A stretch of 58,371 bases of DNA from Alphaproteobacteria bacterium (GTDB lineage: Bacteria; Pseudomonadota; Alphaproteobacteria; Acetobacterales; Acetobacteraceae), in NCBI GenBank assembly GCA_026400815.1, contig JAPLOI010000002.1, positions 1 to 58,371 of the forward strand. The letters are read 5' to 3'. Below are positions 1 to 58,371 of this stretch, one piece after another. Position numbers and translations under genes: made by a program. Each line of letters opens with the position of its first letter. Positions within the stretch are counted from its first letter, which is position 1. The notes under the pieces are model-generated. The model ran no database searches, was not told where the DNA came from, and was given only the letters and a program-made list of their open reading frames with translations.

Positions 1-2
1 CC

Positions 3-344
3 GACGTCGTCGTCCTCGGCGACGGACCAGGAAGAGAGCCGCGCGCCGTGGTGATCGAGGTCAAGCTGAGCAGGGACCCGTCGTACCTGCACCGGGGATT
101 CGATGAGGCGATCGGATACGCGGTGGACTACGCCCGACACCTGTCAGACTTCGCGGGCTCGGTGCTGGTGACACCCGGGCGCCTGCGCGGCGCGCCGCGC
201 CCGGACGACAAGGTCGTGGCGATCGGCTGGCCTGACTGGCTGCGCCCACACGTCGTGCACGACGCGGTGCTCGCGACCATCGGTGGCGCTGCGGGGAATG
301 CCACGGACCCGTACCCCGCGAGGAGCGAGTCCTTCAGCCCGTAG
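3..344 (+). CDS. C-terminal part of a PD-(D/E)xK-like nuclease-fold protein (5' end outside window)
   Basis: The reading frame is open to the left edge, so the gene starts outside the window; an internal GTG at 48 is not needed as a start. The visible 113 residues include a hydrophobic strand ending in Asp (DVVVLGD) followed about 10 residues later by VIEVKLS. That is the D...E-x-K arrangement seen in restriction-endonuclease-like folds. Helical residues and a GSVLVTPGRL strand follow. I do not recognise a specific family, and the nuclease fold is inferred from this motif alone. No partner gene is visible. Confidence 0.5.
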   Translation, partial: DVVVLGDGPGREPRAVVIEVKLSRDPSYLHRGFDEAIGYAVDYARHLSDFAGSVLVTPGRLRGAPRPDDKVVAIGWPDWLRPHVVHDAVLATIGGAAGNATDPYPARSESFSP

Positions 345-377
345 CCGCCGCCCCCCCTCGTCCCCCGTCGCCCTCAA

Positions 378-410
378 TCTCCGCGCCTCCGCGTCTCCGC
401 GTGAAATCCC
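378..410. repeat. Dispersed 'CTCCGCG' repeat fragment
   Basis: The stretch is built of degenerate direct repeats of TCCGCGCC/TCCGCGTC and ends in GTGAAATCCC. This sequence type recurs between genes in many unrelated bacterial genomes and is often mis-translated on the opposite strand as a peptide with HAETRRR. It lies in the gap between the left-edge gene and the next ORF. No other copy of this exact unit was seen in the window. Its function is unknown. Confidence 0.4.
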
Positions 411-496
411 TTTCCTGCTCCCCCCACCCAGAAAAATTTCTTTCCAACGTCCATTTTTTCCTTGCCGACCACCGCATTCCCCGATAAGAACGAATC

Positions 497-994
497 ATGA
501 ACATTTCCGCAGCACACCAGGCCGCCCCCAAGGGGCAGGGCCATACCCAGGCGCGCCACCGCGCGCCGGAGGTGGGTCTGCACGCGCCGCAGCCGGGCGC
601 CTGGCTGCAATTCTTCCTCGCCTTCCTCCTCCAGCTCGCCGGCCTCCTCCCGCCCCCCAACACCCCGGAAGGCCGCGAAGCCGCCCAGGCCGTGCGTGAG
701 CTGCAAGACCTCATCGCCCGCTACGCCCGTGGCGAGCTCACCCCCCACACGCGCCACCACGCGGCCGAGCTGCGCCCGCGCCTCCCCCGTGCCCAGCGCC
801 GCATCCGCCTCACGCCCGGACTCTACGCGGCCCTCTTCTTCACCCCCCGCGCCGCCACCGCCGCCCGCTCCCGCATCGCCGCGCGCACCGGCCAGCTCAC
901 CACCGCCCTCCAGGCCCTCTCCCGCTTCCCCGTTTCAATTTTCGGCCCCTCCCCCCACCTGCCGACTCACGCCCATTTTGTTTCGTTATCGTAA
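497..994 (+). CDS. Hypothetical protein (165 aa)
   Basis: I recognise no functional family. The frame has very strong G/C preference at third positions through its first 150 codons, like the surrounding real genes, which supports coding. Residues about 34-56 (GAWLQFFLAFLLQLAGLL) form one hydrophobic segment that could be a membrane helix. The rest is rich in Ala, Arg and Pro and likely helical. It precedes the DnaJ-like gene by 48 bases in the same direction. No clear ribosome site precedes the ATG, so the start is uncertain. It could be a lineage-specific small protein. Confidence 0.55.
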   Translation: MNISAAHQAAPKGQGHTQARHRAPEVGLHAPQPGAWLQFFLAFLLQLAGLLPPPNTPEGREAAQAVRELQDLIARYARGELTPHTRHHAAELRPRLPRAQRRIRLTPGLYAALFFTPRAATAARSRIAARTGQLTTALQALSRFPVSIFGPSPHLPTHAHFVSLS

Positions 995-1042
995 TATTCT
1001 CGGCATCTTCTCCCAACCGCCTGCCGCGCCTACATTCCCCGG

Positions 1043-1933
1043 ATGAAAAACGCCGCCAGATCCCCCTACGACATCCTCGGCGTTCCCAAATCCGCCACCC
1101 CGGATGAAATCCGCACCGCCTATCGCCGCCTGGCCAAGAAACACCACCCCGATGCCAATCCAGACAAGCCAGACGCCGCCGAGACCTTCTCCGCCATCTC
1201 CTCCGCCTACGCCCTGCTGTCCGATACCGAAAAACGCGCCCGCTTCGACCGTGGCGAGATCGACGCCGCCGGCGCCGAAGCCCGCCCGCAATGGCGCGAT
1301 TTCAGCCAGGGCCGCGGCGCCGACCAGGGCTTCGCCACCGATGACCTGGAGGAACTGCTCCGCCAAGCCATGGGCGCCCACGCCGGCGCCCGCTCCCGCC
1401 AGGGCTTCGCCTCCCGCGGGGAGGATGCCCGCTACACCCTGTCCGTCACCTTCATGGAAGCCGCCCTCGGCACCAAGCGCCGCATCACCCTGCCGGATGG
1501 CAAGTCCCTCGATGTCTCCATCCCCCCCGGCCACGGCGATGGCCAGGTGCTCCGCCTCCGCGGCCAGGGCCACCCCGGTCGCGGCGGCGCCCCCGCCGGC
1601 GATGCCCTGATCGAAGTCGCTGTCACCCCGCACAAGTTCTTCCGCCGCGAAGGCGACGACATCCACATGGACCTCCCCGTCACCCTCCAGGAAGCCATCC
1701 TCGGCGCCAAGGTCGAAGTCCCCACCCTCACCGGCACCGTCGCCCTGGCCATCCCCCCCCGCTCCGGCCCCGGCACCCGCCTCCGCCTGCGCAACCGCGG
1801 CCTCAACGGCGGCCACCAATACGTCACCCTCGCCATCGCCCTGCCCACCGAGCCCGAACCCGCCCTGGAGGAGTTCCTCCGCAGCTGGGCCCCCGACCAC
1901 CCGCAAGACCCCCGCCACGACCTCAAGCCATGA
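1043..1933 (+). CDS. DnaJ/CbpA-like J-domain co-chaperone without zinc finger
   Basis: Residues 8-72 form a J domain with the HPD motif at 35-37, the part that stimulates DnaK ATPase. Residues about 130-285 match the DnaJ C-terminal beta-domains that bind client peptide (pattern LSVTFMEAALGTKRRI, then IPPGHGDGQVLRLRGQG). The CxxCxGxG zinc-finger repeats of true DnaJ are absent and the central linker is only about 55 residues, so this is a CbpA-type (class B) protein. The 296-residue length fits that class. It acts in the cytoplasm as an Hsp70 partner. The stop overlaps the next gene's start (ATGA at 1930-1933), so the two are probably translated together. Confidence 0.9.
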   Translation: MKNAARSPYDILGVPKSATPDEIRTAYRRLAKKHHPDANPDKPDAAETFSAISSAYALLSDTEKRARFDRGEIDAAGAEARPQWRDFSQGRGADQGFATDDLEELLRQAMGAHAGARSRQGFASRGEDARYTLSVTFMEAALGTKRRITLPDGKSLDVSIPPGHGDGQVLRLRGQGHPGRGGAPAGDALIEVAVTPHKFFRREGDDIHMDLPVTLQEAILGAKVEVPTLTGTVALAIPPRSGPGTRLRLRNRGLNGGHQYVTLAIALPTEPEPALEEFLRSWAPDHPQDPRHDLKP

Positions 1934-2472
1934 CCGGCCTGGAGGGTATCCTCCGCACCAACCCCCACCTCGCCAACTTGCTGGACGATTTCGCCAGCCT
2001 CGCCCTGCCCCAGGCCTGGCTCGTCGCCGGCGCCCTCGCCCAGACCGTCTGGAACCACCGCTACACCCTGCCCCCCACCCACGGCATCGCCGATATCGAC
2101 ATCGTCTATTTCGACCCCGACCTCTCCGAAGCCACCGAAGCCGCCCACCAGGCCCGCCTCGAAAACCCCGCGATCCGCCTCGACGTGAAGAACCAGGCCC
2201 GCGTCCACCAGTGGTACGAAGCTAAGTTCGGCCGCCCCCTCGCCCCCTACCCCTCGGTCCCCGCGGCGATCGCCACCTACCCCACCACCGCCACCGCGAT
2301 CGGGGTGCGCATGCAAAACGGCACGATGGAACTCTGCGCGCCCTTCGGCACCGCCGACCTGTTCGCCGGCATCGTCCGCCCCAACAAGGCCCTGGTCACG
2401 GAAGAGGTGTACACAGCAAAGGCGGCGCGTTGGCGCCGCCTCTGGCCGGAACTCCAGATACTGCCTTGGTAG
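1930..2472 (+). CDS. Nucleotidyltransferase-fold protein (DUF925/NTP_transf_6 family)
   Basis: This 180-residue protein has the family hallmarks. AWLVAGALAQTVWN is a G(A)-type nucleotide-binding strand-helix. DIDIVYFD carries the paired acidic residues. RLDVKNQARVHQWYE and the YPSVPAAIATYPTTATAIGV segment follow. Members resemble minimal nucleotidyltransferases, but no substrate is established for the family as far as I know. The start overlaps the J-domain gene by four bases. Its stop codon is one base from the stop of the convergent peptide-transporter operon. Confidence 0.85.
   Translation: MTGLEGILRTNPHLANLLDDFASLALPQAWLVAGALAQTVWNHRYTLPPTHGIADIDIVYFDPDLSEATEAAHQARLENPAIRLDVKNQARVHQWYEAKFGRPLAPYPSVPAAIATYPTTATAIGVRMQNGTMELCAPFGTADLFAGIVRPNKALVTEEVYTAKAARWRRLWPELQILPW
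2421..2440 (+). terminator. Possible intragenic hairpin near gene end
   Basis: A perfect 8-bp stem (GGCGGCGC / GCGCCGCC) closes a GTTG loop about 30 bases before the stop of the nucleotidyltransferase-fold gene. No T-run follows, and the hairpin lies inside coding sequence. It may help end transcription between the two converging operons, because no other hairpin is available at this junction. Weak evidence. Confidence 0.25.
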
Positions 2473-2473
2473 A

Positions 2474-4464
<1,991 letters not shown>

Positions 4465-4471
4465 GCTGTGC

Positions 4472-5413
4472 CTAGACAACGCGGCGCGGATCAAGGGCGT
4501 CGCGCAGCCCGTCGCCGATGAAGTTGATCGACAGCACGGTGAGGAAGATCATCATGCCGGGGAAGATCGCCCAGTGCGGGGCGATGTCGAGGTAGTCCTT
4601 GGCGTCGAACAGCACGCGCCCCCAGGTGGGGATGTCGGGCGGGAAGCCGAGGCCGAGGAAGGAGAGTGTGCTTTCCGCGATGATCGCCGCCGCCACGTCG
4701 ATGGTGCCGGCCACGATCACCGGGCCCATGGCGTTGGGCAGGATGTGCATCACCACCAGCCGGACGCGCGAGGCACCGAGCGCGCGGGCCGCCTCCACGA
4801 ATTCCTTCTCGCGCAAGCTGAGGAACTGGGCGCGCACCAGACGGGCCACCGGCATCCAGCGCAGGCCGCCGATCACCAGCACGATCAGGATGAACACGCC
4901 GCCCTCGGGGCCGAAGGCGCTCTTCAGCGCATCGCGGAACAGGTAGATCACCAGCAGCAGCAGCGGCAGCTGCGGCAGCGAGAGGAACAGGTCGGTGATC
5001 CACATCAGCACCGCATCCACGCGCCCGCTGGACATGCCGGCCAGTGCGCCGATCACGACACCCACCAGCACCGCCACCACCATGGCCGCAAGACCCACGG
5101 CGAGCGAGATGCGTCCGCCATAGATGATGCGTGCCAGCACGTCCTGGCCGAGGTCGTCGGTGCCGAACGGATGCTCACCGGAGGGCGGCTTCAGCTTGGC
5201 GGTGAAGTCGATCTCGTTGATTGGCACGGCCCACAGCCAGGGGCCGGCCAGCACCAGGAACACCAGCGCGCCCAGGATGAACAGGCTGGCCACCGCGAGC
5301 TTGTGCTTGCGGAACCGTCGCCATGCCTCCGCCGCCGGGGTGACCGGCTTGGTGGCGCGGGAAGCGGAGGCGGGTGCCTCAGCGGAAAGAGATGCGGGGG
5401 TCGAGCCAGCCAT
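4472..5413 (-). CDS. Peptide ABC transporter permease, DppC-like
   Basis: Inner-membrane permease of the Dpp/Opp class, 313 residues. It has an N-terminal cytoplasmic helix, a first membrane segment near HKLAVASLFILGALVFLVLA, the HPFGTDDLGQDVLARIIYGG signature after it, and five further helices. The EAA loop for ATPase contact is EFVEAARALGASRVRL. The ATG at MAGSTP is preferred over an upstream TTG. It overlaps the DppB-like gene by 35 bases, indicating translational coupling. Confidence 0.93.
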   Translation of the reverse strand: MAGSTPASLSAEAPASASRATKPVTPAAEAWRRFRKHKLAVASLFILGALVFLVLAGPWLWAVPINEIDFTAKLKPPSGEHPFGTDDLGQDVLARIIYGGRISLAVGLAAMVVAVLVGVVIGALAGMSSGRVDAVLMWITDLFLSLPQLPLLLLVIYLFRDALKSAFGPEGGVFILIVLVIGGLRWMPVARLVRAQFLSLREKEFVEAARALGASRVRLVVMHILPNAMGPVIVAGTIDVAAAIIAESTLSFLGLGFPPDIPTWGRVLFDAKDYLDIAPHWAIFPGMMIFLTVLSINFIGDGLRDALDPRRVV

Positions 5414-6395
5414 AGAGGATGTCTGCAATCAGGTTGAAGAGGACGACAAGGCAGGCGAACACGAAGGTCACGCCCATCACCACCGGGGTGTCGTTGGCCA
5501 GGATGGAGGTAATGAGGAGGGAGCCGATGCCGGGCACGCGGAAGATCTGCTCGGTCACGATGGCACCGCCGAACACGATCGGCATCTGCAGCGCCACCAG
5601 CGTCACCACAGGGATCAGCGCGTTGCGCACCACATGGCGGATCAGCACCTTGCGCTGGCCGATGCCCTTGGAGCGGGCGGTGACGACGTAGTCGAGCTTG
5701 ATCACATCGAGCACCGAGGAGCGCACGTAGCGCACCAGCGAAGCGCCCTGGAACAGGCCGAGCACCATCACCGGCATGATCGACTGCTTGATCTGCACCC
5801 ACCACCAGGCCCAGCCGGTCTCGCGCAGGGTCGACTGGTACACCATCGGCAGCCAATCCAGCTGGATGGAGAAGAACAGGATCAGCAGCAGGCCGGTGAA
5901 GAAGGTGGGCAGCGAGAAGCCGATGAACGCCATGGTGTTGGCGATCTGGTCGAACAGCGAGTAGGGCCGGGCCGCGGCCAGCACGCCGATCGGCACGGCG
6001 ACCAGGATGGCCAGCACCTGGGAGGTGCCGATGACCGCCACCGTGGTGGGCACGCGCTGCAGGATAAGCCGGTCCACATCAATGCGGCTGACGAAGGAGA
6101 AGCCCCAGTCGCCCTTCAGCATGGCGAACAGCCAATGGAAGTAGCGCAGGTACACGGGATCATCCAGGCCAAGCGAGGCGCGCAGGGCGAGGCGCACTTC
6201 GGGCGGGATGTTGGGATTGAGGGTGAGTTCCTCAAACGGATCGCCGGGCGCCATGGCCAGCACGCAGAACAGCACGACGCTGATGCCGAGCAGGCTGGGG
6301 ATGGCCAGGAGGAAACGGCGCAACAGATAGGCGCTGGACAAGCGTACGGCTCCGCTGGGAAAAATTCCGTCGGGACGCGGCGGGTTTCGCCGCAT
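5379..6395 (-). CDS. Peptide ABC transporter permease, DppB-like
   Basis: Permease partner of the DppC-like protein. The first helix is AYLLRRFLLAIPSLLGISVV, followed by the family motif APGDPFEELTLNPNIPPEV and the LGLDDPVYLRYFHWL periplasmic stretch. The EAA loop is DYVVTARSKGIGQRKVLIRH. The end LYGWLDPRISFR is typical of DppB. The annotated ATG gives 338 residues. About 20 extra N-terminal residues compared with many relatives suggest a start nearer AYLLRR, but no better start codon with a ribosome site is visible. It lies 48 bases after the binding-protein gene. Confidence 0.92.
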   Translation of the reverse strand: MRRNPPRPDGIFPSGAVRLSSAYLLRRFLLAIPSLLGISVVLFCVLAMAPGDPFEELTLNPNIPPEVRLALRASLGLDDPVYLRYFHWLFAMLKGDWGFSFVSRIDVDRLILQRVPTTVAVIGTSQVLAILVAVPIGVLAAARPYSLFDQIANTMAFIGFSLPTFFTGLLLILFFSIQLDWLPMVYQSTLRETGWAWWWVQIKQSIMPVMVLGLFQGASLVRYVRSSVLDVIKLDYVVTARSKGIGQRKVLIRHVVRNALIPVVTLVALQMPIVFGGAIVTEQIFRVPGIGSLLITSILANDTPVVMGVTFVFACLVVLFNLIADILYGWLDPRISFR

Positions 6396-6442
6396 TCCGA
6401 CGGGAAGCCAAGGCGGGGAAGGCCCCCGCCGGGGTCAGTCGA

Positions 6443-8242
6443 TCAGGCGGTGTACCAATCGGCCAGATCGTAGAGGTTGCTGTCCCAGCCCGAGAGGTTG
6501 ATCTTCAGCCGCTTGCTGACGCCCGAGACGGTCGGGCGATAGACGATCGGGATGAGCACCACGTTCTTGATCACGAGGTCGTTGCACTGGATCAGCAGGG
6601 CAACGCGCTTCACCGGATCGAGCTCGGCTTCGGCCGCGGTGTGCAGAACGTCGTATTCCTTGCTGATCCAGCGGGTGGTGTTGCGGCCCTGCCACTTGTT
6701 CTCCTTGGAGGAGATCTCGGTGGAGAGGAACATCTGCAGCCACACGCCGGGGTCCGGGCGGCCCGGGCCGGTGTTGTACATCTGCAGGTCGGTGTAGAAC
6801 TTCGGGTAGGTGTCCGGGTTCGCCACGTCGGAGGAGAAGAACACCGAGGCGACGACCGACTTGATCTCGATGTCGATGCCGGCGCGGGCGCAAGCCTGCT
6901 TCACGATCGCCTGGGTCTTCTGGCGCGGCTGGTTGATCGAGGTCTGGTAGACATACTTCAGCTTCGCGCCGCCCTTGGCGCGGAAGCCGTCGGAGCCACG
7001 CACCCAGCCGGCGCTGTCGAGCAGGGCGTTGGCCTTGTCGACATTGAACTCGTAGCTGGTGTTGGGCGAGCGGAAGCGCGGCGGGTTGTTCACCCAGTTC
7101 GCGGTGGCGATGCCGGTGCGGCCATAGATGTGGTCCTGAACCGACTTGCGGTCGATCAGCAGGGCCAGGGCCTGGCGCACGGCGGGGTCGGTCAGCGAGG
7201 GGTGCGCCTTCTTCAGGCTGGAGCGCTCGCCGTCCACTTCGGTCCAGGGGTCGGTGTTGTTGAGCTGGAGATGCTCGCAGCCCGCGCCCTCGGTGATCTC
7301 AACGGCACCCTTGCCGCCGCGCTCCAGGCGCTGCAGCACTTCGTCTTCCACCTGCAGGTTCCAGGCGAAATCATACTCGCCGGTCTGCAGCACGGCGCGC
7401 GCCGCGGAGACGGCATCGCCGCCGCCCTTCATCTCGATGCTGTCGAAATACGGGCGGTTGGCCACGTGGTAGTCCATGTTGATGTCGCCCAGCACGGTGT
7501 CGCCGGGGCGAAAATCCTTGAACTTGTACGGGCCGGTGCCGACGGGCTTCAGGTTCGCGGGGGCCTCGCGCGACTTGGCGCCCATGAAATCCTGGAAGAG
7601 GTGCTTGGGAATGATCTGGCCGGTGGCGCCCACGAAGGCGTCGGCCCAGAAGGGGTTCGGCTTGTCGAACATCACCTTCACGGTCAGGTCGTTGACCTTC
7701 TCGCACTTGATGTCCTTGTAGCTGCCGCTGGTCACGGCCGCGGTGGCCGGGTCGGCGGCGTACTGCCAGTTGAACACCACGTCATCGGCGGAGAAGGGCT
7801 TGCCGTCGTGCCACTTCACGCCGGGCTTCAGCTTCCAGGTGACGGACATGCCGTCGGCGGCCACGCCACCATTCTCGCGGGTCGGGATCTCGGCGGCGAG
7901 CACGGGCTTGAGGTTGCCGTCGGCATCCCAGGCGGCCAGCGGCTCATAGAACACGCGGCTGCCGTCCTGATCCTTGGTGCCGGTCGCGAAATGCGGGTTC
8001 AGCAGGGTGGGGGCCTGCCACCACAGCACCTTCAGCACGCCGCCGCCGCCACGCTTGGTGGCCTTGGAGGTGGAGGGCACGGTGGAGGCGGACTGCGCCA
8101 TCGCCACGCCGGAATGCATCAGCAGCTGCGTGGCCATCGGCGCGGTGATGCCGACCACGGCCAGGCGCTTCACGAATGCCCGGCGGGCCATACGGCCGGC
8201 ACGGACCTCCTCGATCATCGTACGAAGGTCTTGCTCGTTCAT
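6443..8242 (-). CDS. Peptide ABC transporter substrate-binding protein (family 5), Tat-type signal
   Basis: Periplasmic binding protein that opens the 2474-8242 operon and determines its substrate. The N-terminus carries MARRAFVKRLAVVGI, a twin-arginine motif (RRxFxK) before a hydrophobic stretch, so export is probably through Tat. The body is a normal-order SBP_bac_5 domain: LLNPHFATGTKDQDGSRVFY, then WKLKPGVKWHDGKPFSADDV, the VGTGPYKFKDF turn, and the C-terminal DLVIKNVVLIPIVYRP. The ATG at MNEQDLRT was chosen; the longer upstream frame is Gly/Arg-rich leader. At 599 residues it is slightly larger than DppA. The substrate is unknown. Confidence 0.93.
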   Translation of the reverse strand: MNEQDLRTMIEEVRAGRMARRAFVKRLAVVGITAPMATQLLMHSGVAMAQSASTVPSTSKATKRGGGGVLKVLWWQAPTLLNPHFATGTKDQDGSRVFYEPLAAWDADGNLKPVLAAEIPTRENGGVAADGMSVTWKLKPGVKWHDGKPFSADDVVFNWQYAADPATAAVTSGSYKDIKCEKVNDLTVKVMFDKPNPFWADAFVGATGQIIPKHLFQDFMGAKSREAPANLKPVGTGPYKFKDFRPGDTVLGDINMDYHVANRPYFDSIEMKGGGDAVSAARAVLQTGEYDFAWNLQVEDEVLQRLERGGKGAVEITEGAGCEHLQLNNTDPWTEVDGERSSLKKAHPSLTDPAVRQALALLIDRKSVQDHIYGRTGIATANWVNNPPRFRSPNTSYEFNVDKANALLDSAGWVRGSDGFRAKGGAKLKYVYQTSINQPRQKTQAIVKQACARAGIDIEIKSVVASVFFSSDVANPDTYPKFYTDLQMYNTGPGRPDPGVWLQMFLSTEISSKENKWQGRNTTRWISKEYDVLHTAAEAELDPVKRVALLIQCNDLVIKNVVLIPIVYRPTVSGVSKRLKINLSGWDSNLYDLADWYTA

Positions 8243-8483
8243 GTGAGCCCCCACATTCCTTGTTCCGCCGACCCCATGACACGCGGTTCCCGCGCATCTC
8301 CCAGAATGGTGCCAGCCATGCGTGAGGCGCATATTGCGCCGTAACCCGGGCCCGTCAACAGCAAGGGACGCAACGAATCCAGTTCCGAGCGGAGTTTTTT
8401 TGCGCAAGCCCGCCTCACGCGGCCCCCGCGACGTGGCTGTGTCCTTAACAAATGCTTAACGGTCAGATGCTTGCGGTGCCGTG

Positions 8484-8903
8484 CTACGTTTCTTCAGCAG
8501 GACGGAAGATCGGCAGCACCGGCCCCTCCCCTTCGCGCTCGTACCCGAGCGCCACCGGCAGGCCCAGGCGCAGGGCCTCGGCCGGCAGCCCGCGCAGCTG
8601 GCCCTGGGCGCGCACGCCCTCGGCGAGGTCCACCGTGAGCAGGGTGTAGGGCGATTGCGCCTTGAAGCCCATGTGGAACGGGTGGTGGCAGACGGTCCAG
8701 GAATGCACCGTGCCGCTTCCGCTGGCGGCCACCCACTCATGCGCCATGGACCAGCAGCCATCGCACACCGGGCGCGGGTAGTGGCGCAGCTTGCCGCACT
8801 CCTTGCAGCGCTGGATCAGGTACTCGCCGCGGGCCAGGCCATCCCAGAAGGGCTGGGTGTCTGGCGTGGGGTGCGGGATGGGCTTGGTGAAGCTGTCGGA
8901 CAT
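8484..8903 (-). CDS. DUF35 zinc-ribbon/OB-fold acyl-CoA-associated protein
   Basis: A 139-residue protein with a rubredoxin-like zinc ribbon (Cys33, Cys36, Cys47, Cys50; CKECG and CDGC) followed by an OB fold (GTVHSWTVCHHPFH, then YTLLTVDLAEGVRAQGQL). Proteins of this type bind CoA esters and act as small subunits of thiolase-like or HMG-CoA-synthase-like enzymes. The thiolase-fold gene ends three bases upstream of this gene's start in the same operon, so the pair very likely forms one complex. The acyl substrate cannot be read from sequence. Confidence 0.9.
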   Translation of the reverse strand: MSDSFTKPIPHPTPDTQPFWDGLARGEYLIQRCKECGKLRHYPRPVCDGCWSMAHEWVAASGSGTVHSWTVCHHPFHMGFKAQSPYTLLTVDLAEGVRAQGQLRGLPAEALRLGLPVALGYEREGEGPVLPIFRPAEET

Positions 8904-8906
8904 GGC

Positions 8907-10061
8907 TCAGCCCCTCCGCATGATGGCGATGGAGCCGTCGCCCATGTCGCCGTAGCCGGTGACGAGACCGAGCGTGGCACCTTCCACCTGGGCGGCCCCG
9001 CCCTGGCCGCGCAGCTGGCGGACCAGTTCGACGATGTGGTTCATGCCGGCGAGATGCGCCTGGGAGAGCAGGCCGCCATGGGTGTTCACCGGCAGGCGGC
9101 CGCCAATCCCGAGCGCCCCGCCCTCCACGAAGGCGCCTCCCTCGCCTGGCTTGCAGAAGCCGATCTCCTCCAGCTGGCGCAGCACCACGTAGGTGAAGCA
9201 GTCGTAGATCTCGGCCACCTGGATGTCGGACGGCGTCACGCCGGCCATGGCGAAGGCGCGCGGGGCGGCCTTGGCCAGGCCAATGCGCAATATGTCGGGC
9301 CGTTGGGTGATCACGCTGGGGCTGTCCGGATGGCCCTCCGCCGCGCCCATCACCAGCACGCGGGGCTGGCGCAGGTCGCGGGCGGCCTCGGCGCTGCTGA
9401 CCACGACCGCGGCGCCGCCATCGGATTCCAGCGAGCAGTCGAACAGGCGGAACGGGTCGGCGATCATGCGGCTGTTCTGGTGGTCCTCGATAGTCAGCGG
9501 CTTGGTCATGCCCGCGTTGCCGTTGAGGATGGCGTGCCGGCGGGTGGTGACGGCGATCTCGGCGAGCTGGCGGCTGGTGGTCCCGTAGAGCTCCATGTGG
9601 CGGCGGGCCATGGGGGCGTAGATCTGCGCCGGCGCCACGTTGCCCAGCGGCAGCTCGAACTCGCCGATGGTGCGGAACTGCGGCATCTCGTGCACCCGCG
9701 CGCCGATGCGCGTGCCGGAATAGCCGGTGCGGCCGATGGGCAGCAGGACATGCCGGCAGATGCCGGTGGCGACCGCCGCCGCGGCGGCCTGGATGGCGGC
9801 CACGCAGCTGGCCCCGCCCATCGGCGTGGTGGCGGAGAACCTGAGATCCGGGATGCCGAAATTGGTGATGAAGTCCTCGGCCACCGCGACCCCTGTGGCG
9901 ACAGGGATGACGCCGTCGATATCGCGCGGGGAAAGCCCGGCATCGGCAATGGCGGCAAGCGAGGCCTGCATCTGGAGCGACAGCGCGCTGCCCTGCTGCA
10001 GGCCGCGGCCATGGGCGGTTTCACCGATGCCGGTGATGGCGGCTTTTTCGAACAGGGACAT
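8907..10061 (-). CDS. Thiolase-fold acyl-CoA enzyme (acetyl-CoA acetyltransferase/SCP-x-like)
   Basis: Cytoplasmic thiolase-superfamily protein of 384 residues. The nucleophile region reads MGGASCVAAI with Cys86. NTHGGLLSQAHLAGMNHIVE supplies the N-x-x-GG and His elements of the active site. The usual C-terminal CxG motif is replaced by YGDMGDG, as in the nonspecific lipid-transfer/SCP-x-like branch. The ATG at MSLFEK has GGGAGG five bases upstream and was preferred to one 15 bases earlier. It forms an operon with the DUF35 gene. Such pairs carry out degradative thiolysis or aldol-type chemistry on CoA esters; which applies here is open. Confidence 0.88.
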   Translation of the reverse strand: MSLFEKAAITGIGETAHGRGLQQGSALSLQMQASLAAIADAGLSPRDIDGVIPVATGVAVAEDFITNFGIPDLRFSATTPMGGASCVAAIQAAAAAVATGICRHVLLPIGRTGYSGTRIGARVHEMPQFRTIGEFELPLGNVAPAQIYAPMARRHMELYGTTSRQLAEIAVTTRRHAILNGNAGMTKPLTIEDHQNSRMIADPFRLFDCSLESDGGAAVVVSSAEAARDLRQPRVLVMGAAEGHPDSPSVITQRPDILRIGLAKAAPRAFAMAGVTPSDIQVAEIYDCFTYVVLRQLEEIGFCKPGEGGAFVEGGALGIGGRLPVNTHGGLLSQAHLAGMNHIVELVRQLRGQGGAAQVEGATLGLVTGYGDMGDGSIAIMRRG

Positions 10062-10090
10062 CGGCGCCTCCCGCAATCATAGGAAGAAAG

Positions 10091-10209
10091 AAAGCGAAGC
10101 GGTCACAGAGAACACAGAGGGCCACGAAGAACACAGAGAAAGAAGAGGTGGTTGATGCTCTTCTCTGTGACCCTCTGTGGTCCTCCGTGTCCTCTGTGAC
10201 CCCTTTGCT
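10091..10209. repeat. Long imperfect inverted repeat built of CACAGAG units
   Basis: The gap between the thiolase and the sugar-binding protein holds a near-complete inverted repeat. GGTCACAGAG (10101-10110) pairs exactly with CTCTGTGACC (10192-10201). Inner ACACAGAG/CTCTGTG units and the outer AAGCGAAG/CTTTGCTT flanks continue the pairing. Transcribed, it would fold into one long hairpin with a small loop near 10150. The motif belongs to a widespread intergenic repeat type. It separates two same-strand operons and may act as a transcription barrier. Confidence 0.7.
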
Positions 10210-10211
10210 TA

Positions 10212-11471
10212 CTACCCCTTGTAGTACCCCCTGCCCCTCAGAAAGTCTTCTGTCTCCTTCGCCGCCGCATCCAGCGCTGCCTTCACAGGCATTTCGCCAG
10301 TGACGGCCTGGATGACGCGCCGGGTGATGAATTCACCCACGGCGTAGAATTCGGGGATCGCCGGGAACGGCAGGTTGGTTTCCATCGCCGCCGATGCCGC
10401 GGGGTAGAAGCGGTGCTTCTGCTGCAGCTCGGGGTCGTTGAGGATGCTGGCGCGCGGCGGCACGGACAGGGCCGCGCCCTCGCGCGAGTTGGCCTGGTTG
10501 GTGGCGCCGGCGATGATGCGGAACAGCATCTCCGGGTCGTGCTTGGTGAAGGTGGAGATGCCGTAGCCGTCGCCGGAAAGGCGGGCGCGGCCGCCGGGGG
10601 CGGCGACCCAGTCGATCTTGCCGACCACGCGGGACTGGCGGGCGTCGTCCATGCTGGCGGCGCGGGTGGCCCATTGCAGGCCCATCGTGGCGGCATCCTG
10701 CTGGAAGGCGATCGAGCATTCGTCGTTGGCGGCGGCGGTGTAGGCGCGCTGGGCGAACTTCACCGTTTCCTTCAGCGCCTCGATGGCGGCCACGCCCTTC
10801 GGCTGGTTGAAGATCGGGCGCCAATCCTTGTCGAACCAGCCATCGCCGAGGGCGTTGAGGTACCAGTGCGCCTCGTTCAACCCGGCATCCACGGGCTTGA
10901 GGCAGGAGACGGTGCCGGAGCGCAGCGGCGAGTGGAACTTCTTCGCCAGTTCCTGGAACTGGGCGATGGTGGTGGGCGGCTTCACCCCGGCCTGCTCGAA
11001 CAGATCCTTGCGGTAGAACAGGAACATCACGTTCAGGTTCGCCGGGATGATGTAGAGCTTGCCCTGGTAGCTGAACTTGTCCAGCACGTGCTGGGCGTAG
11101 TCATCCAGCTTGAACTCGGCCTTGAACTTGGCCCAGAGGTCATCGAGCGGGCGCAGCCAGCCATTCTTGGCGAAGGTGGAAACCGTGGCGTCCGACGCAT
11201 AGGCGATGTCCACCGTATCCGCCTTGGCCGACAGCGCGATGGTGAGCAGCTCCAGCGCCTTGTCGAAGGGCATCAGCTGGGTGTTCACCTCCTGGCCGGG
11301 GATGGCGGTTTTCATCTTCGCCGCCCAATGCTCCAGCGCCGGGTAGCGGTGGCTGATCATCTGCACCGGGCGATTCTGCGCGATGGCCACGCCCGTGCCG
11401 GCCGCCGCCGCGGTGCCCGCAAGCGCCGCCCCCTGCATGATCCGCCGCCGGCCGATTTCGGTTCGACTCAT
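10212..11471 (-). CDS. Orphan extracellular sugar-type solute-binding protein (family 1)
   Basis: A 419-residue periplasmic binding protein. The N-terminus GRRRIMQGAALAGTAAAAG is twin-arginine-like, with cleavage probably after AIAQ. The body shows the MalE/UgpB-type plan: ALSAKADTVDIAYASDATVS, LYIIPANLNVMFLFYRKDLF, then a GDGYGISTF segment before the C-terminal lobe. No permease or ATPase gene is adjacent, so it either serves a transporter elsewhere or is an orphan. It stands alone between the CACAGAG repeat and the hydroxyacid dehydrogenase gene. Confidence 0.88.
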   Translation of the reverse strand: MSRTEIGRRRIMQGAALAGTAAAAGTGVAIAQNRPVQMISHRYPALEHWAAKMKTAIPGQEVNTQLMPFDKALELLTIALSAKADTVDIAYASDATVSTFAKNGWLRPLDDLWAKFKAEFKLDDYAQHVLDKFSYQGKLYIIPANLNVMFLFYRKDLFEQAGVKPPTTIAQFQELAKKFHSPLRSGTVSCLKPVDAGLNEAHWYLNALGDGWFDKDWRPIFNQPKGVAAIEALKETVKFAQRAYTAAANDECSIAFQQDAATMGLQWATRAASMDDARQSRVVGKIDWVAAPGGRARLSGDGYGISTFTKHDPEMLFRIIAGATNQANSREGAALSVPPRASILNDPELQQKHRFYPAASAAMETNLPFPAIPEFYAVGEFITRRVIQAVTGEMPVKAALDAAAKETEDFLRGRGYYKG

Positions 11472-11552
11472 GGCCCATTCCCCCTTCTGGCGCGCCGCTG
11501 GCTGCGGCGCTGCGTGTTGGGCGAGAGTTTAGGGGGTGGCGGGGGTGGCCCG

Positions 11553-12485
11553 TCAATCTTCCGGGATGGGATTGGGCAGGGGCTGGCCGGCGAAATGCGC
11601 CAGCAGGTTGGCGATCACCATGTCCGCGCATTCCTCCCAGGTCTCGATCGTGCCGCCGCCGCGGTGCGGCATGAGCACTGCGTTGTCGAGCGCCATCAGC
11701 GCGGCGGGCACCGCGGGCTCGTGCTCGAACACGTCCAACCCGGCGGCGGCGATGGTGCGGGATTGCAGGGCGGCGATGAGGGCGGCCTCGTCGATCACGG
11801 TGCCGCGGGCGATGTTCACCACGATGCCGCGCGATCCGAGGGCGGCGAGCACCTCGGCGTTGACCAGGTGGCGCGTGGCCTCCCCGCCGGGGCAGGCAAC
11901 TACCAGGAGTTCGCAATCGCGGGCCAGGGACAGCACCGAGTCGCGATACGCATACGGCACGCCCGGCACGGGGCGGCGGTTGTGGTAGAGCACCGGCATA
12001 CCGAAGGCCTCGGCCCGGCGGGCGATCTCGCGGCCGATGCGGCCCATGCCGAGAATGCCCATGGGGCGCGAATGGATGCGCGGCATCAGCGGGAAGGCGC
12101 CGGCCGGCCATTTGCCCGCGCGCACGTAGCGGTCACCGGCGGCGATGCCGCGGGCGGCGGCCAGCAGCAGGGCGAAGGCCATGTCGGCCACACAGCCATC
12201 GGTGGGGCCGGGCGTGTTGGTGATGGCGATCCCGCGGGCGCGGGCGGCTTCGCGATCGATCTTGTCGTAGCCCACGCCATAGACGGCGATGTGGCGCAGT
12301 TCGGGCAGCGATTCGATGATCGCGGCGGTCACAGGGGCCTTGGCGATCAGCGCGGTGGCATGGCGGCCGGGGAAGGCGGGATCGTCCTGCCAGGGGTGCA
12401 GCGCAACGTGCTCGCGATAGCGCGTGGAGCACAGCGGCACCTCCGCGCCCACATGGACGACCGGCGGCATTTGCGTAGCGTTCAT
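11553..12485 (-). CDS. D-2-hydroxyacid dehydrogenase (glyoxylate/hydroxypyruvate reductase-like)
   Basis: NAD(P)-dependent enzyme of 310 residues that interconverts 2-hydroxy and 2-oxo acids. The dinucleotide site is MGILGMGRIGREIARRAEAF. The catalytic set is present: Arg in NIARGTVIDEAAL, Glu in GLDVFEHEP, and His in MPHRGGGTIETW (usually PHxGS/GT). ITNTPGPTDGCVADMAFALLLA is the conserved substrate-side segment. The ATG at MNATQM was chosen; the frame extends only by a TTG. It is divergent from ald with 79 bases between starts, so both may share control of amino-acid/oxo-acid use. The exact substrate is not determined. Confidence 0.9.
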   Translation of the reverse strand: MNATQMPPVVHVGAEVPLCSTRYREHVALHPWQDDPAFPGRHATALIAKAPVTAAIIESLPELRHIAVYGVGYDKIDREAARARGIAITNTPGPTDGCVADMAFALLLAAARGIAAGDRYVRAGKWPAGAFPLMPRIHSRPMGILGMGRIGREIARRAEAFGMPVLYHNRRPVPGVPYAYRDSVLSLARDCELLVVACPGGEATRHLVNAEVLAALGSRGIVVNIARGTVIDEAALIAALQSRTIAAAGLDVFEHEPAVPAALMALDNAVLMPHRGGGTIETWEECADMVIANLLAHFAGQPLPNPIPED

Positions 12486-12527
12486 GACCAACCCTTATTT
12501 TGCCTCTTTCCTCGTGACAGGGTATCA

Positions 12528-12545
12528 GCAGCATCAACATGCTGC
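12528..12545. promoter_or_regulatory. Inverted repeat in the ald/hydroxyacid-dehydrogenase divergent promoter region
   Basis: Two perfect 7-bp arms, GCAGCAT and ATGCTGC, flank a CAAC spacer in the 79-base gap between the two divergent starts, 20 bases before the ald ATG. Alanine dehydrogenase genes are often controlled by Lrp/AsnC-type regulators that bind such dyads. The regulator here is inferred and no regulator gene is adjacent. Confidence 0.4.
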
Positions 12546-12564
12546 ACTGCAATAAGGACCAGAC

Positions 12565-13683
12565 ATGCGTATCGGCGTTCCCAAGGAAATCAAGACCCAC
12601 GAGTACCGCGTTGGGCTGACGCCGATCGCGGTGCGGGAATTCGTGGTGCGCGGCCACCAGGTATCCGTGCAGCAGGGCGCGGCCAGCGCGATCGGGTTCA
12701 CCGACGATGCCTACCGCGCCGCCGGCGCCACCATCGCCGCCGATGCGGCCGAGGTGTTCGCCAACTCCGACATGATCGTGAAGGTGAAGGAGCCGCTGGC
12801 ACCCGAGATCGCGATGCTGCGCGAGGGCCAGGTGCTATTCACCTACCTGCATCTGGCCGCCGACAAGGAGCAGACCGAGGGCCTCATCAAGTGCGGCGCC
12901 ACCTGCATCGCCTATGAAACCGTGACGGACGCGCGCGGCGCGCTTCCCCTTCTCGCACCGATGAGCGAAGTGGCCGGGCGCATGAGCGTGCATGTGGGCG
13001 CGCATTGCCTGGAGCGCGAGCAGGGCGGCGCCGGCGTGCTGCTGGGCGGCGTGCCGGGCGTGCCGGCTGGGCAAGTGGTGATCATCGGCGGCGGTGTTTC
13101 CGGCACCCATGCCGCGATGATGGCCGTGGGCCTGGGCGCGCACGTGACCATCTTCGACCGCTCCCTGCCGCGGCTGAAGGAGCTGGACGTGCAGTTCGGC
13201 AGCAAGGTGCAGACGCTCTATTCCACCACGGCCGCCATCGAGGCAGCTGTGTCCGCGGCGGACCTGGTGATCGGCGCCGTGCTGGTGCCGGGCGCGGCGG
13301 CGCCGAAGCTCGTCTCCCGCGACATGGTGAAGAAGATGCGCCCGGGCTCGGTGATGGTGGATATCGCCATCGACCAGGGCGGCTGCTTCGAAACCAGCCG
13401 GCCGACCAGCCATGCCGCCCCCACCTTCGTGGAGGAAGGCGTGGTGCATTACTGCGTCACCAACATGCCGGGCGCCGTGGCCCGCACCTCCACCATGGCA
13501 CTGGGCAATGCCACCCTGCCCTTCGCCCTCGCCCTGGCCGACAAGGGCTGGCGCCAGGCGCTGATCGACGACAAGCACCTGCTGGCCGGGCTGAACGTGC
13601 ATGCCGGCCACGTGACCTTCGAGGCCGTCGCGCGCGACCTGAACCTGCCGTTCACGCCGCCCGCCTCCGTTCTGGGCCGCTAA
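12565..13683 (+). CDS. ald: Alanine dehydrogenase
   Basis: Catalyses NAD-dependent oxidative deamination of L-alanine to pyruvate and ammonia in the cytoplasm. All family landmarks are present over 372 residues: the N-terminal MRIGVPKEIKTHEYRVGLTP, the catalytic Lys in MIVKVKEP, His in LFTYLHLAAD, the nucleotide-binding VVIIGGGVSGTHAA, and catalytic Asp in VDIAIDQGG. The ATG is preceded by AAGGA nine bases upstream. It is monocistronic, with a strong hairpin directly after the stop. Confidence 0.97.
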   Translation: MRIGVPKEIKTHEYRVGLTPIAVREFVVRGHQVSVQQGAASAIGFTDDAYRAAGATIAADAAEVFANSDMIVKVKEPLAPEIAMLREGQVLFTYLHLAADKEQTEGLIKCGATCIAYETVTDARGALPLLAPMSEVAGRMSVHVGAHCLEREQGGAGVLLGGVPGVPAGQVVIIGGGVSGTHAAMMAVGLGAHVTIFDRSLPRLKELDVQFGSKVQTLYSTTAAIEAAVSAADLVIGAVLVPGAAAPKLVSRDMVKKMRPGSVMVDIAIDQGGCFETSRPTSHAAPTFVEEGVVHYCVTNMPGAVARTSTMALGNATLPFALALADKGWRQALIDDKHLLAGLNVHAGHVTFEAVARDLNLPFTPPASVLGR

Positions 13684-13697
13684 TCCACCAACCGTTA

Positions 13698-13725
13698 GCC
13701 TGGGTGCCGCAGGATGCACCCAGGC
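13698..13725 (+). terminator. Hairpin terminator after ald
   Basis: A perfect 10-bp stem (GCCTGGGTGC / GCACCCAGGC) with an 8-base loop starts 14 bases after the ald stop. The tail is not T-rich, as is usual in this high-GC genome. It precedes the small DUF4170 gene, which must then have its own promoter or depend on read-through. Confidence 0.65.
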
Positions 13726-13742
13726 AACAACATGAGGGTGCC

Positions 13743-13967
13743 ATGACCGATCAGACCATCTGGGTGCTCTGGGGTGGCGTGTTCACCAACACCGACTTCA
13801 AGACGCTGGAAGGCGGAACCGAGGAACTGCACGGCCCCTACCACAGCGAGGCCGAAGCAACCCGCGCCTGGCAGGAGCTGATGCGCCGCAAGATCGACAT
13901 CGCCACGCACCGCCTGTTCGTGATGCAGGCGGCCGCCGGCGGGCAGCCGGCTACGCTAGCCGCCTGA
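13743..13967 (+). CDS. DUF4170 family small protein
   Basis: A 74-residue soluble protein. IWVLWGGVFTNTDFKTL at the N-terminus and the GPYHSEAEATRAWQ segment match the DUF4170 pattern, an alphaproteobacterial family of unknown function. The ATG is preceded by GAGGGTGCC, giving a reasonable ribosome site. It lies within a long open frame that is otherwise a shadow of ald. Its 3' end overlaps the convergent flavin oxidoreductase gene by 17 bases. Confidence 0.8.
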   Translation: MTDQTIWVLWGGVFTNTDFKTLEGGTEELHGPYHSEAEATRAWQELMRRKIDIATHRLFVMQAAAGGQPATLAA

Positions 13968-14802
13968 TCAAATCGGCCCAGCGATCCAGCTCCGGCAGGA
14001 TCGCGTCGGCCTTCGCACTCTCCAGGCTGATGATCACGCGCACCACGCCCAGGCTGCGGTCGCGCTCCAACATCGCCATGTCTTCCTTCGCCCCCCAGAT
14101 CGTGACCGGCAGGCTGGCCGGGTCGCGGCCGGCTTCGGCCAGCAATTCGTTGTACTGCGGAATGAGGTCGGCCACGTTCGCGTAGGCCGGGCGCACGCGA
14201 TGCGGCATCCAGCCATCGCCATACCGGATCGCCCGGCGCGGGCCATAGGGGAAGGCGCCGCCCACGAGAATGGGCGGGTTCGGCTTCTGCACCGGCTTCG
14301 GCCAGGCCATGATCGGGTCGAAATTCACCATCTCGCCGTGATACTCGGCCTTCGACTTCGTCCAGATCGCCTTCATCGCCTCGATGCGCTCGCGGGCCAG
14401 CTTGTGGCGGGATTTGAACGCGGTGCCATGGTTGGCCATCTCGCCTTCATTCCAGCCATTGCCCACGCCGAACAGGAAGCGGCCCTGGGAGATCTGGTCC
14501 AGGGAGGCCACCTGCTTGGCGGTCTGGATCGGGTCGCGCTGCGGCACCAGGCACACCCCGGTGCCCACCAGCAACGTGGTGGTGGCCACCGCCGCGGCGG
14601 TGAGGGTCACGAACGGGTCCATCGCGTCGTAGTATTTCTTCGGGATCTCGCCGCCGGTGGGAAAGCCGGAGGCGCCCTGCACCGGAATGTGAGAATGCTC
14701 CGGCGCCCAGACGCTATCGAAGCCGCGCTCCTCCAGCGCCCGGGCCAACTCGCCCGGAGCCATGGAATAGTCGGTGAAGAACATCGCCGCGCCGATTTTC
14801 AT
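13951..14802 (-). CDS. LLM-class (luciferase-like) flavin oxidoreductase
   Basis: TIM-barrel flavin-dependent oxidoreductase of 283 residues. ALEERGFDSVWAPEHSHIP at the N-terminus and TAKQVASLDQISQGRFLFGV in the middle are hallmarks of the F420/FMN luciferase-like family. GNGWNEGEMANHG is the usual cofactor-side loop. The cofactor could be FMN or F420; sequence alone does not settle it. It is the last gene of the same-strand cluster DUF169-formamidase-LLM but is separated from the formamidase gene by an AT-rich hairpin repeat, so its expression may be uncoupled. Confidence 0.88.
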   Translation of the reverse strand: MKIGAAMFFTDYSMAPGELARALEERGFDSVWAPEHSHIPVQGASGFPTGGEIPKKYYDAMDPFVTLTAAAVATTTLLVGTGVCLVPQRDPIQTAKQVASLDQISQGRFLFGVGNGWNEGEMANHGTAFKSRHKLARERIEAMKAIWTKSKAEYHGEMVNFDPIMAWPKPVQKPNPPILVGGAFPYGPRRAIRYGDGWMPHRVRPAYANVADLIPQYNELLAEAGRDPASLPVTIWGAKEDMAMLERDRSLGVVRVIISLESAKADAILPELDRWADLIRRLA

Positions 14803-14812
14803 GGAAGCCCCC

Positions 14813-14870
14813 CAAAAAGAATCTTCTTTTTGTGAACAAAAAGAAGCAAAAAAACTTCATTCGTTTGGTG
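14813..14870. repeat. AT-rich hairpin repeat, copy 1
   Basis: A perfect 10-bp stem, CTTCTTTTTG (14823-14832) and CAAAAAGAAG (14837-14846), closes a TGAA loop, followed by CAAAAAAACTTCATTCGTTTG. The same unit occurs at 45680-45740 with C-G instead of G-C at the loop-closing pair, a compensatory change. It sits between formamidase and the LLM gene. Read on the gene strand, the stem is followed by ATTCTTTTT, which resembles an intrinsic terminator. Confidence 0.75.
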
Positions 14871-14912
14871 CGGAAAGACAGCGTTCATCCGCATCGACCG
14901 AACAGACCTGCT

Positions 14913-15857
14913 TCAAAAAAGCACGCCTTTCTTCAGCATCCCGTGCACGCCCTTCTCTCCGTTCACGGTCTGCGTCACGCGGAAATCCACCGCCAGCGAG
15001 CAGAACTGGTAGGCCTCTTCGCGGGAAAGGTTGGAGCGGGCGCAGATGAACACGATCATCTCGCGCAGCGCCTGCTTCATCGCCTGGTCGAGATCCTCGT
15101 TCAGGCCCATGGAGACATAATGCGTCGGCGTCTCGGCGCGCGGCATCGCCTGGCCCGTGGCCTTGTGCAGATGGAAGGTGAAGGTGCCGTTCAGGCACAT
15201 CTCCAGCGCCGTCACGCACACCTCGCCATCGCCCTGCACGCCGTGGCCGTCACCGACCGAGAAGTTGGCGCCGGGCACCCAGACCGGCAGGAACAGGGTG
15301 CTCCCGGCCGTGAGCTGCTTGTTGTCCATGTTGCCGCCATGGATGCGCGGCTCCTTGGACATGATGGTGCCGAAGGCCGGCGGCGGCGCCACGCCCATCA
15401 CGCCGAAGAACGGCGCGAGCTGGAGTTCCGTGCCCCAGGGCAGGCGGCAGGTGCCAGCCACCTTGTCCACCGCGATGTGCATCAGCACCCGGTCGGGGAA
15501 ATCCTCCGGCAGGGTGCCCATCAGCGGGGCGATGGCGTTGTAGCCCCAGTTGGCACCGGGCTCGATCGCGTCGATGCGGATCTCCAGCGTATCGCCTGGC
15601 TCCGCACCGCGGATCGCGATCGGGCCCGTCACGATGTGGCCCGGGATGCGCTGCCCCCCGACGGAAGCCAGGATGGCGGCCAGGGCCTCCGGCACCTCCA
15701 TCCCGCTGCCCGGCGGCGGCAGCACCTCCGGCCGGCCGGAGACGCATTGCACCTGCACCGTATCCCCCGGCGCGATGGTCAGCACCGGCGGGATGCGGGC
15801 ATCGAAGACGCCCAGGCGAACCGTCTCCGGGCGGGCCTCCAGCCGGTGCGTTGCCAT
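14913..15857 (-). CDS. Acetamidase/formamidase family amidohydrolase
   Basis: A 314-residue member of the FmdA/AmdA family, which releases ammonia from short amides such as formamide or acetamide. Typical segments are IAPGDTVQVQCVSG, VGGQRIPGHIVTGPIAIRGA, GDTLEIRIDAIEPGANWGYN and SVGDGHGVQGDGEVC; the last two hold the acidic and His metal-site residues. It has no signal peptide, so it is cytoplasmic. It follows the DUF169 gene with only three bases between stop and start, so the two are co-translated. The substrate is inferred from family membership. Confidence 0.92.
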   Translation of the reverse strand: MATHRLEARPETVRLGVFDARIPPVLTIAPGDTVQVQCVSGRPEVLPPPGSGMEVPEALAAILASVGGQRIPGHIVTGPIAIRGAEPGDTLEIRIDAIEPGANWGYNAIAPLMGTLPEDFPDRVLMHIAVDKVAGTCRLPWGTELQLAPFFGVMGVAPPPAFGTIMSKEPRIHGGNMDNKQLTAGSTLFLPVWVPGANFSVGDGHGVQGDGEVCVTALEMCLNGTFTFHLHKATGQAMPRAETPTHYVSMGLNEDLDQAMKQALREMIVFICARSNLSREEAYQFCSLAVDFRVTQTVNGEKGVHGMLKKGVLF

Positions 15858-15860
15858 GGT

Positions 15861-16661
15861 TCAGGCCTTCTTGTTGCGGTCGGGGTAGGAGCGCCCCATC
15901 CCTTCGCGCACATCCATCTGGATGCCGTATTGCGGGAACGGGTAGCGCAGGCCGTTCTTGGCCAGTGCTTCCATGCCCGCGATCGCCTTGGCGATATAGG
16001 CGGGCGGCAGCGCCATCAGCATCTCATCATCCAGCACGCCACCGTAGCGGCGCTCGGCGAAGCAGGGGATGGAGAGTGAGGGGGTGCGGGTGGAAAGTGC
16101 GCGGCCCCAGCTATCGGCGCAGGAGCTTTCGCCCACCACGCCCCATTCGAAGTTCTTGTAGCCGGCCCATTGCAGCCCGTTGATGAAATACATCATCGCG
16201 CCCGGCGTGGCGTAGAACAGCGCGATATCCGGCGGGTTCAGCCGCCCGGCCGAAAGCGGCGAGACGGCCAGCGCTTGGTATTGTCCATCGGGCACCACCG
16301 CCATGCTGGCCTGGTGCGCGGCGGCATCCTCCGGCGTGGAATACCAAACGCCCACCATCGATTGGCCGGACTTCCAGGTGGCGTCCTTGGCCATGCCGAG
16401 GCCAACCACGGCGCGGCACTGGGCGCCGACCAGATTGTCCCCGGTGATGCCCACGGTCCAGCCGAGGCGGGCGGCCTGCGCCACCACCTGGTCCAGCGTG
16501 TGCACCTTGTCCGGCCGGCGGATGCGCGGGATCGCCTCCATCTCCGCCGCATCCTCGAACAGCTTCATGCCGAACGGCGCGTTGCGCAGCCGCAGCAGGC
16601 GCATCAGGTCGTCGGACAGCTTGGCGAGATCGAGGCTCTGCGCAGAGAGATCATCGGGCAT
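15861..16661 (-). CDS. DUF169 family protein
   Basis: A 266-residue protein of the DUF169/COG2043 family, function not established. Features seen are the N-terminal LRLRNAPFGMKLFEDA, a TVGITGDNLVGAQCRAVVGL core, the GESSCADSWG cysteine region, and SIPCFAERRYGGVLDDEMLMALP near the C-terminus, which is the conserved pC...R...dde pattern. The ATG at MPDDLS was chosen since the longer open frame is antisense to the neighbouring gene. It heads an operon with formamidase and is divergent from a binding-protein-like gene. Confidence 0.85.
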   Translation of the reverse strand: MPDDLSAQSLDLAKLSDDLMRLLRLRNAPFGMKLFEDAAEMEAIPRIRRPDKVHTLDQVVAQAARLGWTVGITGDNLVGAQCRAVVGLGMAKDATWKSGQSMVGVWYSTPEDAAAHQASMAVVPDGQYQALAVSPLSAGRLNPPDIALFYATPGAMMYFINGLQWAGYKNFEWGVVGESSCADSWGRALSTRTPSLSIPCFAERRYGGVLDDEMLMALPPAYIAKAIAGMEALAKNGLRYPFPQYGIQMDVREGMGRSYPDRNKKA

Positions 16662-16754
16662 GGCGTTTCGCTCCTGGACTTTCACCCAGCCTAGGACGGT
16701 TGCGCCGCTTCGCCAACGCAGCGAGGCTGGGGGCCCAGCATATGGAGACGCACG

Positions 16755-17726
16755 ATGGCCCTGCCGGTCACGCTCACATTCGCGGATTATCCGCGCCTCC
16801 ATTTGCTGGCCACCGGGGCGGTGCAGCCACAGGGGATCGACCTCACCGTGGCGCTGGGCCGGCACGGCAGCTGGGCCGACCGGGCCGAGGCGCTGCGCCG
16901 CGCCGGGCAGGACCCAACGGCGACGGGCGGCGAGTTCTCCATGGCCCAGTACCTGTATCGCATCGACAAGGGCGACCGCTCGCTGGTCGGCCTGCCGGTG
17001 TTCCCGCTGCGCAACCTCGTGGGGCGGGACCTCTACGTGGCCAAGGACGGCAGGATCAAAACGCCTGCGGACCTCAACGGCGCGCGCATCGGCATGTATG
17101 CCTGGGGCGCCAGCGGCTCCGTCTGGTATCGCCATTTCCTGCGCTTCCTGGGGGTGGACCCCGCTGGCATCAGCTGGACCATCGGCAACCCCGATGAAGG
17201 CTGGGGCAGCGCCGCCGCCCCGGTGCTGCCGGAAGGCGTCGCCTATGCCGGCGGCCGGGCGCTGAACGAGATGCTGCTGGCCGGGGAGCTGGATGCCGTC
17301 TACGCGCCGCCACGCCCGAAGCTCTACCACCCCCAGAACGGCCCCATCATCCGCCTGCCGCCTGATTTCCGCGCCCGCGAGCAGGCCTATGTCCGCGCCA
17401 CCGGCGCCTACCCGCCGCAACACCTGGTGGTGCTGAAGCGCGCGGCGTGGGAGGCGAACCCCTGGATCGCCAAATCCCTCACCGAAGCGCTCACCGCCGC
17501 GGAAGACGAATTCATGGCCGCCCAACACAGCTACCCCTACTCCACCCCGTGGGAGGAGGCGGAGCTGGAGGAGATGCGCGCCCTGATGGGCCCGCGCTAC
17601 CACGCCCACGGGCTGGAGCAGAACCGCGCCCAGATCGAGATGTTCTGCGAGGAGGCGCACCGTCTCGGCCTCACCTCCCGCCGCGTGGCGGTGGAGGAAT
17701 ACTTCGCCGACTACCTCGCGAGCTGA
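16755..17726 (+). CDS. 4,5-dihydroxyphthalate decarboxylase-like / periplasmic-binding-fold protein without signal peptide
   Basis: A 323-residue protein with the type-2 periplasmic-binding fold. VTLTFADYPRLHLLATGAVQ at the start, GGEFSMAQYLYRIDKGDRS, LPVFPLRNLVGRDLYV and GARIGMYAWGASGSVWYRHF follow the pattern of the 4,5-dihydroxyphthalate decarboxylase/nitrate-taurine-binding group. No export signal is visible, which fits a cytoplasmic enzyme better than a transport receptor, and no transporter genes flank it. Decarboxylase activity on this substrate is not implied. It is followed 25 bases later by a secreted serine hydrolase. Confidence 0.75.
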   Translation: MALPVTLTFADYPRLHLLATGAVQPQGIDLTVALGRHGSWADRAEALRRAGQDPTATGGEFSMAQYLYRIDKGDRSLVGLPVFPLRNLVGRDLYVAKDGRIKTPADLNGARIGMYAWGASGSVWYRHFLRFLGVDPAGISWTIGNPDEGWGSAAAPVLPEGVAYAGGRALNEMLLAGELDAVYAPPRPKLYHPQNGPIIRLPPDFRAREQAYVRATGAYPPQHLVVLKRAAWEANPWIAKSLTEALTAAEDEFMAAQHSYPYSTPWEEAELEEMRALMGPRYHAHGLEQNRAQIEMFCEEAHRLGLTSRRVAVEEYFADYLAS

Positions 17727-17751
17727 CTGCGCCGAAAGGGGAGGAAAACAT

Positions 17752-18996
17752 ATGAACATCACCCGCCGCCTGCTGGCCACCGCCGCTGCCTGCCTGATCG
17801 GCCTGCAGGCCCATGCCGCCGAACTGCCAACCTCTACCGCCGAAGACGTCGGCATGGCCCGGCTGGACCGGATCGACGCGTTCTTCCAGGCCGAAATCGC
17901 CGCCAAGCGCCTGCCGGGTGCCGTGGTGATGATCGCGCGCGAGGGCCGCGTGGTGCATCACGCCGCCTATGGCCTGCGCGATCCCGCCACCGGCGCGCCG
18001 ATGGGCAAGGACAGCATCTTCCGCATCTACTCCATGACCAAGCCGGTCACCGCCGTGGCCGTTCTGATGCTGATGGAAGAGGGCAAGCTGCGCCTTTCGG
18101 ACCCGCTCTCGCGCTTCCTCCCCGCCTTCGCCAAGCCCCGCGTCTGGGCCGAGGGCGGCGACGTGCCGGCGGCGCGCGAGATCACCATCCTCGACCTGCT
18201 GCGCCACACCTCCGGCATGACCTATGGCGTGTTCGGCAACACGCCGGTGGACCAGGCGATGAGGGCCGCCGGCCTCAACGACAGCGCCATGAAGCATCGC
18301 CTGACCGACATGCAGGTGGCCGAGGCGATGGCCAAGCTGCCGCTGCTGTACCAGCCCGGCACCCAGTGGCAGTACGGCCGCTCCACCGACATCCTGCTGG
18401 CGGTGGTGGAAGCCGTCAGCGGCATGCGCGGGGATGCCTTCTTCCAGCAGCGCATCTTCACCCCGCTCGGCATGGCCGACACGCACTTCAACCTGCCGCC
18501 CGAAAAGCTGAACCGCATGGCCGAAGCGGGGCCGGACCCGGCAACCGGCCAGACCTCCGCGCTGACCGATGTGCGCCAGCCCCGCCTGTTCCTGGGCGGC
18601 GGCGAGGGCCTGCTCTCCACCGCCGCGGACTACATGCGCTTCGCCCAGATGCTGGCCCAGGGCGGCAGCAGCCTCGATGGCGTGCGGCTGCTCTCGCGCA
18701 AATCGGTTTCGCTGATGTCCGCCGACCACATGGGCGCGGAGATCGGCCGCGGCCCCTTCTACCTGCCCGGCCCCGGCCATGGCTTCGGCCTCACGGTTTC
18801 GGTGCGCACAAGTGAGGGACAGGTGAGCACGCCGGGCAGCGTCGGCGAATTCGCCTGGGGCGGCTACGCCGGCACCCAGTTCTGGATCGACCCGCAGGAG
18901 CGCCTGGTGCCGATCATGATGATCCAGGCCCCCCAGCAATCGCGCCAGGTGCGCGGCGCCTTCCGCGCGCTGGTGTATCAGGCGCTGGAGGACTGA
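17752..18996 (+). CDS. Secreted serine hydrolase, beta-lactamase class C / esterase EstB type
   Basis: A 414-residue protein with a Sec signal (MNITRRLLATAAACLIGLQAH; cleavage near AHA-AE). The active Ser is in SMTK (Ser94, Lys97), and the Tyr element is in QWQYGRSTDILLAVVEAVSG. GHGFGLTVSV near the C-terminus replaces the KTG box, as in esterases and peptide hydrolases of this fold. It is more likely an esterase or D-aminopeptidase-like enzyme than an antibiotic resistance gene. GGGAGG lies about 10 bases before the ATG. A long hairpin follows immediately. Confidence 0.88.
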   Translation: MNITRRLLATAAACLIGLQAHAAELPTSTAEDVGMARLDRIDAFFQAEIAAKRLPGAVVMIAREGRVVHHAAYGLRDPATGAPMGKDSIFRIYSMTKPVTAVAVLMLMEEGKLRLSDPLSRFLPAFAKPRVWAEGGDVPAAREITILDLLRHTSGMTYGVFGNTPVDQAMRAAGLNDSAMKHRLTDMQVAEAMAKLPLLYQPGTQWQYGRSTDILLAVVEAVSGMRGDAFFQQRIFTPLGMADTHFNLPPEKLNRMAEAGPDPATGQTSALTDVRQPRLFLGGGEGLLSTAADYMRFAQMLAQGGSSLDGVRLLSRKSVSLMSADHMGAEIGRGPFYLPGPGHGFGLTVSVRTSEGQVSTPGSVGEFAWGGYAGTQFWIDPQERLVPIMMIQAPQQSRQVRGAFRALVYQALED

Positions 18997-19047
18997 TACC
19001 AACCCGTTCAATGGCTGACCCTACCAGTCATTGCACGGGTTGGTATC
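18995..19047. repeat. Long hairpin repeat / probable terminator (GGGTTGGTATC type)
   Basis: Starting within the stop codon of the serine hydrolase, GATACCAACCCGT (18995-19007) pairs perfectly with ACGGGTTGGTATC (19035-19047). Pairing continues inside with CAATG/CATTG and CTG/CAG around a short loop. The total stem is about 21 bp with two single mismatches. It resembles REP-type elements of alphaproteobacteria, and its location suggests a transcription end or mRNA stabiliser. Confidence 0.75.
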
Positions 19048-19148
19048 GCGCGCGGGGCTGGCCGGTGGCCGCGCGCAAGGCAAATAATCATAGGCTTGCC
19101 ACGGCTGCGCCTGCCCCCGAAACTCGGCGCAAACACGGAGGAAACACC

Positions 19149-19784
19149 ATGCTGCACGAACTGCGCACCTATACCTTCTACCCCGGCAAGCTCCCGGCCT
19201 ACCTCAAGGTCGCCGCCGAGATCGGCCGCCCCGTGCGCGGCAACGACTACGGCGTGAACCACGGCTACTGGACCACGGAATTCGGCCCGCTCAACCAGGT
19301 CTGGCACCTCTGGAGCTACGAGAGCTTCGAGGAGCGCGCCCGCCTGCGCGCCGCTCTGTCCCAGAACGAGCGCTGGACCAAGGAATACGTGCCGGCCATC
19401 CGCCCGCTGATCGAGCGCCAGGACATCCGCCTGCTAAAGCCCCTGAAGCCGCTGGGCGAGCCGGTGAAGGAAGGCGGCATCTACGAGCTGCGCATCTACC
19501 GCCAGAACACCGGCAAGACCGGGCCGATGGGCGAGGGCTACGCCAAGATCATGCCGGTGCGGGAGAAATACTCGCGCAACATCGGCCTGTGGACCGGCGA
19601 GGCGCCGCAGCCGAACGAATTGCTGCATATGTGGAACTACGAGAGCTTCGAGGCCCGCAAGGAGCAGCGCGCCGCCCTGTTCCGCGACCCCGAGTGGCTG
19701 GATTTCCTCAAGCCGATGGATGGCTGGAACGCGGAGATGACCTCGCTGCTGATGCTGCCCACCAGCTACTCCCCGATGAAGTGA
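19149..19784 (+). CDS. NIPSNAP family protein (two domains)
   Basis: A 211-residue protein made of two NIPSNAP (ferredoxin-like/dimeric alpha-beta barrel) repeats. Residues about 1-95 begin with LHELRTYTFYPGKLPAYLKV and contain VWHLWSYESFEERARLRAAL. Residues about 108-211 begin with YELRIYRQNTGKTG and contain LHMWNYESFEARKEQRAALF. The repeat pair is plain to see. Bacterial members have no fixed function but often sit beside catabolic genes. GGAGG precedes the ATG by seven bases, and a hairpin follows the gene. Confidence 0.9.
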   Translation: MLHELRTYTFYPGKLPAYLKVAAEIGRPVRGNDYGVNHGYWTTEFGPLNQVWHLWSYESFEERARLRAALSQNERWTKEYVPAIRPLIERQDIRLLKPLKPLGEPVKEGGIYELRIYRQNTGKTGPMGEGYAKIMPVREKYSRNIGLWTGEAPQPNELLHMWNYESFEARKEQRAALFRDPEWLDFLKPMDGWNAEMTSLLMLPTSYSPMK

Positions 19785-19792
19785 GCCGGCGT

Positions 19793-19822
19793 CTCCCGGC
19801 CGGGGTGCGCCTAGGCCGGGAG
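19793..19822 (+). terminator. Hairpin after the NIPSNAP gene
   Basis: A perfect 9-bp stem (CTCCCGGCC / GGCCGGGAG) with a 12-base loop begins nine bases after the stop codon. There is no T-run. It probably ends the NIPSNAP transcript, because the following 150 bases carry no gene before the 51-residue protein. Confidence 0.5.
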
Positions 19823-19980
19823 GGGCACCAGCGCGCCCAGGAGATAACCGAATTGTCATCAATTCGGGGCGCCGCACGCCACATTGTGACCTTTCTTATC
19901 CGGGAAACTCTCCCCACGTTAACGTCAGGTGCTCTCATCCAGGGGCACCCCGCCGGGCGAAAGGCGAGGAGACTGCAACG

Positions 19981-20136
19981 ATGTGCCTCGACCAGAGCTG
20001 CCGCATGGACTTCGAGACCCTGATGTCGGACCCGCTGACGCGCGCGCTGATGGACAGCGACGGCGTGAGCGAACTCGATCTGGTGGCAGTACTGGAACTG
20101 GCGCGCGACGCACGGATGGCCCAAGCCGCCGGCTGA
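19981..20136 (+). CDS. Small acidic protein (51 aa), function unknown
   Basis: The frame begins MCLDQSCRMDFETLMSDPL and continues through LMDSDGVSELDLVAVLELAR. It is too short to be caught by ordinary gene length limits. GAGGAG lies about nine bases before the ATG, codon use has strong G/C third positions, and the product reads as two amphipathic helices around a DSDGVSELDL loop. Two cysteines (Cys2, Cys7) sit at the N-terminus. I recognise no family. The gene has its own 5' region behind a hairpin and precedes the GNAT gene by 46 bases. Confidence 0.6.
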   Translation: MCLDQSCRMDFETLMSDPLTRALMDSDGVSELDLVAVLELARDARMAQAAG

Positions 20137-20182
20137 TCGCCCCGATTGCAAGCCGTCGCCCCGCGCCGCATATGAGGCGGGC

Positions 20183-20782
20183 ATGTCCCCGCCACTCCGC
20201 ATCGAAACCCTCACCGCCGCCCGCGCCACGCCGTTGATCCCGGCGCTGTCCCGCCTGCGCATGGCGGTGTTCCGCGACTGGCCCTACCTCTACGACGGCT
20301 CGGCGGAGGAGGAAGCGGCCTACCTCGCCCCGTTCCTGCGCAGCCCAAGCGCGGCGCTGGTGGTGGCCTTCGATGGCGCCGAACCAGTCGGCTGCGCCAC
20401 CTGCCTCGCGCTGGCGGAAGCGGATGCGGACATCTCCGCCCCGTTCCGCGCCCTGGGGCTGGACCCGGCGGAGCATTTCTACTTCGGCGAGTCCGTGCTG
20501 CTGCCGCAATACCGCGGCCGCGGCGCTGGCGTGGCCTTCTTCGCCGCGCGGGAAGCCCATGCCCTGGCCGCCTCCGCCAGCCTCTTCGCCACGTTCTGCG
20601 CCGTGCGCCGCCCCGCGGACCATCCGCTGAAGCCGCCCGGCGCCGCCACGCTGCACGATTTCTGGCGCCATCGCGGCTACACCCCGGTGCCCGGCCTGGC
20701 CTGCACCATGACCTGGAAACAGGTGGACACGGAGGGCGAGGTGGCGAACACGCTCGATTTCTGGCGCCGGCGGATTCGCTGA
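20183..20782 (+). CDS. GNAT family N-acetyltransferase
   Basis: A 199-residue acyl-CoA N-acyltransferase fold protein. Motif A with the CoA pyrophosphate loop is ESVLLPQYRGRGAGVAFFAARE (Q/RxxGxG/A). AALVVAFDGAEPVGCATCLAL is the preceding central strand pair, and the LHDFWRHRGYTPVP region forms the C-terminal arm. Its stop shares one base with the start of the nitrilase-like gene (TGATG), showing translational coupling. The substrate amine is unknown. Its position before a carbon-nitrogen hydrolase hints at modification of a small metabolite. Confidence 0.88.
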   Translation: MSPPLRIETLTAARATPLIPALSRLRMAVFRDWPYLYDGSAEEEAAYLAPFLRSPSAALVVAFDGAEPVGCATCLALAEADADISAPFRALGLDPAEHFYFGESVLLPQYRGRGAGVAFFAAREAHALAASASLFATFCAVRRPADHPLKPPGAATLHDFWRHRGYTPVPGLACTMTWKQVDTEGEVANTLDFWRRRIR

Positions 20783-21648
20783 TGGCAGCTGTAAAAGTCG
20801 GCGCGATGGCCTGGCGCGTGGGGCGCGGCGGGCTCGATCGCTGGGGCAAGCGCTTGGACCGCGAGGTGGCCCAGGCCGCCTGGGCCGGCGCGCAGCTGCT
20901 GGTGATGCCGGAATATGCCGCGCTGGAACTCGCCCTCGGCGATGCGCCCGATCTCACCGGTGAACTCGCGCGCGGCATCGCGGCCGGGGAGGCGGCGCTG
21001 GGCGTAATGCGCGCCGTGGCGCAACGCCATAAGGTATGGCTCGTGCCGGGCACCCTGCCCTTCGCGCTCGATGGCCGCGTGGTGAACCGCGCCCCGCTGG
21101 TAGCCCCCGATGGCAGCCTCGCCTTCCAGGACAAGCACGTGATGACGCGGTTCGAGGCGGAGGAATGGCACATCGCCCCCGGCGCGCCCCCTTGCGTGTT
21201 CGAAACCGATTTCGGCCGCATCGGCATCACCATCTGCTTCGATGCGGAATTTCCGCCGCTGGTCCGCACGCAGGTGGAAGCCGGCGCCTGGATCATTCTC
21301 GCCCCCACCTGCACCGATACGGCGCACGGCTTCAGCCGGGTGCGCATCGCCGCCCGGTCGCGCGCCATGGAGAACCAGTGCTTCGTCGCCGTCGCCCCCA
21401 CGGTGGGTGAGGCGCCCTGGTGCGGCGCGCTCGATGCCAATACCGGCCAGGCCGGCATCTACGGCCCGGTGGATCGCGGGTTCGCAGCGGGCGGCATCGT
21501 CGCCGAGGGCGAGATGAACGAAGGCGGCTGGGTCTTCGCCGATCTGGACCCGGCCCGGCTCGATGCGGTCCGCCGGGAAGGCGCGGTGCGCAACCACCTC
21601 AGCTGGCCCGCCCCGCCACCGCCCGCCCAACCGGCCCGCTTCGGGTGA
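20782..21648 (+). CDS. Carbon-nitrogen hydrolase (nitrilase superfamily)
   Basis: An amidase/nitrilase-fold enzyme of 288 residues with the complete catalytic triad: Glu44 (VMPEYAALE), Lys118 (FQDKHVMTRFE) and Cys152 (ITICFDAEFP). It is cytoplasmic and likely hydrolyses a small amide or carbamoyl compound. It begins on the last base of the GNAT stop and ends in a GTGA overlap with lpxB, so all three are co-translated. Family members paired with a GNAT protein are known, but the substrate is not readable here. Confidence 0.92.
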   Translation: MAAVKVGAMAWRVGRGGLDRWGKRLDREVAQAAWAGAQLLVMPEYAALELALGDAPDLTGELARGIAAGEAALGVMRAVAQRHKVWLVPGTLPFALDGRVVNRAPLVAPDGSLAFQDKHVMTRFEAEEWHIAPGAPPCVFETDFGRIGITICFDAEFPPLVRTQVEAGAWIILAPTCTDTAHGFSRVRIAARSRAMENQCFVAVAPTVGEAPWCGALDANTGQAGIYGPVDRGFAAGGIVAEGEMNEGGWVFADLDPARLDAVRREGAVRNHLSWPAPPPPAQPARFG

Positions 21649-22808
21649 CGCTGGTCTACCTCATCGCCGGCGAGGAAAGCGGCGACGTGCTCGGGGCCCG
21701 GCTGATGGCCGCCCTGAAGGCCGTCCGCCCCGGCGTCACCTTCGCCGGCATCGGCGGGCCGCGCATGGCAGCAGAGGGCCTGGCCCCGCTCTTCCCGCAG
21801 AAGGAACTGGCGATCATGGGCCTGCTGGAGGTGCTGCCCCGCATCATCCAGCTGCGCGCCCGCCTGCGCCAGACCATCGCCGATATCCTGGCCCGCCGCC
21901 CCGCCGTGCTGGTCACCATCGACAGCCCCGGCTTCACCCTGCGCGTGCTGCGCGGCATCGCCGACCACGGTATTCCGCGCGCGCATTACGTCGCCCCCCA
22001 GGTCTGGGCCTGGCGCGAAGGCCGGGTGAAGCATTTTCCGGGACTGTGGGAGGCGCTGCTCTGCCTGCTGCCCTTCGAGCCCGCGTTCTTCGCCCGGCAC
22101 GGTCTGGCGGCGCGCTTCGTCGGCCATCCCGTGCTGGAAGCCGGGCTGGACCAGGGCAATGCCGCCCGCTTCCGCGCCACGCACGCGCTCACGCCGGACC
22201 AGCGCGTGGTGATCGTGATGCCCGGCAGCCGGCGCAGCGAGGTCGGGCGCCTGCTGCCGATCTTCGGCGCAACCCTGCAACGCCTTGCCGCGCGGCTGCC
22301 CGGACTGGTGCCGGTGGTGCCGGTCGCCCATTCCGTGGCCGAGGCGGTGCGCGCGGCCACCGCAACCTGGCCGGTGAAACCGATCCTGGTCGCGGAAACC
22401 GACGAGAAGCACGACGCGTTTGCCGCCGCAGACGCCGCACTGGTGAAATCCGGCACCTCCACGCTGGAACTCGCCCTGGCCGGCGTGCCCATGGTGGTCG
22501 CCTACCGCGTGAACCCGCTCTCGGCCGCCATCGCCAAGCGGCTGGTGAAGGTGAAATACGCCGGGCTGGTGAACCTGCTGGCGGGCCGAGAGGTGGCGCC
22601 AGAGCTGATCCAGGACCGCTGCACCCCCCCCCTGCTCGAAGCCGCGCTGGGCCGGCTGCTGACCGATCCCGTGGAAGCCGCCGCCCAGCGCATGGCCTTC
22701 CGCGACATCGCCGCCGGACTGGCGCCAGAGGGCATGGCCCCCTCCGCAGCCGCGGCGGCCGAGGTGCTGGCCCTGGCGGATCGCGGCCGGGTTGGGGCGC
22801 GGGCCTGA
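21645..22808 (+). CDS. lpxB: Lipid-A-disaccharide synthase
   Basis: Condenses UDP-2,3-diacylglucosamine with lipid X to make the lipid A disaccharide at the inner membrane face. Hallmarks over 387 residues are YLIAGEESGDVLGARLM, FAGIGGPRMAAEGL, HYVAPQVWAWREGRVK, LPFEPAFF, FVGHPVLE, IVMPGSRRSEVGRLLP and the KSGTSTLELALAGVPMVVAY donor site. The GTG start overlaps the nitrilase stop (GTGA). In many relatives lpxB follows lpxD-fabZ-lpxA; here it instead follows a GNAT/nitrilase pair, and no other lipid A gene is in the window. Confidence 0.96.
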   Translation: MTLVYLIAGEESGDVLGARLMAALKAVRPGVTFAGIGGPRMAAEGLAPLFPQKELAIMGLLEVLPRIIQLRARLRQTIADILARRPAVLVTIDSPGFTLRVLRGIADHGIPRAHYVAPQVWAWREGRVKHFPGLWEALLCLLPFEPAFFARHGLAARFVGHPVLEAGLDQGNAARFRATHALTPDQRVVIVMPGSRRSEVGRLLPIFGATLQRLAARLPGLVPVVPVAHSVAEAVRAATATWPVKPILVAETDEKHDAFAAADAALVKSGTSTLELALAGVPMVVAYRVNPLSAAIAKRLVKVKYAGLVNLLAGREVAPELIQDRCTPPLLEAALGRLLTDPVEAAAQRMAFRDIAAGLAPEGMAPSAAAAAEVLALADRGRVGARA

Positions 22809-22941
22809 CAGGAAGGCTGGGCTCGGGGTCTCGCTCGCCCTGGCCGTGGTGATGATGGGCGCCGCAAGGGTCATGGGGTGAGCACCAGCCCTGCCTGAGA
22901 CGCGGTTCGACCGCGGGCGCCCGCCGGGATAGGCTTCCGCC

Positions 22942-24141
22942 ATGTCCTCCCGCACGAAACCTGCCACCGATGCCGTGGTGCTGCCCGGCCTGCCGCCCAT
23001 GCCCTGGGCGCTGCTCGCGGCCGGGTGCCTCGGCATGTTCGCCGCCTCCTGCAGCGGCACCACCCGCGCGCCCTTCCTGATCGACATGGCGCGCGACCTC
23101 GCCACCACCGTGGCCTATGTGGCCAACCTGATGGCGATGACTTCCATCGCCTGGGGCGTGGCCTCCATGGCCGCCGGCGCGGGGTCGGATCGCTGGGGGC
23201 GCAAGCCGTTCCTGATCGGCGGGCCGCTGGGCCTGGCGCTGTGCATGGTCGGCGTGTCGCATTCCGAAACCTATTTCACCGTGGCGGCCTGGGCCACGGC
23301 GGCCGGCGGCTGTTCCGGCGCCTTCACCGGGGTGATCATGGCCGAGGCCGCCGCCCGCACAGTGGACCGCCAGCGCGGCCGGGCACTGGGCTGGATCATG
23401 GCGGGCCAATCCATGACCCTGCTGGTGGGCGTGCCGATGGCAGCCTGGATCGGCAGCTTCGTGGGCTGGCGCGGCGTGAACGTCACCGTGGCCGGGATCG
23501 CGCTGCTCGCCGCCCTCGGCCTGCTGGCCAGCACCTGGGGGCGCGACGGCGGCAAGCTTGCCGCCGGCAGCAAATCGGTCTCTCTGCGTGCGGCCATGAC
23601 CGGCCCGGTGATGCGCCTGCTGGCGATGGGGATCGCCGAACGCGTCTGCTACGGCCTGACGGCGGTGTATTTCGCCACCTTCCTGCAGTCCACCTACAGC
23701 CTGTCGCTGAAGGGCGTGGTGGTGCCGCTGGCCCTGTTCGCCGGCGGCAACATCCTGGGCACGGTGCTGGGCGGGCAGTTGGCAGACCGGCTGCCGAACC
23801 GGCTCCACACCTTCGCCGCCGCCATGGCCGGCTCCGCCGCGGTCGCGATGGCGCTCTTCCTCTGGACCCCGGGGCTCGCCACCAGCGTGGCGCTCGGCTT
23901 CGGCTACGTGTTCGTGAACGCCATCGCCCGCCCCAGCCTGATGGCCGCCCTGGCCAACGTGCCGGATGCGGTGCGCGGCACGGTACTGGGCCTGAACGTC
24001 ACCTCGGCCAGCTTCGGCTGGCTGGGTGCTGCCGCCCTGGGCGGCTGGATGATGACCTCGTTCGGCTTCGGCGGCTTCGGCCCCCTGGCCGCCGGCGTGG
24101 GCCTGGTGGGCGCAGCCCTGGCGCTGGTCGGGCGCAAGTAG
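22942..24141 (+). CDS. MFS transporter
   Basis: A 399-residue integral membrane protein with about 12 hydrophobic segments. The MFS loop motif reads AGAGSDRWGRKPFLIGG between helices 2 and 3, and GGQLADRLPNRLH is the matching repeat in the second half. SGAFTGVIMAEAAARTVDRQRGRALGW resembles the drug/sugar efflux branch. The substrate is unknown. It is monocistronic: 133 bases separate it from lpxB and 143 from the next gene. Confidence 0.9.
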   Translation: MSSRTKPATDAVVLPGLPPMPWALLAAGCLGMFAASCSGTTRAPFLIDMARDLATTVAYVANLMAMTSIAWGVASMAAGAGSDRWGRKPFLIGGPLGLALCMVGVSHSETYFTVAAWATAAGGCSGAFTGVIMAEAAARTVDRQRGRALGWIMAGQSMTLLVGVPMAAWIGSFVGWRGVNVTVAGIALLAALGLLASTWGRDGGKLAAGSKSVSLRAAMTGPVMRLLAMGIAERVCYGLTAVYFATFLQSTYSLSLKGVVVPLALFAGGNILGTVLGGQLADRLPNRLHTFAAAMAGSAAVAMALFLWTPGLATSVALGFGYVFVNAIARPSLMAALANVPDAVRGTVLGLNVTSASFGWLGAAALGGWMMTSFGFGGFGPLAAGVGLVGAALALVGRK

Positions 24142-24284
24142 CGATCAACGTTGCGCGAGCGGGCCATGATGCGCCACCTTCGCCATGGACCCTTCACCTT
24201 GTCATCACGTTTCTGCCGCAGATGGCGGGCAATGTGCCTGCACAGCGCGGGCCCGGCCCGCGCAATGCTGCGGAGGATCCTGCG

Positions 24285-24527
24285 ATGAAAACGATGCTCA
24301 CCACGACCCTGCTCCTGGCGACCCTGGCCCTTGCGGCCTGCGGCCAAAGCACCGGCGACCGCGCCGTCTCCGGCGGCTTGATCGGCGCCGGCACCGGGGC
24401 GGCGATCAGCGGGCTGACCGGCGGCAGCCTGGGCACCGGCGCGCTGATCGGCGGCGCGGTGGGCGCGGTCGGCGGCGCGGCAACGTCCGGCCGCGACGTG
24501 AACCTGGGCAAGCCGATCTGGCGCTGA
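24285..24527 (+). CDS. Small glycine-zipper lipoprotein
   Basis: An 80-residue lipoprotein. The signal peptide MKTMLTTTLLLATLALAAC ends in a lipobox (LAAC, Cys19), so it is lipidated and probably in the outer membrane. The mature part has GLIGAGTGAAISGLTGGSLG and GALIGGAVGAVGGAA, a glycine-zipper that can insert in membranes. GGAGG precedes the ATG by nine bases. Just upstream, 24245-24263 is a 19-base palindrome (GCGCGGGCC-C-GGCCCGCGC). The role is probably envelope-related, as in osmotically inducible small lipoproteins. Confidence 0.85.
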   Translation: MKTMLTTTLLLATLALAACGQSTGDRAVSGGLIGAGTGAAISGLTGGSLGTGALIGGAVGAVGGAATSGRDVNLGKPIWR

Positions 24528-24549
24528 CCACCCCTCACCACTGAGGCTT

Positions 24550-24580
24550 GGGGCGGCGGGGCAACCTGCCGCCCCTTTCT
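24550..24580 (+). terminator. Rho-independent terminator between convergent genes
   Basis: A perfect 8-bp GC stem (GGGGCGGC 24550-24557 / GCCGCCCC 24568-24575) is followed by TTTCT. It lies between the lipoprotein gene stop and the stop of the convergent hydrolase gene. It is the most canonical terminator in the window. Confidence 0.8.
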
Positions 24581-24583
24581 GCG

Positions 24584-25585
24584 TCAGCCCGGCAGTGCGG
24601 CCTGGGCCGCTTCGGCGGCACGGCTGGCCTGGGCGACGATATCCGCCAGCAGGGCCGGCTCCGTGTGGTGCACCATGTGCCCATCGGCTGCGACCGGGTG
24701 CAGCCGGCTGTGCCGGATCTCTTCGTGCAGGCGGCGGGACTGGGTGTCGAAATCGACGAGCCCATCCTCCACCCCGCCCACGATCGCCACCGGCATGGCC
24801 AGCTCGCCATAGTGGCGCGACAGCAGCGCGGTGCCGGGGATCATCGTCGCCGTGTCCTGCGCCACCGCGCGCAGCTGGGAAGGCCGCAGCGCCATCCCCA
24901 CCGGGAACCGATCCTGGAAGCCAGCGGTCACAGGGGCCGGCGCGAACAGCGTGCGGAACACGCCGCCACGGATCAGCCACAGCAGCGGCGGCAGCACGGT
25001 GTGGCGCAATACGTCGCCCAGTACCGGCAGCGCCGAGAGCGAGACCAACGGCACGTCCAGCCGCAGCGTGGGGTGGTAGTAGCCGCCCACCAGCACCAGG
25101 GCCCCGACCTTGTCCGGATGCCGCCGGGCGAGATCCAACGCCACCATCACGCCCCAGGAATGGCCCAGCACCACCGGCCGCTCCACGCCCAGCCGGTCCA
25201 ACGCCGCGGCGATCAGCTCCGCCTTGGCATGCGCCGTCCAGAGCTTGCCGTGCGACCGTGGCGTGTGCCCGAAGCCCGGCCGGTCCGGCACGATCACGCG
25301 ATGATCGGCCGAAAGCCGCTCCACCAGGCCGCTGGCCACGAAATCCTCCGCCATGGCGCCGTTGCCGTGCAGCAGCACCACCGGCGGCCCGCTGCCCTCA
25401 TCCAGCACGTGCAGCCGCGTGCCCGCGATCTCCAGGAACCGCCCACGCGGCGGGTGGCGGCGCTCCGCGGCGCGGGAAGCGGCATGATTGGCCACGGCCA
25501 GCACGCCGAGCCCGAGCAGCGCCGGCCACAACCAGGAACGTGGGGGCCGGGCGGGGGCCGGGCGCATGCGAGAGATGGGCGGCAT
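24584..25585 (-). CDS. Membrane-anchored alpha/beta hydrolase
   Basis: A 333-residue alpha/beta-hydrolase-fold protein. The nucleophile elbow is GHSWG (Ser143), the oxyanion region is LLHGNGAMAEDF, and catalytic His is in DGHMVHHTEP near the end. Residues 17-37 (SWLWPALLGLGVLAVANHAA) form one hydrophobic segment, a probable N-terminal membrane anchor. It could be an esterase, epoxide hydrolase or haloperoxidase-like enzyme; no substrate can be assigned. It stands 57 bases downstream of the DUF3775 gene on the same strand. Confidence 0.88.
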   Translation of the reverse strand: MPPISRMRPAPARPPRSWLWPALLGLGVLAVANHAASRAAERRHPPRGRFLEIAGTRLHVLDEGSGPPVVLLHGNGAMAEDFVASGLVERLSADHRVIVPDRPGFGHTPRSHGKLWTAHAKAELIAAALDRLGVERPVVLGHSWGVMVALDLARRHPDKVGALVLVGGYYHPTLRLDVPLVSLSALPVLGDVLRHTVLPPLLWLIRGGVFRTLFAPAPVTAGFQDRFPVGMALRPSQLRAVAQDTATMIPGTALLSRHYGELAMPVAIVGGVEDGLVDFDTQSRRLHEEIRHSRLHPVAADGHMVHHTEPALLADIVAQASRAAEAAQAALPG

Positions 25586-25642
25586 CGGCGAAACTCCTGT
25601 CCGGGACCGGGAAATGCCGGCCCCGCCGGTCGGTTGCGTCCG

Positions 25643-26062
25643 CTACCGCGCCACGTCCTCCGCGATGATGCCGAAGGCGGCCATGCCCTCCGACAGCAGG
25701 TCGCCCAGCATCTCCATGCCCACCAGGTAGTCGGCCGTGGAGCCCTCCGTGTTGCGCTCCCGGGCCAATGCGACGGTCTCGTCCCACTCGCCGGGCTCGC
25801 GATCGCCACGGCCGATCCAGGTCAGCGCGATCAGCGCCGCCTGCTCGTCCTCGTTCAGGTCGTCGATCAGGCCACGCAAGGCGCCCTCCAGGCCCTGGGG
25901 GTCGGACTCCTCGGGGGTATCGGCGTCTTGCATGTCCTCGTTGAGCTCGTCCTCCTCCAGTTCCTCCATCGCACGGGCGGCATCGATGATGCCCGCCAGC
26001 AGGTTGGGGGCCACGGGCAGTTCGAAATCGCTGAAGACCTTGCTGGCGGCACGGTCGCTCAT
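25643..26062 (-). CDS. DUF3775 family acidic protein
   Basis: A 139-residue cytoplasmic protein. Residues about 33-58 are very acidic. The C-terminal half, LRGLIDDLNEDEQAALIALT followed by WIGRGD and then DYLVGMEMLGDLLSEG, matches the DUF3775 pattern found in alphaproteobacteria. The function is unknown. The ATG at MSDRAASKV is used; upstream in-frame sequence is out of character. It lies between the GH31 operon and the alpha/beta hydrolase gene, all on the minus strand. Confidence 0.8.
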   Translation of the reverse strand: MSDRAASKVFSDFELPVAPNLLAGIIDAARAMEELEEDELNEDMQDADTPEESDPQGLEGALRGLIDDLNEDEQAALIALTWIGRGDREPGEWDETVALARERNTEGSTADYLVGMEMLGDLLSEGMAAFGIIAEDVAR

Positions 26063-26135
26063 GGCGGTTCCCCCGTCGGATTGCGCGGGGGCAACGCGCG
26101 GCTGGCGATCCGGTTTCACACCACGGCGAAACAGC

Positions 26136-28286
26136 TCAGCCGGAGCGGAACCGCCAGCCCGCGCCATCGGCCTCCGCGGTGCACCCGATGGCCCGCACCC
26201 GCGGCGCGCCGGAAAGGTGACCCTGCACGAGGGACAGTCCGAGCCCCGCCAGCGGTGGCTCCGTGGGCAGGCCGAACGCCACCACCTCCTCCACCGGCTG
26301 GGCAGCATCGATCTCCCCGGTGTGCTGCACGGCGCGGCCGAGCGGCAGCAGATGGCCTTCGCGGCCGAAGACCGGCATGCGATCCAGCTTCAGGCCGGCA
26401 AGCCGCAGCAGGCGCCCACCCTCGTGGCGCTCGCCGGTCCAGAAATCGTACCAGCCGCCCGCCGGCAGCCACAGCTCCGCGATGCCGCCCGGGCGCAGGA
26501 TGGGGGCCACCAGCAGCGCCGGGCCGCAGCAGAACTGTTCCTCGAAGCCGCGCGCGGCACGGTCATCGGGGAAGGCGAGCGCCATGGCCCGCATCACCGG
26601 CAGCCCGGTGCTTGCGGCATCGCGGGCCACGGCGTGCAGGTAGGGCACCAGCAGCATGCGCAGATCGAGCCATTGCCGCGCGACGCTTTCGGCGTCGTCG
26701 CCATACGACCACGGCTCGCGCGGGCCGATGCCGTGGAAGCGGAAATGCGAGCTGAACACCGCAGCGCCGAGCCAGCGCAGGAACAGCTCCGGCGCGGGCT
26801 GGGTGCTGCCGTAGAAGCCGCCGATGTCGCTGGCGTGGCAGGGCACGCCCGTCATGCCATGCGAAAGCCCGCCGCGCAGGCTCGCGGCCAGGCCCTCCCA
26901 ATCGCTCTGCGGATCGCCGCCCCACTGCACCGGTTGGCGCTGGGCCCCGATCCAGCCGGCACGGCCCCAAACCACGGGATCCCCGGTGAACTTCGCCGTC
27001 GCCTCGTACACGCAACGGTTGTAGAGCGCGGGATAGGCGTTGTGCAGCCGCACGCCGCTATCGCCGTTCGATGCCCGCGCCTCCTCCGGCACCTGCTCGC
27101 CGAAATCGCTCTTCACCACGTCCACGCCGAGCGCGAACAGCGCCGCGTGCCGGTCGCGCCAATCGGCATAGGCGCCGGGGTGGGTGTAGTCCGGCAGGCC
27201 CGAGGCGGGCAGCGGGGTGAGCACTTTGCCGAACGGCGAGCTGCCCGGCGTCTTGTCCCAATCGAACACCAGCGGCTGGCCTGCATCGTCCGTCAGCAGG
27301 AACCCCTCCTCCGCCAGTTCGGGGAAGAGCGCGCCCTCCACCGCCACGGGCGGGTATTCCCAGACGCAGATGCGGAAGCCCTGCGCCTTCAGCGCATCGA
27401 TCACCGGCTTCGGGTCCGGATAGCGCGAGGGGTCGAAATGGAAGTGGAAGCGCGTCGGCGTATCCTGCCAGGCGCGGCCGTCGAAGGTGATCACGTCGCA
27501 AGGCAGGCGCTTTTCGCGCACCGTGCGGGCGGCTTCGAGGATTTCGTCGGCGGTGCGGTAATAGGCCTTGGAGAGCCACACGCCGAAGGACCACAGCGGC
27601 GGGGCGGCGGGCGCGCCGGTCAGCGCGTGATACTGGCGCAGCAGCGCCCCGGGGTCGGGGGCAGCGAACAGGAACAGGTCCAGCGCCTCGTCGGCACAGA
27701 CGATCGCCAGCGTGCGGTGCGACCAGGCCGGATGGCCGCAGCCGAACCACACATCCATCGGCGTGTTCACCAGGATGCCCCAGCAGGTGCCATCCGGCGT
27801 GAAGCCCCAGGCGAAGGGGCATGGCTTGTAGGTGAGGCCGGTATTCACCCCCAGCGCGTCGTCCACGTGGCAGCGCACCAGCTGGCCACGCTTATCCAGC
27901 GGGCCGAACTGTTCGCCCAGGCCATACACCGGCAGCCCGCTGTCGAGCGCGAAGGCGGCGGACCAGAACCCGTCCGCGCCACGGCCGAAGGCGGGCAGCC
28001 GCGTCCAGCCGCGGAAATGCTCGTCCGTCGGTGGGCCGAGCACGAGGCGACCTTCGGCATCGCGCAGCGTGGCGGTCACCGGGGCACCGCCCAGTTCCGC
28101 ATCGGCGGGGGCGAAGCCGGTGGCGTCGACGAAGCCGTAGTCGGGCAGCGTGGTTTCGCCGAGGGTGAGGCGGGTGACGCCACCGCTTGCGGCCACGCGC
28201 AGCCGGCCGATGGAGGTCTCGAACGCCCCTGCCCCGCGCGGCGTGAGGCCTTCGGCGCGGGCGTGCTTGGTCGGGTCGGTCGGCAT
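26136..28286 (-). CDS. Glycoside hydrolase family 31 (alpha-xylosidase YicI-like)
   Basis: A 716-residue intracellular alpha-glycosidase of the YicI branch. The nucleophile is Asp394 in DVVKSDFGEQVPEEA and the acid/base is Asp458 in VQWGGDPQSDWEGL. LPVYGLGEQFGPLDKRGQ, ITFDGRAWQDTPTRFHF and GVPCHASDIGGFYG are conserved family segments. It probably removes alpha-linked xylose or glucose from imported oligosaccharides. It follows the second permease gene by two bases and closes the operon binding protein-permease-permease-GH31, so the transporter very likely brings in its substrate. No signal peptide is seen. Confidence 0.92.
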   Translation of the reverse strand: MPTDPTKHARAEGLTPRGAGAFETSIGRLRVAASGGVTRLTLGETTLPDYGFVDATGFAPADAELGGAPVTATLRDAEGRLVLGPPTDEHFRGWTRLPAFGRGADGFWSAAFALDSGLPVYGLGEQFGPLDKRGQLVRCHVDDALGVNTGLTYKPCPFAWGFTPDGTCWGILVNTPMDVWFGCGHPAWSHRTLAIVCADEALDLFLFAAPDPGALLRQYHALTGAPAAPPLWSFGVWLSKAYYRTADEILEAARTVREKRLPCDVITFDGRAWQDTPTRFHFHFDPSRYPDPKPVIDALKAQGFRICVWEYPPVAVEGALFPELAEEGFLLTDDAGQPLVFDWDKTPGSSPFGKVLTPLPASGLPDYTHPGAYADWRDRHAALFALGVDVVKSDFGEQVPEEARASNGDSGVRLHNAYPALYNRCVYEATAKFTGDPVVWGRAGWIGAQRQPVQWGGDPQSDWEGLAASLRGGLSHGMTGVPCHASDIGGFYGSTQPAPELFLRWLGAAVFSSHFRFHGIGPREPWSYGDDAESVARQWLDLRMLLVPYLHAVARDAASTGLPVMRAMALAFPDDRAARGFEEQFCCGPALLVAPILRPGGIAELWLPAGGWYDFWTGERHEGGRLLRLAGLKLDRMPVFGREGHLLPLGRAVQHTGEIDAAQPVEEVVAFGLPTEPPLAGLGLSLVQGHLSGAPRVRAIGCTAEADGAGWRFRSG

Positions 28287-28288
28287 GC

Positions 28289-29110
28289 TCAGCCCTTCAC
28301 TCCGCCGGCGGTGAGCCCGCCGACCACGCGTTCCTGGAAGATCACGATCAGCAGGCATACCGGCACGATCGCCACGATCAGCGCGGCCGAGATGATCGGC
28401 CAGGGGAAGGCGAACTCGCCCTGATACAGCGTAATCCCCACCGGCACGGTGCGCGCCGGCACGCGCGGCGAAAGCGTCAGCGCCAGCAGGAACTCGTCCC
28501 ACGCATTCACGAAGGCCAGGATCGCGGCTGTGAAGATGCCGGGCCCGGCCAGCGGCACCACCACGTGCCACATCGCACCCAGCCGCGTGCAGCCGTCGAT
28601 CTCCGCCGCGCGCTCCAGATCCTGCGGAATGTCCTGGAAGAAGCTCGCCAGCACCAGGGTACACACGGGCATGGAGAGCACGGCGTATGGCAGAATGAGC
28701 GCAGGCCAGGTGTTGAGCAGTTCCACCGTGCGCATGATCTGGAACAGCGGCACCATCAGGCTGATCAGCGGAAACATCGAGACCAATACGATGGCCGAAA
28801 GAATGAGCGTGCCCATCGGCACCCGCAGCCGCACGATGGCATAGGCCGCCAGCGCCGAGACGAACACGCAGAGCAGCGTGGAGAGCGTGGCCACCGCCAG
28901 CGAGTTCCACAGGAAGGTGAGCATCGGCTGGTCGACGAACACGCGCACATAATTGGCGAGGGTCGGCGTATCCGGCAGCACCGTGATCGGCACGCGCATC
29001 AGCTCCGTCTCGGTCTTCATCGAGGTGAGCAGGATCCACAGCGCGGGGATCACGCCATTGGCCACGATCAGCAGCGCGGCGAGCGCGCGGGCCTTCTTGA
29101 AGCTGGGCAT
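28289..29110 (-). CDS. Sugar ABC transporter permease (MalG-like)
   Basis: Inner-membrane permease of the carbohydrate-uptake-1 class, 273 residues and six membrane segments. ERAAEIDGCTRLGAMWHVVVP is the EAA loop that docks the ATPase. NSLAVATLSTLLCVFVSALAAY follows the MalG pattern. The ATG overlaps the stop of the MalF-like gene by one base. The operon has no ATPase gene, so a shared MalK/UgpC-type subunit elsewhere is required. Confidence 0.92.
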   Translation of the reverse strand: MPSFKKARALAALLIVANGVIPALWILLTSMKTETELMRVPITVLPDTPTLANYVRVFVDQPMLTFLWNSLAVATLSTLLCVFVSALAAYAIVRLRVPMGTLILSAIVLVSMFPLISLMVPLFQIMRTVELLNTWPALILPYAVLSMPVCTLVLASFFQDIPQDLERAAEIDGCTRLGAMWHVVVPLAGPGIFTAAILAFVNAWDEFLLALTLSPRVPARTVPVGITLYQGEFAFPWPIISAALIVAIVPVCLLIVIFQERVVGGLTAGGVKG

Positions 29111-30009
29111 CAGCCGGTCCCTTCGTCGCGCCGCGTCTGGCGGATGTAGAGCGAGGTCAGCGCGAGGCTGAGCAGGAACATCAGGGCGGCGAGCGCGCTG
29201 CCATAGCCGAAATCGAGCACGTCGATGGTGGTGCGGTGCACGTACATCGCCAGCGTCTCCGTGCTGTGGCCCGGCCCGCCGCCGGTCATGGCGTAGGGGA
29301 TGTCGAAGGTCTGGATCGCCGTGATGGTGCGGAAGATCAGTGCCACCACAATGGCCGGGCGCAGCATCGGCAGGGTCACGTGGCGGAAGCGCTGCCACGC
29401 GCTGGCGCCGTCCACCGCGGCGGCCTCATAGAGCGAGGACGGGATCGCCTGCAGCCCGGCCAGCAGCACCAGGGCCACGAAGCTCGATGATTTCCACACG
29501 ATCGCGGTGGAGGTGGAGATGAAGGCAAGATCGGGGGTGGAGAGCCAGCGCAGCGGTTCCGCGCCGAACAGCCGCAGCACCGCGTTCACCACCCCCTGCT
29601 CGTATTCAAAGAACCAGCGGAAGATCAGCCCGGCGAACACCAGCGGCAGCGCCCAGGGCAGCAGCAGGCCGAGCCTTACCGGCCACTTCACCCGGAACGG
29701 CAGGTTGGCCAGCAGCGCCAGGCCCAGCCCGCACAATATCGCGCCAGGAACGGTCACGCCCACATAGATCAGCGTGACGCCAAGCGCGGACCAGAAGCGT
29801 GGGTCGTCCATCGCGCGGTCGTAGTTCTCCCAGCCCACGAACCCCTCCAGCCAGGGTTGCGCCAGATGCAGCTGCTGCGTGCTGGTCCAGAGCAGCGTGG
29901 CGATGGGATAGAGCACCACCGCCGAGAGCAGCAGCAGCGCCGGGGCCAACAGCGCGTAGCCGAGCCGCCGCTCCGCGCGCTCCAGCGGGCCGACGCGCAG
30001 CCGCGCCAT
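29110..30009 (-). CDS. Sugar ABC transporter permease (MalF-like)
   Basis: First permease of the sugar importer, 299 residues with six predicted membrane segments. LGYALLAPALLLLSAVVLYP is the N-terminal helix, and FVGWENYDRAMDDPRFWSAL is the periplasmic stretch typical of this class. The EAA loop is YEAAAVDGASAWQRFRHVTLP. It begins four bases after the end of the binding-protein gene, so the two are transcribed together. The partner is the MalG-like subunit. Confidence 0.93.
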   Translation of the reverse strand: MARLRVGPLERAERRLGYALLAPALLLLSAVVLYPIATLLWTSTQQLHLAQPWLEGFVGWENYDRAMDDPRFWSALGVTLIYVGVTVPGAILCGLGLALLANLPFRVKWPVRLGLLLPWALPLVFAGLIFRWFFEYEQGVVNAVLRLFGAEPLRWLSTPDLAFISTSTAIVWKSSSFVALVLLAGLQAIPSSLYEAAAVDGASAWQRFRHVTLPMLRPAIVVALIFRTITAIQTFDIPYAMTGGGPGHSTETLAMYVHRTTIDVLDFGYGSALAALMFLLSLALTSLYIRQTRRDEGTG

Positions 30010-30013
30010 AGGG

Positions 30014-31297
30014 CTAGCGCAGCACGGGGGTCAGCCGCTGCGTCATGTCCGCCAGCGCCTGGTCGGCAGTGCGGGTGCCGGCGAGGAAGCCGTTCATGGA
30101 GGTGCGGATCGCCTCCGACACCTCGGCATAGCGCGGCGTCACCGGGCGGGCGCGGGCGCCCAGCACCACGGCGCGGGCATCGCGGAACCAGGGGTTGGCG
30201 GCCAGCACCTCGGCATCCTCGTACACCTCCGGGAACACCGGCAGGTGGCTGGCGGCAATGGCCTGCATCTTGGAAACCTCGGGCGAGGACAGGAAGCGCA
30301 CCAGCTTGGCCGCCGCTTCCTTGTTCTTGGAAAACGCGCTCACGGCCAGCTGCCAGCCGCCGACGCAGGTGGCCGGCGCGTTGCCCGCAAAGCTGGGCAG
30401 CGGCACCACGCCGATGCGGTCCTTCACCTGGCTGTCGGCGTCGTTCTGGAAGCGGTTCCAGGCGTAGCCCCACTGCATGGCGAAGATCAGGTTGCCGGCC
30501 TGCATGTCCACGCGGATGCGGTCGGTGGCGATCTCGGCGAGGTTGGCGGGCGTAACGTTCTTCGCGCGCAAATCCGACCACAAGGCGAGCGCGCGCTGGG
30601 CCTGGGCCGGGTTCAGCGCCAGCTTGCCTTGCGCGTCCGTCAGCGTGCCGCCCATGCCCCAGAGCGGCACCAGGAAGCTGCACACCGTGCCCTCGATCGG
30701 CGCGCCGGCGGTGGCGAAGCCGCGCAGGCTGGGGTTGGCGGCGGCCTCCGCGGCCAGGATTTTCTGCGCGCCGGCAGAGAGTTCATCCCAGGTTGTGGGC
30801 GGCGCCACCTGGTGCTTGGCCAGCAGGTCGCGGCGGAAATACAGGAACTGCGCATCGGCGAAATACGGCAGCGCCATCACGCGGCCGCCGACGATGTTGG
30901 CTTCCCGGTAGGCCGGCAAATAGCGGGCCATGATCGCGTCGCGCTCGGCGCCGAGATAGGCATCCAGCGGCTCCGCCCAGCGCGCTGCGGCCCATTGCGC
31001 CGGCCGGATCACGTCGATCAGCACCACGTCCAGCGCGGAATCACGGCTGGCGAGCACGGTGTTGAGGTATTGCTGCTGCTGGTCGGAGGTGGCGCCGCCC
31101 ACCTCCACCTCGGCGCGGATGCCGGGGTTGCGCTCCTGGAACACATCCAGGATGCGGCGCATCACATCCGGCCGCTGCTGGCCGCCGGTGAACAGGCGCA
31201 GGCTCACGGGGGCCTGGGCGCGGGCCGCCGGTGCCACGGCGGCTCCCGCCAACCCTGCCAGTGCCGCGCGCCGCCCGATCCTGTTGCTGGTGCTCAT
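30014..31297 (-). CDS. Sugar ABC transporter substrate-binding protein (family 1)
   Basis: A 427-residue periplasmic binding protein, first gene of the sugar/GH31 operon. RIGRRAALAGLAGAAVAP is a twin-arginine-like signal with cleavage near ARAQ. SLRLFTGGQQRPDVMRRILD, LDVVLIDVIRPAQWAAARWA and ALPYFADAQFLYFRRDLL are standard family-1 segments. GGGAGAATATGCC before the ATG gives a good ribosome site, and this start was chosen over a longer frame. The substrate is inferred to be an alpha-xyloside or alpha-glucoside from the linked GH31 gene. Confidence 0.92.
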   Translation of the reverse strand: MSTSNRIGRRAALAGLAGAAVAPAARAQAPVSLRLFTGGQQRPDVMRRILDVFQERNPGIRAEVEVGGATSDQQQQYLNTVLASRDSALDVVLIDVIRPAQWAAARWAEPLDAYLGAERDAIMARYLPAYREANIVGGRVMALPYFADAQFLYFRRDLLAKHQVAPPTTWDELSAGAQKILAAEAAANPSLRGFATAGAPIEGTVCSFLVPLWGMGGTLTDAQGKLALNPAQAQRALALWSDLRAKNVTPANLAEIATDRIRVDMQAGNLIFAMQWGYAWNRFQNDADSQVKDRIGVVPLPSFAGNAPATCVGGWQLAVSAFSKNKEAAAKLVRFLSSPEVSKMQAIAASHLPVFPEVYEDAEVLAANPWFRDARAVVLGARARPVTPRYAEVSEAIRTSMNGFLAGTRTADQALADMTQRLTPVLR

Positions 31298-31377
31298 GGC
31301 ATATTCTCCCGCTTGTCGCCGTTGCCGGCCGTTGGCGCGATCATGCCAAGGCCGGGACATGCCGGGCAAGCAGCGCC

Positions 31378-32754
31378 TCAGCGGAACCAAACCCCGCGGG
31401 AGATGGCGGTCACCACCGTCACCCCATACACCACCAGCCCCAGCGCCAGGGCGGCGAACAGCGCCATCAGCGATCCGGTGAGATGCAGCGCCAGCCAGCC
31501 GCCACCCACGGCCACCAGCAGGCGCAGCATCCCGCCCGCCAAGGGCCAGAACAACCGCCCCGCGCCCTGCGATGCGAAATACAGGCACAGGCCGAGGCCA
31601 AAGAAGCCATAGGTGGGGCCGACGATACGCAGATAGGCGGCGCCGGTTTCAACGGCGGCGGGATCATGGGTGAACAGGCCCAGCCACGCGGCCGGGAACA
31701 GCGCGGCGGCCAGCCCCACCGCCTCTGTCAGGCCGAAGGCCAGCGCCCCGCCGGTGAGGGCAATGCGCAGCGCCCGGTCGCGCTGGCCGGCGCCGATATT
31801 AGTGCCCACCAGCGCCACCAGCGGCGCGCCAAGGCCGAAGACCAGCGGCACCAGCAGGTATTCCAGCCGCGCCCCGGTGCCGTAGCCCGCCACCGCCGCA
31901 GGCCCGGCCGCGATGCCCACCAGCCCGGTGGTCAGCGCCACCGTGAGTGTGGTCTGCAGCGTGCTGATCGCCCCCACGGCGCCTACGCGCAGGATGTCGG
32001 CGAACAACGGCCAGCGCAGCGGCACCAGCACCGGGCGCACCACAGCACGACCGGCCAGCAGGTACCAGGCCATCACCGCCGCCGTCATTGCCGTAGTGCC
32101 CACCACCGCCCAGGCACCGCCGGCGATGCCCATGGCCGGGATCGGGCCGAGGCCGAAGATCAGCACCGGCGACAGCGGCACCAGCACCACCACGCTGAGG
32201 CAGATGGCCAAAGACGGCACCAGCATGTTGCCGGTGCCGCGGATCACGCTGGCCAGCGCATTCATCACCCACACCAGCGCCACGCCACCGAACACGATGT
32301 CGGAATAGGCCAGCGCCGCTTCCAGCGACCCGGCCCGCCCGCCCATCGCGGCGTAGAGCGGCCGGCCGAAGCCCAGGAACAGCGCGGTGCACAGCAGGCC
32401 CAGCCCCAGATTCACCACCAGGGCATGCAGCACGAAGGCGTTGGCATCCTCCCGTCGCCCGCTGCCGAGCGCACGTGCCACGGCGGAGGAGATGCCGCCG
32501 CCGATGGCGCCGCCCGAGAGCATCTGCATCATCATGAAACCCGGGAACACCAGCGCCATGCCGGCCAGCGCATCGGTGCCGAGGAAGGAGATCCACCAGG
32601 TCTCGATCATCCCCACCGCGGCCTGGGCCAGCATCACCAGCACGTTCGGCCAGGCCAGGCGAAGCAGGGTGGGCACGATCGGTGCCTGCAGCAGCATGCG
32701 CGTGCGCGGGTTCATCGCCGCCGAGGGAGCGGCAGCCGGCGGGTTGGCGCTCAT
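31378..32754 (-). CDS. MATE family efflux transporter
   Basis: A 458-residue multidrug/toxin extrusion protein with about 12 membrane helices in two halves. LLRLAWPNVLVMLAQAAVGM opens the first half, with LVFPGFMMMQMLSGGAIGGG after it. LVGTNIGAGQRDRALRIAL in the second half is a family hallmark. It exports cationic or other compounds using Na+ or H+. The start overlaps the HxlR-type regulator's stop by four bases (ATGA), so pump and regulator are one transcription unit, and the regulator probably controls the pump. Confidence 0.92.
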   Translation of the reverse strand: MSANPPAAAPSAAMNPRTRMLLQAPIVPTLLRLAWPNVLVMLAQAAVGMIETWWISFLGTDALAGMALVFPGFMMMQMLSGGAIGGGISSAVARALGSGRREDANAFVLHALVVNLGLGLLCTALFLGFGRPLYAAMGGRAGSLEAALAYSDIVFGGVALVWVMNALASVIRGTGNMLVPSLAICLSVVVLVPLSPVLIFGLGPIPAMGIAGGAWAVVGTTAMTAAVMAWYLLAGRAVVRPVLVPLRWPLFADILRVGAVGAISTLQTTLTVALTTGLVGIAAGPAAVAGYGTGARLEYLLVPLVFGLGAPLVALVGTNIGAGQRDRALRIALTGGALAFGLTEAVGLAAALFPAAWLGLFTHDPAAVETGAAYLRIVGPTYGFFGLGLCLYFASQGAGRLFWPLAGGMLRLLVAVGGGWLALHLTGSLMALFAALALGLVVYGVTVVTAISRGVWFR

Positions 32755-33269
32755 GCCGAAATCTCCTTACGGCCCAGCAGGTCCCGCGGCCGCTCGCGCG
32801 CCAGCCGTGCCTTCATCCCGCGCCCGGCGGCGGGGCCGGCCACGAGGCGGAATTCCGGCGCCTCAATCGGGCGCAGCGTGGCGCGATCCACCAGCACCGG
32901 CTCGGCCGGCGCACCGGTGGCGGCATCGACGATCTGCACGCTCGGCCCCTCCGGCGCGAAATGGCGGTTGCCCCAATCCAGCAGGGTAAGAAGCACCGGG
33001 CGGAAATCCTCGCCGCGCGGCGTCAGCACGTATTCCTCGCGCGGCGGCGTATCGCTGTAGCGCCGGCGTTCCAGCAACCCGGCCTCCACCAGTGCCACGA
33101 GGCGGCGGGAGAGCATGCCGGGCGCGATGCCGAGGCTTTCTCGGAACTCCTCGAACCGCGTCATCCCCGCGAAGGCGTCGCGCAGGATCAGGATGCTCCA
33201 CCACTCGCCCACGCGGTCCAGCCCGCGGGCGATGGGGCACGGCATGGTGCGGAAGCTTTTGCGCTGCAT
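32751..33269 (-). CDS. HxlR family transcriptional regulator
   Basis: A 172-residue winged-helix regulator. PIARGLDRVGEWWSILILRD at the start, FEEFRESLGIAPGMLSRRL as the recognition helix region, and YVLTPRGEDFRPVLLTLLDW are family signatures. A C-terminal extension of about 60 residues follows the core, as in several HxlR proteins. It lies directly upstream of the MATE gene in the same operon. Palindromes in the promoter region (33291-33320) may be its operator. HxlR proteins often sense electrophiles through a cysteine; the only Cys here is at position 11. Confidence 0.92.
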   Translation of the reverse strand: MQRKSFRTMPCPIARGLDRVGEWWSILILRDAFAGMTRFEEFRESLGIAPGMLSRRLVALVEAGLLERRRYSDTPPREEYVLTPRGEDFRPVLLTLLDWGNRHFAPEGPSVQIVDAATGAPAEPVLVDRATLRPIEAPEFRLVAGPAAGRGMKARLARERPRDLLGRKEISA

Positions 33270-33290
33270 GGCCGGCGCCTCGCTATCATC

Positions 33291-33320
33291 ATGGAAGTCA
33301 GTTCCATATTAGTAGCTACT
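33291..33320. promoter_or_regulatory. Candidate HxlR operator: two adjacent palindromes
   Basis: ATGGAA-GTCAG-TTCCAT (33291-33307) is a perfect 6-bp inverted repeat, and AGTAGCTACT (33311-33320) is a perfect 10-base palindrome four bases further on. Both lie in the gap between the divergent hxlR-MATE operon and the DUF2272 gene, and both are AT-richer than the surroundings. They are placed as an autoregulatory operator would be. Inferred from position and symmetry only. Confidence 0.45.
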
Positions 33321-33402
33321 GCGCCACCACCCGCAAGCACGCTCAGCGAAGCGTGAGGTGCAGGCCGTTGACGCAGCCCCGCGCGGCGCGCCAAGTGCGG
33401 CC

Positions 33403-34251
33403 ATGCGCCCCCCTGCCCTTCTCGCCATGGCATTGCTCGTGCTGGGCCTGGCCGCCTGCGCCACCCGGCCGACCGCCCCGCCGGCGCCGCAAGGCCTGCC
33501 ACCGCCGGCCTATCCCGCCGAGGCCCGCGCCCGCCTGCTGCGCCTGCTCGATGGCGAATGGCGCGAATGGGGTGGGCGCGTGCTCGATGCGCGCACCGTG
33601 GCCGTGCGTGACGACCAGCAAGGCCCGATGGCCGAGCAGGACCCGGCCGCCTTCACCAAGGTGCTCGCCTATTGGTCCGCGGTCGGCTGGGCCGATGAGA
33701 TCGCCCGCAACAAGCGCGCCTTCACCCTGGGCGAGGCCACCGCCTGCACCAGCGGCGAGCTCGCCGGTGGCGGGCGCTCGGCGCTGTGGGGCTGCCAGCC
33801 CTGGTCCGCCGCCTTCGTCTCCTTCGTGCTGCGCGCCACCGGCATCGACGCCGCCGAGTTCCCGCCCGCCGCGGCGCATTGGCAGTATATGGATGCGCTG
33901 ATCCTGCAGGGGGATCGCTGGGGCGGCCGCGCCACCTTCCTGGCCCACGAGATCGAAGACTACGCCCCCGCCCCCGGCGACCTGGTGTGCGCCGACCGCA
34001 GCCGCCGCCCGCTCCCCAGCCTCGCGGCCCGGCGCGCGGAGATGGGCACGGGCCGGCCGATGCATTGCGACATCGTGGCCGAGGTGCTGCCCGGCGAGAT
34101 CGTGGTGATCGGCGGCAATGTCGCCCAGGCCGTCACCGCCGTGCGCTACGCCACCGATGCCGGCGGAAGATTGCGGCGCAATACCCGGCCCTGGTTCGTG
34201 GTGTTCGAGAACCGGATGGGCCGCACCCAGGCCGTGGCGCTAAATCCCTAG
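33403..34251 (+). CDS. DUF2272 family lipoprotein
   Basis: A 282-residue lipoprotein. MRPPALLAMALLVLGLAAC carries a lipobox (LAAC), so the ATG at 33403 was chosen over one 45 bases earlier. The DUF2272 region includes WGCQPWSAAFVSFVLRATG, DALILQGDRWG, PAPGDLVCADRS and HCDIVAEVLPGEIVVIGGN. Its Cys/His pattern resembles CHAP/NlpC-type cysteine peptidases, so a wall-related amidase role is possible but unproved. It is convergent with the DUF4031 gene, overlapping by 12 bases. Confidence 0.82.
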   Translation: MRPPALLAMALLVLGLAACATRPTAPPAPQGLPPPAYPAEARARLLRLLDGEWREWGGRVLDARTVAVRDDQQGPMAEQDPAAFTKVLAYWSAVGWADEIARNKRAFTLGEATACTSGELAGGGRSALWGCQPWSAAFVSFVLRATGIDAAEFPPAAAHWQYMDALILQGDRWGGRATFLAHEIEDYAPAPGDLVCADRSRRPLPSLAARRAEMGTGRPMHCDIVAEVLPGEIVVIGGNVAQAVTAVRYATDAGGRLRRNTRPWFVVFENRMGRTQAVALNP

Positions 34252-34557
34252 CTTCTCCGCCAGACGGGCCCGCAGCCAGGCCGCCCCTTCCTCCGGCGTG
34301 ACCAGCGGGGCGGCGGGATCGCGCCGGCGCAGGACGGTCATCAGGCTGCAATGCCGCCAGGTGATCTCCCGCGCGCCGTATTCCACCGCCAGCGCGCGGC
34401 GATCCATCGTCACGTCGTAATGGTCGCCCTGATACCAGCGCCGCTCGATGCCGATGCGCGCGGCCATGTTGTGCAATTCCTCCTCCGTATCCGCGATCAT
34501 GTGGCACATGATGTGCCCGCGGAATGCGGCGCGCATGTCGTCGACGTAGACGGTCAC
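34240..34557 (-). CDS. DUF4031 family small protein
   Basis: A 105-residue protein starting VTVYVDDMRAAFRGHIMCHM (initiator GTG), followed by ADTEEELHNMAARIGIERRW and HYDVTMDRRALAVEYGA. This is the DUF4031 pattern, of unknown function, with an N-terminal acidic pair (DD) and a conserved HYD. The GTG has AGGAG eight bases upstream and was preferred over the longer open frame. It overlaps the end of the convergent DUF2272 gene. Confidence 0.82.
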   Translation of the reverse strand: MTVYVDDMRAAFRGHIMCHMIADTEEELHNMAARIGIERRWYQGDHYDVTMDRRALAVEYGAREITWRHCSLMTVLRRRDPAAPLVTPEEGAAWLRARLAEKLGI

Positions 34558-34760
34558 TTCTGCTCCTGGCCAGACAGTGGCCCACGATGCCGCCATCCCA
34601 CGCGGCTGCAAACCCCACCAGCCCACGGGTGCGCGCTGCCGCCGCGCCGGCCTTTGCAGCAGCTCAAGCCCGATCAGGCACCGCGTGTGCTGAAATGAAT
34701 CTGTAGGGGCTTCGGCCTAGGATCGAGGGCACGTCGCATCCGGCGTTGGAGTGCACACCG

Positions 34761-35186
34761 TTGCGCAAATTCATCGTTGGCGCCTACTGGGGTGGATTGC
34801 TCGCCGTCGCCATGGGGTTGCTGCCGATCATCGTGTTCAGGCCACGGCTGCTGCCGCTCGGCTCCATGGAGGATCTGCAGCAGCTCACGCCGATCCTGCT
34901 GCTGGCGGGATTTGCCTTGCTCACCTCGGTGCTGGCGGCAGGGACCATGGTGATTCTGCGCGAGATCGCCGCCGTGCGTACCGCGCTGGAACGGGCCGGC
35001 AGCAATGCCAACGGCCTCCCCGCGCGGCTGTCCGGCTGGGCCGGCAAGGCGCAGGGCAATGGCGGGCTGATGGGCAAGGCCACCGCGCCCTGCCACGCCT
35101 GCGGCCGCACCAACTGGTCGGATGCGTTCTCCTGCGTCGATTGCGGCGCCCCGCTGGCCTGCGACGGCCCCGCCGCCGCGCATTGA
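34761..35186 (+). CDS. Membrane protein with C-terminal zinc ribbon
   Basis: A 141-residue protein of no family that I recognise. Two membrane helices are visible: FIVGAYWGGLLAVAMGLLPI and LTPILLLAGFALLTSVLAAG. They are followed by a short helix and a C-terminal CHACGRTNWSDAFSCVDCG motif, a CxxC...CxxC zinc ribbon. The TTG start has GGAG nine bases upstream; another TTG 15 bases earlier is possible. The gene is alone between convergent and divergent neighbours. Coding is supported by codon use and the coherent membrane plus ribbon layout. Confidence 0.65.
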   Translation: MRKFIVGAYWGGLLAVAMGLLPIIVFRPRLLPLGSMEDLQQLTPILLLAGFALLTSVLAAGTMVILREIAAVRTALERAGSNANGLPARLSGWAGKAQGNGGLMGKATAPCHACGRTNWSDAFSCVDCGAPLACDGPAAAH

Positions 35187-35195
35187 GGCGGCGGG
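35169..35195. terminator. Bidirectional hairpin between convergent genes
   Basis: A perfect 9-bp GC stem (CCCGCCGCC / GGCGGCGGG) with a 9-base loop spans the stop of the zinc-ribbon membrane protein gene and ends 10 bases before the stop of the convergent M29 aminopeptidase gene. It can serve both strands. Confidence 0.55.
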
Positions 35196-35205
35196 CGACC
35201 TGGCT

Positions 35206-36462
35206 TCAGGCCCACTCGCCTCCGCGCATCACTGGCACCGCCGATCCGTCGGCGCTGATCCCGTCCACATCCACTTCGGCCGAGCCGATCATCCAGTCCA
35301 CATGGATCAGGCTGCTGTTGCCGCCGCGGGCGGTGAAGCCGGCCTCGTCCAGCGTGTCCCCGTCCACGAAGCACTTGCGATAGGCCTGGCCCAGCGCGAT
35401 GTGGCTGGCCGCGTTCTCGTCGAACAGCGTGTTCAGGAACAGCATCCCGCTGGCCGAGATTGGCGAGGAGGCCGGCACCAGCGCCACCTCGCCCAGCCGC
35501 TTTGCACCCTCGTCGGTGGCGATCATGCGCTGCAACACTTCCTGCCCGGTGCTGGCATGCGCCTCCACCAGCGCCCCGCCTTCGAACCGCACCCGGATGT
35601 CGCGGATCAGCGTGCCGGCATAGGAAAGCGGCTTGGTGGCCGCCACCGTGCCTTCGGTGCGCGCGGCATGCGGCGTGGTGAACACTTCCTCGGTCGGGAT
35701 GTTCGGGTTGCCCACCACGCCGTTCAGCGCCTTGGATTGCCCGCCCATCCAGGAATGCTGGTCCGCCAGCCCCACCACCAGGTCGGTGCCCGGGCCGCGG
35801 AAGCGCAGTGCGGAGAAGCGCCGCGCATTGAGCATCTCGCGGCGCGACATTAGCTTGGCGTTGTGCGCCGCCCATTCCGCCACCGGATCGGCCGTGTCCA
35901 CTCGCGTGGCCGCGAACAGCGCATCCCACAGCTTCGCCTGCGCCTCGGCCTCCGGCAGTTCCGGGAACACCGCCTTCGCCCAGGCCGGCGCGGCATAGGG
36001 CACCAAGGTCCAGTTGATCGCGGATGACGTGATCAGCTCCAGCGCCGGCTTGTAGGCGGTGGAGCGTGCCCGGTTCGCCCGCGCGATCAGCGCCGGGTCC
36101 TGCCCGGCGAGCAGCCCGGGATCATCGCCCACGATCGCCAGCCGCGCCGCGCCGCGCTTGAAGGCCTCGGCCATGCCCTCGAACAGCCAGCCCGGCGCGG
36201 TGTCGAACGCCTCCGGCGGGGCGTTGCGGTAGCGAGACAATGCCTGCTCGTCGTCATGGAACAGCGTGGTCACCAGGCTTGCCCCGGCGCGATAGGCGGC
36301 ATCGGTGATCAGCCGCGCCAGCGGCAGGGCGTCGATGGAGGAGGTCATCACCAGCTCCTGCCCGGCCTGCAGGTTCAGCCCCACCCGCACAGCCACATCG
36401 GCCAGCCGCGCCAGGCGCTCCTGGTGGCTGTCATTGGCGCCGTGCTGCTTGGTTCCGTCCAT
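35206..36462 (-). CDS. Aminopeptidase, M29 family (AmpS/aminopeptidase T-like)
   Basis: A 418-residue cytoplasmic metallo-aminopeptidase. Metal ligands and active-site segments are seen in NPNIPTEEVFTTPH, LGEVALVPASSPIS, NAASHIALGQAYRKC and LIHVDWMIGSAEVDVDG, in the correct order for M29. It removes N-terminal residues from peptides, using two Co/Zn ions in relatives. GAGGAGAGGCCG precedes the ATG. Together with the M28-like gene just upstream and two peptide importers in the window, it points to peptide use as a nutrient. Confidence 0.93.
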   Translation of the reverse strand: MDGTKQHGANDSHQERLARLADVAVRVGLNLQAGQELVMTSSIDALPLARLITDAAYRAGASLVTTLFHDDEQALSRYRNAPPEAFDTAPGWLFEGMAEAFKRGAARLAIVGDDPGLLAGQDPALIARANRARSTAYKPALELITSSAINWTLVPYAAPAWAKAVFPELPEAEAQAKLWDALFAATRVDTADPVAEWAAHNAKLMSRREMLNARRFSALRFRGPGTDLVVGLADQHSWMGGQSKALNGVVGNPNIPTEEVFTTPHAARTEGTVAATKPLSYAGTLIRDIRVRFEGGALVEAHASTGQEVLQRMIATDEGAKRLGEVALVPASSPISASGMLFLNTLFDENAASHIALGQAYRKCFVDGDTLDEAGFTARGGNSSLIHVDWMIGSAEVDVDGISADGSAVPVMRGGEWA

Positions 36463-36530
36463 CGGCCTCTCCTCCTCAACGCAGGGAGCGGGACTTTACC
36501 GGCCCGCCCCGCCCCCGCGCCACCCCTTGC

Positions 36531-38267
36531 CTAGCCCGCCGCCGCCACGATGCGGCAAGCCTGATCGATGGCTGCCAGGTAACGGTTCTGCCCGCGCAAC
36601 AGCTCAGTCTGCGCCATCTTGCGCATATGCCCTTCCGCGAACTCCGGCAGTTCCGCAGCCACGGCCAGCGTGGGCAGCGGCGGGACCGTGTAGGCGGGGT
36701 CGTGGCGGAACCGCGCCTCCCGCGTGTAGTTCACCGGCACCAGCACCCGCGCCAGTTCCTGCAGCGCCGCGTTGCGCTTCTCCACCGGCGCGGCCGACAG
36801 CCCGGCCAGCGCGGCCTTCAACGCCTCCGTCGCCGCGCGCGCCGGGCCGAGATCGGCCAGCCCCTGGCTCGCCTTCTCATAGCCGGCGATGGTGGCCAGG
36901 AACTCATCGCAGGTGGCCGACCAATCGAACGGCAGCACCTCGGCATTCGCCACCCGCAGCACCGACAGAAGATAGATCTTCATGTCGGTCATCAGGATGT
37001 TGCGGTCCGCGATCTCCAGCTGGTCGTTCTCGGTGTGCCAGGCGATGTTCGCCCCGCAACCAGACACGTCGTAGTAGCCTTTCTCCGCCCGCAGCGCGTC
37101 CGGCATGGTGGAGCTGAGCATGAAGAAGCTCGGCAGGCCGATATTGTTGAAGCTGTAGTCACCGGCCTGCGGCGGGCGATGGATGGCCACCACGGCATCC
37201 GGCACGATGTCGCGGATCGCCGCCTCGGTCAGGGAGGCGCATTCGCTGAAGGCGCGCGTGTCGTGGTAACTGGTCGCCCAACGGCAGCCGGGCGAATCGC
37301 AGTTCACCTGCGCCACGCAGTTGCGGTCCAGATCCATGGCGAAGGCATCGGTGAACCAGGTGGAACCGGCATAGCGCCCGGTGGAATGGCCGGGCCACCA
37401 GGCGATCTTCACGCTGCGGCGCAGCCCGTCGCGATGCTTCCAGAACACGCGGGCCAGTTCCAGCAGCGTGGCGTCGCCGGTGGCGTTGTCGCCCACGCCC
37501 ACATCCCAGCTGTCGAGATGCCCGTGCACCATCACGAACTTCTCCGGCTCCACCGTGCCGGGAATGGTCACCACCGGGATCTTCTGCGCGAACCAGCCTT
37601 CCACCAGGTCGGTGCGGATGGTGGCCTCCCCGCCCTGGTCGGCCAGCGCCATCAGCTTCTGCCCGTCCGGGTTGTTCACGGCCACCACTGGGATCTTCGG
37701 CTTGCGGCCCCAATCCTGCAGGTCCGGGCTGCCCCAGATCGTGGTGCAGGTGCCCCAGTGGATGTCCGTGCCGGGGTTCACCGCGATCAGCCCGATGCCG
37801 CCCCATTCCTCGATCAGGCTGGTCAGCGCCGGGTTGCCGAAGCCCTGGATCACCACGATGTTGCCGCCCACCAGCGCACGCACCTCCTCCACGGAGGAGA
37901 TGGAGCCGCCGAACAGCGTCTTGATGTCGCGGTTGTAGCTGCGCAGCGCCTTCGGGTTGGCCGTCAGCTTCACCAGCTTGCCGGTGCGCCCGCCCGGCAC
38001 CGGCAGGGCCGAGGAGGGCGGCTTGGCGCGATAGGTGATCCCGCCGGCGCTCACCGAGGCGGCGTAGGGAATCGAAAGATAGATCTCCGGCTGATGCACC
38101 TCAACCGGAATGCCCTCGCCGCGCAGGCGTTCCACCAGCGCATCCATGCCGCGGTTCACGTCCTCCGGGCGCCAGCGCGGCATGCCGGAGAAATGCTCCA
38201 CCAGCCCCCAGGGCAGGTCAATGGTTACTTCGTCCACGAAACGGCGTTCGGCTTCACTAATTGGCAT
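36531..38267 (-). CDS. M28 family peptidase-like protein with altered catalytic motif
   Basis: A 578-residue protein with a PA-type insert (about residues 95-235) and an M28 core. Zinc ligands are recognisable: HGHLDSWDVGVGDNATGDA (His250, Asp252, Asp260), Asp324 in NCDSPG, and the late His in AWHTENDQLE. The usual GEE motif, which supplies the general base and a ligand, reads GHSTGRYAGS at 293-302, so both glutamates are missing. It may be an inactive or chemically altered branch. No signal peptide is seen. GGAG precedes the ATG. It is divergent from the permuted binding-protein operon. Confidence 0.85.
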   Translation of the reverse strand: MPISEAERRFVDEVTIDLPWGLVEHFSGMPRWRPEDVNRGMDALVERLRGEGIPVEVHQPEIYLSIPYAASVSAGGITYRAKPPSSALPVPGGRTGKLVKLTANPKALRSYNRDIKTLFGGSISSVEEVRALVGGNIVVIQGFGNPALTSLIEEWGGIGLIAVNPGTDIHWGTCTTIWGSPDLQDWGRKPKIPVVAVNNPDGQKLMALADQGGEATIRTDLVEGWFAQKIPVVTIPGTVEPEKFVMVHGHLDSWDVGVGDNATGDATLLELARVFWKHRDGLRRSVKIAWWPGHSTGRYAGSTWFTDAFAMDLDRNCVAQVNCDSPGCRWATSYHDTRAFSECASLTEAAIRDIVPDAVVAIHRPPQAGDYSFNNIGLPSFFMLSSTMPDALRAEKGYYDVSGCGANIAWHTENDQLEIADRNILMTDMKIYLLSVLRVANAEVLPFDWSATCDEFLATIAGYEKASQGLADLGPARAATEALKAALAGLSAAPVEKRNAALQELARVLVPVNYTREARFRHDPAYTVPPLPTLAVAAELPEFAEGHMRKMAQTELLRGQNRYLAAIDQACRIVAAAG

Positions 38268-38394
38268 GGGGGCACTCCAACTTCTGCATCGCAATGGCTA
38301 CACTGATTCCGTGTCGCAGCAAGATGGGGGCTTGCGGGGCGGCGCAGGCGCGCGTTGAATGCAGTGCAACATGAACCTTGCAGGGGGTCTTTTG

Positions 38395-40065
38395 ATGAAG
38401 CGGCACGTTGTCGCGGCCATGGCGGTCGCCGGTTTGGTCACCTCCCTGCCGGTCTCGGCGCAACCGGCGGGCGACCCGGTCCGCACCCTCGTGCTGCTCG
38501 CCCAGCCCCAGGCCGCCCTGCCGCAGGAATACCAGGCCGCGGAACTGATCGCCGCCGCGTGGCGCCAGCTGGGCCTGCAGGTGCAGATCCGCCCGCTGCC
38601 CAGCCAGCAGTTCAGCCAGATCGTGTGGTACGAGCGCCAGCGCTGGGACACCACCACCTGGCAGATGGTCGGCCGGCCCGAGCGCAGCGACCCCGATGAG
38701 CTGACCTACAACCTGTTCCTGTCGGCCAACATCGCCAACGGCTACAACTTCGTCGGCTACAACAACCCGGAATATGACCGCCTCGCCAACGCCCAGCGCG
38801 AAGAGCTGGACGTGGCCAAGCGCAAGCAGCTGATGATCCAGGCGCAGGAACTGGTGAACCGCGACCAGCCCTACGGCTTCATGGTGCATCCCAAGAACGT
38901 CGTCGCGTTCAACAAGAACGTGTGGGACGAGAAGAGCATCGTCGACCAGGCCGGCATCGGCGCGCGCAACACCTGGACATGGCTCTCGATCGCCCCGCTC
39001 GGCGCCCAGCGCGACATCATCCTCAATTCCGTCTCCACCCCCACCAACCTCAACCCGTTCAATATTTCGGGCGCGCAAGGGTCCTGGGCGGCGGAGATCA
39101 CCTGGGACCGTTTGATGCGCATCGGCACCGACGGCCTGCCGCAGCCCTGGTCCGCCGAAGCCGTGACCCGTCCGGATCCCCTCACCGTGGACGTGAAGCT
39201 GCGCGCCGGCATGAAGTGGAGCGACGGCAGGCCGATCACGATCGAGGATGCCGTGTTCAGCCTCGTGGCCCCCGGCATTGGCGATAAGTCGCCGATGTAC
39301 AAGCCCTTCGTGGCCAACATCGCCAGCGTGACCGCCACCGGCACGGATACGCTGCGCATCACGCTGAAGAAGCCGGATGCCGCCTTCCTCGTCTCCTCGC
39401 TCGCCAAGCTCAACCTCGCGCCAAAGCATGTGTGGGAGCCGATCTTCCAGTCGCTGCAGGGCAAGCCCGAAACCGCCGAGAGCGTGATGGAAAGCACCCC
39501 GGTCAGCTCCGGTCCGTTCCGCATGGTCAAGGCCAAGCTGAACGAGGAGATCGTACTGGAAGCCAACCGCGACCATTGGGCCGCCCCCAAGGCCGCGCGC
39601 TGGATCATGCGCATCCAGCCCAACACGGAAGCCGCCCTCGGCGCCCTGCGTTCCGGCGAGATCAACTTCCTCGCCGACTACAACGGCGACCCGCAGATCC
39701 TGCGCGACATCGCCAAGGCCGATCCCAAGATCAAGATCGCCGAGGCGCTGGACATGGGCTTCAAATTCATCGCCTACAACCATCGCCGCCCGCCGTTCAA
39801 CAGCACCCCGTTCCGCCAGGCCCTGTCCGCCTCGATCGACCGCGAGCTGCTGGCCGAGGATGCCTGGGGTGGCGCGGCCGTGCCCTCCAACTCCTGGGTC
39901 TCGCCGGCACTCACCTTCTGGCACGACCAGGGCATCGAGAAGCGCGTGCCCGGCGGCAATGTGGAAGCGGCCAAGAAGATCCTGAAGGATGCCGGCTTCG
40001 TGCTGGTCAATGGCCGCCTGCACTACCCCGCCGGGGTCAAGGAAACCACCGCGCCGTTCCAGTGA
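38395..40065 (+). CDS. Circularly permuted family-5 (peptide) ABC substrate-binding protein
   Basis: Periplasmic receptor of the 38395-43919 importer; signal peptide MKRHVVAAMAVAGLVTSLPV, cleavage near VSA-QP. The domain order is rotated. Residues 30-180 match the usual C-terminal lobe (AELIAAAWRQLGLQVQI, RSDPDELTYNLFLS, GYNNPEYDRL, QAQELVNRDQP). Residues 205-556 match the usual N-terminal and middle parts (TPTNLNPFN, KLRAGMKWSDGRPITIEDAV, PVSSGPFRM, FRQALSASIDRE). The protein ends after AAKKILKDAGF, where the normal fold would continue into the first segment. AGGGGG before the ATG at 38395 decided the start. Confidence 0.88.
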   Translation: MKRHVVAAMAVAGLVTSLPVSAQPAGDPVRTLVLLAQPQAALPQEYQAAELIAAAWRQLGLQVQIRPLPSQQFSQIVWYERQRWDTTTWQMVGRPERSDPDELTYNLFLSANIANGYNFVGYNNPEYDRLANAQREELDVAKRKQLMIQAQELVNRDQPYGFMVHPKNVVAFNKNVWDEKSIVDQAGIGARNTWTWLSIAPLGAQRDIILNSVSTPTNLNPFNISGAQGSWAAEITWDRLMRIGTDGLPQPWSAEAVTRPDPLTVDVKLRAGMKWSDGRPITIEDAVFSLVAPGIGDKSPMYKPFVANIASVTATGTDTLRITLKKPDAAFLVSSLAKLNLAPKHVWEPIFQSLQGKPETAESVMESTPVSSGPFRMVKAKLNEEIVLEANRDHWAAPKAARWIMRIQPNTEAALGALRSGEINFLADYNGDPQILRDIAKADPKIKIAEALDMGFKFIAYNHRRPPFNSTPFRQALSASIDRELLAEDAWGGAAVPSNSWVSPALTFWHDQGIEKRVPGGNVEAAKKILKDAGFVLVNGRLHYPAGVKETTAPFQ

Positions 40066-40110
40066 TCGCCGCACGATGAACAGCCCCTTCCGCCCGGCCC
40101 CGCACGGCAC

Positions 40111-41106
40111 ATGAGCCGCTCCGGCTTCCTGCGCCTTGTGGCCGAGCGGCTGGGGTTCCTGGTGCTGACGGTGTGGATCACCACCACCGTCACCTTCCTG
40201 CTCTTCCGCCTGATGCCGGGCGACCCCACGCTCGCCTACCTCTCGCCCACCTTCAACGAGGAAACGCGCACCGCCCTGCTGCGCAGCTTCGGCCTCGACA
40301 AGCCGCTGTGGGAGCAATACCTGATCTACATGGGCCGCTTGCTGCAGGGGGATCTCGGCACCTCGTTCCTGCAGCGCGTGCCGGTCTCCCAGTTGCTGGC
40401 CGATGCGCTGCCGAACACGATTATTCTAACTCTGGTGGCGCTCTCCATCGCCTACGCCTTCGGCATCGTCGCCGGCGCCTTCCTCGCCTTTCAGCGCGGC
40501 CGCGGGATCGAGGGCTTCGCGATCCCCGCCGCCCTGGCCACGCGCTCAGCCCCGGAATTCTGGCTCGGCATGCTGCTGCTCGCGGGGCTCGCCTTCCAGC
40601 TCGGCTGGTTCCCCACCGGCGGCGCCGTGCCGCCCGGCTCCAACCTCGGCGGCATCGGGGATCGCCTCGCCTCGCCGGAGTTCTGGCGCCATCTGTTCCT
40701 GCCCGCGCTCACCCTCGTGCTCTACCTCCAGGGCCTGCCGCTGCTTCTGATGCGCGCCACCATGCTGGAGGTGATGAACGACGAGTTCATCGTTATGGCG
40801 CGCATGAAGGGCCTGTCGCGCTGGTCCATCGTCATGCGCCACGCCGCGCGCAACGCGCTGCTGCCGGTCGTCACCGCCTTCGCCCTCGGCCTTGGCGCCA
40901 GCGTGGGCGGCAATGTGGTGGTGGAAACCGTGTTCGCCTGGCCCGGCGTCGGCCGCGTGCTGGTGCAGGCGGTGCAGGGCGCCGACTACCCCGTGGCGCA
41001 GGGCGCCTTCATCCTCATCTCCGTTGTGCTGGCCACCATGAACACCGTCGCCGACCTGCTCTACGCCGCGCTCGATCCCAGGGTGTCCGTCGGTGCGCGC
41101 CGCTAG
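40111..41106 (+). CDS. Peptide ABC transporter permease, DppB-like
   Basis: A 331-residue permease. The first helix is ERLGFLVLTVWITTTVTFLL, followed by FRLMPGDPTLAYL and LGLDKP-like FGLDKPLWEQYLIYMGRL, all typical of DppB. The EAA loop is EFIVMARMKGLSRWSIVMRH, and the end LLYAALDPRVSVGARR is normal. It follows the permuted binding protein by 45 bases and overlaps the DppC-like gene by 14 bases. It forms the membrane pore with that subunit. Confidence 0.94.
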   Translation: MSRSGFLRLVAERLGFLVLTVWITTTVTFLLFRLMPGDPTLAYLSPTFNEETRTALLRSFGLDKPLWEQYLIYMGRLLQGDLGTSFLQRVPVSQLLADALPNTIILTLVALSIAYAFGIVAGAFLAFQRGRGIEGFAIPAALATRSAPEFWLGMLLLAGLAFQLGWFPTGGAVPPGSNLGGIGDRLASPEFWRHLFLPALTLVLYLQGLPLLLMRATMLEVMNDEFIVMARMKGLSRWSIVMRHAARNALLPVVTAFALGLGASVGGNVVVETVFAWPGVGRVLVQAVQGADYPVAQGAFILISVVLATMNTVADLLYAALDPRVSVGARR

Positions 41107-41953
41107 GGCCGCGTGGCGCTTCCTGCGCAGCGAGCCCTTCGCATTCGTGGGGGCGGCGATCTATGCGCTGATCGTGGTCACCGCCATCTTTGCCGACAAG
41201 CTGGCCCCGCATGATCCGCGCGAGATCCTGCGCGTCGGCCGGCGCGTGGCGCGCTACCTGCCGATCTCGCCGGAGCACTGGCTTGGCACCACCTCCAGCG
41301 GGCGCGACGTGCTGAGCCAGCTGATCTGGGGCACCCGCTCCGCGCTGCAGGTCGGCCTCACCGCCGCCATCGTCGTCGTCGCCATAGGCACGCTGATGGG
41401 CCTGCTCGCCGGTTATCTTGGCGGCTGGGTGGACAAGCTGATCACACGCTTGGCGGACATCGTGCTCAGCATGCCCTTCCTGCCCTTCATGCTGGTGCTC
41501 GCCGCCCTCACCACGCCCGGCACCACGGTGGTGGTCGCCTGCGTCGCCCTGCTGCTCTGGCCCAACACCGCCCGAGTCATCCGCAGCCAGGTGCTGTCGC
41601 TGCGCGAACGCGCCTGGGTGGAAGCCGCGCGCGTGACGGGCTGTTCCAACACCCGCATCATGTTCGTCCATATCCTGCCGCAAGTGCTGCCGCTCGCGGC
41701 CCTCTATGGCTCTGTGGCGATCGGCTGGGCGATCCTGGCCGAGGCCTCGGCCAGCTTCCTCGGCTTCGGCGACCCGGACACCATCAGCTGGGGCGTGATG
41801 CTGCAGGAGGCCTACGCCAACCAGGCCCTCGGCCGCGGCGCCTGGAACTGGTTCACCCCGCCCGGCCTGGCCATCGTCTCCATGGTGCTCGCCGGCTTCA
41901 TGATCTCCCGCGGCTCCGAAAAGCTGCTGTTCCCGAAACTGGCGGATAAATGA
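41093..41953 (+). CDS. Peptide ABC transporter permease, DppC-like
   Basis: A 286-residue inner-membrane permease. HWLGTTSSGRDVLSQLIWGT is the conserved segment after the first helix, and the EAA loop is AWVEAARVTGCSNTRIMFVH. LAEASASFLGFGDPDTISWG precedes the final helices. The GTG start lies inside the DppB-like gene, a coupling overlap of 14 bases; its stop overlaps the next ATPase start (ATGA). Confidence 0.93.
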   Translation: MRAARAAWRFLRSEPFAFVGAAIYALIVVTAIFADKLAPHDPREILRVGRRVARYLPISPEHWLGTTSSGRDVLSQLIWGTRSALQVGLTAAIVVVAIGTLMGLLAGYLGGWVDKLITRLADIVLSMPFLPFMLVLAALTTPGTTVVVACVALLLWPNTARVIRSQVLSLRERAWVEAARVTGCSNTRIMFVHILPQVLPLAALYGSVAIGWAILAEASASFLGFGDPDTISWGVMLQEAYANQALGRGAWNWFTPPGLAIVSMVLAGFMISRGSEKLLFPKLADK

Positions 41954-42963
41954 GCCTGCTCAGCGTCGAGAACCTCCAGGTCCATTACCGCACCGGCGCC
42001 GGCCCAGTGCGCGCGGTGGATGGCGCCACCTTCTCCGTGGCCGCCGGCTCCATCCTCGGCCTCGTCGGCGAATCCGGCTGCGGCAAGTCCACCCTGGGCC
42101 GTGCCATCATGGGCGTGTTGCCCGATGCCGGGCGCATCGCCGGCGGCAGCGTGGTGTTCGAAGGCCGCGACCTCGTCGCCCTCACCGAAGCCCAGCGCCG
42201 CGAAATCCGCTGGCGCCGCCTCTCCTTCATCCCGCAAACCGCGATGAACGCGCTGGATCCCGTGCAGCGCCTGCGCGCCCAGATGCTGGAAGTGCTGATG
42301 GAACGCGGCGGCCTCGCCCGCGCCGCCGCCAACGATCGCGCCGCCGAGCTGTTCCGCATGGTTGGGCTGGATCCCGTGCGCCTGGCCGACTACCCGCACC
42401 AGTTCTCCGGCGGCATGCGCCAGCGCGCCTCGATCGCCCTCGCCCTCGCGCTCAATCCCGCTTTGGTCATCGCCGACGAACCCGTCACCGCGCTCGATGT
42501 CATCGTGCAGCGCCAGGTGCTGGATGTGATGCGCGACCTGCAATCGCGCCTCGGCCTGGCCATGATCCTCGTCACCCACGACATGGCCGTCGTCGCCTAT
42601 GCCTGCGACCGCGTGGCGGTGATGTACGCCGGGATCGTGGTGGAATCCGGCCCGGTGCGAGAGGTGCTGGAACGCCCGCTGCACCCCTACACCATGGGCC
42701 TCACCCACGCCTTCCCCGATGTCCACGGCGAAACCGGCGAGCTGGTGCCCATCGAGGGCTCGCCCCCCAACCTGCTGCACCCGCCCACCGGCTGCCGCTT
42801 CGCCGCCCGCTGCCCCTTCGCGCAAACCCGCTGCCACGAACAGGCCCCGCCCGCCGTCACCGAGGGCGAACACATGGTCGCCTGCTGGCGCGCCGACGAA
42901 GCCTCGGCCCTGCGCACGGCCGCCGCCAGCCCCGCCACCTGGGCCGCCGTGGTGCCCGCATGA
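41950..42963 (+). CDS. Peptide ABC transporter ATPase, DppD/OppD-like
   Basis: A 337-residue ATP-binding subunit. Walker [10 protein letters not shown], the Q-loop [17 protein letters not shown], signature [15 protein letters not shown], Walker [13 protein letters not shown], and H-loop [12 protein letters not shown] are all intact. The C-terminal [14 protein letters not shown] cluster is typical of the OppD/DppD family. It overlaps its neighbours by four bases on each side, so the operon is tightly coupled. Confidence 0.95.
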
Positions 42964-43919
42964 GCGCCGTGATCGAAGCCCGCGGCCTGGGCAAAACCTT
43001 CCGCACCGGCCGGCGCACCGTGCACGCCGTGCAGGACGTTTCGCTCGCGGTCTCCGCCGGGGAGGCGCTGGGCATCGTCGGCGAATCCGGCTGCGGCAAG
43101 ACCACCACCGCCCGCATGCTGCTGCGCCTGGAGGAACCCACCGCCGGCCAGGTGATCTTCGAAGGCGAGGACATCACCCACCGCCGCGCCGCCGCGCTGC
43201 TGCCCTTCCGCGCCCGCGCCCAGCTCGTGTTCCAGAACCCGTTCGATGCGCTGAACCCCCGCTTCACCATCCGCCGCACCCTGGCCGAGCCGCTGCGCAA
43301 TTTCGGCATCCCCGAAGCCGAGCACGCAGCCCGCATCGATGCCGTCATGGGCCGCGTCCGCCTCACCCCCGCCAGCGCCTGGCTCGATCGCTTCCCGCAC
43401 GAACTCTCCGGCGGCCAACTCCAGCGCGTGGTGCTGGCCCGCGCCCTCATCCCCGGCCCGCGCCTCATCGTGGCGGATGAGCCGGTGTCGATGCTCGATG
43501 TCTCCGTCCGCGCCGGCATCCTCAACCTGCTGCGCGCCGCCCGCGACGAACTCGGCCTCGCCGCCATCTACATCAGCCACGACCTCGCCCTGATCCGTTA
43601 CGTCTGCGAGCGCACCGTCGTGATGTATCTCGGCCGCATCGTGGAGGAAGGCCCCACGGCGGAACTCATCTCCTCCCCGCGCCACCCCTACACCCGCGCC
43701 CTCGTCGCCGCCGTTCCGGTGCCGCGCGTCGATCAAGACCGCGCCGCCCTGCCGATCCGCGGCAGCCTGTCCGACACACCGCAAGGCGGCACCGGCTGCG
43801 CCTTCCGGGACCGCTGCCCACACGCCATGCCCCGCTGCGAGGCGGAAGCACCCGCCCTGCGCGAAGCCGGCCCAGCCCGCCGTGTCGCCTGCCATCTTGA
43901 GGAGGGAGCCCCATCGTGA
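42960..43919 (+). CDS. Peptide ABC transporter ATPase, DppF/OppF-like
   Basis: A 319-residue ATP-binding subunit that completes the second peptide importer. Walker A GESGCGKTT, the Q-loop LVFQNPFDALNPRFTIR, signature LSGGQLQRVVLARAL, Walker B LIVADEPVSMLD and H-loop SHDLALIRYVCE are present, with a C-terminal CAFRDRCPHAMPRC cluster. The stop overlaps the GTG start of hyuB (GTGA), which ties this transporter directly to the hydantoinase genes in one transcript. Confidence 0.95.
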   Translation: MSAVIEARGLGKTFRTGRRTVHAVQDVSLAVSAGEALGIVGESGCGKTTTARMLLRLEEPTAGQVIFEGEDITHRRAAALLPFRARAQLVFQNPFDALNPRFTIRRTLAEPLRNFGIPEAEHAARIDAVMGRVRLTPASAWLDRFPHELSGGQLQRVVLARALIPGPRLIVADEPVSMLDVSVRAGILNLLRAARDELGLAAIYISHDLALIRYVCERTVVMYLGRIVEEGPTAELISSPRHPYTRALVAAVPVPRVDQDRAALPIRGSLSDTPQGGTGCAFRDRCPHAMPRCEAEAPALREAGPARRVACHLEEGAPS

Positions 43920-45673
43920 GCACCTGCGACCCCATCACGCTGGAAATCATCCGCGGCGCCGTCCGCGCCGCCCAGGCCGAGATGGAGGCGCTGCTGGAGC
44001 GCACCGCCATCAGTGCCTTCATCCGCGAAAAGAAGGATTTCTACACCGCCCTGCTGGATGCCGACGGCGTCATGGCGGTCGGCTCCAACGTGCCGGTCTT
44101 CGGCGATGTCTGCGGCCCCGTGCTGAAGAAATTCCCGATCGAGACCATCAAGCCCGGCGACCTCTACTGGTATTCCGATTGCTACGGCAGCCGCGGCGCC
44201 GTCTCCCACACCAACGACCAGGTCTTCCTCGCCCCCGTTTTCGTCAACGGTGAGCGTTGCGCCTTCGTCATGGGCTGGGCCCATTTCTCCGATGTCGGCG
44301 GCCTGCGCCCCGGCTCCATCTCGCCCGATGCCACCGACCATTTCCAGGAAGGCATCATCATCCCGCCCACCAAGCTGATCGACCAGGGCACCACCAACAC
44401 CGCCGCCCTCGATATCTTCTACCGCAACTCCCGCTACCCCGAGACCTGCAAGGGCGATACCCGCGCACTGATGGGCAGCGTGGATCTCGGCGTGCGCCGC
44501 ATGCAGGAAATCGCCACCCGTTTCGGCACCGATATCCTGGCCGACGCCCTGGCCCAGCTCCTCGCCCGCACCGAAGCCCTCGTCCGCCAGCGCCTGCGCG
44601 AAACCTTCCCGGTCGGCACCCACAAATTCACCGATGCGATCGACAGCGACGGCCACGGCACCGGCCCGCTGCACATCCGCTTCGCCCTCACCCGCACCCC
44701 GGATGACCGCTTCATCCTGGACGCATCAGAGACCGACGACCAGGCCCCTGGCCCGGTCAACTACCTCATGAACCCCGACATGCCCGGCACCGCCTTCGCG
44801 CTCACCTTCCTCGGCGGCGATCCCGGCCAGGTCTGCAACGCCGGCGGCGCCCGCGCGCTGGATGAGGTGATCCTGCGCGAAGGCTCCCTGCTCTACCCCC
44901 GCTCCCCCGCCCCCTTGGGCATGCGCGGCATGACCATGATGCGCGTGCTCGCGGCGCTGAACGGCCTCATCAACGTCGCCGGCTCCCCGGCGCCGGCCGC
45001 CCATTCCGCCTACATCATCATCCTCATGCGCGGCACCGCCAACGGCAAACCCTTCCTCCTCAGCGACGGCCTCGGCGTCGGCTACGGCGCCCGCCCCACC
45101 GCCGATGGCATCGACGCGGTCTACTTCGTCGCGCAGGAGAACTACCCGGTCGAGTTCCTCGAACTCGGCTACCCCGTCCGCCTCAACACCTACGCCATAC
45201 ACCGCGACAGCGGTGGCGCCGGCCGCCAGCGCGGCGGCTGCGGCATCATCCGCGAATACGAAGTGCTGGCCGACGAAGCCGTGCTCGCCGTGCGCATCGA
45301 CAGCGTGGTCTGCCCCCCCTGGGGCACCCAGGGCGGCCTCTCCGGCGGCACCGGCCGCGCCATCGTCAACCCCGGCCGCCCCAACGAACGCCTGCTCCGT
45401 CCGCTGTCCGATGGCAACAAGGTCAAGAAGGGCGACATCCTGCGCATCGAAACCGGCGGCGGTGGCGGCCACGGCCACCCCTATGACCGCCCACCCGAAG
45501 CCGTGCTGCAAGACGTGGCCGACGGCTTCGTCTCGGTCGAAGCCGCCGCCCGCCTCTACGGCGTGATCATCCGCGAAGGCGTGCCCGACCCCGCCGCCAC
45601 CGCGGCCGCCCGTGCCACAAGGCCCGCCAGCCGGGCGTTCCATCGCGTTGAATATGTCGACGCACTTGTTTGA
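43916..45673 (+). CDS. hyuB: Hydantoinase B / 5-oxoprolinase beta-type subunit
   Basis: A 585-residue HyuB-family protein, partner of HyuA in ATP-dependent opening of five-membered cyclic amides (N-methylhydantoin, hydantoin, 5-oxoproline or acetone-carboxylase relatives). Signatures are DPITLEIIRGAVRAAQAEME at the start, ERTAISAFIREKKDFYTALL, SHTNDQVFLAPVF, and RDSGGAGRQRGGCGIIREYE followed by the glycine-rich TGGGGGHGHPYDRPPEAV near the end. The length is normal. The GTG start overlaps the ATPase gene. It is separated from hyuA by 156 bases of AT-rich hairpins, unusual in this compact operon. Confidence 0.94.
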   Translation: MSTCDPITLEIIRGAVRAAQAEMEALLERTAISAFIREKKDFYTALLDADGVMAVGSNVPVFGDVCGPVLKKFPIETIKPGDLYWYSDCYGSRGAVSHTNDQVFLAPVFVNGERCAFVMGWAHFSDVGGLRPGSISPDATDHFQEGIIIPPTKLIDQGTTNTAALDIFYRNSRYPETCKGDTRALMGSVDLGVRRMQEIATRFGTDILADALAQLLARTEALVRQRLRETFPVGTHKFTDAIDSDGHGTGPLHIRFALTRTPDDRFILDASETDDQAPGPVNYLMNPDMPGTAFALTFLGGDPGQVCNAGGARALDEVILREGSLLYPRSPAPLGMRGMTMMRVLAALNGLINVAGSPAPAAHSAYIIILMRGTANGKPFLLSDGLGVGYGARPTADGIDAVYFVAQENYPVEFLELGYPVRLNTYAIHRDSGGAGRQRGGCGIIREYEVLADEAVLAVRIDSVVCPPWGTQGGLSGGTGRAIVNPGRPNERLLRPLSDGNKVKKGDILRIETGGGGGHGHPYDRPPEAVLQDVADGFVSVEAAARLYGVIIREGVPDPAATAAARATRPASRAFHRVEYVDALV

Positions 45674-45679
45674 AACAGA

Positions 45680-45798
45680 AAGAAAGAATCTTCTTTTTCT
45701 GAAGAAAAAGAAGCAAAAAGACTTTTGTTCATTTGCGCCCGGCCCTCACGATCAGCAAACGAATAAAGGTTTTTTGGTTCTTTTTTTCAAAAAAGAAC
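45680..45798. repeat. AT-rich hairpin repeat, copy 2, with an additional hairpin, between hyuB and hyuA
   Basis: CTTCTTTTTC (45690-45699) and GAAAAAGAAG (45704-45713) form a perfect 10-bp stem with a TGAA loop, followed by CAAAAAGACTTTTGTTC; this matches the repeat at 14813-14870. A second hairpin, GTTCTTTTTT (45777-45786) with AAAAAAGAAC (45789-45798), lies downstream. The base composition is far from that of the neighbouring genes. Placed inside an operon, it could attenuate or process the transcript between hyuB and hyuA. Confidence 0.75.
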
Positions 45799-45829
45799 AT
45801 CCTTCCTGTCTTCCCGGAAAGCGCCTCCC

Positions 45830-47845
45830 ATGACCTCACTCTCCGTCGCGGTCGACATCGGCGGCACCTTCACCGACGTCACCCTCCAGGATGCCGCCTC
45901 CGGCCAGGCCTGGCGTGCCAAAACGCCCTCGGTCCCATCCGACCCAAGCCTCGCCTTCATCACCGGCGTGCGCCTTGCGCTGGAGGCCGCCGGCCGCCCG
46001 GCGCAGCAGGTTACCCGCGTGCTGCACGGCACCACGGTCGCCACCAACCTCATTCTGGAGGGCAAGGGCGCCACCGCCGCCCTGGTCACCACCGCCGGCT
46101 TCCGCCACGTGCTGGAAATCGGCCGGCAGGACATTCCGCGCCGCGCCAACCTCTATTCCTGGATCAAGCCCGCCCGCCCCGTGCCGCCCTCCCGCATCCT
46201 GGAAGTGGTGGAGCGCGTCGGCCCCGGCGGCAGCGTCGTCACCCCGCTTGATGAGGCCTCGGTGGCTGAAGCCGCCGAAGCCTGCCGCCGCCTCGGCGTC
46301 TCCGCCGTCGGCGTCTGCCTGCTGCACAGCTTCGCCCACCCGGCGCATGAACTGCGCGTGGCCGAGTTGCTGCGCGCCGCCCTGCCCGGAATCGCCGTCA
46401 CCGCCTCGGTGGATGTGCTGCCCGTGGTGCGCGAATACGAACGCAGCCTGGCCACCATCCTCAACGCCAGCGTCATGCCCGCCGTCTCCACCTATGTCGC
46501 CCGGCTGGAACAGCGCCTGGCAGAGGAAGGCATCGCCGCCCCGCTGCTGCTGATGCAATCGAATGGCGGCGTCGCAGGGGCTGCCACCATCCGCCGCGCC
46601 CCCGCCGTCACCGCGCTGTCCGGCCCCGCCGCCGGCGTGGTGGGCGCGCTGCAGGTCGCCCAGGTGGCCGGGATCGGCAACATCATCACCGTCGATATCG
46701 GCGGCACCAGCGCCGATATCTGCCTGATCAAGGATGGCCGGATCGGCCTCACCCAGCAGGGCCGCGTCGGCGAATGGCCACTGCCCCTGCCGATGGTAGA
46801 CATGATCACGGTCGGCGCCGGCGGCGGCTCCATCGGCCGCGTGGCGGATGGCGCCCTCACCGTCGGCCCCGCCAGCGCGGGCGCGGAACCCGGGCCAGCC
46901 TGCTACGGCCGCGGCGGCACGCTCGCCACCACCACCGACGCGCATGTCGCCCTCGGCCACCTGCCCCCTTCGCTGCTCAATGGCCGCATGACGCTGGACA
47001 CGGGCAAGGCCGAAGCCGCCATCCAGGCCAACGTCGCCACCCCGCTCGGCCTGCCCCTGCACGAAGCCGCCCGCGGCATGCTGGCGATCCTGGACAGCAA
47101 CATGGTCGGCGCAATCCGCGTGGTCAGCGTCGAACGCGGGCACGACCCGCGGGACTTCGCCCTGGTCGCCTTCGGCGGCGCCGGCCCGCTGCATGGCTGT
47201 GCGCTCGCCGACCTGCTCGGCATCACCCGCGTGCTGGTCCCCCCCGCCCCCGGCGTGCTCTGCGCCGAAGGCCTGCTCGCCGCCAACATGCGCACCGAAT
47301 TCCACCGCACCCTGCCCACCGCCGGCCTGCCGCCGGATGGCACCGCGCTCGCCGTCCTCGCCGCCCTGCACGCCGACGCCCAGGCCTGGTTCGCCGCCGA
47401 ACAGGTGCCGGAGACGGATCGCCGCACAGAGGAAATGGCCCTGCTGCGCTACGAAGGCCAGGGCAGCGAGCTCACCGTCCCCTGGTCCGGCACCGTCGCC
47501 GCCACGGTGGAAGGCTTCGCCGCCGCCCACAAGGCGCTCTATGGCTTCACGCTCGATGCCCCCGGGGAACTCGTCACCCTGCGCGTGGAAGCCATCGGCC
47601 GCCTGCCAGACCCGGTCATGCCCCAGCTCGGCGCCCTGCCCGCCCCCACGCCCGCCAGCCACCGCACCGTCCATTTCGCTGCCGGAACGCGGGAAACCCC
47701 GGTGTTCGACCGCGCTACCCTCGGCGCCGGCCTGCGCCTGCCCGGCCCCGCCATCGTCACCCAGCTCGATGCCACCACCCTCGTCCCCGCCGGCTGGACC
47801 ATCGCGATGCACCCCTCCGGCGCCATGATCCTGGAACGCGCCTAG
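45830..47845 (+). CDS. hyuA: Hydantoinase A / 5-oxoprolinase alpha-type subunit
   Basis: A 671-residue ATPase-fold subunit that phosphorylates or activates the cyclic amide. Its two actin-like phosphate motifs are AVDIGGTFTDVTLQDAA near the N-terminus and TVDIGGTSADICLIKDG in the middle. VLHGTTVATNLILEGKGA, LMQSNGGVAGA, LSGPAAGVVGAL, VGAGGGSIG and LVAFGGAGPLHGCALAD are family blocks, and the length is standard. It acts with HyuB. The permease gene starts three bases after the stop. The substrate is unknown; N-methylhydantoin is suggested by the sarcosine-oxidase-like gene nearby. Confidence 0.94.
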   Translation: MTSLSVAVDIGGTFTDVTLQDAASGQAWRAKTPSVPSDPSLAFITGVRLALEAAGRPAQQVTRVLHGTTVATNLILEGKGATAALVTTAGFRHVLEIGRQDIPRRANLYSWIKPARPVPPSRILEVVERVGPGGSVVTPLDEASVAEAAEACRRLGVSAVGVCLLHSFAHPAHELRVAELLRAALPGIAVTASVDVLPVVREYERSLATILNASVMPAVSTYVARLEQRLAEEGIAAPLLLMQSNGGVAGAATIRRAPAVTALSGPAAGVVGALQVAQVAGIGNIITVDIGGTSADICLIKDGRIGLTQQGRVGEWPLPLPMVDMITVGAGGGSIGRVADGALTVGPASAGAEPGPACYGRGGTLATTTDAHVALGHLPPSLLNGRMTLDTGKAEAAIQANVATPLGLPLHEAARGMLAILDSNMVGAIRVVSVERGHDPRDFALVAFGGAGPLHGCALADLLGITRVLVPPAPGVLCAEGLLAANMRTEFHRTLPTAGLPPDGTALAVLAALHADAQAWFAAEQVPETDRRTEEMALLRYEGQGSELTVPWSGTVAATVEGFAAAHKALYGFTLDAPGELVTLRVEAIGRLPDPVMPQLGALPAPTPASHRTVHFAAGTRETPVFDRATLGAGLRLPGPAIVTQLDATTLVPAGWTIAMHPSGAMILERA

Positions 47846-47847
47846 AC

Positions 47848-48663
47848 GTGTCCGCCGTCCGCCCCGCGCCCCGGCAGCGCCGCCACACCGGCCGAACGCT
47901 GCTGGAAGTCGCCGCCTTCGCCGCGATCGCCGTGGCACTCGCATGGCTCGTCGTGCGCGGCGCCGGCGCCATGCCCTATCGCTGGCAATGGGAACGCGTG
48001 CCCAGCTACCTCTACAAAACCTATGACGGCGCCTTCTATCCCGGCCCGCTGCTGCGCGGCCTCGGCGTCACGCTCTGGATCTCCGCCGCCGCCTTCGCCA
48101 CCACGCTGGCCGCCGGCCTCGCCGCCGCCATGCTCGCCCTCTCCCCGTCGCCGGTCGGAAGGGCACTATCGCGCGGCTATGTGGAGCTGGTGCGCAACAC
48201 GCCGCTGCTGGTGCAGATCTACCTGTTCTACTTCGTCCTCGCCCCCATCCTCGGCATCGGGCGGGAGGCCACGGGCATCCTCGCCCTCGGCCTGTTCGAA
48301 GGCGCCTTCGCGGCCGAGATCATCCGCGCCGGCATCGCCGCCGTGCCGCGCGGCCAGCGCGAGGCCGCGGAAAGCCTCGGCCTCTCCCCCTGGCGCGTGC
48401 AGCGCCACGTCATCCTGCCGCAGGCGCTGCGCATCGTGCTGCCGCCGCTGGCCTCGCTCGCCATCAGCCTCGTCAAGCATTCCGCCATCGTAAGTGCCAT
48501 CGCCATCTTCGATCTCGCCAACGAGGCCCGCTCGATCATCGCGGACACCTTCCTCACCTTCGAGATTTGGCTCACAATCGCCGCCATCTACCTGGTCGTC
48601 ACCCTCATCCTGTCCGGCCTCGCCCAGCTCCTGGAGCGGCGGCTCGCGACCGGACGCCACTGA
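47848..48663 (+). CDS. Polar amino-acid ABC transporter permease (HisM/GlnP type)
   Basis: A 271-residue inner-membrane permease. LLRGLGVTLWISAAAFATTL opens the transmembrane domain, YVELVRNTPLLVQIYLFYF is the family signature, and the EAA loop is GQREAAESLGLSPWRVQRHV. The GTG start lies two bases after the hyuA stop; the longer frame on the same strand is a hyuA shadow. It is paired with a second permease at 49385-50341, as in systems with two different permeases. No ATPase gene of this class is in the window. Confidence 0.92.
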   Translation: MSAVRPAPRQRRHTGRTLLEVAAFAAIAVALAWLVVRGAGAMPYRWQWERVPSYLYKTYDGAFYPGPLLRGLGVTLWISAAAFATTLAAGLAAAMLALSPSPVGRALSRGYVELVRNTPLLVQIYLFYFVLAPILGIGREATGILALGLFEGAFAAEIIRAGIAAVPRGQREAAESLGLSPWRVQRHVILPQALRIVLPPLASLAISLVKHSAIVSAIAIFDLANEARSIIADTFLTFEIWLTIAAIYLVVTLILSGLAQLLERRLATGRH

Positions 48664-48674
48664 AAGCATCCCGC

Positions 48675-49478
48675 ATGAAGCGCCGCTCCCTCCTGCTCGC
48701 CACCCCCGCCCTGATCCTCGCCGCCCCCGCCCTCGCCCAGGCCCCCGCCGCCATGGTGGACGAGGTGAAGAAGCGCGGCGTGCTGCGCTCCGGCCTGTCC
48801 ACCTTCGTGCCCTGGGCCATGCGCGACAAGAACGGCGGCCTGATCGGCTTCGAGCTGGATGTCGCCCGCCGCCTCGCCGAAGACTGGGGCGTGAAGCACG
48901 AGCCGGTGCCCACCGCGTGGGACGGCATCATCCCCGCCCTGCTGGCTGGCAATTTCGATGCGATCATCGGCGGCATGACAGTCACGCCCCAGCGCGAAGC
49001 CAGCGTGGACTTCACGGAGGCCTATTCCTTCACCGGCGTGCACTTCGCCGCCAACAAGAAGGTCGCCCCCGGCCTCACCGCCATGGAGGGCCTGAACAAG
49101 CCCAGCATCACGCTCGCCGCCCGCCGCGGCACCAACGCCGCTACCGTGGTGCAGCAGATGCTGCCGCTGGCCACCCTGCGCCAGTTCGACGACGACGCCC
49201 AGGCGCTGCAGGAAGTGCTGAACGGCAACGCCGCCGCCTGGTTCACCTCCACCCCCAAGCCCGCCTTCGCCGTGCTGGACAACCCGGACACGCTGTACCT
49301 CCCGGTCGCCAAGCCCGTCGTCGGCCAGCGTGATGCCATGGCGCTGCGCAAGGGCGACACCAAGTCCGTCGCCGCGCTCAACGAATGGATCGCCGCCCGC
49401 AAGGCCGATGGCTTCCTGGCCGAGCGCTTCAGCTACTGGTTCGAGAAGCGCGACTGGCGCGCCCTGGTGCAAAGCTGA
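48675..49478 (+). CDS. Polar amino-acid ABC transporter substrate-binding protein (family 3)
   Basis: A 267-residue periplasmic receptor with signal MKRRSLLLATPALILAAPAL (cleavage near LAQ-AP). Family-3 blocks are seen: VKKRGVLRSGLSTFVPWAM, IGFELDVARRLAEDWGV, WDGIIPALLAGNFDAIIGGM and TPQREASVDFTEAY. It likely binds an amino acid or amide derived from, or fed to, HyuAB. It lies between the two permease genes in the hyu operon, 11 bases after the first. Confidence 0.93.
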   Translation: MKRRSLLLATPALILAAPALAQAPAAMVDEVKKRGVLRSGLSTFVPWAMRDKNGGLIGFELDVARRLAEDWGVKHEPVPTAWDGIIPALLAGNFDAIIGGMTVTPQREASVDFTEAYSFTGVHFAANKKVAPGLTAMEGLNKPSITLAARRGTNAATVVQQMLPLATLRQFDDDAQALQEVLNGNAAAWFTSTPKPAFAVLDNPDTLYLPVAKPVVGQRDAMALRKGDTKSVAALNEWIAARKADGFLAERFSYWFEKRDWRALVQS

Positions 49479-50341
49479 AGCGCCATAAACTAGGCTGGCT
49501 GGACGCCGCGCTGCTTCTCCTGCTCGCGGCGGCCGCCTTCCTGATCGCCTGGCGCGTCCAGGCGGTGCTCAACTACCGCTGGAACTGGGCGCCGATCCCC
49601 AACTGGATCATCCGCTGGGATGCGGAGCGTGGCTGGGTGGCCAACCTGCTGCTGCAGGGGCTGCTAAACACGCTGCGCCTCGCCCTCTGGGGCATGCTGC
49701 TCGCCACCCTCTTCGGCCTCGTCGTCGGGCTTGCCCGCACGGCGCGGTCGCTGCTGCCGCGCCTGCTGGCCGGCAGCTACGTGGAGCTGATGCGCAACAC
49801 CCCGCCGCTGGTGCTCATCTTCGTCGGCTACTTCTTCGTCTCCAGCCAGATCATGCCGCTGCTGGGCATCGATGCCTTCCTGGCCTCCGCCTCGCCCGGC
49901 ACGCTGGCCGCGGTCTCGTTCGGCTTCGGCGACCCGCGCCTGCTCAAGAACTTCCTCTCCGCCCTCATCGTGCTGGCCCTGTTCGAAGGCGCCTATATCG
50001 CGGAGATCCTGCGCGCCGGCATCCAGTCCATCCCGAAGGGCCAGTGGGAAGCCGCCGCCGCGCTTGGCCTCACGCGCACTCAGATCATGCGCACCGTCAT
50101 CCTGCCCCAGGCCCTGTCGCGCATGCTGCCGCCCTTCGCCGGGCAGTTCATCTCGCTCATCAAGGACAGTTCGATCGTCTCGCTGATCTCGGTGCAGGAC
50201 CTCACCTTCATGGCCAACGACATCGCGGTCTCCACCGGCCGCGTGTTCGAAACCTGGATCACCGCCTCGGCCTTCTACCTCGTGCTCTGCCTCGGCCTCT
50301 CGCTCGCCTTCCGCCGCCTGGAGCGCCGCGCCACAGGCTAG
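49385..50341 (+). CDS. Polar amino-acid ABC transporter permease (second subunit)
   Basis: Permease of the HisQ/GlnP type with a longer periplasmic insert. LDAALLLLLAAAAFLIAWRV is the first helix, SYVELMRNTPPLVLIFVGYF the signature, and the EAA loop is GQWEAAAALGLTRTQIMRTV. The start is uncertain: ATG at 49385 adds 30 unlikely residues that overlap the binding-protein gene, while the protein more naturally begins near LKRHKLGW at 49475, where only CTG is available (CTGA overlap with the previous stop). Its stop overlaps the convergent oxidase gene's stop (shared CTAG). Confidence 0.88.
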   Translation: MDRRPQGRWLPGRALQLLVREARLARPGAKLKRHKLGWLDAALLLLLAAAAFLIAWRVQAVLNYRWNWAPIPNWIIRWDAERGWVANLLLQGLLNTLRLALWGMLLATLFGLVVGLARTARSLLPRLLAGSYVELMRNTPPLVLIFVGYFFVSSQIMPLLGIDAFLASASPGTLAAVSFGFGDPRLLKNFLSALIVLALFEGAYIAEILRAGIQSIPKGQWEAAAALGLTRTQIMRTVILPQALSRMLPPFAGQFISLIKDSSIVSLISVQDLTFMANDIAVSTGRVFETWITASAFYLVLCLGLSLAFRRLERRATG

Positions 50342-51444
50342 GCCGGCTCGCTCAGCCGCCCCGAGAGATACGCCGTCACCTCATCCGCCGGCCGCACCCC
50401 CGTCACGCCCTCGGCTAGCGTTTCCCCGATCAGCGCCGCCAGCTTGAACCCATGCCCGGAACACGGGCTCGCCAGCCACCCGCGCGCACCCAACGGCCGC
50501 ACTGCGAAGCGCTCGTCATCGGTCACGGCATAGAAGCAGGATTTCGCCTCCACCAACCGATAGCGCTCGAACCCCGCGATCGCCATCGCACCGGCCTCCA
50601 TCAGCGCCGCCAGCCGGTCCTGGTCCACCACCCGCGGCCCATCAGGATCACCGGCAAAGGTATGCGAGTAATCCCCGATCTTCAGCCGCGTCCCCGCCAG
50701 CGGCGGCAGCACATAGGCCCCACCCGCCGCCCCCGGCAGCCGGTTCAGCAACAGGGGCGCCTTCGCCCAGGCCGCCTCCATATCCGCCGGCGGCTCCAGA
50801 TAGGCGACCGTCTGCAAGGAAGCCCGCGGGTTCTCCGGCAGTGCCCCCAGCAGCCGGTCCACCCAGGCCCCGGCCGCCACCACCACCGCATCGCCTTCCC
50901 ACTCATCCAGCCGCCCGCGCTCGGCATCCACCCGCGCCACTCGCGTATGCGGCCGCAATTCCACGCCGTTCGCCGCCAGATGCGCCGCCAGCCCCGCCAC
51001 GATCCGGTCCGCCAGCAGCAGCCCCGCCCCCTGCGTCTCCACCACCCGCAGCAACCCCTCAGGGTTCACCATCGGCAGGTCGCGCGCCACCTCGTCCATC
51101 GGCACATCGCGAAACGGCACGCCCATCCGCGACAGCGAATCGCTCACCGGCCCGTACCAGTCGAACGCCATCCGCAGGCAATAGGTCGCCGGCGCCGCCA
51201 CATAGTGGCTGGTGCCCAGATCCTCCCACAGCCGCCCCCAGGCCGCGAACGCCGCCGGCATCATCAGCGCATAGCCACGCATCGCCCCATAGGCATGCCG
51301 AATGATCCGGTGCGAGTCATACGAAGAGGAAACCGGGTTCGGGGTCGTACCCTGGTCGAACACCGTCACGTCATGCCCACGCCGCCGCAGCGCCCAGGCG
51401 GTGCACAGCCCCATCACCCCCGCGCCGAGCACACCAATCTTCAT
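50338..51444 (-). CDS. FAD-dependent amine oxidase, monomeric sarcosine oxidase/SolA type
   Basis: A 368-residue flavoenzyme that oxidises secondary (N-methyl) amino acids. The Rossmann motif is GAGVMG (7-12). SHRIIRHAYG supplies the active-site Arg region. KSCFYAVTDD places Cys303 exactly where sarcosine oxidases bind FAD covalently, and SGHGFK (329-334) is the family's catalytic segment with Lys334. The substrate could be sarcosine, N-methyltryptophan, pipecolate or similar. It is the last gene of a three-gene overlapping operon, ATGA-linked to the amidohydrolase. Confidence 0.9.
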   Translation of the reverse strand: MKIGVLGAGVMGLCTAWALRRRGHDVTVFDQGTTPNPVSSSYDSHRIIRHAYGAMRGYALMMPAAFAAWGRLWEDLGTSHYVAAPATYCLRMAFDWYGPVSDSLSRMGVPFRDVPMDEVARDLPMVNPEGLLRVVETQGAGLLLADRIVAGLAAHLAANGVELRPHTRVARVDAERGRLDEWEGDAVVVAAGAWVDRLLGALPENPRASLQTVAYLEPPADMEAAWAKAPLLLNRLPGAAGGAYVLPPLAGTRLKIGDYSHTFAGDPDGPRVVDQDRLAALMEAGAMAIAGFERYRLVEAKSCFYAVTDDERFAVRPLGARGWLASPCSGHGFKLAALIGETLAEGVTGVRPADEVTAYLSGRLSEPA

Positions 51445-52439
51445 CCCGCCCGCCGCGCCGCGTTCTTCGCCAGCGTCGCCAGCACCGTGCCCGAAGCCAC
51501 CATCGCCCGCTCCGCCTCCGAAATCCGCGCCTCGCGCAAGGCACGCGAACACACGTCAGAGGTGAAGATCGGATAATCCGTCCCGAACATCACCCGCTCC
51601 GCCCCCAGCACCGTCACCGCCATCTCCAGCGCCCGCGGCCCCAGCGAGGCGCAGTCGAACACGATCTCCCCCAGCATCTCCGAAGGCCGCGGTGCTGCGG
51701 GATCGCGCGTCATCACGATGTGGTCCATCCGCTCCACCACGAACGGGAACGTCCCACCCAAATTCACCACCTGCCAGGTGACATGCGGATAGCGCTGCAG
51801 CGCCCCCGAATGCATCAAGGAGATCAACGCATGCGTAATCCCCGCATGCAGCTCGATGGTCGAAGCCCGGTGCATCGCCAGATCCGGCCAGGGCTTCTTC
51901 TCCAGGCTCTCGTCATGCCGCTGCCCGGGATGCAGCATCAGATGCGCGCCCACCTCGTCGGCCGCCTCCAGCACCGGCGCCAGCGCCTCCACCCCCGCCA
52001 GCGAATGGAAATAGTTGCTGGGAATGATCGCACCCACATGCCCCAGCTTGCGCACCGCCCGGTGCAACTCCTCGGCCGACCGCTCCAGATCCGCCAGCGG
52101 CAACCCCGCCAACGCCGCGAACCGGTCCGGATGCGCCCGGCACGTCTCGCCCAACTCTTCATTCACCTCGCGCACCAGGTCGAGCGATTCCCCGATCGGC
52201 AGCACATCCGGCCCCAGCGCCCCGGGAAAGGTGATCAACTGCCTGTCGGTCCCCTGCCCATCCATCCACGCCAGCCGCTCCGCCAGGGAGACGAACCCGC
52301 CCACCAGCGGAAACGCGCTGGTCGGCGTCACCATCCAGCGCTGCCCGTCGCGCAGCTCCACCTTCGGCACGCCCGCGCGCGCCGCCATGTGGCGGAACAG
52401 CGTCTCGCCGTAGAAATGCGCGTGCGTGTCGAAGATCAC
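51441..52439 (-). CDS. Amidohydrolase family protein (ACMSD-like)
   Basis: A 332-residue metal-dependent TIM-barrel hydrolase/decarboxylase. The N-terminal FDTHAHF gives the HxH metal pair (residues 6 and 8). HLMLHPGQRHDE and MFGTDYPIF carry the His and the late Asp. This is the aminocarboxymuconate-semialdehyde decarboxylase/amidohydrolase_2 group, which includes decarboxylases and hydrolases, so the reaction is open. The GTG start overlaps the upstream oxygenase stop (GTGA) and was chosen over a longer frame. Its stop overlaps the oxidase start. Confidence 0.88.
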   Translation of the reverse strand: MIFDTHAHFYGETLFRHMAARAGVPKVELRDGQRWMVTPTSAFPLVGGFVSLAERLAWMDGQGTDRQLITFPGALGPDVLPIGESLDLVREVNEELGETCRAHPDRFAALAGLPLADLERSAEELHRAVRKLGHVGAIIPSNYFHSLAGVEALAPVLEAADEVGAHLMLHPGQRHDESLEKKPWPDLAMHRASTIELHAGITHALISLMHSGALQRYPHVTWQVVNLGGTFPFVVERMDHIVMTRDPAAPRPSEMLGEIVFDCASLGPRALEMAVTVLGAERVMFGTDYPIFTSDVCSRALREARISEAERAMVASGTVLATLAKNAARRAG

Positions 52440-53410
52440 GCAGCACCCTTCTGGCGATAGGCAAAGGCGGCATCGAAGCGGGACTGCACATACTCCCCGC
52501 AAGTCACCGGCGCATACTTCGCCGCCTCGCCCGCCCGCAGCACGGGATCGATCACCGTATCCCGGTCGGGGTCGACAAACGCCGCCACCGAATACCGCGC
52601 CCGGCCGGAGCGGTTCACCACCCGATGCGGGTTGGAGGTGAACCGGTCATTGGTCCAGCGCGCCAGCAGGTCACCCACATTCACCACGAAGGTCCCGGGG
52701 ATCGGATGCGCCGTCACCCACCCGCCATCGCGCCCACGCACCTCCAGCCCCCCGGCCTGGTCCTGGTACAGCAACGTCAGGCAGCCCCAGTCGGTATGCG
52801 GCGAAACCCCGAACTGTTCGTCATCGAGATCCGGCGGCTGCGGCGGATAATAGATCATCGTCCCGCGCGTCGTCGGGTGCGTGATGGTGCGCACGAACCG
52901 GTCCTCCGGCTCGCCGATCGCCACCGCGAAGGCGCGCAGCAACCGCCAGCCCACCGCGTTGGTCTCCTCGAAATACCGCACCAGCGTCGGCCGCAGCTCC
53001 GGCATGAAGCCCGGCCACCGGTTCGGGGCCACGCCATGCGCATCCGGCGCACCGGCATCGGTGGCGGTATCCAGCCCCCAGACGAAGCTCTCCTTCAGGT
53101 CCGGCCGCGCCCCCTGGTACATCTTCGCCTCGCCCGCGCGCACGAAGCCGCGATGCCAGGCATTCACCACCACCTGCTTCTTGTCCTCGTCCGCCCGCGC
53201 GTAGAACGCCTGGGACAGCGCGAACACCTCGTCGATCAGCGCCTGGTCGATCCCGTGATTGCGCACATAGAAGAACCCGCTGCTCTCCGCCGCCGCCAGC
53301 ATCTCCTCCGCCACCGCTGCCAGCCCGGCCGCATCCCCCCCGGCCAGGCGCCCGATATCGATCACCGGGATCTCATCCACCGCAATCTGCCGCGCCGCCC
53401 GCACACTCAT
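52436..53410 (-). CDS. 2-oxoglutarate/Fe(II)-dependent oxygenase, isopenicillin-N-synthase-like
   Basis: A 324-residue non-haem iron oxygenase. The facial triad is His205, Asp207 (SPHTDWGCLTLLYQ) and His262 (NPHRVV), with Arg272/Ser274 (RYS) for the 2-oxoglutarate carboxylate. The N-terminal DIOX_N part (IPVIDIGRLAGG, AESSGFFYVRNHGID) is present. It hydroxylates or demethylates an unknown substrate. GAGGAGCGGCGGG precedes the ATG. It is the first gene of the oxygenase-amidohydrolase-oxidase operon, which faces the hyu transport operon. Confidence 0.9.
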   Translation of the reverse strand: MSVRAARQIAVDEIPVIDIGRLAGGDAAGLAAVAEEMLAAAESSGFFYVRNHGIDQALIDEVFALSQAFYARADEDKKQVVVNAWHRGFVRAGEAKMYQGARPDLKESFVWGLDTATDAGAPDAHGVAPNRWPGFMPELRPTLVRYFEETNAVGWRLLRAFAVAIGEPEDRFVRTITHPTTRGTMIYYPPQPPDLDDEQFGVSPHTDWGCLTLLYQDQAGGLEVRGRDGGWVTAHPIPGTFVVNVGDLLARWTNDRFTSNPHRVVNRSGRARYSVAAFVDPDRDTVIDPVLRAGEAAKYAPVTCGEYVQSRFDAAFAYRQKGAA

Positions 53411-53923
53411 CCCGCCGCTCCTCATCTCGCTGCGCGAGAATAGGCCCTGCCCACGAACACGCAACACACCGCGCCACCCCCAGCGGCTGAACAGGTCGCT
53501 GGCGGTGTCGCGGGGCAACAGGCCCGCCCACTGGCATCCAGTGCTCAGCGCCTGCACCACGCCATACACCACCGCGCGCGCGTTCAGCGTCCGCTTGTTC
53601 CCGGACGGTCACCAACAGCATCACCGTCTCGTTGAACGCACGGGGCGCCAAGATGGTCATCGCCCGGCAACAACGCCGCACCAATATGCGAAAAGTGGAT
53701 CACCCGATCCACAACGCCCGAAATCAACCTTTGCTTGTTTTCATCTCACAAAACCCGCGCGCCCTCTCAAAAAATAGCAATCCCCTCCAACGCATCGGCG
53801 CAACCATCTCCCGCACGCTCGCCGCAGCCAATTTAAATTGAAATTCTATAGAACCCACAAGATGGCACCACACACGCGTCGGCTCGAGTGTATTCGCATA
53901 AATAATGCGACAATTTGCATCTT
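53411..53923. other. 513-base gap without a supported gene
   Basis: The left part is the upstream region of the oxygenase operon. The right part, from about 53700, is much AT-richer and includes ATTTAAAT and a CGCAT-AAATA-ATGCG inverted repeat (53895-53909) just before the glycosyltransferase gene. ORFs here have poor codon use and no recognisable products. It probably holds two divergent promoters and marks the edge of the surface-polysaccharide segment. Confidence 0.5.
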
Positions 53924-56900
53924 ATGCACGCTTCCACATCGATATATTATGTTACTCCACAGACACGCACCAAGTATATCAGGCACACCAACGTTGACTA
54001 CGGAATAATACCGCCAACTGCCGAATTCTCCACTTCCAGCGTGCGGGTGCGAGCAGAGGCGGGAACCCATTTTGTCGGTCTGATGATCGATTCGCTGCCG
54101 GTCAGCACAACGCCGCATCACACCGCCAACGGCCTGATGATCCCCCTGCCCCCCTCCGTGCGCGATTCGCTGCCACACGCAGTGGAGGTCGTGCTGGAGG
54201 TCGGCGGGATCGAAGTAACGCTGCGCGAGGAGATGCAGTCCCACTACATCGGCAACCTTGAGCGTGTGGACGACCAGGTGAGCGGCTGGATCTACGACAC
54301 CTCCGACCCCCATCGCAGCGTCGTGCTCGAGGTGGTTCTGGATGATGCCATGATCGGCACCTGCGTCACGGGAATAGAACGGCAGGACGTCACCGCCTCC
54401 GGCCATGCCGTCAAGCGGCCGGGTTTCGACATGCAACTGCCGCAGCGTTCATTGACCGCGCCCGCCACCCTCTCTCTGCGCGTCGCTGGCACCGGTTGTG
54501 CCCCCTTCGGCAGCACGCTCATCGGCGTCACGGTTGCAAGCTACGGCATGCTGGCGAACACGGTGGACAACCCGGTCCTGGCGCTGCTGCATGACCGGGT
54601 GGCGATGCCGGCGCTGCTGGCCGTTGCACGCGGCCATGCCCCAACACTGTCAGTGCCCATGGGCGCGGTAGCGCTGGCAACGCGCACCCAGGAACGGATG
54701 GGCCCGCCCGTCATCGACGTGGTGATCCCCGTCTATCGCGGCATCGAGGAAACGCTGGCCTGCGTAGAGAGCGTGATTGCCGGCCAGGCACGCATCGCCG
54801 CCAACATCGTTGTCATCTTTGATCGCGGGCCAGAACCGGCACTGGCTGAAAGCCTGGCCGCCCTCGGCGAGGCCGGCGAGATCCTCTATCTGGAAAACGC
54901 CAAGAACCTCGGCTTTGTCGGCACGGTGAACCGCGGCATGCGGCACACCACGACCAATGACGTGGTGCTGCTGAACTCCGACACCGTCGTCCCGCCCGGA
55001 TGGCTCGACCGGCTCTACGCGGCAGCCCATGCGGATGAGCGGATCGGCACTGTCTCCGCGATGTCCAACAACGCCACCATCTGCAGCCTGCCGCACATCG
55101 GCGGCGTGGATGGCCTTCCCTACCGGTCAACCCTCGAGGACATCGACCGCATTTGCGCCCGGGTCAATGCCGGCGTCACGGTGGACCTGCCGACGGCACA
55201 TGGCTTCTGCATGTACATCAAGCGGCGTGCACTCGAAGATGTCGGCTTCTTCGATGCCGAGGCCTTCGGCCGTGGCTATGGGGAGGAGAACGACTTCTCC
55301 TTGCGCGCCGCGGCCCGGGGCTGGCGCAACGTCGTCGCCTGCGACGTCTTCGTGCAGCACAAGGGGTCGGTCTCGTTCCAGGCCTCGGCGGAGGAACAGA
55401 CACAGAAGAACCTGCGGATCATCGATCGGCGCTACCCGGATTACCATCGCCAGGTGGTGCAGTTCACCCAGGCAGACCCGCTGCATGCAGCGCGCAACCG
55501 CGTGCAGCTTGCCTTCTGGCAGGGCCGGGATGCCGTTGTGCTCATCTCGCTCGCCATCGGCGGCGGCGTGGGCCGGCATATCGAAGAGGCAGCCGCCCGG
55601 CTGGAAGCCCAGGGCCTGCTGGTACTGCTGTTCACCCGCGCCGTGGCCCCAAGCCCCTATGCCTGGCAGTTGTGCGCCTGGCGCCAGCCGGAGGAGAGGC
55701 TGGTCTATCCTGCAGGGCCCCGATCCATGGCGCAGGCCATGTCGGATATCGTGGCCCTTGGCCCCCACTTCCTGCACATTCACCATTTGCTGGACCTAGA
55801 TGCCACAATGGCGGCCATGGTCATGGGCAGCGGCCTGCCCTACCAGGTAACGCTGCACGACTTCTTCTACATCTGCCCCCGCGTGACCCTGCTGGATGAG
55901 AGCGCGACCTATTGCGGGGCGCCGAATGCCGCGAAATGCACACGCTGCATCTCCCGCGCCGGGCCGCACCCGGCGCTGCATCCCTCAATGGCGAACTGGG
56001 CAGCCGATGTGGCGCACTGGCGCACACGCTGGGCGGGCTTCCTGGCCGGCGCGGCGCAGGTCTTGGCGCCCTCTGCCGATACGGCCAGCCACTATGGCCG
56101 CATCCTGCCCAACCTTGCCATCACCGTGCATCCGCATGAAGTCGCAGCACCCCTCGCACCTGCCTGGCAGGCGCGGCCACAGCCGGCCCTGATCAAGGTC
56201 GTGGTCCCAGGGGCCATCGGCCCGCACAAGGGTGTCGAGCGACTGCTGGACCTGGTGCGCCACGCGGAGCGCTGGGCGGCCGACCTGCACTTCATCATTG
56301 TCGGCTTCACCAGCCAGGACGACAAAGTCGCCCACTTCGCCAACGCCACCATCACCGGCAGCTATGCGCAGAAGGAGCTGGCCGCGTTGCTGGCGCAGCA
56401 CGGCGGGCATGTGGCGCTGTTCCTCAGCCCATGGCCAGAGACCTATTCCTACACCCTGTCCGAGGCATTGGCGCATGGCCTAACGCCGGTCACCTACCAG
56501 ATCGGCGCGATCGCGGAGCGGCTCAACCAGTTGGGGTGCGGCGTTCAGCGGCCGGTGGATGCGCCCGCGGCGGAGATGATCGAAGCAATCCGGATCGCGG
56601 CAGGCCAGGCCACCAGCCCCATCGGCTTCACGGTGATCGATCCCCCGCTGCCGCTGGAAGGACAGCCCGCGCAATGGTCGCCACGCGGAAGGCAGCAAAG
56701 CGCAGCGCTCCTGCTGCAACCCGCAACCGGCTGCTTCACGGATGGCTGGGTGGAACGCAGCGTGGTCTGGCACTTCCATTCGACCTTGCCGCTCGAACAG
56801 TTGGAACTGGAGTTCTGGGCCCCTGCGCAGTTTGCCGGCCAGCATGTAGCGGTGAGGGTCAATGGCAGCCGCATCGCCCGCGAACCGATCCGGCCAGACG

Positions 56901-57145
56901 ACATCACCTGCCTCCTGCTGCACCTCCACCTGCGGCCCGGCCTGGTGGAAATCTCGTGCCACTTCGACTTCGACGCCCCGCCCAACGGCTCCGACCGACG
57001 GCGCTGCAGTGCGGTGCTGACAGGTTTGGTGCTGCGCGCGGGATCGAAGACCAGCATCTGGCGGCCTTCCGGTGAGGTGAGCAACCCTGACAGGCTTGGC
57101 ACCGTGAGCAGGATCGAAGATCAGTACCTGGCAGCCCTCCGATAA
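53924..57145 (+). CDS. Large two-domain glycosyltransferase (GT2 + GT4)
   Basis: A 1073-residue protein. Residues 1-260 are a beta-rich region that I do not recognise. Residues 262-515 are a GT2 domain (IDVVIPVYRGIEETLACVES; NSD at 351-353; GYGEENDFSLRAAARGW). Residues 535-875 are a GT4-like domain with a Cys cluster (Cys664, 672, 675), PGAIGPHKGVERLL and the E-x7-E pair Glu839/Glu847. The tail of about 150 residues is a beta domain. It likely builds a cell-surface polysaccharide. The ATG was preferred over a TTG nine bases earlier. The 3' end holds a 70-base out-of-frame duplication. Confidence 0.9.
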   Translation: MHASTSIYYVTPQTRTKYIRHTNVDYGIIPPTAEFSTSSVRVRAEAGTHFVGLMIDSLPVSTTPHHTANGLMIPLPPSVRDSLPHAVEVVLEVGGIEVTLREEMQSHYIGNLERVDDQVSGWIYDTSDPHRSVVLEVVLDDAMIGTCVTGIERQDVTASGHAVKRPGFDMQLPQRSLTAPATLSLRVAGTGCAPFGSTLIGVTVASYGMLANTVDNPVLALLHDRVAMPALLAVARGHAPTLSVPMGAVALATRTQERMGPPVIDVVIPVYRGIEETLACVESVIAGQARIAANIVVIFDRGPEPALAESLAALGEAGEILYLENAKNLGFVGTVNRGMRHTTTNDVVLLNSDTVVPPGWLDRLYAAAHADERIGTVSAMSNNATICSLPHIGGVDGLPYRSTLEDIDRICARVNAGVTVDLPTAHGFCMYIKRRALEDVGFFDAEAFGRGYGEENDFSLRAAARGWRNVVACDVFVQHKGSVSFQASAEEQTQKNLRIIDRRYPDYHRQVVQFTQADPLHAARNRVQLAFWQGRDAVVLISLAIGGGVGRHIEEAAARLEAQGLLVLLFTRAVAPSPYAWQLCAWRQPEERLVYPAGPRSMAQAMSDIVALGPHFLHIHHLLDLDATMAAMVMGSGLPYQVTLHDFFYICPRVTLLDESATYCGAPNAAKCTRCISRAGPHPALHPSMANWAADVAHWRTRWAGFLAGAAQVLAPSADTASHYGRILPNLAITVHPHEVAAPLAPAWQARPQPALIKVVVPGAIGPHKGVERLLDLVRHAERWAADLHFIIVGFTSQDDKVAHFANATITGSYAQKELAALLAQHGGHVALFLSPWPETYSYTLSEALAHGLTPVTYQIGAIAERLNQLGCGVQRPVDAPAAEMIEAIRIAAGQATSPIGFTVIDPPLPLEGQPAQWSPRGRQQSAALLLQPATGCFTDGWVERSVVWHFHSTLPLEQLELEFWAPAQFAGQHVAVRVNGSRIAREPIRPDDITCLLLHLHLRPGLVEISCHFDFDAPPNGSDRRRCSAVLTGLVLRAGSKTSIWRPSGEVSNPDRLGTVSRIEDQYLAALR

Positions 57146-57148
57146 GGG
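57041..57148 (+). repeat. Imperfect tandem duplication (70-base period) at the 3' end of the glycosyltransferase gene
   Basis: GGATCGAAGACCAGCATCTG at 57041 recurs as GGATCGAAGATCAGTACCTG at 57111. Similarity extends upstream (CTGACAGGTTTGG / CTGACAGGCTTGG) and downstream (GCGGCCTTCCGGT / GCAGCCCTCCGAT). The 70-base offset is not a multiple of three, so the first copy is read in a different frame from the second. The second copy provides the actual stop, giving IEDQYLAALR; the first copy, in its other frame, would give IEDQHLAAFR and a stop. Confidence 0.8.
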
Positions 57149-57211
57149 GATAGCGGCAGAAACAGCTGCATTCGCGCCGGCCAGCGCCCGCGGATCGCAA
57201 AGGGGCAACGC

Positions 57212-57961
57212 ATGCGCATCACACTCACTCCGCAGCTGATCGAACGCCTGCATGCGATGGGCGTCGAGACGCTGCATGGCGGGGATGACGGCGCCCTGCT
57301 GCCCGCCGATACGCAGTTCGAGCCTCCCTGCAGCTTCAAGTGGATGCAGATGGACCATGCGGCGAAGATCGGCGCCTTCAGCTACGCTGTCTCCGGCTAT
57401 TTCTTCGCGACGACGACTGGCCGCTACACCTCAATCGGGGAGCAGGTGCAGGTGGGGCGGCAGGACCACCCCATGGACTGGCTCAGCACCAGCCCCTTCC
57501 AGTACCTGAACGATAAGCTGTTCAACGTCGGGCATGACTGGCCCGCGGCGGCGGCATTCCACGCCTACCAAAGCCATCTGGTCGGCAAGGTGCCGGGCAC
57601 CGTGCTGCGCCCCGTGCAAATCGGGCACGATGTCTGGATCGGTCATGGCGCCATGATCCGTGCCGGCGTATCGGTGGGCAATGGCGCGATTGTCGCCGCC
57701 GGCTCCGTGGTAACCGCGGATGTCCCGCCCTACGCAATCGTCGGGGGCAATCCCGCCCGTGTCATCCGGCTGCGCCTGCCGGAAAAGACGGCGGAGGCGC
57801 TGCAGGCGCTGGCGTGGTGGCGCTTCGCCCCCTGGCAACTCGGTGCCGCACCGTTCCACCAGGTGAACGAATTGGTTCCCTACCTCCGCGACCTGATCCC
57901 GAACCTATCGGAATACGCGCCGGCGCTCATTGATCTGCGCAACCTGGCAAAGAACGCCTGA
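57212..57961 (+). CDS. CatB-related O-acetyltransferase (hexapeptide repeat)
   Basis: A 249-residue left-handed beta-helix acetyltransferase of the xenobiotic (CatB/VatD) class. Hexapeptide turns are visible in AAKIGAFSYAVSGYFFATTT, GRYTSIGEQVQVGRQDHPMD (the catalytic His region) and IGHDVWIGHGAMIRAGVSVG. YAIVGGNPARVIRLRLPEKT is the standard C-terminal end. It transfers acetyl from acetyl-CoA, most likely to a sugar of a surface glycan given the glycosyltransferase upstream. AAGGGG lies seven bases before the ATG. Confidence 0.92.
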   Translation: MRITLTPQLIERLHAMGVETLHGGDDGALLPADTQFEPPCSFKWMQMDHAAKIGAFSYAVSGYFFATTTGRYTSIGEQVQVGRQDHPMDWLSTSPFQYLNDKLFNVGHDWPAAAAFHAYQSHLVGKVPGTVLRPVQIGHDVWIGHGAMIRAGVSVGNGAIVAAGSVVTADVPPYAIVGGNPARVIRLRLPEKTAEALQALAWWRFAPWQLGAAPFHQVNELVPYLRDLIPNLSEYAPALIDLRNLAKNA

Positions 57962-57996
57962 TTATACCACGCCCCATCACTCTCCTGCACTGGGAT

Positions 57997-58232
57997 TGAC
58001 CCGGTTTAGTGGACACCCTGAGACTTTCACCAGAGGTGCAGCCGACCTGGTCGACCGCAACTTCACGGCATCCGGCCCGAACCAGTTGTGGGTTGCCGAC
58101 ATCACCTACATCCCGACAGCCGTGGGGTTCGTGCATCTTGCCTTGGTGCCCGATGCCTTCAGCCGCAAGATCGTGGGCTGGGCGATGGCCAACAACCTGC
58201 GCGCCGAACTGGTGCTTGACGCGCTCGAGATG
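57997..58232 (+). pseudogene. IS3-family transposase (OrfB) remnant
   Basis: TGACCCGGTTTAGTGGACACC at 57997-58017 looks like an IS3-type terminal repeat and is joined almost directly to the middle of OrfB. From 58035 the frame reads GAADLVDRNF, then GPNQLWVADITYIPT with the first catalytic Asp, and VPDAFSRKIVGWAMANN. OrfA, the start of OrfB and everything after DALEM are missing, including the second Asp and the Glu of the DDE triad, so it is non-functional. It is cut at 58232 by the end of an IS66-type element. Confidence 0.85.
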
Positions 58233-58371
58233 TATCCATCCGGCGGGCACCGCAGGCGATATGATCAGGCCGCAGCTTGTGACCGGGCGGCCATCCAGTT
58301 CCAAGGCAGGAGGTCGACCAGGCGCGCGGCCGGGTGATCGTTGATCCGCGCCAGGACATCGGCGAGCCAGG
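58232..58371 (-). mobile_element. End of an IS66-family element inserted in the IS3 remnant (continues past window)
   Basis: The IS3 OrfB frame stops matching at about 58232, where a GTATCCATCCGGCGGGC end begins. The opposite strand then carries the C-terminus of an IS66-type transposase from the window edge. The order IS3 remnant / IS66 end shows that the IS66-type element is the younger insertion. Its other end and accessory genes lie outside the window. Confidence 0.7.
58265..58371 (-). CDS. IS66-family transposase (TnpC), C-terminal fragment
   Basis: The open frame enters from the right edge and ends at 58265. The 34 visible residues include WLADVLARINDHPAARL and DLLPWNW, the hallmark C-terminal motif of IS66 transposases (LPWNW). 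The N-terminal and catalytic parts are outside the window, so whether the element is intact cannot be judged. Confidence 0.85.
   Translation of the reverse strand, partial: WLADVLARINDHPAARLVDLLPWNWMAARSQAAA

Follow-up and report, generated by a model that had tools for sequence, protein, structure and literature searches.

The window, by which we mean the whole stretch of 58,371 nucleotides analysed here, encodes what we consider, with a probability of roughly 93%, to be a natural circular permutant of a cluster C solute-binding protein (SBP_bac_5; DppA, OppA and NikA). Judged by sequence homology, the protein derives from SBP_bac_5, and by its topology it is a permuted variant of that family. 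Its open reading frame is intact: starting from the ATG at 38395, it is translated into 556 amino acids, in which an apparent signal peptide is followed by the segment that usually ends a member of the family (residues 30–180, approximately) and then by the segment that usually begins one (about residues 205–545). The collinear order expected of SBP_bac_5 members is absent. Related bacteria and haloarchaea share this arrangement, which makes it look like an ancient natural change in the order of the fold and not like a sequencing mistake. The coordinates of the gene, its parts and its neighbours are compiled in the table. An antisense open reading frame of 686 amino acids overlaps the same DNA; it is taken to be a mirror frame of the high-GC sequence.

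Table. Permuted binding-protein gene of the window, its segments and the neighbouring genes.
Feature	Coordinates	Strand	Basis or remark
Circularly permuted SBP_bac_5 solute-binding protein gene, 556 aa	38395..40065	+	ORF and translation, swapped-order matches, rotation scan
Signal peptide, residues 1-22	38395..38460	+	MKRHVVAAMAVAGLVTSLPVSA, judged by eye
Relocated segment, residues 27-200	38473..38994	+	Homology with the last third of a linear SBP_bac_5 protein
Junction between the former C- and N-termini, residues 178-210	38926..39024	+	Linear-profile comparison; rotation peak at residue 203
Segment homologous to the first two thirds of a linear SBP_bac_5 protein, residues 205-545	39007..40029	+	Profile and Pfam
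New C-terminal tail and stop	40030..40065	+	In the loop through which linear relatives continue
DppB-type permease	40111..41106	+	Pfam BPD_transp_1 1.2e-37
DppC-type permease	41093..41953	+	Pfam BPD_transp_1 7.5e-25, OppC_N 3.7e-07
DppD-type ATPase	41950..42963	+	Pfam ABC_tran, oligo_HPY
DppF-type ATPase	42960..43919	+	Pfam ABC_tran, oligo_HPY
Hydantoinase B/oxoprolinase	43916..45673	+	Pfam Hydantoinase_B 4.9e-125; likely same operon
Hydantoinase A/oxoprolinase	45830..47845	+	Pfam Hydantoinase_A 1.2e-86; likely same operon
M28 peptidase, divergent	36531..38294	-	Pfam Peptidase_M28 1.5e-12
M29 aminopeptidase neighbour	35206..36462	-	Pfam Peptidase_M29 1.9e-155

The Pfam model SBP_bac_5 (PF00496) matches the window protein with 202.5 bits against a cut-off of 32.4 (E 1.5e-59) in two stretches, the best of which places residues 249–542 on profile positions 2–285 of 368. 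Full phmmer alignments were examined for three PDB chains (3m8u, 1xoc and 6i3g). On 3m8u, residues 211–535 of the query align with chain positions 7–342 and residues 39–180 with 357–493; on 1xoc, residues 207–540 align with 23–349 and residues 78–176 with 404–499. For both of these chains the two stretches are significant and swapped; 6i3g likewise displays the swapped order, its second stretch being weak (i-Evalue 0.33). When a profile of 24 permuted proteins was compared with the PDB, the best stretch among the 60 listed of 107 matches lay at query positions 201–550 and fell on the N-terminal part of the chain; none of these 60 chains looked permuted. Significant matches were obtained only to SBP_bac_5 and its subfamily models: homology to MglB and the sugar-binding type I was not encountered, and matches to CDP-diacylglycerol pyrophosphatase were weak and below the cut-off (E 0.13 and 0.051).

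A linear profile of 487 positions was built from 13 linear paralogs encoded in the source genome. Profile positions 13–337 correspond to residues 211–546 of the window protein and positions 342–467 to residues 45–177, and the profile sees a single copy of each segment, in line with a preceding sequence-only reading of this DNA. A global rotation scan against this profile yields a score of 63 for the native order and a best score of 263 when the protein is started at residue 203; 20 shuffles have a mean of -70 (SD 7.4). That reading had also described the domain as rotated relative to the usual arrangement, and both this gain and the two significant, swapped PDB alignments out of three bear it out. 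At the corresponding site, all 24 aligned proteins (the window protein and 23 relatives) gain 187–222 units. Linear proteins behave differently: the best scores of the controls L024 and L025 lie within about 5 and 8 units of the native order, respectively, and four jackknifed linear paralogs score best at the native order or at most 1 bit from it. A local-score version of the scan gave no clear answer for several relatives, since the way in which HMMER links the two matches varies, and the global version was used instead. Furthermore, when eight linear homologues were supplied to MAFFT as N- and C-terminal fragments, the C fragments were placed mainly at residues 28–178 and the N fragments at 205–552; the exceptions are short misplaced fragment tails, and trimming the fragments further worsened the alignment.

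The joint between the two segments comprises 33 residues in the window protein, compared with 32 expected from the linear profile. Across 51 permuted proteins, the median number of extra residues at this site is 3 (range -4 to +6), and the match of the C-segment begins at profile position 323–345 in all of them except L092, where it begins at 379. As far as the profile comparison shows, the old C-terminus has been fused nearly directly to the old N-terminus, and the new termini were opened in the loop beyond the ILKDAGF helix and the hairpin after that helix. The sequence-only reading had let the protein end after KKILKDAGF, which needs correction: a further 21 residues follow, which pass through a predicted beta-hairpin. 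Both new termini probably lie in the part that corresponds to domain III of DppA. If so, the export signal would be on the lobe opposite to that of DppA. The four archaeal permuted proteins possess, as judged by eye, a twin-arginine-like start followed by a lipobox-like cysteine, and the probable lipid anchor of the haloarchaeal members would likewise be on the lobe opposite to that of DppA. By crude pattern matching, Tat-like motifs occur in 19 and lipobox-like motifs in 5 of the 51 permuted proteins.

Structure prediction depended on the alignment supplied. With 24 rows, including linear homologues cut into two fragments, AlphaFold2 returned a model with a mean pLDDT of 82.1 and a pTM of 0.81; with eight rows of permuted proteins alone, the model was poor (pLDDT 47.5). 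The best PDB match of the former according to Foldseek is the oligopeptide-binding protein 1xoc (E 2.2e-17), with a TM-score of 0.51 by query length over 374 columns of 534 residues. Among the best 50 rows listed, where peptide-type binding proteins come first, TM-scores by query length range from 0.43 to 0.54 over 344–411 columns; partial coverage of this kind is expected if a sequential aligner can match one part only. The predicted model is compatible with a normal fold with relocated termini, the outcome that the sequence-only reading had proposed to look for. We propose that the permuted polypeptide would fold as an ordinary two-lobed Venus-flytrap receptor, would be exported from its N-terminus, and would bind its ligand between the lobes and hand it, in the manner of linear homologues, to the importer encoded next to it. 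From conservation, selection and operon context, we infer that the permuted receptor is functional.

The genomic setting is that of an SBP_bac_5-type importer, i.e. DppB/DppC permeases and DppD/DppF ATPases with oligo_HPY domains. The order of genes in the window is binding protein, DppB, DppC, DppD, DppF, hydantoinase B and hydantoinase A, with the M28 and M29 peptidase genes divergent; the intact transporter operon recognised by the sequence-only reading was retrieved by Pfam as DppBCDF-type genes at 40111–43919. For 30 loci, the surroundings of the permuted gene were compared with the genes of the window, some of these loci being near-copies of it (e.g. L016 and L017). All four DppBCDF-like genes are found near the permuted gene in 23 of the 30, some of them archaeal, and in four more (L020, L092, L102 and L107) the set is incomplete at the end of the available stretch. 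In L104 and L105, the transport gene sets are distant or on the other strand. L110 is a rearranged importer locus, with the permuted gene and a DppF-like gene on one strand and DppBCD-like genes on the other. In L114, two permuted genes (at 7580 and 13231; G388:C1:5144579-5151885) flank one DppBCDF set, which suggests that two permuted receptors share one importer. The permuted protein of Halorussus halophilus (L092, 5146–7119) is longer, with 657 amino acids, and genes for a CoA transferase and a CoA ester lyase are located between it and the permeases.

Homologues of the M28 peptidase occur near 16 of the 30 permuted loci and homologues of hydantoinase A or B near 13; neither is present at the four archaeal loci. 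Annotated neighbours there comprise creatininase-family and M20-type genes (L078), dipeptide epimerase, D-aminoacylase and M81 genes (L079), and threonine/serine dehydratase, amidohydrolase and gamma-glutamyltransferase genes (L084). The peptidases, the hydantoinase/5-oxoprolinase genes and these archaeal neighbours hint weakly at short peptides or cyclic amino-acid derivatives as the cargo of the permuted receptor. Genes of two further importers lie in the window. A second peptide-type transporter lies on the reverse strand at 2474–8407, with an oligo_HPY ATPase (2474–4249) and a linear SBP_bac_5 protein (6443–8407), and downstream of the hydantoinase genes an amino acid-type importer is represented on the forward strand by an SBP_bac_3 protein followed by an overlapping permease ORF (48567–50341).

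A scan of genome contigs confirmed 11 loci, of which eight match across the joint in permuted order (L016–L023) and three are linear. Among the eight, L021 is interrupted and L023 is cut by the end of its contig. The three distant matches (L024–L026) proved linear on inspection and were discarded as permuted relatives; two of them, L024 and L025, served as the controls mentioned above. In the genus, a whole-genome search gave a match in six of nine genomes, the source genome included, and none in G119 (96% complete), G212 (88%) and G1203 (68%); the gene is therefore not universal even in the genus. At broader ranks, again with the source genome included, the counts are lower bounds, because the large searches scored three or four candidates per genome. 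The family gave matches in 32 of 299 genomes (E<=1e-100), those in G055, G105 and G004 being incomplete. For the order the figure is 30 of 395 (E<=1e-50), every match within the same family; for the class it is 14 of 385 (E<=1e-40), from 11 families including the source family, with G585 covering one part only; and for the phylum it is one of 398 (E<=1e-28), which is the source genome itself. The genome draws for these five ranks overlap. With a more distant member as query, 13 of 385 genomes of the class were matched.

In 72,556 plasmid records, the window protein (P0001) retrieved 19 at E<=1e-30, each with a place covering at least 80% of the query, and a Halalkalicoccus homologue retrieved 37, of which 35 reach at least 80% coverage and 23 are haloarchaeal by name. 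Carriers include Neorhizobium, Ketogulonicigenium, Nitratireductor and haloarchaea, and several records are titled complete. The homologue search by which the sequence-only reading had hoped to gauge the breadth of the branch thus extends it over Alphaproteobacteria and haloarchaea. Viral-contig scans made to widen the alignment found few binding proteins. When segment order was assigned with the linear profile, 63 open reading frames were permuted, 34 linear and 13 partial, with L090 and L091 left out; for loci outside this check, the permuted order rests on collinear tblastn matches. In the source genome (G000), tblastn of the window protein gives 89 matches, some of which are two pieces of one gene; linear relatives dominate, and the window gene alone matches across the permuted query. 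For a genome of 5.1 Mb, this is a very large set of SBP_bac_5 receptors. Permuted copies with an in-frame stop or broken frames occur in relatives (L021/L043, L047, L055 and L061) and are either pseudogenes or draft-assembly errors. Two records labelled 'MAG: Asaia bogorensis' (L018 and L019) share 98% and 89% identity with the window protein, and this label looks doubtful.

Phylogenetic trees were inferred from 51 permuted and 29 linear proteins. Twelve of the 63 permuted reading frames (L016–L021, L027–L029, L043, L047 and L058) were dropped as interrupted, as coming from the same assembly as a kept row or as 86–99% identical to the window protein; from the 34 linear ones, L088 (a duplicate of L077) and the second reading frames of L006, L008, L032 and L093 were removed. 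The 13 partial reading frames were unused, and L090 and L091 are unclassified. Whether built from the N-part, from the C-part or from the two combined, the tree splits all 51 permuted proteins from the 29 linear ones, with support values of 0.98, 0.94 and 0.99, respectively. This topology fits a single origin of the permuted order within the sampled proteins, and the identical split in both part trees fits one parent gene. The nearest linear protein within the sample is L099 from Meiothermus. In the joined tree, the haloarchaeal L079, L084 and L092 cluster together, and L078 from Halalkalicoccus is placed with the alphaproteobacterial L071–L075 and L080, which suggests that the permuted gene moved between bacteria and archaea. 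Pairwise dN/dS ratios of 0.055–0.25 (five pairs, each with the window gene) show, at the level of coding sequence, that the gene is under purifying selection. The permuted order probably arose when the gene was duplicated in tandem and in frame and then lost its outer parts, while a signal peptide was retained or regained. An intermediate with a duplicated gene was not encountered among the sampled loci; L076, considered as one for its long N-terminal extension, was dismissed, since the profile sees one copy per part.

One rival reading is an ordinary linear SBP_bac_5 protein misread by eye through weak motif matching; in its favour, linear relatives are in the majority among the 89 matches in the source genome. 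The significant swapped-order matches to PDB chains and to the linear profile, together with a rotation gain of about 200 units, leave this reading hardly any probability; a full-length collinear match to a linear family, which the sequence-only reading had named as the result that would speak against it, was found in none of the Pfam, PDB and linear-profile comparisons, and we reject the collinear interpretation. We likewise reject an assembly artefact or a locally rearranged pseudogene, the former of which had been raised by the sequence-only reading and both of which we regard as very improbable. The assembly of the window is a draft of 89 contigs and several relatives carry interrupted copies, but an identical order recurs in independent MAGs and in plasmid records, several of them titled complete, and the low dN/dS ratios are at odds with a pseudogene.

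Slightly more weight, although still very little, is due to a fusion from two binding proteins or a domain-swapped oligomer, in which the parts would not complete one fold. An intramolecular permutant and a swapped oligomer would show one and the same segment order; against the rival stand the N-part and C-part trees, which separate the same two sets of proteins, the joint almost without linker and the fairly confident monomer model. It is also improbable, to a marginally lesser degree, that the permuted protein no longer feeds a transporter and acts as a periplasmic sensor or chaperone. The two permuted genes around one DppBCDF set in L114 and the displaced or split transport genes of L104, L105 and L110 could be read in this way, but importer genes are nearby in most of the 30 loci and cut off by the stretch end in the four named above. 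We thus favour the circular permutant. It is probable, with less certainty than for the permutation itself, that this is a separate permutation, the first in the peptide/nickel class: one ancient event, now represented in Alphaproteobacteria and haloarchaea, passed between the domains of life, with the signal or anchor transferred from lobe I to lobe II and still working with ordinary DppBC.

Natural permutants have been published for two other classes of binding proteins, so the window protein is no first for binding proteins overall. According to the accessible part of PMC4990184, TpMglB-2 (Tp0684) is a circularly permuted glucose-binding lipoprotein, proposed as 'Type Ic / Cluster Bc', and its authors raise an adaptation to membrane anchoring as a possible reason for its topology. 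Like the window protein, it represents a natural, conserved permutation of an ABC-importer binding protein, and it keeps ligand binding. In contrast to the window protein, it belongs to the sugar-binding type I (cluster B), has another cut site and occurs chiefly in treponemes and Gram-positive bacteria; sequence conservation between its permuted part and normal homologues is poor, whereas both parts of the window protein are recognisable by sequence (PMC4990184, same part). CPSARST, as described in the available portion of PMC2395249, groups glycine betaine-binding proteins, molybdate-binding proteins and CysB into a circular-permutation family. Here too, binding proteins are related by permutation and their ligand pocket is conserved, but the relationship concerns other classes, was found by structure comparison and shows less than 24% identity for any pair (PMC2395249). 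In what is accessible of PMC2588589, SBP_bac_5 is mentioned, and permutation occurs in a reference title only. With cluster C proteins (PF00496: DppA, OppA, AppA, NikA and GbpA), the window protein shares homology in both segments and similar operon partners; it differs in that the segments are swapped and that the chain begins and ends in the loop that follows the ILKDAGF helix and its hairpin, no longer at the usual ends of the family. A natural circular permutation in SBP_bac_5 or cluster C was not found in the open-access papers searched, most subscription papers being outside the search.

In large binding proteins, circular permutation is usually made in the laboratory, for instance for biosensors. 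The permuted receptors constitute a natural experiment on a protein some 530 residues long; dozens of copies exist in living organisms, next to linear paralogs encoded by the same genome. They let one ask which lobe may hold the membrane anchor, whether segment order matters for export and folding, and whether docking to DppBC limits topology, and they provide a cut site, already proven in nature, for permuted peptide sensors. They are also a warning for annotation: plasmid records name the gene 'ABC transporter substrate-binding protein', and one also 'hypothetical protein'. If our interpretation is true, these proteins deserve a subclass of their own, 'cluster C, permuted'.
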